This document shows positions 1 to 64,000 of a stretch of 64,000 nucleotides of DNA, piece after piece. How positions within the stretch are numbered: the first letter of the stretch is position 1; each line of letters opens with the position of its first letter. A program made the position numbers and the translations under genes. This DNA comes from Siphonodentalium dalli. Lineage: Eukaryota; Mollusca; Scaphopoda; Gadilida; Siphonodentaliidae. Where the stretch lies: the NCBI GenBank assembly GCA_032622095.1, contig CP136062.1, positions 4,774,001 through 4,838,000 on the forward strand. The letters are read 5' to 3'. Below the pieces are notes generated by a model, which was given only the letters and a program-made list of their open reading frames with translations, searched no databases and was not told the origin of the DNA.

Positions 1-1223
1 AAATAGACCCGACAGTGTTCCATGCAATATAGGTACCCGGACCACATCCAACCCTATCTGACAGGTTCGTGTGACCTTCCTTGGAACATACACATGGCTT
101 TATAAAATAGACTCGAATGTATCCCATGCAACATAAGTACGTACACCCAAGCCCGTGCCACGCCCATTGCTCATTCTGAATATGGGCACCATAAAACTAT
201 GATATATACATAGGCGGCGACATAACAAACGGCACGGCATCGGAAAGATATCGCGGGAATTCGGCCATTTTCGGAAAAGTTCGTTACTTCCCATTGATGA
301 CGGACATGCTACAATTATACAACGGGAACGCGGCCAATTTGAATTTTCGGACAGGTTCTATGCCTCCCAATTTTGACGGACATACCACAACTATGATTCT
401 TCGGTCCTAGAGATCATTATTGATTGTCGCCTATACATAGTCCGGGGAATTTTGTGATATGCATAATAAATTTATAATACTAAAATATCAGCCACGGAGA
501 TATAAACGTAGCTGTTATGATAACGCGGGAATCTGTAAAATATAGTAATTCGTGCGGCCGCTGCGATCTCGGTGGATTCCGATACCTCTCGCTGACAACA
601 ACGGCACCTCCGATGATTATATAAACAAAATAACTTGGCCACGACTGTGTGTGGGATTAAAAGTTGCACATTTTGTGCTTTGTAAGCAATTCATGAGATT
701 CAGGGTTCTCTACAATTTTATTTATACTATTTTTATTTTTGACTGGCTAAAACTGCTCTGACGGCAGACTGTCTGTTCATCATTAGCGGAATGTAAGCTT
801 CCGGTGAGCAAGGCAGGGTACATTGTTTGTGGGCCCAGGACACTGTGGCATCACCCGTTGCTCATTCTGAATATGGCCACCATAAAACAAAAAAACTAAA
901 TAAATATGTTAAAATTTTCAAACATATTTGATGAGTGTACGTCAACCCCCGGGTTCCTATTACCAGCCTAGATAACGTACAAATGAAATGTCCAAATAGA
1001 CTGACATTGTGCCATGCAATATAAATACGTACATCCCAACCATCTTTCGCCGCGTCCCTACACGGGACAAGTCTTGAGAACATGTACATGTAGTGTTCAC
1101 CTCGTCCTTAAATGTGACCAGTCGTGAAACTATGCACGCTACGTGTTCAAACAGACACGACAGTGCACTATAAGTTCGCACACCCAACCCCATATACTGT
1201 CACGTCAGTAGTATTGGCGGCCA
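1..1223. repeat. Left flank with degenerate short repeats
   Basis: Non-coding host DNA left of the Polinton. Four diverged copies of a short monomer (AAATAGAC..GACAGTG..CCATGCAATATA) lie near 1, 108, 994 and 1150. A second motif, TTGCTCATTCTGAATATGG, is present near 168 and 858. Open frames here are short and arise from the repeat. I recognise no gene. Confidence 0.6.
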
Positions 1224-1264
1224 CTCTGGCCACCCCCTCTTTTTCTGGCCCACCCCAGTCCTGG
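1224..1264. repeat. C-rich direct repeat flanking the Polinton, left copy
   Basis: This C-rich block (CTCTGGCCACCCCCTCT, then TTTTCTGGCCCACCCCAG) abuts the first base of the inverted repeat. The block just outside the right end (16371-16427) matches it in the same direct orientation, apart from about 17 extra bases on the right. It may be a host minisatellite into which the element inserted, or a terminal segment in the opposite orientation at the two ends. Confidence 0.6.
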
Positions 1265-1684
1265 AGTTGCCACCCAGGGCCGGGTTCGTCGGTCCAGAGG
1301 TTGTGTTACATTCCAAAGAGTAATGTGAGCGCTTCGAAGGGTTTTGACATAAAAGAGCATAATTTACTAATGCTTCGTTTTTTTCTCGGATTCTAATGGC
1401 AATGTGGTAAGCGAAGGGCGTTCCCCTTCGCTGGACACACTGAACTTAGAATAATACCGAACAACAATCGAGGCATTAGTAAATTGTGTTACTTTACCAG
1501 TGCATTTTTTAACAAAAGCGAAAGTCTTCGGTTAGATTCGAAGACGATAGCGTTGTAAAATATACTTGTAGAAATTACCTTTCAGTGAAATATGTTATGA
1601 GATAATGGTAAAATGGTACATATACAAATCTGCCCGAGTCAAATCGGTGTTTTTATTCGTAGAAATATGTTTTTTGACAGAAAA
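1265..1684 (+). repeat. Polinton left terminal inverted repeat
   Basis: It matches the reverse complement of 15952-16372 almost base for base, including the CCGGGTTCGTCGGTCCAGAG block, one AGTGTGGTAAGCGAAGGGCG unit, the GAAAGTCTTCG...CGAAGACGATAGCG mini-palindrome and the AAATGGTACATATA block. It begins AGTTGC, in keeping with the AG-starting ends reported for Polintons. Divergence from the right copy is a few percent by eye. Confidence 0.93.
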
Positions 1685-1720
1685 GAACATATTTTACAGA
1701 TGGTTCTATTTGTTCTCTGA

Positions 1721-2170
1721 TTCTAATGACAGTGTGGTACGCGAAGGGCGTTCTAATGACAGTGTGGTAAGCGAAGGGCGTTCTAATAACAGTGTGGTAA
1801 GCGAAGGGCGTTCTAATGACAGTGTGGTAAGCGAAGGGCGTTCTAATGACAGTGTGGTAAGCGAAGGGCGTTATAATGACAGTGTGGTAAGCGAAGGGCG
1901 TTCTAATGACAGTGTGGTAAGCGAAGGGCATTCTAATGGCAGTGTGGTAAGCGAAGGGCGTTCTAATGACAGTGTGGTAAGCGAAGGGCGTTCTAATGAC
2001 AGTGTGGTAAGCGAAGGGCGTTCTAATGACAGTGTGGTAAGCGAAGGGCGTTCTAATGACAGTGTGGTAAGCGAAGGGCGTTCTAATGACAGTGTGGTAA
2101 GCGAAGGGCGTTCTATTGACAGTGTGGTAAGCGAAGGGCGTTCCAATGACAGTGTGGTAAGCGTTTCCCT
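1721..2170 (+). repeat. 30-bp minisatellite expanded in the left end only (15 copies)
   Basis: Fifteen head-to-tail copies of a 30-bp unit containing AGTGTGGTAAGCGAAGGGCG, nearly identical to each other. The unit occurs once inside each terminal repeat (near 1393 and 16215) and is expanded only here. Because 30 is divisible by three, it creates open frames on both strands (decapeptide repeats SNDSVVSEGR and YHTVIRTPFA). These are probably by-products: there is no plausible start context, and the right end lacks the array. Confidence 0.9.
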
Positions 2171-2310
2171 TCGCTGGACACACTGAACTGAGAATAATAC
2201 CGAGCAAAAAATAGAAGCATTAGTAAATTGTGCAGCTTTACCAGTGCATTTTTAACAAAAGCGAAAGTCTTCGAATAGATTCGAAGACGATAGCGCTATG
2301 AAAATGTGCA
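2130..2310 (+). repeat. Second, partial copy of the inverted-repeat sequence
   Basis: Sequence homologous to 1391-1560 recurs here: end of a 30-bp unit, CCCTTCGCTGGACACACTGA, the GCATTAGTAAATTGTG block and the GAAAGTCTTCG palindrome. The left end therefore carries about 1.4 copies of the terminal repeat with the minisatellite between them, a layout expected from unequal exchange or template switching during replication of the end. Confidence 0.8.
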
Positions 2311-2332
2311 TGCAAGATAGCAGGTTTTGGGT

Positions 2333-2348
2333 GGCCCTGAAAATGACC
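2333..2348 (-). terminator. Histone-type 3' stem-loop A
   Basis: On the minus strand this reads GGTCAT-TTTC-AGGGCC with flanks AAAAAC before and ACCCA after, as in replication-dependent histone mRNA 3' ends. One stem pair is mismatched (A-G) and one is a U-G pair. It starts 13 nt after the stop of the minus-strand ORF 2362-2793. The AAAGATACGCTCT block found after the other three stem-loops is not obvious here, so this copy may be weaker. Confidence 0.7.
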
Positions 2349-2361
2349 GTTTTTCGCCAGA

Positions 2362-2793
2362 TCACAACAACAGTGGATAAAGGGTCCTTAGGAACTCAAA
2401 TCCATCCTTTTGGTCCAACTCCCGAAAGACAAGTGAACCCTCGATGAGAGATGGAAATATACCTTTCGGTATACTCACATTCCTCACTTGGGATACGCTG
2501 AATCTGTATTGCTTTTTCTCTTTCCAAAACACGAGTTTTCTCTGCAGAAGGGTTGCCGCCACCGTGAGTAAGATATCTGTTGTCCCAAGCCATTCGATAT
2601 GTTCTATATCCTGTCCACTGAACAGTGTAGGATTGCGAGCCCAAGTTGCACAGACAAAAGTGAATAGTTCAAAGAACTTTTCACCTGTACCATACACTGC
2701 CCAGGAAAGGGCCTCACACACTGCAATGTCCCTCGGGGCCGATAAATGGATGGCTCTGACATAAGATCCAAGATCAGTAACAGCGTATTCCAT
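2362..2793 (-). CDS. Weakly OTU-like protein, peripheral Polinton gene
   Basis: An intact 143-residue ORF. Residues 26-45 (CEALSWAVYG, then FFELF) and 68-90 (WLGTTDILLTVAATLLQ, then LVFW) follow the order of the helix and central-strand region of OTU cysteine proteases. The GDxNC catalytic motif is absent (PRDIAV instead) and no His follows residue 65, so protease activity is doubtful. Fragments of a paralogue lie on the plus strand at 14628-15050. The shared promoter module (2825-2925) is upstream, with a TATA-like ACATATAA about 35 nt before the ATG; a histone-type stem-loop follows the stop. The OTU link is tentative, but the ORF and its regulatory frame are well supported. Confidence 0.6.
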   Translation of the reverse strand: MEYAVTDLGSYVRAIHLSAPRDIAVCEALSWAVYGTGEKFFELFTFVCATWARNPTLFSGQDIEHIEWLGTTDILLTVAATLLQRKLVFWKEKKQYRFSVSQVRNVSIPKGIFPSLIEGSLVFRELDQKDGFEFLRTLYPLLL

Positions 2794-2824
2794 CGTGGAG
2801 AAATGATATGCTCTAAATGGGATT

Positions 2825-2925
2825 TTGTTATATGTAAAACGCGCGGAGGTCGTTGGCTACGTCATTGTGTTTATCTACCAATTTTCCGGAACGTCATTTC
2901 AAATGTGTTTCTTTTTTTGTTGAAT
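2825..2925 (-). promoter_or_regulatory. Shared peripheral promoter module, copy A
   Basis: Read toward the gene it contains, in order, AAAGAAACACA, a TGACGTTCC box, AAATTGGT (inverted CCAAT-like), CAATGACGTAG, a CCGCGCG block and ACATATAAC. The same blocks in the same order precede the genes at 14409, 14628 and 15803. TGACGT matches CREB/ATF half-sites, and CCAAT plus TATA are typical of metazoan histone promoters. Function is inferred. Confidence 0.7.
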
Positions 2926-3208
2926 TAAGATCTTCATCGACATTGCCGAAGACGATCATTAAAAACAGACACTGTTTTTCAACAACATACCTTTTATTTT
3001 TGAATTAAGAATCAACATATTTACAACTGATCATGAAATTATCATATTTGCAATCAATAATTGGTAATTCAATGAACATAATTAACATTTGGTAACTCAT
3101 TTCATCATTAATTAACAATCATCATATTTACAAATGATTATGATTATTAACATATTTAAACAATTGGTAATGAGCACATTTTATCAATAATGAAATTCAC
3201 AGTAAGTC
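2926..3208. other. AT-rich 3' region of the capsid-protease block
   Basis: AT-rich sequence of short degenerate repeats (AACATATTTA and ATCATATTTGC words) between the protease remnant and the peripheral promoter. On the minus strand an AATAAA signal lies at 2993-2998, about 210 nt past the protease stop. The core transcript therefore probably used ordinary polyadenylation, unlike the stem-loop genes. Confidence 0.55.
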
Positions 3209-3714
3209 TTACAAGTTTGTGAAATACATGTTTTTGAGTAATGTTTCTGATTCGTTTCGTGCGGGCTCATAGTTTCTATGAAACCAATCCAATACTTTTC
3301 TATCATTTTTGAAGTAGTCACCATCAAAATTCATTTCAACTAATACTTTTATACCATATCCGCTTTTCAAGAAATGTAAAGCAAATATGCAGTAGATACC
3401 ACACACGTTTGTACCGTGATGTTGAAACCGCCCAACGTTTATTTTACATCGTTCGAATTTCTTTGAATAAATGATTTGATATATGTATCAATAACTGGTA
3501 TCCCAAACGAATCGAAATATGTTGCAATGTTTCCATTGAAGAAAATTGCAACCCAGTGTTCTCCTGGTTTTTTCTGACGTATGTGTATTTACTATGTATG
3601 CTTTTACATGATGAGGTTTCTCGTGTGGTACTGATCTTTTGCACACACCACACCATACAATGAACAGAGGTAGGGTGGTTTGTCTAGTATTTGCTGAAGT
3701 TCGCTTGTGTTCAT
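3209..3714 (-). pseudogene. Adenain-like cysteine protease (PRO), broken
   Basis: The Polinton homologue of the adenovirus maturation protease, which would cleave capsid precursors in the virion. The fragment starts MNTSELQQILD; then follow GEHWVAIFF (catalytic His), YFDSFG (acidic residue) and, near the end, NVCGIYCIFAL (nucleophile Cys), so order and spacing fit the C5/Ulp1-type fold. At least two frameshifts and an in-frame stop separate the pieces. It lies directly downstream of the major capsid remnant, as usual in Polintons. Confidence 0.8.
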
Positions 3715-3856
3715 CTTCGTAGTATTATTTTACTTTTTCACACCACAAGTCAACAAAAACCGAATTAAATTGGTTACAGTTTGCATAAACAACTCCCTTT
3801 ATATCTTTCCAAAGTTTGAATGCCTCAAATTTCCCTTGTGGTGTAAATGATTCTAT
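3715..3856 (-). other. Short open stretch between capsid and protease remnants
   Basis: About 45 open codons on the minus strand, with words such as FKLWKDIKG and FVDLWCEKVK, then a stop just before the protease start. There is no start codon of its own. It may be a displaced piece of a neighbouring gene; I do not recognise it. Confidence 0.3.
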
Positions 3857-4853
3857 TTATGGATACAATTGTTCCATAACTCGGTAGATGTTCAATTTAA
3901 GTAGTGCTATATCAATGAACATATCTACCCATTGTATAGGTGGTGTCCAAAGACAAAGTAAATGTCGTGTCTGACTTGGATGATCTATTTTACATCCTTC
4001 ACAATTGAGTGTCACTTCTTTTGAAATTTGCAGTCTCAATTTTGCGTTGATCACTGAAGCTAGAGCTGCAACAAACTGAAGCTCTAACCTTATGTTACCA
4101 GTTTGTATAGGATGCAAATGTCCTTCCTCTGCTCATTGTTCAGGTGTGAGGTCGTAACCCCAGAAACAATAACCATAATACTAATTTTCCGTCTGCCTGA
4201 CCAATTAAAGAGAATTTTGGATTTGCTCTAATGAGAAGAATTCTTATCTCAATTCCATTTGGTAAGTATTTCTCTTGTAGAAATATATCTGTGTGTAAAC
4301 GACCACACAATTATACCGTTTTACTACCTGCTATGATTGCTTGGCGAGATTTCAATCCATCATTACGACCAGCTTTAGTGTTTTCGGTGAACTGTTTAGC
4401 GGTGTCTGGATACCACATTTCTAGTGCGGCAAGTTGATTTTCTTTACATTCACCAGAATAGGCCAAGAGATTTTCCATATAGACTCGATAAAGATAGGTA
4501 TCTCCGTTTGCCGTTACAAGTTTGTTATTTAGGTTCATATCGATACTACTGAACATGCTATGGAAAAGGTTTTTAATAGGCGCAATTTCATCAGTACCAT
4601 CAACCAAGTTTGTTCCATCTGCTTTTGTGATTTTGAATTTCAGGTACAAATATGATTGATTCACATATGTCCATTTTTCAGTTTGAGGCGGAATTACCAA
4701 TTCTACCGGTGCGGAATTATTCAAAGAGCTAATTGGGTGATGTTCTATCCATTGTGATTCCAACATCGTTGTCATTGTTGGTGGAACATCAGAAGCATCA
4801 ACTCTAACTTGCTGCATTAGCATGATCCATTTTGCATCATCATGATTAATCAA
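3857..4853 (-). pseudogene. Major capsid protein (double jelly-roll), broken
   Basis: The first 180 residues are open and typical of Polinton capsid proteins: QWIEHHPISSLN, then PVELVIPPQ, YLYLKFKI, FHSMFSSIDMNLNNKLVT and YLYRVYMENLLAYS, the start of the first jelly roll. The frame stops at 4311. The C-terminal signature (YYGYCFWGYDLTPEQ near 4140, QTGNIRLELQF near 4100) reappears after stops, and the middle of the protein is mostly deleted, since intact homologues run to several hundred residues. It follows the small virion gene 4846-5224. Confidence 0.85.
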
Positions 4854-5224
4854 ATATATCGAGAGATCGTTTTGATTTCTTTACATGCGCTTTAATGGAC
4901 TTACTTCTAACTTGTTTGCAAGAAGAATGATTTTTCAAAGGCCGCGATGATCTATTTATGCATTTGGTGTTGATATTTTCTTTATTGTTTCCTTTCCAAA
5001 AGATTTCAATGCTTCTTTGCCTTGTTTCAAAAATACTTTTTTGGACTTTTACCATGATGAATGATATCTTCGACTGCAGCAAGTCCATGCTTGAATACTT
5101 GTTGTTTAGCAATCTGACCAATAGGTTTTAGAAACGGTACTACTGTTCTCATTGCAGATTCGAATAGTGAACCAATTCCATTTCCATACTGTCTAGGTAC
5201 GCCTCTATACACGGGGATCATCAT
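4846..5224 (-). pseudogene. Small Polinton virion-type protein, frameshifted
   Basis: It starts MMIPVYRGVPRQYGNGIGSL, followed by a hydrophobic/basic helix region (FLKPIGQIAKQQVFKHGL). A frameshift in an A-rich run near 5040 splits it from the continuation KQGKEALKSFGKETIKK. Genes of this kind, with an RGxGIGS-like start and a basic tail, sit beside penton and capsid genes in many Polintons; their role is not settled. The ATG overlaps the penton stop (ATGA), showing a compact operon-like layout. Confidence 0.6.
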
Positions 5225-6021
5225 AAATACAAATTACTTCGGCGTCGGAAATGCAACTTTACCATAGTCTTTCCACCAACAAACTGAATTGCTTTGTCAG
5301 TATCACCAGATATATATACACATTTATGATATCAAAGCTAGACTTTGATACTGGTACATAATGTAAGTTTTTGAATTCATGCTTAATATGTTGACCATTA
5401 TGTATTCTTTAACCCTCGAATGGTGTCTCTCGTAATATCGGTGCCTCAACTTAACCAACAATTGTATAATCAGCGATATCAGAATAAACAAACAACTGAT
5501 TATGCTCCGCATTTAAATCAACTCCATATGGAATTGTTATCGAATAAGTAGCAAATGTAGCAGTATCTGATTCTGTTCTGTAACCAAGGTTATCCAAAAG
5601 AGCTCTGGGGAGTACAAGACCTACTTTGGTGTAACTATTGGTTGAAATTTTAACTCGTTGTTGTGCTTTGGAATATCCGAATTCGAATTACAGTTGCTTA
5701 CTGTACTATCAATTACACTTTGAATTGTATCTGTCAAATGTGCTGTACCAGAATATGCTCCTTCTGGTATTGTTAATTCTATACCATTTTCTGGTTTTGA
5801 AATTACTACATCACTTATTGGTAACTTGTGCAGGTATTGTAAAATTCTTGGAACAGAAGTTTTTTATGTTATTATGCAAGCATCTCCAATAATGTTGTAT
5901 GTTTCCGATGGTACAATTAGGTCAACCATTGCAACTTCACAAAGCTCTTTATCAATATGTATGTATTTTGGTAATTTCACTGTGAGTTGGCTGGGTAAAG
6001 TGACATTGAACTATCACTCAT
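5221..6021 (-). pseudogene. Penton / minor capsid protein (single jelly-roll), broken
   Basis: The N-terminal fragment includes LPKYIHIDKELCEVAMVDL and PSETYNIIG; C-terminal fragments include QLFVYSDIADYTIVG, LHYVPVSKSSFDIINVYI and VKLHFRRR. Together they match the usual beginning and end of Polinton penton proteins, which form the fivefold vertices. Several stops and frameshifts interrupt the ~265 codons. The final TGA overlaps the ATG of the next gene. Confidence 0.75.
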
Positions 6022-6305
6022 AAGAGTTATGTAGAATTAATTCATTTTTTCTCAGTATGTTTCAATAATTTCAGTCCAGGTGTTGGTAGAATATAACCTA
6101 GAGAACTACTTAGAAGAATAAGCCACAATTCTTTGTTTGCGCTATGGATACTAATGTGTATAATATATGTAATCATTTTGATATAAATAATAATTATCTG
6201 CGTGTGACTTGGTTCTTAGCAACGTTTTCACCACAGAACTTAAATCGTGATGGTTCATAGAGATTAATTGAATCTGAATGAGATTGGGACATGATAAATT
6301 ATGTT
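6022..6305. other. AT-rich spacer between integrase and penton remnants
   Basis: AT-rich DNA with short chance frames only. No domain or regulatory signal is recognised. Confidence 0.5.
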
Positions 6306-7160
6306 TTATACTAAATTTGAAGCTGGGATCCAACTGTCAAACTGTTTTGGGTATCCAAGCCAATGAACTTAAATTTCTTTTACTGTTTTAACACCCACTC
6401 TCCTCGTTCTTTTATCAATAACTGATTCTATTTCATACAACTTACTGTCTTTTATATGTTGGATTTCATGTTTGTAGAATTATCCATCAATCTCTTCACC
6501 ATCAAGATCAGAAACTTTGTATGTGATTGGATTAGTTTTACAAATTTTATCAATTTTGAAAATTTCACGAGTCCAGTTTGGTAAATAACCCTTTTCAAAT
6601 GTTCTTTTGGTTTTGTTGATACGAACCAAGTCACCCAATTTCAGTGTATATTTTCCTTTTTTATTTCCTGTTCCATATAGATTTTTGGAAATTTCAGCTT
6701 CAGTTTTCAAAGTAACTTTCGACGGTTTCGATTTTATTCTACGGTGATAGCTATTGTTGTAAGAATCGACTAGGGGCTGTAAAACATCGATATATCTTGA
6801 AGTTTTACTGTGTGTGAAATATTTCCACATACGAGTTTTTAAAGTTCTTTGAAATCTCTCAACAATACTGGATTTAGTCTGTGGATTCTCAGTTGTGAAG
6901 AAATGAAGATCAGCTAAATCTGCCTGCCATTGAATATCAATTCCAGCTACAACAGTCTTTCTACGTTGGAATTTTCGAATTATTGGTTTGTGTAAAGTAT
7001 ATGTCGACTAGCCTTGCAACCATTTCTTCACATCTATGAGTTTTATTTTTTTATTTAACTTTTTCGCTTCATAAAAAAGTTTCTTTACACCGCCATAACT
7101 TCCAACTTTCTTCGAATTATAGATAATTTTAGATAACTGTTCATCTAGTATGGATCCCAT
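6306..7160 (-). pseudogene. Polinton integrase with chromodomain; catalytic core deleted
   Basis: A retrovirus-type DDE integrase that would insert the element into host DNA. Visible parts in order: an N-terminal region from M at 7160 (KVGSYGGVKKLFYEAKK, VKKWLQG), a TAG stop at 7008, STYTLHKP and IQWQADLADL (first catalytic Asp), then immediately KSSIVERFQRTLKTRMWKYF (catalytic Glu). The central part with the second Asp is missing, about 100 codons. Next come the GDLVRI...PNWTREIF module and a C-terminal chromodomain (LYEIESVID, VHWLGYP, FDSWIPASNLV). Two more in-frame stops lie near 6478 and 6368. It cannot be catalytically competent. Confidence 0.88.
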
Positions 7161-7733
7161 TGTGTTTGTTTCTGTTTTAATACCCTTTGGTGTCAACCTA
7201 TCTGCTATTTTAGTTTTTGAATGTCTTGCTTTTATACCTTTCATTTGTGTGAATCGATGAGAATCAAATCGTTTTGGTTTTATGCTTTGTACCTGAGTTT
7301 CAAAATTATCATCTGAATCATCTTTCAAATGTTTTTTAATCCAAAGCAAACGGTTTCTGTTCCCTACAAAATCGTGAGGTACATTTTGTTCGCATAATCC
7401 TTGTGAAAAGGTTTGCCAACCTGTTGGTTCGAAACCTTGTCTTTGTCGTACAATATCATTGAGGAGATCAACAATATTTGATCCTCTAATAACTTTTTCA
7501 CCATATGTTAATTGTCCATTTTCATCAAACTCCATTTGCGGATGTTTTGAAATCAGTTGTAAAAGTTGTTCAGCTTTTGTTCTCATCTTTAGCGGAATAC
7601 TTTCCAGCACATCCCTATGATGATTAAATGGTTGTTCTGTTTTCGGGGTTGAAATAGCTCTAACTGATTTTTGAGAAGTTTTCAATTTGTGCAAAGTTGT
7701 ACCATATAATTGAACCTTCTCAGATTCTGACAA
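7008..7733 (-). CDS. Unknown Polinton virion-type protein running into the integrase N-terminus
   Basis: A 241-residue ORF. Residues 1-~185 resemble a conserved Polinton protein of unknown function: the MEFDENGQLTYGEKVIRGSN, IVDLLNDIVRQRQG, GWQTFSQGL, NVPHDFVGN blocks are typical. From M192 (7160) the frame enters the integrase N-terminal region without a stop. Either a stop between two genes has been lost or they were translated together. It lies ~150 bp downstream of the pX-like gene. Confidence 0.65.
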   Translation of the reverse strand: MSESEKVQLYGTTLHKLKTSQKSVRAISTPKTEQPFNHHRDVLESIPLKMRTKAEQLLQLISKHPQMEFDENGQLTYGEKVIRGSNIVDLLNDIVRQRQGFEPTGWQTFSQGLCEQNVPHDFVGNRNRLLWIKKHLKDDSDDNFETQVQSIKPKRFDSHRFTQMKGIKARHSKTKIADRLTPKGIKTETNTMGSILDEQLSKIIYNSKKVGSYGGVKKLFYEAKKLNKKIKLIDVKKWLQG

Positions 7734-7884
7734 ATTTTTATCAGAAACTTAATTCAATTCTCTGCTTAGTTTGAAAAATTCGTAATTTCAGGATTAAGTG
7801 GTAATTTCAGATTAGTTAGACTCATTCTCCATTTTTTAATGTCATCCAACATTTTGAAGGGAACAGCGACCATTTTCTTCATGT

Positions 7885-8226
7885 CTAACCACGAAGTATT
7901 CCAGCGACTGGTTTACCAAGCAACGGTGCTAGCATAAGAAGTGGTAAAAAACCTACTTTCTGGTTTAAAATTTGTTTTTTTCGTTTCAAAGATGTTGATT
8001 TACTTGCAAGTTCTCTGAGGTGTCTACACCTCGGACGAAGTTTGCGCTTCTGAGCTTCTGTTAGTTTTACATTGCCTTTTAAAATATTTTTACAGTATTC
8101 TGACATGCAATCAATCACTCTCTTTGGGGCATCTTTTATCATTTTGTTTCGAAAATGAGTTGGTGCCTGATTCTTAGCCATTACAAAACTACCATATTTT
8201 TTAATCAGTGGAGTTTTTTTCGCCAT
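7885..8226 (-). CDS. pX/pVI-like basic membrane-active protein
   Basis: An intact 113-residue ORF. It is basic (KLTEAQKRKLRPRCRHLREL, then SLKRKKQIL) and ends in a hydrophobic segment (VGFLPLLMLAPLLGKPVAGI). This basic region followed by a GFLPxLL tail is characteristic of the Polinton/adintovirus proteins compared with adenovirus pX or pVI, thought to help genome packing or membrane passage. The start is 36 bp after the preceding stop. One of the few core genes left unbroken, perhaps because it is short. Confidence 0.65.
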   Translation of the reverse strand: MAKKTPLIKKYGSFVMAKNQAPTHFRNKMIKDAPKRVIDCMSEYCKNILKGNVKLTEAQKRKLRPRCRHLRELASKSTSLKRKKQILNQKVGFLPLLMLAPLLGKPVAGILRG

Positions 8227-8262
8227 ATTTACTCTTCAACAGTTGAATGTCAAATTACTTAT

Positions 8263-8829
8263 TTACTTATTACTTTTACGTTTATTATAATTACGATCAA
8301 ATGCCATCAAAGCTAATTTTGATGGGTTTGAAAGATTCATAATTGTTGAGTATCGTTGAACCAACGGGTAATGTTCTGCTTCTTGAACTGATGGAATTGG
8401 TTGCGGACCATTATCGTTGAGTGGTTGAAATCTAGCAAATGTAGAATTTAATCCAGTAGTATTTACTCTAGCTGGAGTAGCTCGCTGTGAAATTGTATAA
8501 TTTACTCTAACTGGACTAGCTCGCTGTGCAATTGTAGAATTTACTCTAGTAGCATTTACTCTATTTGGTCTAACTCGTGCAATTGATTTATTTTCTTTTT
8601 GTCTGAGAAGACTTCTGATCAAAACTCCACCGAGAAATCCATCTCCACCAGTTTTTAAAAGTATTTTCTTTTTTGAATCGATATGAGTTGTACAGTCAGC
8701 TATTTTCTTCAGCTCTTTTTTGTGTTTTTGTAGAAATGTTCATGTCTGCTTTGGAAGCTTTAAGTGATCATCAATAATTAATTTAGCTATAGTCAAAAAT
8801 ACACTCAACACTGCTTCATGCGACTCCAT
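8263..8829 (-). pseudogene. Repeat-containing virion-type protein, one in-frame stop
   Basis: A 189-codon reading frame from ATG at 8829 with a single TGA after 29 codons; the open remainder restarts internally. Features: a KKELKKIADCTTHIDSKKK stretch, KTGGDGFLGGVLIRSLL (glycine-rich hydrophobic segment like the pX group), then three degenerate ~16-residue repeats containing RVN.T..QRA.PAR, then a neutral tail. DNA repeats with GCTCGCTGTG underlie them. It sits between ATPase and pX-like genes. Function unknown; a virion role is inferred from position. Confidence 0.5.
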
Positions 8830-8860
8830 GATTGGAAATGAAAATATTATGTTGATAGAC

Positions 8861-9464
8861 TTATCTTAATACCGATGAATATATTACCGCACCTCGGTCG
8901 TCATTTGTGAGCCAGATATGGAAAATATCAGTTCTCAGTCTCAACGATTTATCCGTTTTCGGGTGAAGATCGAGTAGTAAATAACCATGATTGGTTGAAG
9001 TTGCATCATCATATGCTTTGAAATAGTACTTTGAAATAGTACAAGTGTAATGTGCATTCAAACTCAAAGTTCTAATCGCTTTAGATTTCTGAAACATGTT
9101 TTGGGTTATTTAAATAACAGACCTATTTCTGTGATGTCCTTTTCTTGTAAACCAAAACATAATTTTTTCTTCATCTTTATCACCTAACATGTCGTCAAAA
9201 ACGACGAGGTGCGGTAAGTCTGTGTCATCGACAAGTTTATTGTCATCATCCGGTATTCCATTTATAAATTAAATATTGTGAAATTCTTGCATCTGACTAT
9301 AGATATTTTGCCATTCTTTGTAACACCAAACGATTTTTATGGAACAGGTTTGAACAAGTCATCTTTATATTCGATAATTTCTTAACAAATTATGTTTTAC
9401 CACAACCACTTGGTCCCGATATGAAAATGTTACAGGGATGTTTGAACAACAATGATTCGTCCAT
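8861..9464 (-). pseudogene. A32-like packaging ATPase (FtsK/HerA), broken
   Basis: The motor that would package DNA into Polinton capsids. Walker A is clear (FISGPSGCGKT) about 22 codons from the ATG at 9464; the next codon is a TAA stop. Walker B follows in another frame (LPHLVVFDDML), then FWFTRKGHHRNRSV and ITQNMF. The open C-terminal part (8861-9097) carries NHGYLLLDLHPKTDKSLRLR, the usual tail of these ATPases. At least one frameshift and two stops are present. Confidence 0.82.
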
Positions 9465-9860
9465 GTTTACCCTGAGACAGATCATGTAAGACTGATTAGG
9501 ATTGTTCGGAATGAACCTTTTTTATTTTTAATGAAGAATCACCATAACTCTAGATTATTCCAAATGTCCATATGAGTTCATTATCTAAGTCTGAATTAGG
9601 TCTAGTGGTTTTTACAATATAATCCAGACACTTTTTCTTCAAATAACTTTTCACCAGTGAAAATTGCACATGGTTCTCGGAGAATAATGTATCCATATAT
9701 TCTCGTCACCTCTTCGAATTTCAAAGTTTTTTCATGGAGAATCCTGTCTTGATATTCAGCAAAACGAGTAAAATTAATTTCAACGAATTTCGTTTATTTT
9801 GTTTTTAGGAACACCATGAAATATTCAATAATCTGAAAACAGTTGATCCAATATATCCAT
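9465..9860 (-). pseudogene. Unrecognised Polinton gene, broken
   Basis: Open stretches in different frames upstream of the ATPase: MDILDQLFSDY from ATG 9860, then FVEINFTRFAEYQDRILHEK and FEEVTRIYGYIILREPCAIF ending at a TAG near 9602. A further piece (YLKKKCLDYIVKTT) lies in another frame. Together they suggest a ~90-100 codon gene lost to frameshifts. No family recognised. Confidence 0.35.
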
Positions 9861-9878
9861 TAAGAAATCAGTTTCAAA

Positions 9879-10106
9879 TTATGATCTCTCAATCAAACAT
9901 CTCAATCGACTCTGCCCCTCAGAGAAATGTCCGTTCAGCAAAGTCTGCACTATAATATTACTTTCCTTCAAAAACCAAGTTTGTTTAAGTTCTCGTTTGA
10001 TTTCTTGATAAATTTTTGACATTTCGATCAAGTTATTATAAATTTTCAAAAGCATCTCTGCTGGTAACACATCAAGTCCACCCATAAGGAATTGTGTTGT
10101 ATTCAC
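9879..10106 (-). CDS. Small ORF with F-box-like start
   Basis: 75 residues, overlapping the 3' end of the polymerase gene by 35 bp in another frame. Residues 11-26 (LDVLPAEMLLKIYNNL) resemble the start of an F-box (LPxELLLKIFxYL), the motif that docks substrates to SCF ubiquitin ligases through Skp1. The rest is helical and unrecognised. A 16-residue likeness is weak evidence, and the ORF could be a fragment. Confidence 0.4.
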   Translation of the reverse strand: MNTTQFLMGGLDVLPAEMLLKIYNNLIEMSKIYQEIKRELKQTWFLKESNIIVQTLLNGHFSEGQSRLRCLIERS

Positions 10107-13100
10107 TCACAACAAGTCGTTTGGTGTACACAGATCGGAATGTTTTTGTTTGCTCTTCACTAAATACTTCTCGGTTCTTTGTGCGTTTAATTCTGCATGG
10201 ATAGTTTATGACACGTTGAAAGTTTGACCGGTCATTAACACATTCAACCATTGAATGAAAATGTATTTGCTGTTTAGTTTTATAATCCCGAGTGATACCC
10301 TTGACCTTACATACATATTTTATGACACCATCTTTCACGTACGGATATCCATAATTTTTCGGTCCTAACCCTACAAATTTCATGATTTAACATCCGGATG
10401 CTCATCAGTCCATTTACCAAGGTAGCTGTCTTCGGTTTTGATATTTTCTTTTTCTGGATCGAAAATATACATACAGCTATCGGTGTCGAAATACAACACC
10501 CTATCTTGGAGTTTTTCTAAAACATCATACAACTCCAAGCGTGCATATGCTGTGACAGATGATGCGACAACTACATTGGCAGATGGATGTGGTTCTATAA
10601 TATCGGTTTTATTTTCATAGCTGAATAATATGAATTTATCATGTTCAAGAATTTCAACTACTTTGACGGTGATATTTTTATCAGTTAGTAGTTCAAAATA
10701 TCTGGATGGTTCTGAGATATATTCAGTTTTAGTAAGAATATTATTTTGTGCATTTTCCCCCATATGCAATTTATCATTAATTTTGCGCACTGGCAGTGTC
10801 CTGGGGTTTTCTCGATTTTTTCTTTTTCAAGTTTTATACCTTCAAACTGATAATAATCTTTAATGTATTTATCTTTATCTTCTTCACTTTTAACAGAATT
10901 TGTATATCCACTTGCTTCTTGCTTAATTTTGAGGTATTTATCAATGTAGTCCCTGTATACTTTGTCCGACCACTCAGTCCAATGCCAAACTTGATGACCA
11001 AGAGGGTACTCCCTATATTTATTCACACTAGGATACAAACTGCATATATCGATATATTTTATTTCCTGTTTAGATGATGGTTTTATTTCATGATATAATT
11101 TTACTGCCAAGAGGGTACTCCCTATATGTATTCACACTAGGATACAAACTGCATATATCAATATATTTTATTTCCTGTTTAGATGTTGGTTCTATTTCAT
11201 GATATACTTTTAGAGCATTAGTCCTACCACCAAATATTGTTTCCCTTGGTTTAATTGGCTCTTGATGCAAATATAATTGATCCATAGTTTGTTCTAAATT
11301 TTTTCTGCTTTACATTTATTGTCTAGGTCATGATCCCAGATGCATATTAATATGCATCCCAAGCTTTTGATTTCAGTTTCCGTTTTTATTGTTTTTTTCA
11401 TACAATTCATGCATTGTTATATTACTGTATGGGTCACACCAATACATTTCATACAATGTGTTTGATTTTGCATGATAACCATCAACATAATGTGTGCCTA
11501 TTGTATCTTCACCACCATTTAAAACATGTTTTATGTTTATATTTTGTTATGTAGCAATTTACTGTAGCCATCGAATTGCTTTCATTGAAAATTTACGCGC
11601 TTGTGGATATCCAGCAATTGAAATTATACCTAGAGAATTCTCTGGTAATGAATGTTTTCTCCATGCAAGATTACAGGTTTGAGCTAATGTTATTGCTTCC
11701 CGGAATGGATCAATTTGATCATTTTCCATTACACATAGTCTGAATTTATCACATCCACGTCTTAAAATGTCTACATCTGATTTACAATACTTTTGAATTT
11801 CTTTTTGGATATCAAAAATAGCCTTACCCCTAGCTTCGTACCATTTCAGAAATGGATCCTTATTTTCCTCACATGATATCAGGTTTATAGTATTTATTGT
11901 CTAGATATGGTCCTACGTAATTCTGAAAGTCCTGTGTATTTGCCCAATGTGGAAAATAACCTTTAGCCATTTCTTCAAGTTGGAATGTTTTTGGAAATTA
12001 GATAATGCCATTGGGATGAAACACAATGAATCGATTACTCTAACACCATTACATTGTAAACTCAGTATTTTGATACCATTCATAATAACATTAGGTTTTT
12101 ATTTTCCATTGTTCACCTAGTAATGTAAGAGGAACCGACTATCGTAACCTCTTGCATTGTGAGCAATACATGTTGTGCCTTTATGGTCGTTGGTGTAAAA
12201 CAACCATTTACAAAATCTTTCCAATACATTTTCACCTTTAAAAACATATTCTCTATTTGACAATACAGATTCACATGAATTGCATATTTCATCAATGGGT
12301 TTACATATACAATTTTCACAAGCAGTTTGCGCAACACAAACATTGGGTATATGAACACCAATATCTTGTTGACATTCAAAATCCAAAAAATAAGAATGGT
12401 ACCTTTACTTCTTTCTGTGTTTCTTTCTTTTCGTACTGTTGAATATGACATCTGTGGTCTGATGGAACGATTTCCTTACAGTATTTGCACTTCTTTGTTC
12501 CCGGACAGATATGTCTTTTCTCCTTTCGTGTGACAATATCAACCCCGCATTTCTGGAATTTGTGTATCATATCACAAATAGTTTTGTCTTGTTTTGGTAA
12601 TTTTTTTCAAATGATTGTCGAGACATCGTTTACTTCTAAAAGTCCTCTAACATTTGGTGCAGTGTATCCCTCGTTCAAAGGGACATATCTGTCCCTCCAA
12701 ACACATACACTTGTATGAACATAAATGATCACCTCTGCTATTCGTACCGACATCAAAGTGCTCACAGTAATAATGACATCCAAGGAATCCTGTGACAGTT
12801 GTGATCACATCGTAGAGGTTGTCATTGAAATATAAATGGATAACTTTACTTTCTTTCCCAACTGGTGGTGGTTGAAAAGTAAAGCCTTCGTCAGAAAATT
12901 CATTATGTATTTTTATAACATACTCCGGATATAGTTGTTCCTGAATAAGTTTGTATTCCTCAACCCCGCAACTGGTGTCGTGTGATATACCCACTTTATC
13001 CAACACTGACTTTGCAGATTCCCGTTATGGAGCTCTTGCTGGTCTCATAATCCGTTTCCATTGTTGCTTTCATTCAACGGTATCGTTTTTGTCAACATTA

Positions 13101-13675
13101 CACATACCAAAAACGACAGCCCTCGCAAAACACATGTTATCTTCTGCGTTCTGAATCAGAAGAATACTTTTCTTTACTGTTTTCATTTGATTTTTTTCAC
13201 CGAATGCTCCATAATGTAAGGTATGTCTTGCGGTCCCTGTAGGCATGCGCGAGACAGTGATATCAAATGTCATCTGTCCGTCATGAATTTTGAATTATTT
13301 GTCCGATTGTGCAACTTTCTCTATGTTGTCAAGCAATAATTCACCCGTCAGTTCTTTTGCTTCAGTGAACGGGACGTGAATCCCTAGATCTAGCCCTAGA
13401 TGAAAGATGGAAATTCTCATGTGATCTTTTGGTCCTGCATTACACTCATCTTTCAAACTGTTCACCAGATCTATGAAAATTCTGTGAACAGTCTGAAATG
13501 GTTGATTAAATTCTTGAAATGTGACTTTGTATTTCTTTGATGTTGTTTTACATTTCCTCGAGTATTTATCGGTCAGATTTGTTATAGTATAATATTTACA
13601 ATCGTCATCCAGTCGCACTCTCTTTCTATTATCTCGTTCGCTTTCGCTATCTGAATATGGCACAAGGCGCTTCAT
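10072..13675 (-). pseudogene. Protein-primed family B DNA polymerase (PolB), broken
   Basis: The replicase of the element, about 1,200 codons. Visible in order: a basic N-terminus (MKRLVPYSDSESERDNRKR), the conserved Polinton N-terminal region (HRIFIDLVNSLKDE, NAEDNMCFARAVVFG, YLYDVIT-like NLYDVITTVTGF with Cys/His pairs), a CKYC...H zinc-like segment, Exo I LDFECQQ, Exo II HNARGYDSRFL, Exo III YCKSDVDIL, motif A DICSLYPSV (twice, through a 109-bp duplication), motif B KLMINCIWGKM, motif C YFDTDS (10476-10493), FVGLGPKNYGYPY and the KRTKNREVFSEE tail. Stops lie at 13297, 13072 and ~13023, with frameshifts near 12640, 12400, 10755 and 10383. Inactive as it stands. Confidence 0.92.
10998..11215. 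repeat. 109-bp tandem duplication inside PolB motif A
   Basis: 10998-11106 and 11107-11215 are near-identical; both contain CCAAGAGGGTACTCCC and GGATACAAACTGCATATATC. The unit encodes the motif A region, so DICSLYPS appears twice. 109 is not a multiple of three, so the duplication also shifts the frame. The few differences suggest it is not brand new. Confidence 0.9.
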
Positions 13676-13677
13676 CT

Positions 13678-13794
13678 TGAAATGACGACGTGATGAAACA
13701 TCGCGTCGCGTTTATGCTCTGACACGGGCATGCGCAGTCATCGCCCGTGTCAGAGCGTAACAGCGACGCGATTTTTCATCACGTCGTCATTTCA
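13678..13794. promoter_or_regulatory. 117-bp palindromic bidirectional promoter (PolB and 58-codon gene)
   Basis: A near-perfect inverted repeat with ~50-bp arms (TGAAATGACGACGTGATGAA ... TTCATCACGTCGTCATTTCA) around a ~17-bp centre containing CATGCGCAGTC. Each arm carries GACGACGTGATG and CTCTGACACGGGC. It begins 3 bp from the PolB ATG and ends 32 bp before the ATG of the divergent gene at 13827, so it must contain both promoters or the 5' leader of PolB. The central CATGCGCA resembles an NRF-1 half-site. Confidence 0.75.
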
Positions 13795-13826
13795 CTGACG
13801 ACTAAATAACGCACCGAACGCTGACC

Positions 13827-14003
13827 ATGGATCCACGATTGCAGTGTAACAACATACAACATTTACGAAAAATTGCATTAGAAGTTTTAAAGAATACAAA
13901 GTGGATACCACCATACGGTAACAGTTTTAGGTGCAATTCGAGTTCACATTGGGCTTTTCAATGTGATGGCACTACGAAAAAGAAGATTGATCAGATGATT
14001 TAA
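13827..14003 (+). CDS. Small divergent gene, 58 residues, unknown
   Basis: Starts MDPRLQCNNIQHLRKIALEV and ends KKKIDQMI. It has three cysteines, aromatic residues near the middle and a basic C-terminal stretch. It is driven from the palindromic promoter shared with PolB, so it may be an early gene. No stem-loop in the sense orientation follows it; the hairpin at 14059-14074 belongs to the convergent minus-strand gene. No family recognised. Confidence 0.5.
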   Translation: MDPRLQCNNIQHLRKIALEVLKNTKWIPPYGNSFRCNSSSHWAFQCDGTTKKKIDQMI

Positions 14004-14058
14004 TTACTTGTTACATTTTTTTAGCAATTTCAGAGCGTATCTTTTGAAAAATTTGGGT

Positions 14059-14074
14059 GGCCCTGAAAAGGGCC
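14059..14074 (-). terminator. Histone-type 3' stem-loop B, perfect
   Basis: On the minus strand: GGCCCT-TTTC-AGGGCC, a perfect 6-bp stem with the UUUC-type tetraloop, preceded by AAAC and followed by ACCCAAA. This equals the metazoan replication-dependent histone 3' consensus. The stop codon of the minus-strand gene (14077-14079) ends only 2 nt before it. About 13 nt downstream is CAAAAGATACGCTCT, at the position and with the A-rich character of a U7 histone downstream element. Confidence 0.88.
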
Positions 14075-14076
14075 GT

Positions 14077-14409
14077 TTAAATTGTTGGTGAGTCAATAAA
14101 ATTCAGACAAATCAGGATAAAGTCCACACTTGTTGTATGTGGGCCAAATTCAGACAAATCTGGATATAATGCTCCCTCCTTATACGCGGGTTTCCACTCT
14201 GGAGTTTCCACATACACCTTGGGAGGACAAGGTCTCCGTCTTTGCAGGAATTCTTGAACTCCAGCTCTAATTTCTAACTTATGTCTCTCCGAATCTCTAA
14301 CATTCTTCTGCTAATGCTTTAATCGAGCATCGGCAGAGAATTTTAGCAAAACTTTCTCTTTTAGTTTAGAGACATTTTGAAGATAAAAAAACGCTACTCT
14401 GCGCTCCAT
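14077..14409 (-). pseudogene. Peripheral Polinton gene, ~110 codons, one in-frame stop
   Basis: Reading from ATG 14409: MERRVAFFYLQNV and KEKVLLKFSADARLKH, a TAG stop, then QKNVRDSERHKLEIRAGVQE, RRRPCPPKVYVE, TPEWKPAYKEGALYPDL to TAA at 14077. The frame stays open after the stop, so a single mutation or read-through is possible. It lies behind one arm of the palindromic promoter; the TATA-like CATATAAT is only ~5 nt before this ATG, so the true start may differ. It ends in stem-loop B. Family unknown. Confidence 0.55.
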
Positions 14410-14410
14410 A

Positions 14411-14590
14411 TTATATGAAACGCGCGGACGTCGCCGACGACGTCATTGCATTTTTTCAACAATTTTCCCCGAACGTCAAATCAAGTGTGTTTCTTTTTGA
14501 CAAAAAGAAACACACTTGGTTTGACGTTCGGGGAAATTTGTTAAAACACGCAATGACGTCGTTAGCGGCGCCCGCGCGTTTTCAAAAAAA
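14411..14590. promoter_or_regulatory. ~165-bp palindromic bidirectional promoter (shared modules B and C)
   Basis: Two copies of the peripheral promoter module head to head, centred near 14500 (TTTCTTTTTGACAAAAAGAAA). The arms contain AACGCGCGGACGTCG..GACGTCATTGC / GCAATGACGTCG..CCCGCGCGTT and CCCCGAACGTCAAA / TTTGACGTTCGGGG. Copy B faces the minus gene at 14409 (CATATAAT box) and copy C the plus gene at 14628 (AAATAAACA about 35 bp upstream of the ATG). Arm identity is higher than between distant copies, so the two face-to-face copies may be kept alike by gene conversion. Confidence 0.78.
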
Positions 14591-14627
14591 AATAAACATA
14601 CATCCACCATTCTTCATTCATACTGAA

Positions 14628-15050
14628 ATGGATTACCGAGATCTGTATCGGAGTTATTTGGAGGAGGGGTTGATGGTGAGATGTGTTTTTGGAGATGAAA
14701 CACAGATGATCTGGAAGGCTTTGAGTCTAGCAACACCGGGTACTGTAGATAACTTCTTTGATATATACAGATATACGTTATGCTGATATCACAGAGGTTG
14801 GTTATTCGGATTACCACCACGGTTGTTTGGATACACCAGGTTGCTGGGATCGTCAAGACTGACGGTGCGACTCGCTGCTACCTTGCTGCAGCAGTCTATT
14901 ATAATCTTCTCAGGGCACATGGTCTACGAGTTCTTACCGCTCTGGGGGATACAGACAGGCCAGCTATGCAATTGTGCCATTTGGTTGCGACGTTCCCAAG
15001 ATAACTTCCAGGTTTATTCAAACCCAAATACACAGTGCGGTTTCTTTTGA
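14628..15050 (+). pseudogene. OTU-like paralogue of the left-end gene, frameshifted
   Basis: Starts MDYRDLYRSYLEEGLMV; FGDETQMIWKALSLA aligns with the OTU catalytic-loop region and with CEALSWAVYG of the ORF at 2362-2793 (note GD present, catalytic Cys replaced). The frame stops at 14786. The second half continues in another frame from 14823 (VRLAATLLQQSIIIF, matching LTVAATLLQRKLVFW of the left gene) to a TGA at 15048. At least one frameshift, probably two, are needed. It is followed 13 nt later by stem-loop C. Confidence 0.6.
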
Positions 15051-15063
15051 AACCATCCAAAAC

Positions 15064-15079
15064 GGCCCTTTTCAGGGCC
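15064..15079 (+). terminator. Histone-type 3' stem-loop C, perfect
   Basis: On the plus strand: AAAAC, then GGCCCT-TTTC-AGGGCC, then TCACAAA. The stem is perfect and the loop canonical; the 3' flank departs from ACCCA by two bases. TCAAAAGATACGCTCT begins 11 nt after the stem, matching the block after stem-loop B although this one lies on the opposite strand. Confidence 0.86.
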
Positions 15080-15116
15080 TCACAAATTTGTCAAAAGATA
15101 CGCTCTACCATTGCTA

Positions 15117-15232
15117 CCGTACGATTTGTTCATTCTTCCTGAACTCGGAGAGAATGTTCACATAATTTATCAAACATTACTTGTTCATTCATCCTGATCT
15201 TGGAGAGAATGTTCACATAATTTATCAAAGAA
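15117..15232 (+). repeat. 57-bp tandem duplication
   Basis: Two adjacent copies of a segment containing GAGAGAATGTTCACATAATT, differing at a few positions (CTGAACTCGG versus CTGATCTTGG). It lies between the convergent 3' ends of the genes marked by stem-loops C and D. Non-coding. Confidence 0.85.
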
Positions 15233-15333
15233 TACTTCCCTAACAATAAAAAACCCACTACCACCCTTCATATCTATAATACGATCATCATGTAGCATAA
15301 TAATACAGAGCGTATCTTTCGTGAATTTGAAGT

Positions 15334-15349
15334 GGCCCTGAAAAGGACC
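15334..15349 (-). terminator. Histone-type 3' stem-loop D
   Basis: On the minus strand: AAAC, GGTCCT-TTTC-AGGGCC (one U-G pair), ACTTCAAA. It starts 19 nt after the stop of the intact gene 15369-15803. Downstream is CACGAAAGATACGCTCTG, whose CGAAAGA is close to the classical U7-binding CAAGAAAGA of histone genes. The compensated U-G pair keeps the stem closed. Confidence 0.87.
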
Positions 15350-15368
15350 GTTTAAAATAATATAAAAA

Positions 15369-15803
15369 TCATTTCTTTTGTTTCTTCATCACTGCTAAAT
15401 CTTTCCCGAATGATCCAAATGTTGATCGCTTCGTAGGTTGTTTCTGGAAACCATGTACCTCAATTGGTATGTCGATCGTGTGAGGTTTCAAGTTGATTGT
15501 ACATTCACCCGGTTTTTGTGTTAACTGCTTTCGCAAATCCTTCATTTCCTGACAAATATTCCGTAACAACTTTGTCTGTTCTTCCCCTTGTGAACTGTTG
15601 ATAACTTGGTATATAACAGGTTGAATCATTTGTTGTGTTTTCACCGGCGGTATATACACTGGTTGTTGATACGTTCGCGGAAACATCGTTGGTACATGTT
15701 GCTGTTCTAACCGTGGTGTCACATTTCCCGCATACATTTGCGTTGCAGGAACAGGATCGTACTGTACATCAATAGTCTTGAGAAATTCCGTTACTGGATC
15801 CAT
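15369..15803 (-). CDS. Intact peripheral Polinton protein, 144 residues, unknown
   Basis: Starts MDPVTEFLKTIDVQYD. Residues 30-70 are Pro/Gln/Tyr-rich and probably disordered; 72-96 (EEQTKLLRNI, QEMKDLRKQL) are predicted helical or coiled coil; 107-120 alternate like a beta strand (HTIDIPIEVHGF); the tail is basic (KDLAVMKKQKK). It could be a scaffold, terminal or DNA-binding protein. It is unbroken, has promoter module D upstream (TATA-like CATATAG ~65 nt before the ATG, with two short upstream ATGs between) and stem-loop D downstream. Confidence 0.6.
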   Translation of the reverse strand: MDPVTEFLKTIDVQYDPVPATQMYAGNVTPRLEQQHVPTMFPRTYQQPVYIPPVKTQQMIQPVIYQVINSSQGEEQTKLLRNICQEMKDLRKQLTQKPGECTINLKPHTIDIPIEVHGFQKQPTKRSTFGSFGKDLAVMKKQKK

Positions 15804-15867
15804 GTTTCAAAATTACACTAACGTTAAAATTTACGCATGTAATAACGTTAACATCTTCGAGGATCAA

Positions 15868-15951
15868 CTATATGAGATGCGCGGGCGTCGCTGACTACTC
15901 CATTGTGTATTTTACCAATTTTCCACGAAAGTCAAATCAGGTGTGTTTCTT
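15868..15951 (-). promoter_or_regulatory. Shared peripheral promoter module, copy D
   Basis: Toward the gene: AAAGAAACACACCTGATTTG, GACTTTCGTGG, AAAATTGGTAAA, CAATGGAGTAG, GACGCCCGCGC and CATATAG. Both TGACGT boxes are mutated relative to copies A-C while spacing is kept. It abuts the inner edge of the right terminal repeat, so the transcription signal sits just inside the end of the element. Confidence 0.65.
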
Positions 15952-16372
15952 TTTTTTGTCAAAAACATCATATTTCTGCGAATAAAACACCGATTTGACT
16001 CGGGAAGATTTTTATATGTACCATTTTACCATTATCTCATAACATATTTCACTGAAAGGTAATTTCTACGAGTACATTTTACAACGCTATCGTCTTCGAA
16101 TCTATTCGAAGACTTTCGCTTTGGTTAAAAAATGCACTGGTAAAGTGGCACAATTTACTAATGCCTCGATTTTTGTTCGGTATTATTCTAAGTTCAGTGT
16201 ATCCAGCGAAGGGGAACGCCCTTCGCTTACCACACTGCCATTAGAATCCGAGATAAAATCGAAGCATTAGTAAATTATGCTCTTTTCTGTCAAAACCCTT
16301 CGAAGCGCTCACCTTACTCTTTGGGATGTAACACAACCTCTGGACCGACGAACCCGGCCTTGGGCAGCAACT
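15952..16372 (-). repeat. Polinton right terminal inverted repeat
   Basis: The reverse complement pairs with 1265-1684; the terminal bases are GCAACT. It contains a single 30-bp minisatellite unit (near 16205-16235), so the 15-copy array is a left-end novelty. Confidence 0.92.
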
Positions 16373-16427
16373 CTGGCCCACCCCCTCTGGGTCGACCCAG
16401 GTTTTTTCTGGCCCATCCCAGCTCTGG
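16371..16427. repeat. C-rich direct repeat flanking the Polinton, right copy
   Basis: CTCTGGCCCACCCCCTCT, then a GGGTCGACCC insert, then TTTTTTCTGGCCCATCCCAG and CTCTGG. It matches 1224-1264 in direct orientation except for the insert and a few changes. See the left copy for the alternatives. Confidence 0.6.
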
Positions 16428-16904
16428 ATTAATACGGTTCCATGTGATAGCAAAGAAAAGTAATATTAATTTTGTAACTCCGTAATGCCAATGTGAAATC
16501 TATTGATACAGGTTAAGCGAAGTTTTCCCGTATCATATATCACCCCGCTGGGAGAAATGAATTTTCGCCCATTCACCTTTTACTTTCCAGAAACTAAGAC
16601 CTCCGTTGTTTCCTGAGAGGAGTCCTGATTAGGCTAAAACGACAGCGCCAGAAAACACCGACTACGTTCGTGAGACCATGGAAAGGGTCGCGGTCTATAA
16701 GAGATCATGACCGATACAAGACAAAGCAGTCGTATGAATATAGAGACACATACACTTCGCGTGGAAGCAGATACACAGACTACTGATAACACAATCTATC
16801 ACACCTCCAAAATGACAGCCACCCGCCAAATAGAGAAGAAACAAGAACAAATTAAATGTTTTCGGACCACTCCAAATTAAAGGCATAACATGAGGGTGAC
16901 GGAA
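16428..16904. other. Unassigned host DNA
   Basis: No gene, array or transposon end recognised. It starts ATTAATACGG just beyond the Polinton flank and contains only chance open frames. Confidence 0.5.
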
Positions 16905-17900
16905 ATGGCATATTGACTATTTTGTGCAACCCATATTTTAGATAGGTCTGCCTCTATATAAAAGATTTACTGAAATTTGGGCTCCTGGTTGGATACCTGT
17001 AGGTCTGCATCTATATAAAAGATTTAATGAAATTTGGGCTTCTGATTGGGAATTAAGAGCATGGAGCTGGCCCAACAATAGCCGCAACCATGATAAAACA
17101 ACTGTGCCATATTTCGTGCCAACTGTGCCATATTTCGTGCCAACTGTGCCATATTTCGGAGTTCTCTCAGACTCTACTCATTCTGAAAATTAATGAACAT
17201 TTGACTTCAGAATATAGGCAGGCACTGAACAAAAACAATTTGGTCATCTGAAAGGGATTTTGGGCTCAGTGCAGAGGAGGTGAATATTTGTGTTTCTTAA
17301 CAGTAAAATTTGTATTGTTAACTTGCATTGGGCTCTGCAACACATACATATACATGTATGTGTTTAGCTCCAGTACTTTATGTGTTTCTGAATATGTCTG
17401 CATCAATACAAAAGTTTGGACTCGCAGTGGGATTAAAGGACAAACAGCCAGCCCGAAACCCACAGCATCTATGATAAATCATACAGAACTGTGCCTTTAA
17501 ATTCATATTTCTGAGTCAGTGTTCTCTCAGACTTTACTCATTTACGAAATTATTCCACATTTGACTTTTGTCTAAGGCAGGAAATCAACAAAACATAAAT
17601 GGGCACCTGAAAGGGATGTTGGATTTTTTTAATTTGGCCCTGTAACCCATTATTTATGTTTCAGTAAAGTACTTATAGTGTTTTTGGAAAGTTCTGCATA
17701 TACATGCAAAAGTATGGGCCTCTCGGTGGGATGTAAGTATATGGAGAGGGGCCAACACCCATGGCACCCATGATAAAACCATACAGCACCCGTGCCTATG
17801 AAATCTTGTTTTCTGGGTTAGAGTTCTCTCAGACTATGCCAATTCTGACAATTAATCCACATTTGACTTTAGAATATATGGAGGCAATATATGGAGGGAA
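16905..17900 (+). repeat. Degenerate tandem repeat, ~3 copies of 300-360 bp
   Basis: GTTCTCTCAGACT recurs near 17160, 17520 and 17822, each followed by an ACATTTGACTT block and preceded by ATGATAAAAC and TGTGCC. TCTATATAAAAGATTTA is locally duplicated near 16953 and 17011, and TGCCATATTTCGTGCCAACT near 17110. Non-coding. Confidence 0.75.
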
Positions 17901-18784
17901 CATTTATATAGTATTCCCTCCAATACAGGTATTTTTATTGTAAATTGGTCAGTATTGAATTAGCATCGGGAATTGCGATGCGAATCCAGTTACATTCAGC
18001 CCTGATTGTTTTTACGTGCATGTTTGTTGTCGTCGTTGGTCGTCGTGTTAAATTTGCATCATTTGGAAATTTTGGTCTGGACCATGGGATGCAATTGGAT
18101 ATTTGAAACCCTGTCACAAAGACCCTTTAGCCAGTGTGTTGTCCAATGAACACCCCTAGCCTCATCCCTGTACACCAATACAGTTTACCATACCGGTAGC
18201 CATACGGCACTGGGATGGCTGCAGCTCCCCCCATATATTTTAAAAGCTCTATTTTTTTTAAATGCCGCTCCACTTATCAGAATTGATTAATTGCCCATAA
18301 ATAATGCTGGCCGCAGTTAACTATAGTATAAAATTGTCCAAAACCTGTTACACGTATTTATCAGCATTTTGGTTCAACTAAATTTTGCCAGCTCGTCAAA
18401 AAACCACTTGATTTTAGATCCATCTTAATACACAATTTGAGACGAGACTGTTTTCTTGTCAACCTTTTAATGGGCCACTAAAATTATCGGTGGTGAAAAA
18501 TAATGGATTTCAAAAATCAATATCTGATCACTGATATCTGATCTGAACTTTGATGGGTGTGTTCCTCGACTCAAATTGACTGCATTGATTCCCAAGTCAT
18601 TGCATTTAATTTGAATGCTGTCCTTACTCTTTTAGCCGTTTACAACATTGCAAAATTTTCTGTTGTTGGAATCTTATGATATGGAGACCATTGAATCAGA
18701 TTAAGTTCCTTTAATTGCTTAATTCATGAAAACATTTGTTTGTGACTAAATCAACTTACATGTAATCAAGGTACTAGTAATTGA
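17901..18784. other. Unassigned AT-rich host DNA
   Basis: No significant frame, array or inverted end found. A short CAATATATGGAGG duplication lies at its left edge. Confidence 0.45.
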
Positions 18785-18880
18785 CGACATATAACATGGT
18801 GTCACCCTGGTAATACTGCGGTATTACACCGTGGTAACCTCCAACACCGTGTTAATGTTACCGCTTCAACACTTCTAGTA
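18785..18880. repeat. Fragment of a GGTATTACCGCGG-type MITE
   Basis: GTGGTGTCACCCTGGTAATA followed by ATACCGCAGTAT-like words and TTACCGCTT matches the left end of the element at 37324-37632. Only this end is recognisable. Confidence 0.55.
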
Positions 18881-18904
18881 CATGTATATGTGGAACATGG
18901 ATGG

Positions 18905-19160
18905 CCTTTATTATCCGATTTTACGTGGGACCGTGCCCTTGATCTTGACCTCACTCATATACGCTCATATACATGTACATGGACACTCATATAGGCATGT
19001 TTCTGGATCTCGACTGATCCTACTCAAATTTGGTATGTAGACCAGTACATGTACATTTTATCCCGGGAATAATATGGTCGGGTCCAATTTTATGTGCGAC
19101 AGTGTTCTTGACATTGACCTCACTCCTACATGTATATACACTCATATACATGTATGTATG
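18905..19160 (+). repeat. Two-copy degenerate repeat with ACATGTACAT words
   Basis: CTTGACCTCACTC followed by ATATACACTCATATACATGT occurs near 18940 and again near 19115; the intervening block with GGGACCGTGCCC / GTGCGACAGTG is also duplicated. Period about 165 bp. Confidence 0.6.
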
Positions 19161-19329
19161 TTCTGAACAATAATTTGTTCTTTCTCCTGCCGGATCACAA
19201 AGAAATCCCTAAATAACCCTGACAAAGTCGGGCACATTCGCTAGTAGATTATAATTTAAAAATAACAGTTACCAAATTTCCCCAAGAATGTACTGAGAGT
19301 ATAAAAGATACATGTAATAATGCTCATAC

Positions 19330-19490
19330 ATTGTATGAATGCGTTATTATCCACAAAATACATTTTGTGTGAGCCGATCGTTTATCTATATGCATCACAT
19401 AAATAGTGAGCGACAGGCAAAATACTCAACACTGTGGCGATTGTTTAGGAGACTGATTCATGGTGACCCATTCAACCCAGACTTTTCGAG
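19330..19490 (+). repeat. Dispersed repeat, inverted partner near 35.9 kb
   Basis: ATGCGTTATT..CCACAAAA, TTTGTGTGAGC, AAATAGTGAGCGA and ATTCATGGTGACCCATTCAA match the reverse complement of 35870-36010. A third, weaker relative (AAGCAAAACATTCAACACCG) lies near 34775. It is probably a family of short transposons. Confidence 0.7.
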
Positions 19491-21579
19491 AAGTGAAGAC
19501 TTGTGATAGCTACCGGTATACTGCATGGTATGTTGTAAACAACTTGGTGGCATTTCTGACAAAAGTTCAAATAGTGGCGTTTTCCTCGGTGTTGAGTGTT
19601 TTGCTTATGACATACATTTACCCTTTATGTTCTGTTTGTTTACATGACACGGCATTTGTTTACATAACACAGAGTACTCACATGACGTATCACCCCGTTT
19701 ACTTTACTTTAATTATAGTAGGATACCCACTTTGAAGACGAAGGCTGCCCGTATCTTTGAAGGTTGATTACTACCGGTAGTATCTCTTTGTAAACATGTA
19801 TTTTTCAATTTGCTAGAATCAAATGATTTTGCAGCATTGGTAGATTTGTTATCCCATTCCTTTCCAATTACATGTATTTTCTAGAAAACTTTCATTTAAA
19901 TGCATTTCAATCTGATTTGCGCACACGTCAATACTATAATGGTAAATTTCAGTAAAATACTCCCCCTCTCAGCAGATAGTCTTGTCTTTTGAAAACTTAC
20001 AGTTTGACATTGCGAGTTTATATTTTATAATAATTTGTACAAAAGGAACGGCTTTTAAATATATTTTAAGTATGTGAGGTGATGAGCTCGTAGTCCGTTT
20101 GCATTGTGAATCTCCGATTTATCGCATGCCCTTATATATGATTGACATAATTTATACACGAAATGCTAGCTATAGGACCCACTCATTCAATGAACCATTC
20201 TGCATGTCTGGAGTGTTATTAATCACAATTACACCACGATTCAAGGCCTAAGTGAATCTTATTTTATGAAATACGTATCTATGAAGTTATTTTTATAATA
20301 AAAAAAGGCCACATATATATATTTACTTGCTTGTGCGTTTGGTTTAGCTGTGGTTCGTTAATACGCTAATGTGTGGTCATATTACACTAAAGGAATAACG
20401 CAAAACTATAAGATCCTTTTTGTTTCGGGACGTGTGTATTCGGTTTTGTATTCGGTTTGTGTTCCAACAGACTTTGTCAAGTGATCTTTTAAGCATAAAC
20501 TTAACAACTTCGAGTTATGTTTTCCAGAATGCCTAGATTTGAACACATATATTGGAACCCCCCCCCCGCGGATCTAAATGTCTTATAAACAATGTAGTCT
20601 TGTGGATAAGCGTCTACATAAGGTTGATAGAGGACAAATATGATTAAATTTGAGTGCATGAAAAAAATTGCAGTACACATTTGTTACGGCCCGGCACACC
20701 CACCCCCGCCTCGTGTCCAGAACAACATCAGCAGACACCCTGACATACAAATATATACTATTACTTTCAAATATACCTGTAATCATGAGTACATTTTGAT
20801 TACTTTTTTATTACTTTTACTATAACATCCACATGGATGGCTATTGGATACTCATAGTATCACACTATAGTACTGTGGAGTGTGCACAGATACAAACACC
20901 ATATCAGAAAGTTAGTAAAAACAATTCATGACTGTGCTACAATGTGTACCTTCTGGCAGTGGACACAGATAACAACACACAATTTCTGAAATGTTGAATA
21001 CAGCATTATGATACAGACAGTGAAATGTTATAATATGAATACAATAGGCTAGCCAACTTCAATTAGGATTAACTAGTATTGTGACTGCTGCCGACAATGG
21101 CTGCAGGCATACTGGTACAATATTGCTAATTGACTGAACAAAGCAGGTGTGATGTACAGCGGTAGACCGAATTAGCTAGTTTGTCATTTACTGCACTCAA
21201 GGAATTAAGCCTAATTTAATCCTCATATTGATATCAATGTATGATCATCAAACAACTCTTAGTGTTATTTTCATTGTGTAATGAATCTAACAAATACTTT
21301 ATGATTGTTTCTAATGATAGTTTCAATAATATTATGCGTTAGTTTCAATGCATGTAAGAAAATTGAAAAATATATTTACATAAATAAATACACATACAAA
21401 ATAAGTTGGTGCACACCTCACCCATACATGTTAATGTAAAAACTGTATATGTTTATTCTTGCTTCTTTCTATTGTTTCAGTCGTTTCTTGTTTCCATGTT
21501 ATGTAGTGATGTTTTTTATTCAATAACATTTTATTTCTTTATTTATTCCTATGCGATCAAAATGTTTGGAAACTAACAA
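19491..21579. other. Unassigned host DNA
   Basis: AT-rich. A C-run followed by CGCGG lies at 20568-20580. No frame longer than about 90 codons and no domain. No array recognised. Confidence 0.45.
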
Positions 21580-21730
21580 TTGTAATCAGATGTAAAAGGT
21601 AATCGATTACATTTACCAAAGTAATTGTAATCGTAATCGATTACATTGAACAAATTGAATCAGTAATCGTAATCATGTAAGTCAAAAGTAACTGTAATCG
21701 TGATCGATTACATTGGCATGTAATCGCCCC
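21580..21730. repeat. TAATCGATTAC cluster
   Basis: At least six overlapping GTAATCGTAATCGATTACA-like words in 150 bp, many self-complementary. Such blocks occur within interspersed repeats of several animals; I assign no function. Confidence 0.7.
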
Positions 21731-21949
21731 AAACCTGTACTATACCATTGACCAGGTTCACCTGTCCGATATTGGGAATAACACACCATCTATCATATTC
21801 CCCAGATTCCCAAAATCATTAATCTAAGTTACAATACATTTCAATGTGTCTCATTGGCCATGAAATTTCCTTTATTTTTAATGTATAAATCGATATTATC
21901 AAACGAAAGTAAATTATCGAAAACTAGCGAAACCTGCCACAAAAAGTAT

Positions 21950-22160
21950 TTACACCGCTATTGGAATATCAGACCACATAGGTTAATAATCTTCACATAG
22001 GTTCAAATTGAAGTATCTGAAATAAGCTCATAATTGACCTATCACCAACAAGTAGTTGTACCGATATTGGAACATCAGACCAAATAGGTTAATAATCTTC
22101 ACATAGGTTTATCTTGTATTATTTGATTCTGAAATAAGCTCATTATGGACCTATATAGGC
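21950..22160 (+). repeat. 107-bp two-copy tandem repeat
   Basis: AGGTTAATAATCTTCACATA occurs near 21980 and 22086, flanked in both copies by ATTGGAA.ATCAGACCA upstream and TGAAATAAGCTCAT downstream. Confidence 0.8.
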
Positions 22161-23099
22161 CCTATCAGGTAGTCTGTTCTTTGGCGCAGACCACAGTGAA
22201 AACACATTATAAAGAGCATACATCTGATACATCGTGAGTTTATTCGTGTTATTTTCAGCCATAACTAATTTACAATAAGTCATTGACACTCTCATTTTCA
22301 GCTCGCTATGGCCTCAAAATAGATATGTCCAGATTTGGTGCAAGAAATATACATTATGCATATGTAACCGGGTTACAGAGGTTACAAGTCAAAATTATCG
22401 GCCGTGTGTTTTTGTCACAATGTTACATTTGGAAGTCGTTTAAAAAATGAGACGTGATTTTTGTCACAAAGTTACCAATGATTATCAGCGCACATGCCAG
22501 TTAAATATTATGTCTGTTCAATGATATGCCTGCGTTGGTTTCCGGTCAACTGCTTCATACATAACTTTTGCTCCTGAGATTTGCATGGAAATCCCCATTC
22601 AAAATTGTTCAATTGACCTCCCTCTTAAATACTATACAAGGTTTCCTGGCCTCAATGCTCATGTTAAAGTTATTTATACGAATAATGCTAGTGTGTGCAA
22701 ACACCTTACATTTGGCACAGTGGAGCTTAATTTAAGGCCACCACGACAACAACACAATAATCAGAGAGAGAGAGAGAGAAGATGCTCTGGTTTGATGAAA
22801 CCTTGAATCACAGCGGATTCTATACACAACGCTAAACGTTCAGCAAATCTCTAAAAAGCCATTCATATACTGTAACAATTTAACAATGGTGGGTTTGTGC
22901 TCATGGTGTTACGCATGATCATCTTACTTAATTATTAAACATTATGATTTGTATACCGCTTGCAACGTTGGGACTCTGGTTCAGTAATGCACACGAACTG
23001 CTTTCGTGGTGTGTGAATACATACTCCTTTCATGAAACATGACCATAATTAAATGTAGTTCTGGCCCATTAATGGGAGGCTTTGTTATCGACTTTCAAA
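22161..23099. other. Unassigned host DNA with short (AG)n
   Basis: An AG dinucleotide run lies near 22765-22780. No gene or array otherwise. Confidence 0.45.
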
Positions 23100-23760
23100 G
23101 TAGTTGTTTCACCACGTTTAGAACTGTTGTCAACGGTCCTACTAAAACCCGACCGAGCCCGACCGCACCCGACCGTACCTGACCGATCCCGATCGCACCA
23201 TCCCGAGGGATCCGATCGAGATTGTTCAATATCGTGCAGAATAGACTCGTATGTGCCAAAGTTTCAATCCACAAGTCGATATCTTGAGCGGAAACGGGTC
23301 TGTTAACGCCTAACTTGCGGCCGATTCCGCCAGGTATGCAAAATAAAAAAGGCACCGACCGCACCTCTCATAGCTGTCTGGCCACAGAAAGCGACATCAT
23401 ATCATGCAGCTAATACCCCTTTACACCCATGGGCGATCGGGCAAGTTGCCATGTATACCGGAAGCGAATATATTAACCCATACGCTGCGGTCGAATTCGC
23501 TATGCATGTACGCCATAACACAGAAAATAACACCAGCCGACCGTACCGCCACCAGGGGACCGAGCGAGATGGGGCATGTACTATCGTTCAGAATAAACCT
23601 GTATGTACCAAATTTCCAATCCCCTAGTCGATACCCCAAGCACAAACGGCACTGTTAATCCCTAACTTGCGGCCGATTCCGCCAGATACCCAACATAAAA
23701 ATGCACCGACCCTAGCTGCCTGACCACAGAAAGGAACATCATCATATTATATCGGTAAGC
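23100..23760 (+). repeat. ~365-bp two-copy repeat, inverted relative near 43 kb
   Basis: CTAACTTGCGGCCGATTCCG occurs near 23310 and 23662, each preceded by AGAATA.AC..GTATGT.CCAAA and followed by GCACCGACC and CCACAGAAAG. GCGATCGGGCAAGTTG and ATATATTAACCCATACGC (23430-23500) recur as reverse complement near 43090-43135. At 23155-23210 there is a GACCG-rich block (CCCGACCGCACCCGACCG). Confidence 0.75.
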
Positions 23761-24089
23761 ATGCACGAGTGAATACTTCGACACTACAAATGACAACATC
23801 AGGGTGTAGGACAAATTTCCTCTGTAAAACTCTGAAATTTGTCTTCGGACACTTGACCACTCCCGCCACATAGACGCATCCTCGCAAATATTACACGAAA
23901 ATATTATCATACAGAAATAAAAATAAACCACGAACTCGATGAATATATCATACGTTTTTAATAGTTGTATTGATATATTACTTATTATCATATCATAACC
24001 AATGCAATGTATGTAATGATAGTGTTTTATAGCAATTGAATGGCGTTTCCGCTTGAGAAATCGACTACAGGATTAGAACTTTGGTACAT

Positions 24090-24480
24090 ACACTGTTAAA
24101 AAATATCTGTAATTTTACGGCACAATGTGCTGGTGACTTTGCTGCCATCACATTTGCTGTAACAATACGGAACTTCCTTCAAAATGATAAACTTCCCATT
24201 CCGTAAAATCACAGGATGTTAACCTAAATTAACGGAACTTCCGCAAAATTTTAATTGACACCTTCTGTAAAATTACGGAACTTCCTTCAAAATGATAAAC
24301 TACCCACTCCGTAAAATCATAGGATGTTGACCTGAATTACACAACATCGCTGCCAACATTTTACCGTTAAACATACGGTCATGCCATAGCATGTTCCACG
24401 GTATAAAACCATTAAAGTAACTGGCAGACCGTAACCAGTAACTGTCAGACCGTTGTATTTTTTACGGTTCAGCACCCTTT
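24090..24480 (+). repeat. Tandem CCGTAAAATC repeat
   Basis: ACGGAACTTCCTTCAAAATG recurs near 24168 and 24278, followed both times by CCGTAAAATCA.AGGATGTT. Further TTTTACGGT words follow to 24475. Degenerate, non-coding. Confidence 0.75.
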
Positions 24481-26354
24481 AATTAATATCAAGACCGTAA
24501 CTAATAAAGGTCAGACCAATGGTATTTTTCATGGGTCAACACCAATGTTTTGCTCTTTATTTGCTAATTTACTATAGAATTAGCCAGGTTGCCATGGTAA
24601 CAATATGATTTCCCGATAGGCATTGCGATTCATATGTTTTTGAATTGTCGAAACTAGTATTATTCATAACTAAAAAATACATTTTACCGGTAGTTCTTAT
24701 GTTATGATCATAGTTTACGATACTTATGAAACTTTGCAGTTTGCAGAGGATCAAGCTTGTTATCTGCCTCATGGAATTTAATCTGGAAAAGGCTGGGCAA
24801 TCGTAATGTGTTCGCCTTGAAACCCTTTCACTAACTACTGTATAGATATGGCTGTAAATAAAAATAAGCCAACCCATCACTATTCAGTTATGAGTAATAC
24901 TAATTTCGACCATTCTAAAACATGAATCGGCATGCGCTTTAAGCCATAAAAAAGAAAGCTACACAGTTAGAACTCAAATTTATGTACATTTAAAAGCGAA
25001 ATATATTAATGGCATACTTTTTGGTAACATGTATACATGTATAAGGCATGAAACTGTCCAGTCAATTGTAAACACAGTTTTTGTTTTAACAGGTGAATCG
25101 TACATCATGACAATACGGTACCAGTCAGAAGTGGTATTTTTATGCGCGCCTTTATTGTGATATTGAGGGAGCTCAATTTAGAAAAACGTGTGATCATAGC
25201 ACAATACCAGTCCCGCTTATTGATATATTCAATGCAAAATATTGCGATACTAAGCGCGCTAAATTTCACACAGACCCGATAGTGTTATATTTATATAATA
25301 TTAGATAAATACGTGCATATAGTGTACATATATCATATACAACTATAATTATAAACATATCTAAAACATTGTCTCTATGTATACAATGAACAATACAGAA
25401 GAAGCAAGATTTTTATTTAAAATGTCACAATTTTAAGCGCAAGATGTTGCAAAATATGTTGCAAAATATTGCAATAATATCACATGCGACATGCTTATAA
25501 GCGTTTCCACTTGCAATATTATTGCGATATTGAGTGCGAAAATAGCGCGATTAAACGGCTTAATATACCGTACTATTATACCACTTCTTTTGATCGGTAC
25601 TGTATATATACCGGTATTAATTAATAGCTTTTTGGGATTGGAACAATAAAGACAACAGCAGATCCCATAATAACTGTGCACAATGACATGACGACAATGT
25701 TCTCCTGTAGTCGCACATTTTCCATGAAATATCAGGGAGTCAGCTATTAAGATGATTTGATAAGAACATCCAACTAATAGTGTACATGTCCTCCAGGTAA
25801 ACTGTCGTAATACCGGTAACTTGACAATAACATGGCGAATAATGGCAATGTCTCATATCCACACGTTTCAATGAAAATTGATGAATATGGGATGAATTGG
25901 TCTGAGTAATTGTAAAGTTGCATGGCGTCAGTTCATTGTTTACGGTGTTGTTGACTTTGAAGTTCTTTGAATTACACTGGTGCACAGAGTACCGGTAGTG
26001 CAATACATGTATATCCTCTCTTGTAAATGCACATGCATGTGGGATGATGTGCTTTGAAACATCACTTCTTGAATCAGATTCTGAACACTGTGACTGTCAA
26101 CCTGTCAACTGCATTTTCTACATTGTAAATATAAATGGCTGCTCGTCGAGTTGTTGTTGTTGTTATTATTGTCATTATTGGTTGACATCGAAGCTCGTGT
26201 TAATTGTACCTGTATCCTCATGTATCAGGATATACGCTAGTGTTTTTATACTAAGTCACAACTGTCAGTCAACACATCACTGAATTCTGAATGAAATGAG
26301 ACTCTCACTATGGCCTGGATTCAGCCCTACCGTATGGAGTGATTGCCGTATATA
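24481..26354. other. Unassigned host DNA
   Basis: AT-rich. A small ATTGCAATA/TTGCGATATT cluster with repeated GTTGCAAAATA lies at 25200-25540, and a short GTTGTTGTTGTTATTATT run near 26150. No gene recognised. Confidence 0.45.
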
Positions 26355-26435
26355 ATATGATCGTACGTGACACGTAATGGAGCAACCACCAAGTTGATCA
26401 TTAAGTTCAATATTACAATAATTATAGGATGTTAC

Positions 26436-26985
26436 GTACAGGGTACTACATGTGCTACGCCACTCGGAGACATGTCTGTGTCATCACACTAAAATACCAT
26501 GTTAGAACTTTGATTGATATATTCGTAATCGTATATAGTCACCAATAGCAGGGTTACTACTGTAGTACCTGACATTGCCCGTCTAGTGAACTATTCAAAC
26601 ATAGCATTAAAATCATGGTTATGATCAGTCCAAGTTCGAACATAATATAATAATAGCAGAGAACCTGGTGTGAATTGAACTGTGGTGGGGTCTCAGGCAT
26701 ATCTACCCCTGCACGTCAGAACAAAATTATGCCATGAAATGGCATAAGTTGCTTGAGGATGGAAGTTAACCATCATTCCACAGCGAAATCAACCAGGCCT
26801 GCTGGGTTTGAATAGTTCAGTAGATGGGCAATGTCAGGTACTACGGTAGTAACCTGGCTATTGGTGACTATATACGAATAAGAATATATCAATCAAAGTT
26901 ATAACATGGCATGTTAGTGTGATGACACAGACATTTCTCCAAGTGGTGTAGCACATTTAGTACCCTGTATGTATATATATATATA
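26436..26985. mobile_element. Inverted-repeat (MITE-like) element, copy 1
   Basis: 26440-26620 and the reverse complement of 26806-26980 match along ~170 bp (CAGGGTACTACATGTGCTAC, CTTTGATTGATATATTCGTA, ATATAGTCACCAATAGC..GGTTACTAC), with a ~185-bp centre that is itself partly palindromic (ATGCCATGAAATGGCAT). It is followed by (TA)n at 26968-26996, a common landing site for TA-targeting MITEs. No coding capacity. Confidence 0.82.
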
Positions 26986-27664
26986 TATATATATACCACA
27001 GCAGAAGTTTCCTTAGAATTAATGGATGGAAATAGAATGTACTGTAATATTTGAGTCGGACATAGATTACCTTAGCTGAAGGCAATCAATGCAATACATG
27101 TAAACTATGTAGAAAAAGAAATTATTGAATGAGGTGTAGTGAATATGATGCGTCACTTCAATATTTGAGTCGGATATAGATTACCTTAGCTGAAGGCAAT
27201 CAATGCAATAAGCGATGCAGAAACGGAAATTATTGAATGAAGTGTAATGAATATGAAGCGTCATTTTAATGAAATATCGATTGTGTGGAAGAGAAATGTC
27301 ACTTTAATAGTTAACTATAATATACATGTAGAATTCAATGGGGTATCCCCATTGAAGACGATCAATGCAATGAACAGTGTAGAAATGGACAAATGTTGCC
27401 TGAATGAATCGATGTGTGAACACAAAGTTTCACTTTAATGAAATGTTGAGATGATGGAATCAACGGTGAATTTGCAATTTCCTTAATGATGAAATTGGTT
27501 TACATGTAAATGCAGCTGAAAATGTGAGTTGACTGAAATGTAATTATGAAAGTGTCAATGACACTGTATCTCAACTTAGAAAGAGAATACATGTAATTTC
27601 ATGTGTTACAGTCAATGGAGCGATTAGGAATGTGGAAAGTTGAAAGGCCTAGTTATGCAAAGAT

Positions 27665-29858
27665 TAAAATCCAAGATGGCCACGACACCCACGTTTTTTT
27701 TGCCAAATGACCCCAAAAAAAGAATCCTTCCTATTTACATGTCATTGTTAACATCCTGCACAATTTTTATAATGATCCGACAAAAGATACGACCTGTAGA
27801 GATACGACCTGTAGCCTGTGTCAAAGGATTTAGTTGTGTAAAGAGTAAAATACAAGATGGCTGCTGGCGGCCAGGTTTTTTGGTTGAATTCAAAATAATT
27901 CGTTTCCCATCTACATATAATTGTTAACATCCATGACAAATCTCATGATGATCGGATCAAAGATAAGACTTGTAGCCCTTGCCAAAGAATTTGGTCATGC
28001 AAAGAGTAAAATCCAAGATTGCTGCTGGCGGCCATGTTGTTGGCCGAACGCCCCCAACATTACTTCTTTCCCATCTACGTGTCAATTGTAACATCCATCA
28101 CACATTTAATAATGATCCGACAAAAGATACGACCTGTAGCCCGTGCTAATGGATTGAATTTTGAACAACCCCAAAATGACTCGTTCCCATCTACATTGTA
28201 CATGTCAATAGCCATGACAAATATCATAATATTCTGACCAAAGGTACGACCAAGAGCCTGTGCCGAAGGATTTAGTCAAGCAAAGAGTAAAACCCAAGAT
28301 CACTGCTGACGGCCATGTATTTTGACCGAATGACCACAAAATGATTCGTTCCCATCTACATGTCATTGATAACATCAATGAAAAATTTCATGAAGATCCG
28401 ACCAAAGATACGACCTGTACCCCGCGGCAAAGGATTTGCAAAAGAGAAAAATCAAAGATGCTCATGACGGCCATGTTTTTTGGCCGAACTACCCCAAAAT
28501 GACTCGCTCCCATCTGCCTGTCATTATTAACATCCATGACAAATTTCATGATTATCAGACGAACAGTACGACCTGTAGACCGCTCCAATCGATTTAATTT
28601 TGAAATCAAAGATGGCTGCCAGCGGGCATGTTTTTAGGCCGAATGACCCCAAAATGACTCGTTCCCATCTACATATAAGTTTCAACATTCATGACAAATT
28701 TCATAATGATCTAACCAAAGTAAGGACCTGTAGCCTGTGCCAAAGGATTTAGTCATGCATACAGTAAAATCCAAGATGGCTGCTGGTGGCCATCTTTTTT
28801 GGCCGAATGACCCCAAAAGGACTCGTTCCCATCTACATGTCATTGTTAACATCCATTACAAATTTCATGAAGATCCGACCAAAGCTACGACCTGTAGCCC
28901 ACGCCAAAGTATTTAGTCATGCAAAGAGTAAAATCAAAGAATTTAAGATGGCTGCTGGCGGCCATGTTTTTTGGCCAAACAACCACAAAATGACTCATTC
29001 GCATCTACATGTCATTATTAACATCCATGACAAATGTCATGATTATCCGAAACAAAGCTACGACCTGTAGCCCGCGCCAAATGATTTAGTCATGCAAAGA
29101 GTAAAATCAAAGATGGCTGCTGGTGGCCATCTTTGTTGGCCAAACGACCACAACATGACTCATTCCCATCTACATATCATTATTAACATCCATGACAAAT
29201 GTCATGATGATCAGACAAACAGTACGACCTGTAGACCGCGCTAATTGATTTAATTTTGAAATCCAAGATGGCCGTCAGCGGCCATGTTTTTTGGCCGAAT
29301 GACCCCAAAATAACTCGTTCCCATCTACATGTCATTGTTAACATCCATCACAAATTTCAATAAGATCCGACCAAAGGTACGACCTGTAACCCGCACCAAA
29401 AGATTTAGTCATACAAAGAGTAAAATCAAACATGGCTGCTGGCGGCCATGATTTTTGGCTGAACGACCCCAAAATGACTCGTTTCATATCTACATGTTAA
29501 TTTTAACATTAATAACAAATTTCATAAAAATCATACCAAAGGTACGACCTGTAACCCGCACCAAAAGATTTAGTCATACAAAGAGTAAAATCAAACATGG
29601 CTGCTGGCGGCCTTGTTTTTTGGCCAAACGACCACAAAATGACTCATTCGCATCTACATGTCATTATTAACATACACGACAAATGTCATGATTATCCGAC
29701 CAAAGCTACGACCTGTAGCCCGCACCAAAGGATTGAGTCATGCAAAGAGTAAAATCAAAGATGGCTGCTGGCGGCCATGTTTGTTGGCCAAACGACCACA
29801 AAATGACTCATTCCCAACTACATGTCATTATTAACATCCATGACAAATGTCATGATGA
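27665..29858 (+). repeat. ~160-bp satellite array 1
   Basis: About 13 units averaging 155-170 bp. Each carries CCAAGATGGCTGCTGGCGGC, CATGTTTTTTGGCCGAACGA, ATGACTCGTTCCCATCTACA, GACAAATTTCATGA and ATTTAGTCATGCAAAGAGT in order. Some units replace the ATTTAGTCATGCA end with ATTTAATTTTGAAATCC, giving two unit types. Open frames of 60-110 codons are repeat artefacts. Confidence 0.92.
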
Positions 29859-30507
29859 GGCCTAAAAAAATAATACCTTTGTTTCCGCTAACGAGCTAAA
29901 CAAATTTAGGGTAGGTAGGTAGGCTTAACTTTTTTTGTTTGTTAACTTTTTTTGTTTCAGTATCTTTAAAAATAACTGTATAATACTTGTCAATAACCCA
30001 AACTATGCACTTCTTGGCCCCAATCAGGTCAACCCAGATGACAGAGGAACTAGAAACATTAATCTTACATATGTTTTAATATTTACATATATACTTATCT
30101 ATATACTAATATAGTCTTGGATAATTCTAATATTTCCCATATGGTCTGGCGACAACTGGAGTCAGTCCAGCACCACTGCACTGTTCACATATTGGAGTGA
30201 CCGTCTTGTACCGATCTCTTAAGGATGGCTTCACAACACCACCTTCTCCTCCGCATTCAGTGAAGGATGTAGGTATTGTTTGGGGACACCTGTTTTTGGG
30301 CAATGATATGCCGAAGGCATAAACTGAAGGCCTGAGAGGAGGAATGTTTGGGAAGGGTGCCCCCTGATGATGGTGGGGGTTCTCCCCCTGGAATTTTTTT
30401 GAAAATCCATTGCATTTAGAGCTAATCTAATATGATCGTACGTGACACGTAATGGAGCAACCACCACAAGTTGATCATTAAGTTCAATGTTACAATTATT
30501 ATAGGAT

Positions 30508-31066
30508 GTACCATACAGGGTACTACATGTGCTACACCACTCGGAGAAATGTATGTGTCGTCACACAAATACCATGCTAGAACTTGGATTAATATATTCG
30601 TAATCGTATATAGTCACCAATAGCCGGGTTACTACCGTAGTAACGGACATTGTGCATCTAGTGAACTATTAAAACCCAGCATTAAAATCATGGTAATGAT
30701 CAGTCCAAACATATGAGTAAAGTTCGAACATAAGATAATAATAGCTGAGAACCTGGTGCGAATTGAACTGTGGTGGAGCCTCAAGCATATCTACCCCTGC
30801 ACGTCAGAACAGAATTATGCCATGAAATGGCATAAGTAGCTTGAGGATGGAAGTGAACCATCATCCCACAGCGAAATCAACCAGGCCTGTTGGGTTTGAA
30901 TAGTTCACTAGATGGGCAATGCCAGGTACTACGGTAGTAACCCGGCTATTGGTGACTATATACGATTACGAATATATCAATTCAAGTTCTAACATGGTAT
31001 TTTAGTGTGATGACACAGACATTTATCCGAGTGGTGTAGTACATGTAGTACCCTGTATGTATATAT
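30508..31066. mobile_element. Inverted-repeat (MITE-like) element, copy 2
   Basis: Counterpart of 26436-26985, with the same arms and centre (CATGAAATGGCATAAG), and again followed by TA-rich simple sequence at 31055-31082. The arms differ at scattered sites from copy 1. Confidence 0.82.
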
Positions 31067-31751
31067 ACATATATATATATATCACAGCAGAAGTTTCCTT
31101 AGAATTAATGGATGGAAATGGAATGCCTCTAATATTTGTATTATTTGAGTTGGACATAGATTACCTTAGCTGCAGGCAATCAATGCAACACATGTAAACT
31201 ATGTAGAAAAAGAAATTATTGAATAAAGTGTAGTGAATATGATGCGTCACTTTAATATTTGAGTCGGACATAGCTTACCTTACCTGAAGGCAATCAATTC
31301 AATAAGTGATGTAGAAACAGAAATGATTGAATGAAGTTTAATGAATATGAAGCGTCATTTTAATGCAATATCGATTGGGAGGAAGAGAAATGTCACTTTA
31401 ATAGTTAACAATGATATACATATATAATTATAGATTATCCCCATTGAAGACGATCAATGCAATGACCAGTGTAGAAATGAAAAAAAAATGTTGCCTGAAT
31501 GAATCGATGTGTGAACAAAGTCTCACTTTAATGAAATGTTGAGATGATGGAATCAACGATGAATTTGCAATTTCTGTAATGATGAAATTGGTTCACATAC
31601 CGGTATACATGTATATGCAGCTGAAAATGTGAATTGACTGAAATGTAATTATGAAAGTGTCAATGACACTGTAGCTCAACGAGGAAAGGGAATAATTTCA
31701 TGTGTTACAGTTAATGGGGCGATTAGGAATGTGGAAAGTTGAAAGGCCTAG

Positions 31752-34297
31752 TTATGCAAAGATTAAAATCCAAGATGGCCGCGACAGCCATCGTTTTTTT
31801 GCCAAATGACCCAAAAAAGACTCCTTCCTCTTTACATGTCATTGTTAACATCCTTCACAAATTTCATGATGATCCGACAAAAGATACGACCTATAGCCCG
31901 TGTCAAAGGATTTAGTCTGTAAAGAGTAAAATACAAGATGGCTGCTGGCGACCAGGTTTCTTGGTTCAATTCAAAATGAATCTTTTCCCATCTACATGTA
32001 ATTGTTAACATCCATGACAAATCTCATGATGATTGGACCAAAGATTCGACTTGTAGCCCTTGACAAAGAATTTAGTCATGCAAAGAGTATAATCCAAGAT
32101 GGTTGCTGGCGGCCATGTTTTTGGCCGAACAACCCCAAACTTACTCATTTCCCATCTACATGTCAATTTTAACATCCATGACAAATTTAATAATGATCCG
32201 ACAAAAGATACGACCTGTGGCCCGTGCTAATGGATTGAATTTTGAAATCCAAGATGACCGCTGACGGCCATGTTTTTTGGTAAAACGACACCAAAATGAC
32301 TCGTTCCCATCTACATTGTACATGTCAATAGCCATGACAAATATCATAATGATCTGACCAAAGGTACGACCTAGAGCCTGTGCCGAAGGATTTAGTCATG
32401 CAAAGAGTAAAATCCAAGATGCTCATGACGGCCATGTTTTTTGGTCGAACTACCCCAAAATGAATCATTCCCATCAGACTGTCATTATTAACATCCATGA
32501 CAAATTTCATGATAATCAGACGAACAGTACGACATGTAGACCGCGCCAATCGATTTAATTTTGAAATCAAAGAGACAAAGATGGCTGCCAGCGGCCATGT
32601 TTTCTGGCCAAATGACCCCAAAATGACTCACTCCCATCCACATGTCAACGTCAACATTCTTGACAAATTTCATAATGATCTGACCAAAGTAAGGACCTGT
32701 AGCCTGTGCCAAAGGATTTAGTTATGCAAAGAGTAAAATACAAGATGGCTGCTGGCGGTCATGTCTTTTGACCGAATGACCCCAAAAGGACTCAATCCCA
32801 TTTGCATGTCAAGGTCAACAGCCATGACAAATTTCATGAAGATCCGAACAAAGCTACGACCTGCAGCCGGCGCCAAAGGATTTAGTCATGCAAAGAGTAA
32901 AATCCAAGATGGCTGCTGGCGGCCATGTTTTTGGCCGAACGACCCCAGAATGACCCGTTCCCATCCCATGTACATGTCAATATTAACATCCATACAAAAT
33001 TTCATGATGATCAGACAAGCAGTACGACCTGTAGCCCGTGCCAATGGATTGAATTTTGAAATCCAAGATGGCCGCTGGCAGCCATATTTTTTTGTCGAAT
33101 GACCCCAAAACTACTCATTCCCATCTACATGTCATTATCCATAACAAATTTCATGAAGATCTGACCAAAGCTACGACCTGTAGCCCGCGCCAAAGGATTT
33201 AGTCATGCAAAGAGTAAAATCCAAGATGGCTGCTGGCGGCCATGTTTTTTTGCCGAATGACCCCAAGATGACTCGTTCCCATCTACATGTCAATGTCAAC
33301 ATTCATGACAAATTTCATAAAGATCTGATCAAAGCCACGACCTGTAGCCCGCGCCAAAGGATTTAGTCATGCAAAGAGTAAAATCTAAGATGGCTGCTGG
33401 CGGCCATAACAACCCCAGAATGACTCGTTCCCATCTACATGTCAATATTAACATCCATGCAAAATTGCATGATGATCAGACAAGCAGTACGACCTGTAGC
33501 CCATGCAAATGGATTGGATTTTGAAATCCAAGATGGCTGCTGGCAGCCATGTTTTTTTACCGAATGATCCCAAAATGACTCGTTCCCATCTACATGTCAA
33601 TGTCAACATTCAGGACAAATTTCATAAAGATCAGACCAAAGGTACGACCTGTAGCCCGCGCCAAAGGATTTAGTCATGCAAAGAGTAAAATCCAAGATGG
33701 CTGCTGGTGGCCATGTTTTTTGGTCAAACTACCCCAAAATGACTCGTTCACATCTACATGTCAATGTCAATAGCCATGACAAATATCATAATGATCTGAC
33801 CAAATGTAAACCTAGAGCCTGTGCTGAAGGATTTAGTCAAGCAAAGAGTAAAATCCAAGATGTATTTTGGCTGAATGACCACAAAACAGCTCGTTCCCAT
33901 CTACTAGTACATGTCATTGTTAACACCAATGACAAATTTCATGAAGATCCGACCAAAGCTACGACCTGTAGCCCGCGCCAGAGGATTTAGTCATGCAAAG
34001 AGTAAAATCCAAGATGGCTGCTGGTGGCCATGTTTTTTGGCCGAACGACCCCAAAATGGCTCGTTCCCATCTGCCTGTCATTATTAACATCCATGACAAA
34101 TTTCATGATAATCAGACGAACAGTATGACCTGTAGACCACGCGAATCGATTTAATTTTGAAATCCAAGATGGCTGCCAGCGGCCATGTTTTTTGGCCAAT
34201 GACCCCAAAATGACTTGTTCCCATCTACATGTCAATGTCAACATTCATGACAAATTTTATAAAGATCAGACCAAAGGTACGACCTGTAGCCCGCACC
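31752..34297 (+). repeat. ~160-bp satellite array 2
   Basis: About 16 units of the same satellite as array 1. The first six follow the unit order of array 1; later ones are reshuffled and include a 3' part dominated by the TCATGCAAAGAGTAAAATCC type. One unit near 33400 has lost the GTTTTTTGGCC segment. Confidence 0.92.
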
Positions 34298-35486
34298 AAA
34301 GAAAATTGTTGACGGACACACACACGCACACATGGACGTCGTTGAGCTAATAATGAATATGTGATGTGTCGCTTTTAATGAATTGGCAATGACAGCAGTA
34401 TGGAAACGGTCACTGCGGTGGAGTTACGATACATGCCGTTAGGTTATGATACACGGTCTACAGCCCTACAGGTATTAGCGGGTTGTCACACCAGATGTTG
34501 AAGAAAATTATGATATATGTCCATGAGGATCTTTTTAAAGATTGGGTAAGTGTTGGCGCTGGGTATAGCTGTTAAAACAGTCACATCCGTTAAAACCGCC
34601 ATAAACAGAATTAATATTATAAACAAACCTTGTTCTTATACCAATCATAAATACATGTATCACATTAATTTCAGCATGATGTTATGTTAGTACTTTGTGT
34701 TACATTGTATGTAAGCAAACGTCATCTTATGTAAACAAACAGTACATGTACATGTATGTAAAGAGTATGCGATAAGCAAAACATTCAACACCGAGTAGAC
34801 CCCCACTGCATATACATGTATATGAATTTTTTTTAGAAATGCCACCGTTATTTCACGCCTTTAGATTAGGCTAATTTGGGGACATTTTGGGGGACAGAGG
34901 TGATAGGTTTGAGTGAGGGGGGGGGTACCCCCTTGTGACTATTGGGGGTACTTTTTAAAGTAAACCTAAAATGGGGGCTGTCTGGTTGTTCTGAAGCATA
35001 TGAAAGGTGAAAGAAATGAACCAATGGCCCCCATATCATTTCCTGGCAACTTGGGCTTATATCAGCATTCAGCAAGTTACATGTATGTTACATGTACCCT
35101 TATATTTTCAAGTTTTGTAGGTAACAATTTATGAATATTGGGAATATTGGATCATTTGACATCATCAAAGCCATTTTATAGATGTATGGTGCTTGAAACT
35201 TCACCAAGCAGTTCACCAACACACTGATCATGGGTATTTCTAATTAAAATTTAATTTAATCCAAGTTAAATCGCATAATCAAAGTAATTAACGGCTGAAC
35301 ATCACCAACTTCAACTGTGGAATATCTGATCCAATGCCTCCCATACAGAGAGGCCTAAGCTGAATGAGGTTCCCAGAGGGTGAATTTGGTGATGCTAGCC
35401 CTCTGGGGACCTCATTCCGCAAATGTCAACCACACTAAATTCAGGCTTGGGGACCGCCCACCTCTAGTTCTATTGAGAATCATATA
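34298..35486. other. Unassigned DNA with a G-run segment and a hairpin
   Basis: GGGGGGG and GGGGGTAC words at 34915-34950. GAATGAGGTTCCCAGAGGG at 35365 pairs with CCCTCTGGGGACCTCATTC at 35399, a hairpin with a ~15-bp loop. No gene. Confidence 0.5.
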
Positions 35487-35490
35487 TTAA

Positions 35491-35739
35491 CCCTTCCTTT
35501 ACTAAATGCTTATTGACAAGTAGATGTTGTGGGAAGTGTTCAGATAAAGTCGTTTGTTGAACTTTTCTGAACATTTCCAACCAATAAATAGATATCCTTC
35601 TACACATGTACATGTATGTCTTATCTGTTAGTCTGTTGTCATCTGCTTGCATTTCCTGAACAACCCTCTGAATGAATAATAGATCATTCAAATAAATTCT
35701 TTTTTACTTGGTGGGAGAATCCATTTAGTAAAGAAAGGG
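35491..35739. mobile_element. piggyBac-like MITE (249 bp)
   Basis: The ends CCCTTCCTTTACTAAATG and CATTTAGTAAAGAAAGGG are inverted repeats of ~18 bp. The left flank is TTAA (35487-35490) and the right flank TTAT (35740-35743), so a TTAA duplication with one mutation is plausible. The interior is non-coding and too short for a transposase. Confidence 0.62.
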
Positions 35740-35869
35740 TTATATCAAATTTTCGCTACGATAAGGCATCAATGATTCATAGCCCCTACAATTCAGTGGA
35801 ATCATGAACTTATTTACAACATACCGCATTACCGGTATAGCCATTTAATAAGCTAAATCTCAGATTGTG

Positions 35870-36010
35870 GTGTTGAATGGGTCACCATGAATCACTCTCA
35901 ACCTAATCAATCGCCACAGTGTTTTGCTTATCGCTCACTATTTACATGCTGTATATATACAAACGCTCCGCTCACACAAAGTGTTTTGCGGAAAATAACG
36001 CATTCTTAAT
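35870..36010 (-). repeat. Dispersed repeat, inverted partner of 19330-19490
   Basis: TTGAATGGGTCACCATGAAT, TCGCTCACTATTT and AATAACGCATTC in this orientation. See 19330-19490. Confidence 0.7.
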
Positions 36011-36779
36011 ATATTTCATTATTCTACATGTACGGTATACTATTAGGATATTTTTGAGGAAATTTTCATAATTTGGTAACTGTTATTTCTAAATTATTAC
36101 TTATTACATGTACATATGTACATGTACACATGTACCGGCAGACTTTCATTTTTAGAAAATGTAGGCGCGCAGAGTCCTGCTCGCTGGGTTTTGGCCAGGC
36201 ACGCGGTTTCTATCAAGATAAAATAAACAGCGGAAATACATTCATAAATGACGCGTAAATTGAATTTGTTTACTCACGATTGATGTCCAGTGAATCTCTT
36301 TGATGGTTTAACACTGCTTAATCCACTATCCATAAGCACAAGTGAATGTTACACACTATGTTTTATATACTACATGCTCCTAATGCTTCCTATATTAAAT
36401 GTAATTCATAATTATTAATAAGGAATCAATTTAATACTCAGATTCCAAGCTGACAGAATAAATATCAATATCTCCCGGCCACGTGGTCTCGCTTTGATTT
36501 TCGAGGAATTTATGTGACGTCATAAGCCATACCGGTACATAGAAATGTATTTTTAGCTTCGATTCATTCAGTCTCAGACAGATAGTACATTTGACACGTC
36601 ACACTGTGTGACCTCGTCTGGGTAGACACTGATAATAGCGTTATCAGGTTCGCTCTCTGTATTTGGCCTAGGTGCGCAATCGATCGCTCGCTGGTTTTCA
36701 GTTTTAGCCGTGCGATGGTGCGCAAGAGCGATCGTGCGCCTCAAAAATGAAAGTCTGTACCGGTACACTTAGCTGATGT

Positions 36780-37320
36780 GCCTGACTTCATCCGGGCTCT
36801 TTAGGGAACAACGTTGCCAACCGGTATACATGTACAATGTATGAGTATATATCGAGGTCGCAGTCAAGGACACAGTCGCATATGAAATTGGACCCACCCA
36901 TATAGTTCCCGGGATCAAAGTAGGCCTTTGGTACATTAATACCAAATTTGAGTCCGATCAGTCGTGCAGTTTTCAAGTCTATAACACACAGAGACAGAAG
37001 TTCTAAAATATAAAATAATAGACCAAATGATGTACCTGACTTTGTCCGCGCTATTTAGGGATTTCTCTATGATCGCCTCCGTTTGGACAAAATATACAGC
37101 ATCTGGTCAGTGGAAAAACGATCAGTCGAGGTCCAGAAACCGATGAGTGTATATGTGCGCTACCGGTATGTCAATGTCAAGGACAGTCGCATGTGAAATT
37201 AGACCTCCCATATTGTTTCCAGGATGAAAGAAGCCTACCGTGCATACAATGTACATGTACCAATCGATTGGTTGAGGTCCAGACACATGCCTATAGTATA
37301 TGAGCATATACCGCTATACT
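36780..37320 (+). repeat. Degenerate two- to three-copy repeat
   Basis: CTGACTT.GTCCG.GCT.TTTAGGGA occurs near 36782 and 37036, and CGCAT.TGAAATT.GACC.CCCATAT near 36868 and 37188. A third part, CATGAAATTGGACCCGCCCA, lies near 37664. ACCGGTAT and ACATGTAC words are dense. Confidence 0.65.
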
Positions 37321-37323
37321 TAA

Positions 37324-37632
37324 AGTAATTGACCACCAATAACGTGGTGTCACCCCGTTAATATGGCAGTACTATACCGCAGTATCCTCCAATACCGCGG
37401 TACTGATACCGCTTGTTAATGCGAACAAGTATGTGTGAGTAAATACCTCCCCTAAAAGAGTTCCATGAAAATCATCGCGGTATTCAAAAAAATTAATGCG
37501 GTGCCCGCTAAAAGACCACGGTATCATTATCGCCCAATGCCGTAACTCCACGCCATGACCGTCTCGATACCGTTTATTACCGGTATCACCGCGGTCATGA
37601 CCGGGGTATCACCCCGTTTTTCTGGTCAATTA
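37324..37632. mobile_element. ACCGCGGTAT-rich MITE (~309 bp)
   Basis: The ends TAATTGACCA and TGGTCAATTA are inverted, followed inside by GTGGTGTCACCCCGTTA and its rough complement CGGGGTATCACCCCG. The interior is strings of CCGCGGTACTGATACCGC-type palindromic words. A fragment of the same family lies near 18785. Confidence 0.68.
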
Positions 37633-37717
37633 CATTGAGAATAGCGGTACCTACATGGTCACTCATGAAATTGGACCCGCCCATTTCCGGGATCAAAGTA
37701 GACATACAATACATGTA

Positions 37718-38075
37718 CCCCGCTGGACAAAACAAGTATCCATTGGCACCGCAGTGTATTTGCTGTTCGGCTGCAGTGTCAGAGTTTGTAACTGCAGTTG
37801 AGCACCGCAGCCGAACGGCAAGTACACTGCGGCCAAACGGCAAGTTCACTACGGCCGAAGGGCAACTACCCTCACAGTCGAATGGCATGTACACCGTGGT
37901 TAGATTTCTGGTTTATATTTTCTTTTTTCAGTTTGATGAAAGTACACCGTGGCAAATACACCATGCCGAATGGCAATTACATCACGACCCAACTGTAGTT
38001 AGCCGGTGGCGCCGCGGTGTAGTTGCATTTCAGCCGCGGTGGCAATGCTAACCACACCGCAGTTAAGTGGTCCCA
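37718..38075 (-). mobile_element. GCGG-rich MITE family, copy 1 (truncated)
   Basis: It starts GCTGGACAAAACAAGT and then runs parallel to the reverse complement of 41321-41715, including internal repeats of CACCGCGGCCGAACGGCAAG type and GGTTAGATTTCTGGTTT. It stops at GTTAAGTGG, about 26 bp short of the expected end. Confidence 0.8.
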
Positions 38076-38485
38076 CGCACAGACAGAATTTCCGAAAAAC
38101 AACCGATCGATGAACAAATGACCGATGATGATCGAAAAACAACGAAAAAACACACCGGCTGACGAATGGTGGCAAATGACAGATAAATGACGAGGATGAC
38201 GATGGCAAATGGCAACAAACAACAACGAAGAAAAATACCGACTGATGACGAAAAACAAATCGGCAACGACTAACACGATGTCGAACAATCGATGACGAAA
38301 AATTACTGATGACGAAAAACAAACAGCCAAAGATGAACACGATGTCGAATGATCGATGACGAAAAATGTCTTGATGACAAACACATCGACCCAGGCCTGC
38401 AGGTTTCAAAATTATGTGTAACCTACAGTACATGTATTTTTTTTTTGCCTGGTAATCCTAGTCCAAATCTACGGGATATAATGTA
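38076..38485. repeat. GACGAAAAAC degenerate simple repeat
   Basis: Runs of GATGACGAAAAACAA-like words without fixed period. They produce Phe/Val/His-rich chance frames on the minus strand. A shorter block of the same kind follows copy 2 at 38610-38800. Confidence 0.7.
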
Positions 38486-38630
38486 CCCTGCTAGACAAAA
38501 CAAGTTTCCACTTGACCACGGTGGAGTTAGCATTGCCACAGCCGCCGAAATGCACTACATTGTACACCGCGGCTCCACTGGCTAACTACATTTGGGCTGC
38601 GGTGTACTTGCCACAAAAACCACGACTGAC
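38486..38630 (+). mobile_element. GCGG-rich MITE family, copy 2 (fragment)
   Basis: CCCTGCTAGACAAAACAAGT, then ACCACGGTGGAGTTAGCATT and CACCGCGGCTCCACTGGCTA match the left ~110 bp of 41321-41715, then switch to GACGACAAATG simple sequence. Confidence 0.75.
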
Positions 38631-39479
38631 GACAAATGAACAAAGGATGAAAACAAATGACCAACATTAATAAACACGACGACAAACTACCAAGGACGAA
38701 AAACGACAGACGACAACCAAACACGAATGACGACAAACACACTGACTGTGACACTGATGATCAACGAATCACCACGACAAATTGTCAAATGATGAAAAAT
38801 GAAATAATAATCAAAATTTAATTTTTAATTTAAAGCAAACAGACCTTCGGTACCTTTAAAAAAATCTTGGATTTGGAGAAAAATGCCTCCAGGAGCACGC
38901 ATTGTGCTGTTGTGTTCACAACACCACCAGAATCCACATCAGACATCAATTCCTTGAACTTAAGTTGAAGTTGAAGATGGTAACTAGGAAACATACTACA
39001 ATTTTAGTATCACAATTTACACGTAACACAGAATTCATTCTTTCATTTTTTTTATCTTTCTTTGAACTTCGAACTTTTTGGTTGATTGAATGATTCTGGA
39101 ATCTTGATCATTGTTGTCTGTAACAGTTTACAGTGAAGCCTAACTCAGTAACTGTCGATTGTCACGAAATCAAGCGATTAATTAATCTACGTACACTCGT
39201 ACATTTGTGAAAATTGTTTGCCATGAAGCGAAGGTGAAGGCCTTATCGGTCTATGGGATATACGGAAGTAATTTCCGATCAAGTAACTGCCGTAAGCCGG
39301 ATGACACTGACAGGACGGTCGCTTGACTGGGGATAATTAATTATTATGCTAATGATATACCAATGATTTTTATCAGATGAAAAGGCTGTAATTAATCCTC
39401 AGAAAGAACTGAATAGGGCAAACTTGAAAGTCGGGTACATTCTAGAATCTGGGAATGAATTTGATCAGTTGTTGTTGTT

Positions 39480-39695
39480 GTCTGCATATTCATCCGTTAA
39501 ATCGGAGCACACTGTCGTTTCTGCTAGATTCTGCGCAGTCACCACCCGGAAGTCACGTGTTAAATTCACAAATAAACGTACCCGGTACTTTCTCTCATGG
39601 TATATAGAAATATATAAAAATTATATAAAAATTATATGACGTCATAATTCACATGCATTTAGGTATAAACACCCACTGGGGTGGTTGCTATTATA
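39480..39695 (+). repeat. Dispersed CRE-containing module, copy 1
   Basis: TTCTGCGCAGTCACC, CCGGAAGTCACGTGTTAAAT, ATTATATGACGTCATAATTC and GGTATAAACACCCACTGGGG, TGGTTGCTAT. Matches 42595-42765 (same orientation) and 63756-63905 (inverted). TGACGTCA is a perfect CRE, CACGTG an E-box, and CCACTGGGGTGG a small hairpin. Confidence 0.78.
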
Positions 39696-40154
39696 AAGGC
39701 TCTTTGAGTAAGTATTTTGAATTTTACTGAGAGGTAAATTTGATCAAGTTTCTCAAGCATAACTTTTGAACTTTTTTATATATGTATGGATTGTAAATGC
39801 TTATAAGTTATTGTCAGATATATTTTGGTTCAATGGATTATGCTTATCCTGCTTGAAATGAGACTTGCCATTTTCACTCTAATTCATAAATAGGCTATTT
39901 TATAAAATTCAAGTGAGACACATACCCGGTACCGTACATAATATACTACGTGTATATGTAGTACAGAAATCATACATGTACATGTAGTACAGAAACAATG
40001 TACATGTGTTAAGGTAGTAATGACTATATATGGTACTAATCTCTATGTTAATTTTTCATTTGGTATTATGAGATCCCACTTGATAACCAGGTTGGTTTGA
40101 TCAAATTGTTAATGTTCCTGTGCTGTAATTGATTGAAATACTGAAGTCTGAACT
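39696..40154. other. Unassigned AT-rich DNA
   Basis: Contains ACATGTACATGTAGTACAGAAA duplications near 39960-40000. No gene. Confidence 0.45.
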
Positions 40155-40431
40155 CAAATTATTTGCAGTTTTCCCAGATGAAAGCTAGATAAAGCCAAAC
40201 ATACTTTACATGTCAATTTATATATAAATATATAAATGTTTTGCATCCTGTTATGATATGAATTGGGACCTAAATTTAAAAAAAAAAAATTAAATAAAAA
40301 TGTTTTTTTGTTTTGTTTTGTTTTTTGGTCCAATTTTTTTTTTTTGCAATGGCAATACAAAGTTTAGGGTCGGGGGTTTAAAATAGGGTCGGTCGGGTTA
40401 GCGGAAACAAACGTATTTTTTTTAGGCCTGA

Positions 40432-41320
40432 TCAGACAAACAGTACGACCTGTAGACCGCGCCAATTGATTTAATTTTGAAATCAAAGATGGCTGCCAGC
40501 GGCCATGTTTTTTGGCCAAATTACCCCAAAAGGACTCGTTCCCATTTACATGTCAAGGTCAACAGCCATGACAAATTTCATGAAGATCGGACCAAAGCTA
40601 CGACCTGTAGCCCACGCCAAAGGATTTAGTCATGCAAAGAGTAAAATCCAAGATGGCTACTGGTGGCCATGTTTTTTGGCTGAACGACCCCAAAAGGACT
40701 CGTTCCCATCTACATGTCATTGTTAAAATTTATGACAAATTTCATGAAGATCCGACCAAAGCTACGACCTGTAGCCCGCGCCAAAGGATTTAGTCATGCA
40801 AAGAGTAAAATCCAAGATGGCTACTGGTGGCCATGTTTTTTGGCCTAACGAACCCAAAATAACTCGTTCCCATCTACATGTCAATATTAACATCTATGAC
40901 AAAATTCATGATGATCAGACGAACAGTACAACCTGTAGACCGCGCCAATGGATTTAATTTTTAAATCCAAGATGGCCACCAGCGGCCATGTTTTTTGGCC
41001 GTTTATTCCAAAAGAACTTGTTCCCAACTACATGTCATTGTTAACAACCGTGACAAATTTCATGAAGATCAGACCAAAGGTACGACATGTAGCCCGCGCC
41101 AAAGGATTTAGTCATGCAAAGAGTAACATCCAAGATGGCAGCTGGCGGCCATGTTTTTTATGCCGAACAACCCAAAAATGACTCGTTCCCATCTACATGT
41201 CAATATTAACATCCATGACAAATTTCATGAAGATCAGACTAAAGCCACAACCTTGAAATCCAATATGGCCGCCAAGATGTTTTTCGGTCGAAAGACCCCA
41301 AAATGATTTGTTCCCATCTA
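40432..41320 (+). repeat. ~160-bp satellite array 3
   Basis: Five to six units continuing arrays 1 and 2 after the right end of the GGCCT block, with the same word order (CATGTTTTTTGGCC, TTCATGAAGATC, CTACGACCTGTAGCCC). It ends in mid-unit at the MITE 41321-41715. Confidence 0.9.
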
Positions 41321-41715
41321 CCCTGCTGGGAAAAACAAGTGTCCACTTAACCACGGCGCGGTTAGCATTGCCACCGCGGCCGAAATGAAACTACACCGCG
41401 GCTCCACTGGCTAACTACAGTTGGGCATTGGTTTATTTGCCATTCGGCCATGGTGTAGTTGCCGCTGTGTACATTCATCAAACTGAAAAAAGACAATACA
41501 AACCAGAAATCTAACCACGGTGTACATACCATTCGGCCCCGTTGTAGTTGCTTTTTGGCCATGGTGTACATGTGTACTTGTCGTTCGGCCGCGGTGTACC
41601 GGTACATGTACTTGCCGCTCGGCCGCGGTGCTCAACTGCAGTTACAAACTCTGACACCGCGGCCGAACGGCAAACACACCGCGGTGCCAATGGTCACTTG
41701 TTTTGTCCAGCAGGG
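41321..41715. mobile_element. GCGG-rich MITE family, copy 3 (complete, 395 bp)
   Basis: The ends CCCTGCTGGGAAAAACAAGT and ACTTGTTTTGTCCAGCAGGG are inverted repeats (~20 bp). The interior is built from ~20-bp units such as TTCGGCCGCGGTGTAC in both orientations around a unique GATTTCTGGTTTG-type centre. It interrupts satellite array 3; no clear target duplication. Confidence 0.82.
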
Positions 41716-42594
41716 CAGTACGATTGATCTTTTCAATTTGAAAACAGAAACAGATCTTTTTCAGTCCTAAATCAAATGATTAAATTAATGATAAGCAAAT
41801 ACCTGTGCAACCTTTGATGATTAGAGAACAAATTCAACAATGCCTCCAACTCCAAGCTCCTGTCGAAAGTGAAAGTGCAATAATCATGTCACAAACACAG
41901 TTTACACATGATGTCATGAAATTGAATACACTTAACATTGAATTGACTAGTCTTCGTGTATCTGTGGTACACAATAATCCATAAAATCCTCAAAACAACA
42001 TTCATTGTTGCAAATTACATGAAACACAGATCAATCACTCGTTGATTTTTCAATTTCGTGCCATGTGGGCCTTGACCTTGTAGTGGAGAAATCGGTGTAT
42101 ATAAAGTGTTTGTCGACGCCGATGCCGGCTCTAAATAAAAGTGTAATGTCGCGCTTCTTCGTTGATTCTCAGTGGATGTGAATGCGATTTGGTATGCGTG
42201 TCCGGGTTGGGTCATGGATGATATTGATCATCGTACATGCACATTTGATTTGTTTTTTTAATTTCCAAATTTCGAGTAGAAGATTTGTTTACAATCGAGA
42301 TGGCTAATCACAAACTGTGCCACGGTAATATTTTACCGAATGCCATGTTATCAGACTAGAAAGGCTGTGATTTAATGATTAATCCTCGATTAATCTATTA
42401 TTTGATTGAGTCTCTGAATGACTCAGTGAGGACAATTAAAAGGTGATCATCGGCAATCGTTGTTATTGTTGTACTTGTATGTAAATTCCTCCGTCGCGGT
42501 TGTCTTCGGCCGGAGCACGCTGCTCTCCTAACTCAGTACCGTTACTAACAGTCGATTGCGTTTGAAGTTGATGTGAAGAAAACGTAATTCTTCG
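41716..42594. other. Unassigned DNA with a weak ORF
   Basis: A 66-codon minus frame (42015-42215; residues such as HAYQIAFTSTENQR) has no recognised domain and no clear promoter. CAGTACGATTGATC at 41716 may be a worn satellite continuation. CTAACTCAGTACCGTTACTA near 42528 resembles CTAACTCAGTAACTGTCGAT near 39129. Confidence 0.4.
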
Positions 42595-42765
42595 ATCAGT
42601 TTCTGCTGGATTCTGCGCAGTAACCTCCCGGAAGTCACGTGTGAAATTTACAAAAAAGCATACACGCTATTTTCGCTCTTGGTATAGAAATATAGAAAAA
42701 TTATATGACGTCATAATTCACCTGCATTTAGGTATAAACACCCACTGGGGTGGTTGCTAATATTG
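42595..42765 (+). repeat. Dispersed CRE-containing module, copy 2
   Basis: GCTGGATTCTGCGCAGTAAC, GGAAGTCACGTGTGAAATTT, AATTATATGACGTCATAATT and GGTATAAACACCCACTGGGG, TGGTTGCTAA. Conservation with the copy at 39480-39695 is near perfect across the TGACGTCA-to-TGGTTGCTA part. Confidence 0.8.
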
Positions 42766-42894
42766 TCGCCGATAAATATACTATTGAATTTTCACGTCGT
42801 AAAGTTTTAATCACGATAATATTAAATTCCAAGGCAGGAATTCTACCAGATTTGTTTGCATGCTTGATGTAAAATTACAACAATTTGATGTATA

Positions 42895-43215
42895 ATATAA
42901 TTACGTACCGTCCTTCAAAGATTTGATAGCACAATGTGCTGTATGAATACATATTGTTTGCACAGTGTACAGGTCTATTGTGCACGATAGTATCCATGAA
43001 CCATCTCGATCGGACCCGGGAGGTGGTACGGTCGGTGGGTGTTTCTCTGTAAATTTTGCGTACATGCATGGCGACTTCGACCGCGGCGTATGGGTTAATA
43101 TATTCACTTCCACAAGTTAACAACTTGCCCGATCGCCTATGGATGCCGAGGGTTATTCACTGCATGACATACTATCTCATTCCGTGGTCGGACAGTTAGG
43201 AGAGGTGCTGTCGGT
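42895..43215 (-). repeat. Inverted relative of the 23.1-23.7 kb repeat
   Basis: GCGTATGGGTTAATATATTC, CAACTTGCCCGATCGCCTAT, ATGCATGGCGACTTCGACCG and CTGTGAATCTC-like words are reverse complements of 23430-23600. About 75-80% alike by eye. Confidence 0.65.
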
Positions 43216-44229
43216 GCCTTTTCTTTAGTTTGCCTTGTTCTTGATATGAATATCACGAGAGGCTGTTCACAAAGAAAATCATGCCAAGAATTTCTAATCC
43301 GCCTACGCCCTATACTATAGATATAATATTCTACCTACTCAAAACCTCGGAATTGAAAAGATATCGACACACATTGATGGGACTCGTTCGCGTGAAACGA
43401 AACAGAACAAAATAGCGAAAATGACACCGCGTATCGTAATTTAAGATGCCATGTGAGGACACCCTATTCAACTCGCGAATGAGAAAACACGCCTATTAAT
43501 TGTTGATGGGCGGTTGTAAGGGTATTATTACACTTTAGAGCCATGTATAGTTCTGGTCTACTTTTTCGTCTTGATAATATACATGTCAGTCACTGGAACG
43601 GGAAGATGTGTATGTTCGTGATAATTGATTTAAACGATACAAACAACACTGCAGCTTATAAGTGAGAGACGCGAGTTGAACATTTTTAACACACATCGGA
43701 AAGCTTTCAAGTTATCAGTTGGCTGTTCATTTCTCAAAAGGTAAGTTCAAAGGGCCCAATGCCTTCATGGGTTCATGTGAACGTGTTTATAATGTGATTA
43801 GAACACAATTCCATTGTTACAATTGTTCCCGATTGTATGGAAAAGTATACTTTTCCGACGGGTTAGCGATTGAATGCTAAATGATTGGGTAATTGTTTGG
43901 CACGCCATTCATGCAAATATATCGCAAAGGCGCAATGTAACAATGTGTAAGCAAAAATCGCGTGTTCAATCGATACAAGAAAACCATAGTCAGAAATGGT
44001 AACGCCACCAATATCATATTATTAGCCATAAATATAAATTATAATACAATTATTCTATAAACTAGCTTTCAAATTTTATGTGGGAAATTTGCATACTTCT
44101 ATATTTCAAGTTTTCCCGTTTCTCGTGTTATACATTACTTTCTTCAAACTGTCTTCTTTATTACACAAGCTGATGGGCCCGACTTCGTCCGGGATGTTTC
44201 CCATCTGATTTCCGGCGAAAGGCGCGATT
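43216..44229. other. Unassigned host DNA
   Basis: No array, transposon end or gene recognised. Confidence 0.4.
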
Positions 44230-44745
44230 TGACCTTCAATTGACTATTTCGAAAGTCAAGGTCAGGTCAGGATCATGATTTGACCCGTCCAAAACACCCC
44301 CACCCGGAGAAAAGTACCAGTAGGTATCAAATTTCGTCGAAATCCGTCCGTTTTACCCCACTTGACCTTTAATTAACAATTTTGAAGGTCAAGGTAAGGT
44401 CGGAGTCATGATTTGACCCGTCCAAAACACTCCCCCGACAAAAGTACACATAGGTATCAAATTTCGTCGAAATCCATCCGTTTTACCCGATTTGACCTTT
44501 GATTGACCACATTGAAGGTCAAGGTCACGCCGATGTCACGATTTGACCCGTTCAAATCACTCCCCGGACAAAATTATCCCTAGGTATCAAATTTCGCCGA
44601 AATTTGTCCGTTTTACCCAAATTGACATTGCATTGACAGTTTTAAAGGTCAAGGTCAGGTCGGGCTCACGATTTGACCCATCCAAAACACTTCCCGGACA
44701 CAAACACCCACAAGTATCAAATTACGTTGAAATCTATGGAAAGCC
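44230..44745 (+). repeat. ~130-bp tandem repeat, 4 copies
   Basis: GATTTGACCCGTCCAAAACA recurs near 44276, 44409, 44540 and 44668 with GGTATCAAATTTCGTCGAAA and GAAGGTCAAGGTCAGGTCGG in each unit. TGACCTTTAATTGAC/GGTCAAGGTCA words resemble nuclear-receptor half-sites, though the whole unit is repeated, not just these words. Confidence 0.85.
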
Positions 44746-45184
44746 GAAGAGGACATGTTAGTTGCTAATTGCTAGATATACGACGCACCAATTTTCGCGG
44801 TATTTTAAAGGTGTTTCAAACTAGGAGATAGAAGAATTCTGCGTTTCAAATGGTGATGAATTATAGTAATTTATTCAAATTTTATGGCATAAATTGTTAT
44901 TAAAACCGTATATACTATAACAAAAATGAATGACTCGAAAATTAAGTGGGCCTTTATACAAAGTCACAATTGCAGTTAGGCTCATCTCATACTCGTTTAA
45001 TCAGCGATATTCTGCTGCGCAGTTTGTTATAGTTCCCAGTATTCATTGAGCGTTATAGCCCCACTGTTATAATTTGCCTTTAGCAGGCGTACTATTGCTT
45101 CAGATTATTGAGATATTAGGTCACACGTAATGACATTAAATCGCATGGAAACATAGCAATTGTGTGGGCTGCTTGGCGTGAATA

Positions 45185-45995
45185 TTTAATGAGAAATAAA
45201 GTCATACGTAATGACATTAAACTCAAGAAAACCCGCGAAAACAAAACAAAATCACATTTAATGTTTTAAGTTATTTCCTTCATAAAAAGAATCTTCGTGA
45301 TAATGAACCCTCCCAATACTTTAGAATATAGAATTAACCTTAAAATAACAAAAACCTTCGGAATACAGAACCTTCGGAATAACGAACCTTCTGATTGGTG
45401 AACCTTCGGAATAGCGAACATTCAGAGAAATTTCGGAATAGTGGACATTCTTGATAGTGAACCTTCAGAATAGAGAGATGCCCCCAATATTCATAGTATA
45501 TGCCCAGAGTTCAAAGTATGGCCCATAAAATCTTAAATTTGTCCCTTAAAATATTGAACTCCAAATTGGAGCACACACAGAACATCACTTAAGTCAACTG
45601 TACCTGTGTCATGTCCCAATGCGGGAGGGTCCACAATATACCACAACATTCATATTATATGCCAAAAATTCAAAAGTATGGGCCCACGTAATGACATTAA
45701 ATCTCAAGAAAACCCGCGAAAACAAAACAAAATCACATTTAATGTTCTAAGTTAAGTTATTTCCACCTGTATCTGTATCGGTATGCGCACAGGATCAGTT
45801 CGGATGTGAGCGCACACTCCGTAAAAATAATCTTTGTGATAATGAACCCTCTCAAATTAGTCTCAATACTTTAGAATATAGAATTAACCTAAAAATAACA
45901 AAAACCTTCGGAATAGAGAACCTTCGGAATAGCGGACTTTCGGGATAGCGAACCTTCATAATAGAAACATGCCCCCACAAGTACACCGGTGACGT
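45185..45995 (+). repeat. Duplicated ~300-bp segment with AACCTTCGGAATAG minisatellite
   Basis: AAACCCGCGAAAACAAAACA at 45230 and 45712, and TTTAGAATATAGAATTAACC at 45321 and 45871, show two copies ~500 bp apart. Each ends in a short array of GAACCTTCGGAATAGCG units (six or more in the first, four in the second) and ATGCCCCC. Confidence 0.78.
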
Positions 45996-46241
45996 AAACA
46001 CATGTGCTAATCGTTGTTGTACTATCGTGACTCTATCGGTACGATTTATACTCGGTACGAAATAACAATAATAATACAGTCGCCCAGTGGATTATCGATC
46101 GACCACAGAATATGAAAATCTGCTTACCAAGCAACACCACGGTGTGGCGTAATAACAATAATTGCAGCTAAAAGCTGCGCGCGGATTTTTTTGCACGTTT
46201 ATAAAAGTCATGGGCTGATCTACATTATATATCAGCTTTCG

Positions 46242-49200
46242 CGGATACATGCGTTGTATTTATTATGTATAGTCAAAGTCCTTCTAATGAGTTTATTAAA
46301 GGTCAGATACATGCGTTGTATTTATTATGTATAGTCAAAGTCCTTCTACTGAGTTTATTAAAGGTCAGATACATGCGTTGTATTTATTATGTATAGTCAA
46401 AGTCCTTCTAATGAGTTTATTAAATGTCAGACACCTGTGTTGTATATATTAGGTATAGTCAAAGTCCTTCTAATGAGTTTATTAAAGGTCAGATACCTGC
46501 GTTGTATATATTATGTATAGTCAATGTACTTCTAATGAGTTTACTAAAGGTCAGATACATGCGTTGTATTTATTATGTAGAGTCAAAGTCAAAGTCCTTC
46601 TAATCAGTTTATTAAAGGTCAGATACCTGTGTTGTATGTATTAGGTATAGACAAAGTCCTAATGAGTTTATTAAAGGTCAGATACATGCGTTGTATTTAT
46701 TATGTATAGTCAAAATCCTTCTAATGAGTTTATTAAAAGTCAGATATATGCGTTGTATTGATTCGGTATAGTCAAAGTCCTTATAATGAGTTTATTAAAG
46801 GTCAGATACATGCGTTGTATTTATTATGTATAGTCAAAGTCCTTCTAATGAGTTTACTAAAGGTTATATACCTGCGTTGTATATATTAGGTATAGTCAAA
46901 GTCCTTCTAATGAGTTTATTAAAGGTCAGATACATGCGTTGTATTTATTATGTATAGTCAATTTCCTTCTAATGAGTTTATTAAAGGTCAGATACATGCG
47001 TTGTATTTATTATGTATAGTCAAAGTCCTTCTAATGAGTTTATTAAAGGTCAGACACCTGTGTTGTATATATTAGGTATAGTCAAAGTCCTTCTAATGAG
47101 TTTATTAAAGGTCAGATACCTGCGTTGTATATATTATGTATAGTCAATGTCCTTCTAATGAGTTTACTAAAGGTCAGATACATGTGTTGTATTTATTATG
47201 TAGAGTCAAAGTCAAAGTCCTTCAAATCAGTTTATTAAAGGTCAGATACCTGTGTTGTATGTATTAGGTATAGACAAAGTCCTTCTAATCAGTTTATTAA
47301 AGGTCAGATACATGCGTTGTATTTATTATGTATAGCCAAAGTCCTTCTAATCAGTTTATTAAATGTCAGATACATGCGTTGTTTTAATTATGTTTAGTCA
47401 AAGTCCTTCTAATGAGTTGATTAAAGGTTAGATACCTGCGTTGTATTTATTAGGTATAGTCAAAGTCCTTCTAATGACTGTTTATTAAAGGCCAGATACA
47501 TGCGTTGTGTTTATTATGTATAGTCAAAGTCAAAGTCCTTCTAATCAGTTTATTAAAGGTCAGACACCTGTGTTGTATGTATTAGGTATAGTCAAAGTCC
47601 TTCTAATGAGTTTATTAAAGATCAGATACCTGCGTTGTATTTATTATGTATAGTCAAAGTCCTTCTAATAAGTTTATTAAAGGTCAGACACCTGTGTTGT
47701 ATTTATTAGGTATAGTCAAAGTCCTTCTAATGAGTTTATTGAAGGTCAGATACCTGCGTTGTATTTATTATGTATAGTCAAAGTCATTATAATGAGTTTA
47801 TTAAAGGTCAGATACATGCGTTGTATTTATTATGTAGAGTAAAAGTCCTTCTAATGAGTTTATTAAAGGTCAGATACCTGTGTTGTATGTATTAGGTATA
47901 GTCAAAGTCCTTCTAATGAGTTTATTAAAGGTCAGACACCTGTGTTGTATGTATTAGGTATAGTCAAAGTCCTTATAATGAGTTTATTAAAGGTCAGATA
48001 CCTGCATTGTTTTTATTATGTATAGTCAAAGTCATTATAATGAGTTTATTAAAGGTCAGATACCTGCGTTGTATTTATTATGTATAGTCAAAGTCAAAGT
48101 CCTTCTAATGAGTTTATTAAAGGTCAGATACCTGCGTTGTATTTATTATGTATAGTCAAAGTCCTTCTAATGAGTTTATTAAAGGTCAGATACCTGCGTT
48201 GTATTGATTCGGTATAGTCAAAGTCCTTCTAATGAGTTTATTAAAGGTTAGATACCTGTGCTGTATTTATTATGTATAGTCAAAGTCCTTCTAATGAGTT
48301 TATTAAAGGTCAGATACCTGCGTTGTATTTATTATGTATAGTCAAAGTCAAAGTCCTTCTAATGAGTTTACTAAAGGTTAGATACCAGCGTTGTATTTAT
48401 TATGTATAGTCAAAGTCATTATAATGAGTTCATTAAAGGTCAGGTACCTGCGTTGTATTTATTATGTATAGTCAAAATCATTCTAATGAGTGTATTAAAG
48501 GTCAGATATCTGCGTTGTATTTAGTATGTATAGTCAAAGTCATTATAATGAGTTTATTAAAGGTCCGATACATGCGTTGTATTTATTATGTATAGTCAAA
48601 ATCCTTCTAATGAGTTTATTAAAGGTCAGATACCTGCGTTGTATTTATTATGTATAGTCAAAGTCCTTCTAATTAGTTTATTAACGGTCAGATACATGCG
48701 TTGTATTTATTATGTATAGTCAAAATCCTTCTAATGAGTTTATTAAAGGTCAGATACCTGCGTTGTATTTAGAATGTATAGTCAAAGTCATTATAATGAG
48801 TTTTCTAAAGGTTAGATACCTGCGTTGTATTTAGTATGTATAGTCAAAGTCCTTCTAATGAGTTTACTAAAGGTCAGGTACCTGCGTTGTATTTATTTTG
48901 TATAGTCAAAGTCCTTCTAATGAGTTTATTAAAGGTCAGATACATGCGTTGTGTTTAGTATGTATAGTCAAAGTCCTTCTAATTAGTTTACTAAAGGTTA
49001 GATACCTGCGTTGTATTTAGTATGTATAGTCAAAGTCCTTCTAATGAGTTTATTAAAGGTCAGATACCTGCGTTGTATTTATTATGTATAGTAAAAGTCC
49101 TTCTAATTAGTTTATTAAAGGTCAGATACATGCGTTGTATTTATTATGTATAGTCAAAGTCCTTCTAATGAGTTTATTAAATGTCAGATACATGCGTTGT

Positions 49201-49325
49201 ATTGATTCGGTATAGTCAAAGTCAAAGTCCTTCTAACGAGTTTATTAAAGGTCAGATACCTGCGTTGTATTTATTATGTATAGTAAAAGTCCTTCTAATG
49301 ACTGTTTATTAAGGGTCAGATGCAT
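46242..49325 (+). repeat. 62-bp satellite array, ~50 copies (3.1 kb)
   Basis: Head-to-tail 62-bp units containing CAGATACATGCGTTGTATTT, ATTATGTATAGTCAAAGTCC and TTCTAATGAGTTTATTAAAG. Variants are systematic: ATGCG/CCTGCG/CCTGTG, TATGTA/TAGGTA, a GTCAAA duplication, and GATTCGG. Units near 46428-46660 recur in the same order near 47051-47280, a shift of about ten units, indicating a partial higher-order repeat. No ORF runs through it. Confidence 0.95.
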
Positions 49326-50349
49326 GTTTGGCCCAAATTTTCTGGTATTTCTAAATGGATTTTATCAAAATATGTCGGGAGGATACACTATTTAATTTAC
49401 TTCACTTTTATTGCATGGAAAATATTTAAAATTTCACAGTGTTAAGGTACCAAGCACCTTTGTAGATTAGATTTCTTTCAAAGGTGCAGTTCATATATGC
49501 ATGATATCATATCTGAAGATCATGAGAGGAGACTTAATTTTTGTTGATTCATGAAATTTTATTAGTTTCACTTAGAAAGACTATATGTATACCCACAAAT
49601 AATTTTCTATGTTTGAGAATTTTCATGTCATTCATGTTGTTCAATGAAAAATTGGGCTGAGGTGAGTTCTGGGTCATGGCTTCATAACCAAGTTAAAGCT
49701 GACCACCATTTCTTTTAACACCTCGACCTAATTTCCAGTTGATTCTGCACTGCTTGAGTGGACCACACTACATATCAACATTTGTTTCCATTGGGCTGGA
49801 ATATCTTTATACTTCATTGTAATATATTGGGGTATGACACAATATTATGCAATTAACAATCTAACTCCATATAATGATACAACTGAATCCTGCTCTCATG
49901 AAGCCAACAATAAGCTGTTTAGTGATTGGAGTGTTGTGTGAAATTATTAATTATTCCAGCAGTGCTTTGTACCGAAAGGGACAACAAAGAACATAATATT
50001 TTCAAACTCCCAAATGTATTATAATCCATTGTTTTTGTCACCTCTTAATAATTGCTCAGATTCTGCGAATAATGATGATGTGTAAAATTCAAGATATTTT
50101 GTGCGATAGATCCAGAGAAATTCTTTGTTGAAAATCTCTTGCCATATTTGGCTGTAATTATGAAAAACTCGCGTCTCCATCTTAATCAGACAAATAACGC
50201 ACGATGTCTATTTCTTTCTGGAAGTTCAAGATCTCCCTGACCTCAACCAAAACATAGAGTTATTGAACTTACATAGATACAATGCATTGCCAGTGAGATA
50301 CCACATCCTACCCCTACTAATCGTAGACACAATCAGGATTTTCTTTTTC
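49326..50349. other. Unassigned host DNA
   Basis: AT-rich, no gene or array recognised. The border with the satellite is sharp at about 49325 (TTTGGCCCAAATTTTC). Confidence 0.45.
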
Positions 50350-50793
50350 TTTAAGATGCCTCCCTGATCGTCTGGAATATACATTGCTTGATGTCCTCCC
50401 ATCAAGTTTCTGGTCAACCAATGGTTGATCTGGGTCTATTGGAACTGTATCCAAACCTCCTGATCGTCCTGCATATACATAGCTTGATGTCCTCCCATCA
50501 AGTTTCAGTTCAACCAATGGTTGATCTGAGTCTATTTGAACTGTGTCCACATCTACTGTGATGCCAGTAAAAGGTTGATCAGAGTCTATTTCCACTGTGT
50601 CAGTTGAACATAGTTGAGAACTAGGATATTGTCTTATGTATTCTGCATATCTAGTAACAAACACACGGACCCTGGCTCTTACGGACCCTGGCTTTTTACG
50701 GCCCTCCGGCTCATACGGACCTGGCTTATACGGACCCCGGCTGTTACGGACCCTGGCTTTTACGGAGCTCCGACTCATACGGATTTCATTCAA
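50350..50793 (-). CDS. Repeat-encoded ORF, doubtful gene
   Basis: A 158-codon minus frame (50317-50793). Its C-terminal half has two and a half ~31-residue repeats (DTVQIDSDQPLVELKLDGRT, then SSYVYAGRSGG), mirrored by ~95-bp DNA repeats. Its N-terminal part is translated from a TACGGACCCTGGC minisatellite. It lies in the left arm of the inverted structure 50655-51600. It could be a transposon-internal or host exon fragment, but conservation between repeats is at DNA level too, so coding is unproven. Confidence 0.3.
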
Positions 50794-51600
50794 ATTAAAT
50801 TAAAATTTATTTTATTTATATTTTTATTTTATTTTGTATATATCTTCTAAATGATTATAAAGGATTATTTCCTTTTAACTTTAAATTATATTTGTTTGTT
50901 ACTCACTTGTTGTAAGATAATACAATGTATAACTGACTTATTTCCGTTGTGTTCTGGCTTGTAAACATTTAGTGAATGGTGTTCATACCTGAACATTAAA
51001 ATGATAGGATACTACTGTATACGTTATCGAACGATGCGAAGAACATATTAATTTTGACAAAAGTGAGATGGTCCCATAAATGGCCTATTGACTATTTGGT
51101 GTTATGTGCCCTATAATCACGTTACTTTTGTATACACACGTGTGTGTGATACTTTCACCGCTGTATAAACATACACGCTATGATGAGTGGTCAGTCATTG
51201 ATGATCAGCATGAATCCACTGAGTTCGATTTGTTGTGAAAACAGGTTTTTAAAAACAAATATGATATATAGATTTCTTAAGATTTTTAAGATCGACAATG
51301 GTTTTAGGAAAGGCAACAGAAAGCTAGTATCCAGTGGCGGCTATATGCTTTGTTTAGAAGCGACCCAGAAGAAGATATGAATTTTGTCAGTATTTTAATT
51401 TATTTTATTTTAATCTATTTAAATAAAGAAACATATACCTATATAATTAAAACATTTTAGTTTAGTTTGAATTGAGGTCCGTGTGAGCAGGAGGTCCGTA
51501 AAACACATAGTCCGTAAAAGCCGGGGTCCGTAAAAGCCAGGGTCCGTATCAGCAGGGTCCGTAAGAGCCAGGGTCCGTATCAGCCGGCATTCGTATTTAT
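50655..51600. mobile_element. Foldback-like element with minisatellite arms
   Basis: The left arm (50660-50785) holds seven or more TACGGACCCTGGCTNTTA units of 17-19 bp. The right arm (51476-51600) holds the reverse complement, GGTCCGTAAAAGCCAGGGTC. The spacer is ~690 bp, AT-rich, with a 66-codon chance frame. Long inverted arms built of short direct repeats are the hallmark of foldback elements. Confidence 0.65.
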
Positions 51601-51784
51601 CACTTCAAAGATATTTGAGGCTAAGTCTCGAATAACCACATTTTTTGTTGGTTCGAACTGAGGAGTTAATTTTGTTCTGCCTGAAACTGGCCAACATCAT
51701 AATATCATCCACTTTAATTCCATCTGAGTAAGATTTGTGAAACATTACTACTTTCTGCTAAACACCTTCACTGAAAAACTTTAC

Positions 51785-51968
51785 CGTGTCAAATGACACG
51801 ATAAGTTGTCCATATAAAGCGCTTCAAATGACACAGTAAACATGTCATGTGACACAGTAAACGTGTCATGCGACACACCAATCGTGTCAGGTGACACTCT
51901 AAACGCGCCACAGAGTTGTCCATAGAAAGCGCGCCAGGCGTGTTAAGTGACACGTTTGGGCCGACACG
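51785..51968. repeat. GTGTCATGTGACAC palindromic short tandem repeat
   Basis: Six or more ~20-bp units with GTGTCA(N)TGACAC cores (AACGTGTCATGCGACAC, ATCGTGTCAGGTGACAC). AGTTGTCCATA.AAAGCGC is duplicated at 51805 and 51915, framing part of the array. Confidence 0.8.
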
Positions 51969-52830
51969 TGAGTGTCTGTATGGCCAATGGTGAGGTGAAC
52001 AGGTATACAAGGAGTGACTGTATTATCATGAATGTGGCGAATATGTATACAGAGAGTGACTATATGGTCATGGGTAAGGTGTATGAGTATACCCGGTGTG
52101 CCTGTATGGCTGTAAGGTCATGTGTAGGGTGTACGGGTATACATAAGTGTGACTGTATGGTTATGGAGAGATAAGTGTATAAAGTGAGTGGCTATATCGC
52201 CATTAGTGAGGTGCATATGTTTACCTAGAGTGATTCTATGTATATCATGCATGTCTATTTTGCCATGGGTTTGGTGAACATGTATACAGTGAGTGACGTA
52301 TGACCAACGGTGAGGTGAATTTGTATACAATGATTGACTGTATGATGATGACTGTGTTGAATATAGGTACACAGTGGGTGACTATATGGTCATGGGTCAA
52401 GTGTATGAGTATACCTAGTGTGCCTGCATGGTGACTCATGGCTGTATGGGCATGTATGGGGTGTACATGTATACACGAGTCTGGATATATATGGTCATGG
52501 GTGAGGGGTACGTATATCAAGCGAGTGGTTATATGGCCAATGGTGAGATGCATTGCATATGTATACATGGAGTGACTCTATGGTCATGGATGGGGTGAAA
52601 ATGTTTATCTTGAATGGCTATTTTGACCATGGCGAATAGGTACACGGGGATTGACCGTATGGCCAATGGTGAGATGAATAGGTATACAAGGATTAACTTA
52701 TGGTCATGAAAGTGGTGAGTAGGTATACAGGGAGTGAATATCTTGTCATTTGTGTGGTGTTTATGTATATATATGGAGTGACTGTATGTTACTGGGTTGG
52801 TTATACATGTGTACATTGGGTTGCTATTGC
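51969..52830 (+). repeat. Degenerate ~55-bp minisatellite
   Basis: About 15 units of GTATACA..GAGTGACT.TATGGTCATGGGTGAGGTG type with variable spacing. It produces several His/Thr-rich chance frames on the minus strand. Not coding. Confidence 0.82.
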
Positions 52831-53181
52831 TTTCCACAATAACTCAATGACATATTAGTCGATAGAGAGGTCATGTCAGAGAGTTCTCCATCTTGATGCC
52901 GTTTATGCACGTTGGAGAAAATGGTAAATTATTTCCCCCTGATAATAGTTAATAAATTTTGAGGCTAATGGGCAGGTGATTCAAGTCAAATGTACAGAAG
53001 AATGCACTTATTGGGTTCCATTCCTTCACAGGTAATGATACCTTCCAAAAAGGAAAAAAAAAATTGTCTGGAAGTTGCTGGAAAGACGATCAAAATATAT
53101 GGAAGTCATGGCATATTTAGGAATGAATTGGGTTTTGGACAGTGACACGCATGTGCTTAATATGTTCAAAGTTCGAGAAAA

Positions 53182-53418
53182 GTGAATCAAGCTAGGCGGA
53201 TAATGTTCCCACAGAAGTTCGAGAATCAGCAGCAGCTACTTGATCTTTCTACACTTCCACCATGTGAGGAATCTTTAATTCTACACTCAAAACGATCCAA
53301 CATGATAACAAAACAGTGGAGACTTGAAACCGTTGCCAAACCAACCACTCCCGGTTTAGCACTTCATGGATGGACGGCCGATAGGCAGCCTGAGTTGTTT
53401 GAACCATTATCCCGGTAA
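53182..53418 (+). CDS. Candidate exon of a transposon-derived protein
   Basis: An open frame without a good start codon: KFENQQQLLDLSTLPPCEES, then LILHSKRSNMITKQWRL, then GLALHGWTADRQPELFEPLS. The order LPPC..SL..H..R.N....W....HGW is that of the C-terminal part of large proteins linked to invertebrate transposons (often annotated with tesmin/CXC or KRAB-A names). The frame ends at CCCGGTAAGATG, a good 5' splice donor, so it may be an internal exon. It is isolated: no partner exon is seen nearby. Confidence 0.4.
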   Translation: MNQARRIMFPQKFENQQQLLDLSTLPPCEESLILHSKRSNMITKQWRLETVAKPTTPGLALHGWTADRQPELFEPLSR

Positions 53419-54152
53419 GATGTTGCACAGAAATTATATTGACTGATACCATCACATTTAATTTGATGAAATTGACAATGAAGATGAGATTGCATAATCC
53501 GTGGGCAGAACTATTGCAATTTATGATATGAATTATATCCACTTAAGTATGAACAACCTTTCGAGTTTAGTATAGCATACAATTGAGAGCATTGAGAACA
53601 CTATCTTGTGGTAGGGTTAAGTTTTACTTTATTTCTCAATTCTGGTCTGGTACATGATTATAGCATTTCATGTCTGATATTGGGGAAGAATTCATGCTTA
53701 TTGTGGTGCATGTTGTGCAGCTGTATCCATACAACTGACAAAGTGATGGGAATTTTTCAGAAAATGTTCACTTAAAATCAAAATTTTAGCTAATTTATTC
53801 AAAAAAAATCAAAAAGTTTAACAAAAATAGATTCTACCATAACATAAACCTCCTCAGATACATGCTAATTCCATGATATATGATAAGACTCTGAATTGGT
53901 TAACAAAACAGAACGAAAACGGGCTATTCTGACTTGACAGGTATTTTCAGATAGAAAATCAGTTTTAGGGGGGTGGGTTAAGTTTTTGGGAAAAATGAAT
54001 ATTGTATAGGAAATCTTCTGGAATTTTTTTTGGAAAAAGCACTACAATTTATGCATTTTTTGGGGCATTTTCGTTAATTTTTCAAAAAAATTGTTGATTA
54101 ATATAACTTTTTGCACATAATAAATGTTAAGCAACCCAGATAGAATAAATAT
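53419..54152. other. Unassigned host DNA
   Basis: AT-rich, no gene or repeat recognised. Confidence 0.4.
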
Positions 54153-54988
54153 CTGATATGCAGTGTTCACCCTGCCGTTAGCAAATTTAGCAAATTGCGA
54201 AAAAAAATACGAAGTGGCTAAAATAATATGCTTGTGGCTAAAAATATGGCGACAAACATTTTATGTGTCGAACGGGGAATCAACGACAATTTATTGTAAA
54301 CAAAGAGACTTAACGTTATTAGCGAGAGATGACGAGAAGTGCGAGATTACGGGTGTGTTCTATTAGCTATAATATAGTTAATGATCGTTTAGAGGTGGAT
54401 TCTTAAGACGCTATATAGCACAATTGAGTAAACATAGGTTTATGAAATGGCTTCCTGTGTGACAAAAGAGGTTTATTGTACGGTGTTCTAAACTGATTGC
54501 AAAAGAGTGAAGTCGTATATACGCTCAATTCAATAGCTTCTCACATTCCCCCGCAATGGATAGTGTTGAATGGGACGAGACTCGCGCCTGTTATGAATCA
54601 GTATAGGCTTTAGGGGCAATTAATTTGAATAGACCAACGCATTCAGGCTTTGTTAACTAATTCGGAAGTGTGGATACCACAGGGCCTCCAATTGACCAGT
54701 TTGATTTTGAACTTGCATTCAGAAAGTGGAAAGATGTGAAATCGCGTAGGATTTTTAACAGTGTTTGAAATTTGAACGTTATTGTTAATTTATTGATATT
54801 GTATATTGTTATGTGTTAAAAGTGCTGATAACTTTGAGTAAATTAATGTTTATATCGTATTACATCTTGTGCTAATTTATCCCATAATATGTGGCTAAAC
54901 TTTTTTTAAAAGTGGCTAACAAAATTGCACAAGTGGTTAAAAAAATGGCTACAAAAAATTTCGGACCAGGGCGAACACTGCTGATATG
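54153..54988. mobile_element. hAT-type non-autonomous transposon with 8-bp duplication
   Basis: The element proper is 54161-54980 (820 bp). The ends CAGTGTTCACCCTG and CAGGGCGAACACTG are inverted with one mismatch. The flanks are CTGATATG at 54153-54160 and 54981-54988, a perfect 8-bp target duplication. The interior carries AGTGGCTAAAA words near both ends and no transposase. CAGTG ends plus 8-bp duplications define hAT. Confidence 0.92.
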
Positions 54989-56039
54989 CAAGTATATTTT
55001 ATTCAACATTTGTCTTATTTTATTGGTTTTCCTGATTATACTGAAATTTGCAGGTCAAAAACACCAAAAAGGTAAAAAATATATATATTTCCCACTTGCT
55101 CCGCCCTGGATACCTCAGTGTTTTGGAACCCCCATGTGACAAGGATAATTGGAGATAGCGTCAAAATTTCTACCCTTTCGTGTGACACTACCCTCATCTG
55201 GAGGCCGGTCTATGTCCCTAGAGAAATTTACATTGAACAGCCTTTAACGGCTAAAGGAGAGTAATCAGTTCTATACAAACGGTTGTCAAGGAGTACACTA
55301 AATAAAATGCGAGCATGGTTTCTTAATCCTTCAAAACACTAGTAGTATATATGCAATGAATGGGTAAAGTTTAAGAATCAATGCTGAAATAATTTTGTAT
55401 CACGAAGATGCTTGTTGTGTTGCCTAATTAATGGTCATTGGAACAACATATTAGCTGATTAGTATGTGCATATATGATATCGTTGACATGGAAACAGGTT
55501 TTTTCCTGACACATTACCCATAGCCGGGAGTAATTGATTGGTGTTTTGTCTATGCAATTATCATGTTTGAAATAAAAGAAATGTACACGCATTCCACCAC
55601 AATTGGGATACAGGCAATACATAAATTATAGTATTTAAGAACTGCAATTTCGATCAAATGGCTGCCATTTAATCCGCTATTTTGAATTTACCCATAATAT
55701 ATAAGATAATGTTGTCAACGGGTATACAGTCTGATACATGTCCGACCAACATAGCAGTGTTTCTCGCAGTTACTGGTCAACCGTAATTTACAATGGCTTA
55801 GAATGGGAGGAAAACAAACGTTTTCACCAAAATGGTTGCCATGTCAACCATGACAAATTTCCAGTTTGGTATGATATCCAAAATTACTATTCATGTGTTT
55901 CAGATGTGTGCCAAATGTTGCACTTTTACCATAACATGCACAAATTGTCATATATCCGCCCCACTAATAACATCCCATGTATAAGGATGACTGTGGCCCA
56001 TTTACGTATACAAGTTATGAAATAAAAAATGTTGGTGAG
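54989..56039. other. Unassigned host DNA
   Basis: A 95-codon plus frame (55738-56025; CHVNHDKFPVWYDIQNYYSC) is Tyr/His/Cys-rich but matches no family I know and has no promoter or splice context. Confidence 0.4.
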
Positions 56040-56900
56040 CCCACGTCCGCTTAAGATGTGACTTTTGTGGCGTTGGCTACGAATAAGAAAAAAGGTCCGA
56101 AATGTGGAAAATTTGATTCCATCTTGACTATGACCTGTGTGTTCTCAAAGGTGGAACATATACCAGATATCAAAAGTTTCTTTTGAAGTTTGTTCAAGTT
56201 ATCATTTAGGCATACCAATATGATTATTCTTAACAAAGGCGCATAACACCATCAAAATCATTGAACCATGACAACATTCCAACTTGACCTGTGTTTTCTG
56301 AACTGTAAACCGTTTACCCACTAACAAGAAATTCTGTTCAAGTTATCATCTGGATAACCGAAATTATTTCTAAGTGTGAAAAGATGCATAACTCTGTCAA
56401 AAATCATCAGGCCGTGATCCATTTTCGGTCGAACTTGACCAGTATTTTTGTTCAAACGTTAATTAGTAATAATTACATACCAGATCGAACAACCTTAAAC
56501 AAAACTTGATTTCTAAGTCGAGCAAGAGGCAGAACTCAGCCAACAATCAACGTACCATCACCAAATCAGAAGACGACATGACCGTGTCTTTCCAAATCTA
56601 AATAACGTACCAGCTGCATGTATCAACAATTCTGTCTAGCGTTAGTCGTCAAGTTATCATAGTTTCTAAGTTGAAAAGGGGCATAATTCCGACTGATAAC
56701 TGCATCAACTAATATCAGACCATAATCAAAAGCGAACTTGATGTGTATCTCAAATGCGATCCACATGCCATGTTATGTCAAAAATCATTTTGAACTTATC
56801 AACCGCAAAACAGGACAAAGTTGAGAAAGGGGCACACATCCGGTCAAAAATTACCGGACTTTGAACAAATTCGAATCTGACATGTGTGTTTTTACAACCA
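56040..56900 (+). repeat. Degenerate ~185-bp repeat with GGGGCATAA motif
   Basis: Four to five worn units containing GGTTCAAGTTATCAT, TTTCTAAGT.GAAAAGGGGCAT, AACTCTGTCAAAAATCA and GACCTGTGTTTT. Repeats with this wording are frequent in molluscan genomes, in line with the host guess. Confidence 0.65.
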
Positions 56901-57499
56901 ATACACACACGATTGCACATATAGCGAAATATACTTAATCTGGGTTCACTATTTATCTGGCGATTTATTTTCACTCAGAGTAGCACGGTCGTGTCACGCG
57001 AGGTTGTGATTAGGAGGATATAAGTGACGAATTAACGATGATAATTATTCATAAAAGTGTTTTTAAGAAGCACTCAAAACCTCTCCCCAACCACGCACAC
57101 AATAGGAGAATTTGACTTATGACACATTGTGCACATAGCAATGTATTGTACTACATGCATGTGAGTGAATGAATGAGGGGTAGCCACGGTCTATCAAAAT
57201 GCTGAACGATCGTCCAACTATATATACATCGTAGAGAAGAATAGAATATAGCCATGCATAAAGAGTAGAGACCAACATTGGTACAACGCAACGAGCTTAT
57301 TGGTCAGTGAACTGATTGTGTGAAAACCCAGCGGGCGACATGGCTAGCTAGTACTTATATAACGACAATTTTTCACAAAACCCACAATAACAAGACGCCA
57401 TACCTACAATATACCATCGCTACTGTTTTGTTAGCAGCCAATGGTTGTTCCAGGAATCAAATTTTACATTTCTAAAAAAGCTACCGATCCAATAAAGCT

Positions 57500-57660
57500 A
57501 CATTAATGTGTGGCCTAGCGGTCTTTTATCCCCCCGCCCGACATTCCGTCAGAGGATAATAGTAATGAGCCTCGTCAGTGCGTCCGTGTGTGCGTGGGAA
57601 TGTATGCCCGTACGCCCGTCCGGAACTTTGTCCAAGCCTGCATGTATTCTGTCATTTTAA
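57500..57660 (+). repeat. Interspersed-repeat end (CCCGCCCGACATTCCGTC)
   Basis: GTGGCCTAGCGGTC..TTATCC followed by GTCCGTGTGTGCGTGGG and TGCCCGTACGCCCGTCCG is the style of an abundant marine-invertebrate repeat. A second block of the style, GGGAGATAACTC and GACGGACGGACGACGGAT, lies at 58826-59035, so the two may be the ends of one element. Confidence 0.45.
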
Positions 57661-57744
57661 ACTTGGCACACATATCAACCTGCATGGGAACCTGCGCACT
57701 TGCGATTTTGTTTTGGGTAAACAATTTGGACAGAAATGGTCATA

Positions 57745-57855
57745 ATTTGGAAATTTTCCAACCTTAGGGAGGTGACAGGTTGGAAATTTCCAACACTTGG
57801 AAAGCTTGTGTCCTGGTCCCTCCCCCGTGGCCAGTCAAAAACTTCTAGTTAATTT
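57745..57855 (+). repeat. Inverted-repeat arm, partner 60378-60487
   Basis: GGTTGGAAATTTCCAACACT, TGTGTCCTGGTCCCTCCCC and GGCCAGTCAAAAACT pair as reverse complement with 60378-60487 over ~110 bp. TTGGAAATTTCCAA is itself palindromic. The arms enclose ~2.5 kb. Confidence 0.75.
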
Positions 57856-57964
57856 AAGAAAACAATATTGTCATACATTTGGTCAACATTGTCATTGGAA
57901 TTGTCATCAGTTGGAAAATTTCCAACCTAAGTGGGGATGTAGGGTTTGAAATTTCCAACTGTAG

Positions 57965-58222
57965 GAAGGCTTGAGGCTAGTCTAGATGCTAGGATTTTGC
58001 GATTTTCTTGTTCAGATTTCAAACTTTTCTCACACCGGGCCGAACAGCCATGGTCGGCCCGGTGTGTCCTGGTCTCTTGTCCGTAGCCAGGAAAACTTCA
58101 GTTGAGGCCAGTCTAGATGCTAGGATTTGCGACTTTCTTGTATAGTTTTAAAAATTTTCTCACACCGGGCCGAACAACCATGGTCGGCACGGTGTGTCCT
58201 GGTCTCTTGTCCGTAGCCGTGT
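57965..58222 (+). repeat. ~128-bp tandem duplication, each copy with a strong hairpin
   Basis: GCCAGTCTAGATGCTAGGAT and GTCCTGGTCTCTTGTCCGTA recur ~128 bp apart. Each copy holds CACACCGGGCCGA...TCGGCCCGGTGTG, 13-bp arms with a 10-nt loop (ACAGCCATGG); the right copy has one arm mutation. A weaker relative (CATACCGGGAATATAGAACC, then ATGGCGTATGA) lies near 58291. Confidence 0.85.
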
Positions 58223-59094
58223 GCATTTTTCTGGAATTAAACCAGTAGGTGTTTTTTGGGGCATTTTTCAGGTTAACATATTTGAACGTTCTCATACCGG
58301 GAATATAGAACCATGGCGTATGAATATATAGGAAATTAGACCTGAGCATTGAGGTATAAGGGGGGTGCAAATGGAATTATGCAAAATTTGTGTTTGGTCT
58401 GATTCTGAATCAAGGGGGTGGAGTTGGAATTTCCCAAGGTGGACACCTTCCCCCCAACAGATACCCTCTAGCCACGTCCCTGCATTCATTCACCGAAACG
58501 AATTTGATATGCTACATCATCTGATATCGGCTATCATAGTTTGCATAACAATGCTCAATGCATTGGTTTCTTTGAAAGGCTATTTGTTTACCAGTAACGA
58601 CATGCAGACTGAATAATACAATAAATACCTACTTGGCCAAAGTTTGAAATGAAGCTGGTAAGTATTATGGTAATGATTACGTGATGTGCTTTCAGCGCAG
58701 GAATACCTTGGGGTCTAATTTCACAGTAGTACACATATAATTTTTGTCATGCAGCTGCTATTGTAGGACCTGTTGATGTGCATTAAAATGATATCTGATC
58801 CACGAATTCATGTACCAGCGAAAAAAGGGAGATAACTCTACCAAAGAAAGTCACACAGACGTCACAATTGCAAGTGCACAGGTTCCCATGGTACTACGTA
58901 TCTGTTCCAAGTTTAAAAAAATTGACCTAAAATAATAAATGCTGGGAAAGTTTCACAGAAAATGATAAATAAAAACAACTGAGAAAAACTCAGGACAAAT
59001 TTGTGTCCACGGACGACGGACGGACGACGGATAGACGGTCAAGCTGATCCCAGTATACAACCACAACCTTCTGTCGAGTTCTGGGCTATTCAGA

Positions 59095-60140
59095 GACCCG
59101 GATTCCAGTTTTCACTCATTTATTATTAAAAACGTATTGCCGTGGTAACATCAGAACCTGCCTACATGTGTCCACTAGCACATTATTATATTTATTAATT
59201 ATATCAAAAACATAAACTATAATTTGATAAAACTGGGAATTGCTATAAGAAATGTCTGCATTAATGTTTACTACATTGTAAGTGGTGATTCCACAATTCT
59301 CTCATGTTTCACACAAAACAGCATTTCTTTTTATCCGAAAATATAATCCCAGAAAATTGACGTACCCGATAATTATCTTATGGTAGGTGAACATGATCAC
59401 ACTTTGTTATTTACTTAACTGGATTCCATTTTTGACTGGTTTCACTCACGAAAAAGCCTATTTTATCCCAAAATCAGAAATCGCTCAATATTTCACAAGA
59501 AGGCAACACCGGAACGTTATCTGCTGTACCAATATGAAACTTTTTATACATAACTAATCTTGTTACTCTTTCACATGCTTCAATTCGAATAAGTGCCGAT
59601 TCCGGCTCCGCTAATACATGTGTAGGGCCTATATATAATTACAAGTAAAGGGGATGCTACTCAGAGTACTCAAGTCCAGTTTTTACTGATTTTATTAATT
59701 CAAATCAGATTACCCTGGTAACTATAGAACCTGCCTTATTCCAAAACTGCCTTGTTAATTTATTATCTACATCTAAAACTTAATTTTTTAACATTGAAAC
59801 TGGGATTTTTTTGTAAAATGGAATGAATTAATGATGCATATCTTGTTGTGGTAGATTTTGTTCACAAAAAAGCGATATTTACCCAAAAAACAAACCCTAG
59901 AACATTGACATACTCCAAAATTATTTTTCAAAATGTGAGCATGTCCAACCTCTGTTGTTTATTGGTGTTTGCATAACAAAATAGATGTAAATGTTATTTA
60001 GGGAGCTGGATTCCATTTTTCACTGATTTGTTTCTCGAAAAAGCCCATTTTACCCCAAAATAAGAACTTGTACAACACTACACGAAAAGGCAACACCGGC
60101 ATGTTAGCCGCTGTATCAATACGGACATTTTGATATATAA
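59095..60140 (+). repeat. Two-copy tandem repeat, period ~590 bp
   Basis: CTGGATTCCATTTTT.ACTG, ACGAAAAAGCC, ATTTTA.CCCAAAAT and AAGGCAACACCGG occur near 59420 and 60005; CTGGTAAC/GTGGTAACAT..AGAACCTGCCT occurs near 59143 and 59722. About 75% alike by eye. Confidence 0.75.
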
Positions 60141-60377
60141 TTCAGTTTGTTACTCTTACACTTGGTTGAACTCGAAAAATAACGCCCAATTCTGGTCCCA
60201 GCTGCTCCACTATAGGTCTCCTGTTTGACACCATCTGGGCGGTGGCCATTTTGGATCTGTATGGAATGGGTATCCACCATACAACACGCTTTATTTGACC
60301 AAATGTAGTAAAAATTCCAACTGATGACAATTCCAATGGCAATGTTAACCAGTTGTAGGACAATATGTTTTTCTTAA

Positions 60378-60487
60378 ATTAACTAGTAGTTTTTGACTGG
60401 CCATGGGGAGGGACCAGGACACAATCTTTCCAAGTGTTGGAAATTTCCAACCTGATACCCGCCCCCATAAGGTTGGAAAACTTCCAG
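60378..60487 (-). repeat. Inverted-repeat arm, partner 57745-57855
   Basis: AGTTTTTGACTGGCCATGGG, GGACCAGGACACAATC and AGTGTTGGAAATTTCCAACC. See 57745-57855. Confidence 0.75.
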
Positions 60488-61462
60488 CTGATGGCCTTTC
60501 CAGCCCAAAATTTTGATAAAAAGTAGGAAATTATGCAAATATTGGTCCGAAAACAATACCCCCGCCAATATAATGTTTGAAAATCAAACTACAAGATCAT
60601 TTTCAACCTATTGTTGGTTTGGAAATTACAACTAATGTTGTCTCAGGTATGAAATGTCCAACTATTGACAAATTTGACCAAAGTTGCCACGTACCTGTCC
60701 GTGTTCAATATTCGAAATACACGGGTTGAAATGACAACGAACGCTAAAACACATTCGCCAAGCCCGAGTAACAATTAATCAAAACAGATTTGTCTGTCAC
60801 AATGTGTAGCGGACACGATTTTTGCTCACACGAACTAATACCGTTTTCTTTCTGTGTGCATTTATATATCAACCCGTTTACACTAGTCTGCGTGTAGATC
60901 TGTGTACAGTTATATAGCAATGTAAATGCACCCTTAGTCATCAATCTAGATATTAGGAAAAGAAGATATGTAGGAACATAATATAATTTAGAGGGTGAAA
61001 ACGTCGTTTGCACAAAGGTACCGCAGTCTTAAAAGGCGAAAATACTTGAATATCCGAGGAAAGTAGTAGCATTTCTCCGAAGAAAGGCAAATCCTCGAGT
61101 ACAGACTTACACACTGTGGGATATAGGCACTTGTAGTGGTTTCAAGACATATTATGTACTTATTCGGGTGCTTGTAACTGATAAGTTAGTATTCAGGTGC
61201 TATGCCAATTGCAGGAATATGTAGCATTCTACTAACATCACCGAAAATTTTAAGCAAATCGACCGTACCACTCCATAGAAAACATTGTCTGAACCACAGG
61301 TATTAGGCCAAAACAAAAATTGGCAAAAAAAATAAATACAAAATATAAAGGTTAGTATCAAGGCTGATAGTGAAAATAGGAGGTAAAAATCATCCTCACA
61401 AAAGAAAAATTTGTTTATCAAATTGATCTGGAATTCTAGCATTATGTGCCCAAGTAATCATA
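60488..61462. other. Unassigned host DNA
   Basis: Only chance frames up to 89 codons; no array or inverted end recognised. Confidence 0.4.
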
Positions 61463-63395
61463 TTTTTTGTTAAAGTTTAGCTTTCCGCCGTACTTTAAAC
61501 AAGTGGGCATAGAAAATAATTCGAAGTTGTCAATGATATTTATTTTTTGGTTCCCGAAACGTCCGTCCAATGAAAAATCAAAAAATCAAATAATCCAACC
61601 GGTAATCACCGAAATCTATACTATTATCATCAAACTAAATAGCCATATTGTCAAACAGGCGTTGTTTCATGAAGTACAGCTAATTTGGGGGTGTTACTCA
61701 ACATACATCGAGTTTAATAACGATTTATGCAGGGGGGGGGGGCGTGAAACAATTTACACATACAGGGCCCAAAAAAAAGAATTACAGCCCTTTTGCTACC
61801 CACCCACCCTTTTTGTTCAAATTTTTTTTTTTTTTTCCGCCTGATTGTTTTGGACCCACCCCCTAAAATAAGACAAAAATCATTTTAAATCTATTCAAGA
61901 CCAAATCAAACAGAATCAGATGTAAGTTTTAAATTGGTCCGTTTCTGTCAGATTCCAAGTGTTCAAACAATTGAAAAACTATCAACGGTTATGATGTTGT
62001 TTTCGACATTGAAAAATACATTTTTAAATAAAAAAGTGTTTTATTCTACAGTATGCACATATATTGTGAGGTAATATTTATAGTGCCAATAAGCCAACAT
62101 TGTGTTTAATTTTTACATAAATAGTCCAGTTACTTATTAATGACTTCTTCACTGTTGCTCCCAAAAAGGTGCCACCAACCATCATATCAGAACACCTTAT
62201 AGCCATACCTGCAATGACAGTTATATAGTATATAAGTATCACTCTTTGGAGCTAAATAAACAGGCTGGCATGTTTATTTTTTTAATTTGAGGTATTTTGT
62301 TAGCCAGCACTCTGCAGCACTAGTATTATTTGGTCATTAGACATGCCAAAGTGAAAATGCCAGCACTATCAGGCACTATTCAATATTAATTTTAGGTGAA
62401 ATGCAAACCAGCACTCCTATTCAGTCATCACTTTTATTTGGCACCAGAGAGTGCTTTATCTTATACCTACATATGTTATTAAGTGTTGGTTAAGGTCATA
62501 ATCTATGTTAGAACACATTTATTAGTGAAAACAACTTAAAACAATGTCCATAATGTGGGTTGAAAAAAATTTGCACAAACAATTTTTTTCAGGCCTCTGA
62601 GATGCACCCACCCCGCCCGGAATAGGTATGTTTTTGGAAGATCTCCCCTGTATTACTTATGTCTTATAGCTACCCTGTTCCTAAGTGTCTGTAAAGGCCA
62701 TAACCTGCCTTAGAACACAATTATTAATGAATATATTTGAAAACAACTTAAAACAAGGGAAAAAATGTGAATAGAAAAAAATTTGCACGAACTCATTTGT
62801 CGGGCCTCTTCGGACCCACCCACCCTGGTCCTGTATGATACAACTTTTGTGCGCCCCCCCTGATTTATGTCCTTTTTTTCGTCAGTTAAACATATTTCTT
62901 TTCGCGGGAGGCCATTTTGCAAAACTGAAAGCGAAACTAACTTGAACTTTATTAAATTAATTTTAATATCTCTTTTAATTGATATCCGGCATTCTTAATG
63001 ACAAAAATCATGCGGTGGATATATAATACCCGCTAGATAAGGAATTAGACAAAACTTTTTTTTTATCGATGTAAAATTATTTTATTTTGGAGTCATTTAC
63101 TGCAGCGTTTATCGAGTTTGTTTCGCACTTTCAAAATGGCCTCCCGCGAAAAGAATCATGTATAGCTGACGGAAAAAAAGACAAAATTCGTTATTAAACT
63201 CGATGTATGTTGAGTACCACACCCAAATTAGATGTCCGTGAAACAATATCTGTTTAACAATGTGGCTATTTAGTTTGATGATTAGAGTATAGATTTCGGT
63301 TATTTAGGGTTGGATTGTTTGATTTTTGTATTTATCATTGGACGGACGTTTCGGGAACCAACCAAATAAATTTGATTAACAACTTTAAATGTTTT
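61463..63395. repeat. Long hairpin (inverted repeat) split by a hAT element
   Basis: 61463-61729 plus 62863-62935 form one arm; the reverse complement of ~63105-63395 is the other. Shared blocks: GGTTCCCGAAACGTCCGTCC, ATCATCAAACTAAATAGCCA, CAACATACATCGAGTTTAAT and TCTTTTCGCGGGAGGCCATT. The arms are ~300 bp and the spacer ~170 bp. A MITE or foldback remnant is the likely nature. Confidence 0.85.
61722..62869. mobile_element. hAT-type non-autonomous transposon with ATTTATG duplication
   Basis: The element is ~61730-62862, with ends CAGGGGGGGGGGCG and GCGCCCCCCCTG. The flanks ATTTATG (61723-61729) and ATTTATG (62863-62869) give a 7-bp duplication, or 8 bp (GATTTATG) if one terminal G is shared. 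Deleting it restores pairing with the other hairpin arm. The interior has GGACCCACCC words near both ends and no transposase. Confidence 0.85.
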
Positions 63396-63755
63396 TCTAT
63401 GTTCACTAATCTCAAATACGACGGCAAACCAAACTTTTTTGAAAACTATGATTATTTGGTCACATAGTGCTGCAATTACAGATCAATCACAAATAAAATG
63501 TTGCTTTTGCAGAGAAAAATGCTGATCTCTATTAAAAATGAGATAGATACCTTTCCGAGATTTTGATTAAATTAAAAAAAAAATTGTGCCTAAATTAAAT
63601 ACCTGTGGTCTGAACTACGCTAAATTGTATATATTACTACTCGAATCGGGACGCTTTTATCGGCGATAAACTAACGAAAACGATTTCGCCATCGGCAGTC
63701 ACTGCATTTGATTAATATATAAGAATGCCAGTGTGTTGTCAATTTAGATATAATA

Positions 63756-63930
63756 GCAACCACCCCGGTGGGTGTTTATACCTAAGGCGTGTGTGAATGA
63801 TGACGTCATATAATTTTTCGATATATATTTCTATACGATGGAACGATTTTCAGGAAAGAGTGTATGCTATTTAGCGAAATTGACACGTGACTTCCGATTA
63901 GCAACTGTTTAAAATTGCGGAATCGGAAGT
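63756..63930 (-). repeat. Dispersed CRE-containing module, copy 3 (inverted)
   Basis: AGCAACCACCCCGGTGGGTG, TTTATACCTAAG, ATGATGACGTCATATAATTT, TGACACGTGACTTCCGATTA: the reverse complement of the modules at 39.5 and 42.6 kb, with TGACGTCA, CACGTG and the C/G hairpin all kept. Confidence 0.78.
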
Positions 63931-64000
63931 GGAACAACGAGATGAAATGCCACGGCCCATGACGTAATTTACGTCATGTTGGCTTCGTATGTGCAACATT

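Follow-up and report, generated by a model that had tools for sequence, protein, structure and literature searches.

Candidate histone-type mRNA 3' ends on the terminal genes of a fossil Polinton

Results

The element and its four terminal genes

The window analyzed here, a stretch of 64,000 nucleotides, contains a Polinton copy spanning 15.1 kb, within the 15-20 kb around which long terminal inverted repeats are expected for Polintons. The left repeat (1264..1653, unstranded) is 390 nt long and 95% complementary to the right one (15984..16373, unstranded). The type B DNA polymerase, the second hallmark of Polintons, is present as a relic on the minus strand (10072..13675; outer limits by eye) that is spread across several frames, and was recognized both by PF03175 in Pfam (E 3.9e-7 at 10685-11131, above cutoff) and by phrog_1907, a DNA polymerase family, in PHROGs (E 4.2e-14 at 10380-10826). 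The size of ~15.1 kb, the 390-nt terminal inverted repeats and the polymerase relic are shared with animal Polinton/Maverick (adintovirus-like) elements, from which the present element differs in the histone-type 3' ends of its terminal genes. By eye, some frames bear what we take to be a resemblance to RVE integrase, capsid proteins and an adenain-like protease; no significant match of these integrase-, capsid- and protease-like frames was found in Pfam, PHROGs or PDB sequence searches. No clear 6-bp target site duplication was seen when the element ends were read by eye. The copy is an inactive fossil, and thus any function discussed below belongs to its active ancestor. Palindromes are abundant in the element (e.g., 13678-13794 and 14454-14546), and the matches to microRNA and other RNA families of Rfam at 13674-13799 and 14444-14604, which coincide with them, were below cutoff and were rejected. 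On the host side, 10 of the 12 frames of at least 100 aa were scanned against Pfam, and none gave a match above cutoff.

Four terminal genes, g1 to g4, are considered in this study. Intact reading frames were found for g1 (2362..2793, minus strand; 143 aa) and g4 (15369..15803, minus strand; 144 aa), while g2 (14077..14409, minus strand) and g3 (14628..15050, plus strand) are gene relics, the frames of which run from an ATG through to the stop codon preceding a hairpin with one premature in-frame stop each. No Pfam or PHROGs family was detected for g1 at E up to 0.1, and an alignment-free prediction of its fold was poor, with a mean pLDDT of 42.7; two short collinear similarities connect g1 with g3. 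For g4, no convincing family emerged (best E of 0.086 in Pfam and 0.05 in PHROGs). No histone family was found in g1 or g4 by the Pfam scan, which covered these two of the four genes. The sequence search against solved structures with g1, the integrase-, protease- and capsid-like frames and a polymerase piece yielded no useful match, and the lone match at E 0.8 was taken as chance.

Stem-loops behind the terminal genes

Animals finish histone messages with an RNA hairpin plus a downstream tag, without a poly(A) tail. The first-pass annotation of this DNA had reported four hairpins of this type, each lying 2-19 nt past a stop codon, and all four were indeed found at 2333..2348 (g1, minus strand), 14059..14074 (g2, minus strand), 15064..15079 (g3, plus strand) and 15334..15349 (g4, minus strand), with distances from the stop codon of 13, 2, 13 and 19 nt, respectively. 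Three of them, those of g2, g3 and g4, combine an AAAC upstream with a 6-bp stem closed by a TTTC loop: the stem of g2 is perfect, g3 carries the same sequence, and g4 contains one G-U pair. The fourth, that of g1 (GGTCATTTTCAGGGCC followed by ACCCA), is degraded, with a broken pair and no downstream element. A 6-bp stem with a 4-nt loop was thus formed at 3 of the 4 sites, g1 forming 4 pairs only, and the folding energies of the 16-mers were -9.9 kcal/mol for both g2 and g3, -7.2 for g4 and -3.2 (with 4 pairs) for g1.

We scored the sites with the covariance model of Rfam RF00032 (Histone3), of which the gathering score is 34. The g2 site (14034-14079, minus strand) received 38.0 bits with an E of 1.5e-7, and a significant RF00032 match, the lack of which the first-pass annotation had named as a refutation, therefore exists. 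The sites of g3 (15059-15104, plus strand; 28.1 bits, E 7.9e-4) and g4 (15309-15354, minus strand; 25.7 bits, E 0.0062) remained below the gathering score, leaving one of the four at the curated cutoff. In a 171-base search, g1 was not significant (2317-2353, minus strand; 10.5 bits, E 7.4). Altogether, the idea of histone-type 3' signals is supported for three of the four sites, on the grounds of RF00032, the downstream element and the conservation pattern described below. ACCCA, said to follow the stem often, does so at g1 and g2, whereas TCACA and ACTTC stand at g3 and g4, respectively; the bases 3' of the stem, where the cleavage-site motif lies, are thus variable.

A downstream element and the conservation of the 3' regions

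The HDE (histone downstream element) of histone messages is the site with which U7 snRNA pairs. Overlooked in the first-pass annotation, an identical block, AAAGATACGCTCT, is conserved 14 nt 3' of 3 of the 4 stems, namely at g2 (14032..14044, minus strand), g3 (15094..15106, plus strand) and g4 (15307..15319, minus strand). Within the 64 kb, AAAGATACGCTC occurs exactly at three places, each 14 nt past a good stem. Judged from its sequence, the AAAGATACGCTCT block fits an HDE and is a candidate U7 snRNA pairing site.

When the 3' regions of g2, g3 and g4 were aligned, identical columns amounted to 4/4 in the 5' flank, 15/16 in the stem-loop and 13/13 in the HDE block, compared with 6/14 in the spacer, 5/56 upstream and 2/48 downstream. 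The hairpin, flank and HDE together (32/33 columns) differ from the spacer (6/14) with a Fisher p of 7.4e-5, for which the borders were chosen after seeing the data. The spacer is in turn more alike than the outer flanks (7/104; Fisher p 0.001).

The four genes also have a promoter-like block in common, which had been missed in the first-pass annotation: 2831..2918 (g1, minus strand), 14412..14499 (g2, minus strand), 14502..14595 (g3, plus strand) and 15869..15956 (g4, minus strand), the blocks of g2 and g3 forming a palindrome. AAAGAAACACA was found exactly at all four genes and also at 12416 (minus strand) in the polymerase region; with one mismatch allowed, five more were found, giving 10 in total against 3.36 expected, and the motif is therefore not exclusive to g1-g4. 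CCGCGCGTTT occurs 3 times against 0.75 expected, a number that 4 of 100 shuffles reach. The 3' regions of g2 and g3 form an inverted repeat of 57 nt (89%), and those of g3 and g4 one of 62 nt (74%). Since the copies share both the promoter-like and the 3' blocks, the hairpins are probably products of duplication within the element and not of independent origin.

From these sequence patterns, we consider it likely that the Polinton adopted histone-type signals for pre-mRNA processing at the 3' ends of g2, g3 and g4, and that g1 once ended in one as well. The best-surviving alternative is that a host histone gene 3' end was captured a single time and multiplied as part of a duplicated promoter/terminator cassette, so that the 3' blocks are present by descent and are now irrelevant to expression. 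Promoter-like and 3' blocks common to genes with mostly different coding parts, the inverted repeats just described, a spacer more alike than the outer flanks and the broken state of the present copy all agree with such a history. Neutral descent would, however, keep the spacer and the stem, flank and HDE equally, which is not what the alignment displays, and an origin by capture is itself compatible with function. We thus regard a purely inherited, functionless cassette as unlikely.

Position, orientation and frequency of the hairpins

Proximity to a stop codon in any frame is a weak test because stops are very dense, 67.5% of positions qualifying as background. If the stop has to end a stop-to-stop frame of 60 codons or more, 4/4 sites qualify against a background of 4.8%; at 90 codons or more, 2/4 sites (g1 and g4) do so against 1.5%. 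All four hairpins are sense-oriented behind a stop that passes the 60-codon threshold. This placement bears on a second alternative, in which the hairpins act on the DNA level (as replication, packaging or recombination sites) and resemble histone stem-loops by accident. Their location towards the element ends and the richness of the element in palindromes are in its favor, but sense orientation directly behind reading frames at 4/4 sites, asymmetric flanks on the correct sides, a loop of the histone type and, at 3/4 sites, a downstream block at a set spacing speak against it, and we judge this alternative very improbable.

Allowing up to 3 mismatches, GGYCCTTTTCAGGGCC matched 5 places in the window against 0.27 expected, and 0 of 100 shuffles reached 5. 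The fifth match (2698-2713, minus strand; 3 mismatches) lies inside the g1 reading frame. The exact pattern of hairpin plus AAAGA was found 3 times in the window, compared with 2 occurrences in 257 Gb of prokaryote sequence, both of the latter sitting inside open frames (296 and 87 codons). Chance resemblance, in favor of which one can cite the sub-cutoff Rfam scores of two of the three good sites and the frequent stops of AT-rich sequence, is strongly disfavored by these two counts. The earlier argument that four copies speak against chance carries less weight than claimed, as the copies are probably duplicates and one is degraded.

Searches in viral contigs

With the capsid-like frame, g1, the polymerase piece and the integrase-like frame as queries (1, 8, 24 and 25 pattern stretches, respectively), no relative of the element was confirmed among the viral contigs by tblastn. 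Four patterns for histone-type hairpins retrieved 2, 0, 3 and 8 stretches, and all 13 were taken as chance: L001 gave no RF00032 match, L002 scored below cutoff (19.8 bits, E 0.26), and among L003-L013, 0/11 reached the RF00032 cutoff and each of the 11 falls within an open frame (78 to 654 codons).

Discussion

According to PMC9756948, histone pre-mRNA processing needs the stem-loop plus the HDE. PMC7026596 describes U7 pairing with the HDE, cleavage between stem-loop and HDE, and an AAAGAG purine core in the HDE of mouse H2a. The Polinton sites share with the 3' end of replication-dependent histone mRNAs (RF00032 plus HDE) the 6-bp stem, the 4-nt TTTC loop, the A-rich 5' flank, the short distance from the stop codon and a downstream purine-core element, and differ in that g1 and g4 lack a Pfam histone match and that the genes reside in a virus-like mobile element.

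These features suggest that the element borrowed the host histone-message machinery. From the order, spacing, orientation and conservation of the sequences, we infer that the hairpin would be recognized by host SLBP and the downstream AAAGATACGCTC block, through base pairing, by host U7 snRNP, and that the cleavage complex of the host would act a few nt past the stem. The resulting mRNAs would be short, with the hairpin at their end in place of poly(A). The processing signals, together with the common promoter-like block, may define a co-expressed set of terminal genes, and dependence on SLBP would tie the mRNAs of g1-g4 to DNA-replicating cells, that is, couple them to S phase. ATTAAA lies 55 nt 3' of the g2 hairpin and AATAAA 166 nt 3' of the g3 hairpin, and a fallback to polyadenylation is thus possible. 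The proposal of adopted processing signals has to be weighed against the degraded hairpin of g1, the sub-cutoff scores of g3 and g4, the likeness of the spacer over the outer flanks that common descent alone would give, the premature stops in g2 and g3, the varying cleavage-site motif, the possible poly(A) fallback and the probable duplicate nature of the copies. For the broader proposal, that an animal Polinton lineage routes its terminal genes via the host histone mRNA pathway (common promoter, SLBP stem-loop and U7 element), expressing them without poly(A) and only in DNA-replicating cells, we see the case as evenly balanced.

If true, genes of a mobile element would be non-histone clients of the histone mRNA pathway, and a DNA element would have a mechanism to keep time with the replication of its host. 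The proposal is directly checkable in non-poly(A) RNA data, whereas transcripts of this kind would escape RNA-seq based on poly(A) selection.

The words 'stem-loop', 'histone' and 'polyadenyl' are absent from the main text of PMC8097293, PMC11071308 and PMC9683012, and we found no paper joining 'polinton' with 'histone stem-loop' in a literature search with thin coverage of subscription papers and preprints. The first-pass annotation knew of no report in Polintons, a statement that needs softening: PMC12220804 (2025) lists six RF00032 matches at the curated cutoff across 8,300 Polinton-like virus genomes, and the mere presence of the family in such elements is therefore not wholly new. In the section that reports them, the matches are given as a count alone, with no position, gene or mechanism discussed, in which they differ from the present sites; the matches in Polinton-like viruses and virophages belong to the same Rfam family and occur in related elements.

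Histone-type stem-loops behind four genes

A real and unusual feature of this probable Polinton is that genes with no recognisable histone identity carry 3' ends of the histone type. These 3' ends are firm for three genes and degraded in a fourth. The genes lie near the ends of the element and are termed g1 (2362-2793, minus strand), g2 (14077-14409, minus strand), g3 (14628-15050, plus strand) and g4 (15369-15803, minus strand). All four hairpins named in the first-pass annotation were found, at 2333-2348 (minus strand), 14059-14074 (minus strand), 15064-15079 (plus strand) and 15334-15349 (minus strand), respectively. The check proposed for them, a search with the Rfam Histone3 stem-loop model (RF00032; curated cutoff of 34 bits), backed the g2 hairpin above the cutoff (38.0 bits, E 1.5e-7), while those of g3 (28.1 bits, E 7.9e-4) and g4 (25.7 bits, E 0.0062) scored below it; the g1 score (10.5 bits, with E 7.4 when 171 bases were searched) is no evidence by itself. 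The folding energies were -9.9 kcal/mol for both the g2 and g3 hairpins and -7.2 kcal/mol for g4; the g1 stem contains an A-G mismatch and folds with four pairs at -3.2 kcal/mol. Considering the RF00032 scores, the g1 mismatch and the folding energies together, the sites of g2, g3 and g4 are good and that of g1 is a degraded copy. The 16-nt hairpin pattern with up to three mismatches matched five places in the window against 0.27 expected, and none of 100 shuffles reached five; among these, the match at 2698-2713 lies within g1 and has three mismatches.

As the first-pass annotation described, all four hairpins are in the sense orientation, 2-19 nt past a stop codon. Stop codons are dense and 67.5% of the element positions qualify when any stop is accepted, so this proximity alone means little. 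When only stops closing a stop-to-stop frame of 60 codons or more were counted, the background fell to 4.8% and 4/4 hairpins qualified; for frames of at least 90 codons, the background was 1.5% and two of the four qualified.

A candidate histone downstream element

The initial description included the hairpins but missed a downstream block, AAAGATACGCTC, which is a candidate histone downstream element (HDE), the pairing site of U7 snRNA. Three exact occurrences were found in the 64 kb, each on the strand of a good hairpin (g2, g3 and g4) and 14 nt 3' of it. Allowing up to two mismatches gave 14 matches in the window against 3.89 expected, and five of the weaker ones sit in host tandem repeats at about 27.8-32.2 kb. 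A composite pattern, AACGGYYCTTTTCAGRRCC followed by 8-22 nt and then AAAGA, matched g2, g3 and g4 in the window, and two places in a 257-Gb prokaryote collection, both within open frames. The AAAGAT of the block is close to AAAGAG, the purine core described for the mouse H2a HDE (PMC7026596).

The 3' regions of g2, g3 and g4 were aligned on the hairpin without gaps. Identical columns amounted to 5/56 upstream, 4/4 in the AAAC flank, 15/16 in the stem-loop, 6/14 in the spacer, 13/13 in the downstream block and 2/48 beyond it. The single variable stem column (C or T) still pairs, as G-C or G-U. The hairpin, flank and downstream block together (32/33) differ from the spacer (6/14; Fisher p 7.4e-5), and the spacer is in turn more alike than the outer flanks (7/104; p 0.001), but both p values serve as a guide only, because the borders were drawn once the aligned columns had been seen and the copies probably share ancestry. 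Such a pattern would be expected from duplication of a 3' block in which the stem-loop and the HDE stayed constrained and the spacer was free to drift. Compared with g2-g4, g1 agrees in 18 or 19 of the 20 stem and flank columns and in 1/13 columns of the HDE block, which is absent there. A second partial copy of the terminal inverted repeat (2161-2303) adjoins the degraded g1 hairpin, and may be the cause of the loss of the g1 downstream element.

A shared upstream block and mostly different coding parts

A promoter-like block of about 80 bp upstream of the genes is common to g1-g4. With the g1 block (2831-2918) as the reference of the repeat family, those of g2 (14412-14499) and g4 (15869-15956) are 61% and 72% identical, respectively, and that of g3 (14502-14595) is inverted, with 73% complementarity. 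Among the four aligned blocks, AAAAAGAAACACA is present in all, AATGACGT and CCGCGCGTTT in three each, and TTTGACGTTC in two; a TATA-like stretch, recognised by eye, then follows in g1, g2 and g4. Shortened versions of these words are found in other places too: AAAGAAACACA has one further exact copy, in the polymerase region, and CCGCGCGTTT as a word is only mildly over chance.

The coding parts mostly differ. Among the pairs compared, z exceeded 3 for g1/g3 only, which share two short, collinear similarities (0/300 shuffles as high for each). By eye, g1 and these pieces of g3 may resemble OTU-like proteases. No database match for g1 backed this idea. An OTU-like domain has been described inside the pPolB polymerases of related elements (preprint, PMC11071308). 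Since mostly different genes are framed by common start and 3' blocks, the set looks like a regulon rather than the product of gene duplication alone.

Proposed working of the 3' ends

SLBP, the stem-loop binding protein of histone mRNA processing, binds the stem-loop, the U7 snRNP pairs with the HDE, and cleavage of the pre-mRNA between the two yields an mRNA without poly(A) (PMC9756948; PMC7026596). From this fossil copy, we infer that host SLBP and U7 would have formed the mRNA ends of the terminal genes in the ancestral element, an arrangement that would have favoured expression of these genes during host DNA replication. AATAAA occurs within 100 nt 3' of none of the four hairpins. However, ATTAAA lies 55 nt past the g2 hairpin, whose following 700 nt contain no AATAAA; the next AATAAA comes 166 nt after the hairpin of g3, 316 nt after that of g4 and 676 nt after that of g1. 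A poly(A) fallback is therefore possible.

Relatives and earlier reports

The viral contig collection contained no relative of the element by protein and no credible histone-type hairpin by pattern. The first-pass annotation knew of no report in Polintons, and 'polinton' together with 'histone stem-loop' was not found in the literature searched. Nevertheless, six histone 3'UTR stem-loop matches have been counted in 8,300 PLV genomes by cmscan at the curated cutoff, in a section that gives neither hairpin positions nor a role, and tRNAs and group I introns are described there as the only RNAs of its 1,107 cryptophyte PLVs (PMC12220804). Thus, the RF00032 family had already been counted in related elements, whereas a set of genes that share a promoter-like block and end in a hairpin with an HDE was not seen in the titles and abstract openings searched.

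Identity and state of the element

The element is very probably a Polinton, because it has terminal inverted repeats (1264-1653 and 15984-16373; 390 nt, 95% complementary) and a type B DNA polymerase (PF03175 at 10685-11131, E 3.9e-7, above the cutoff; phrog_1907 at 10380-10826, E 4.2e-14). We take further frames, by eye, to be capsid-, integrase- and protease-like; Pfam, PHROGs and PDB sequence searches gave no confirmation of these. The copy is inactive, as its polymerase is split over several frames, and one premature in-frame stop interrupts g2 and another g3. The polymerase relic also contains a tandem duplication (10998-11212; 109-bp unit, 95% alike).

A 30-bp unit in 14.8 copies (1721-2163) enlarges the left end, and the unit is matched once in the right terminal repeat (16214-16247). 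Two long palindromes, 92-93% complementary, lie upstream of the first frame of the polymerase region (13675-13799) and between the divergent g2 and g3 (14454-14546); both give Rfam microRNA-family matches below the cutoff. The frame 7885-8235 (minus strand) has a weak match, below the cutoff, to PF00808 (histone-like CBF/NF-Y, archaeal histone; E 0.006, 17.3 vs 21.4 bits), and the 16-nt pattern search placed no histone-type hairpin near it. In the host sequence, a 164-bp tandem repeat forms large arrays at 27785-34301 and 40480-41253, with multiples of about 317 and 481 bp, and a 62-bp tandem array of 49 copies occupies 46244-49321.
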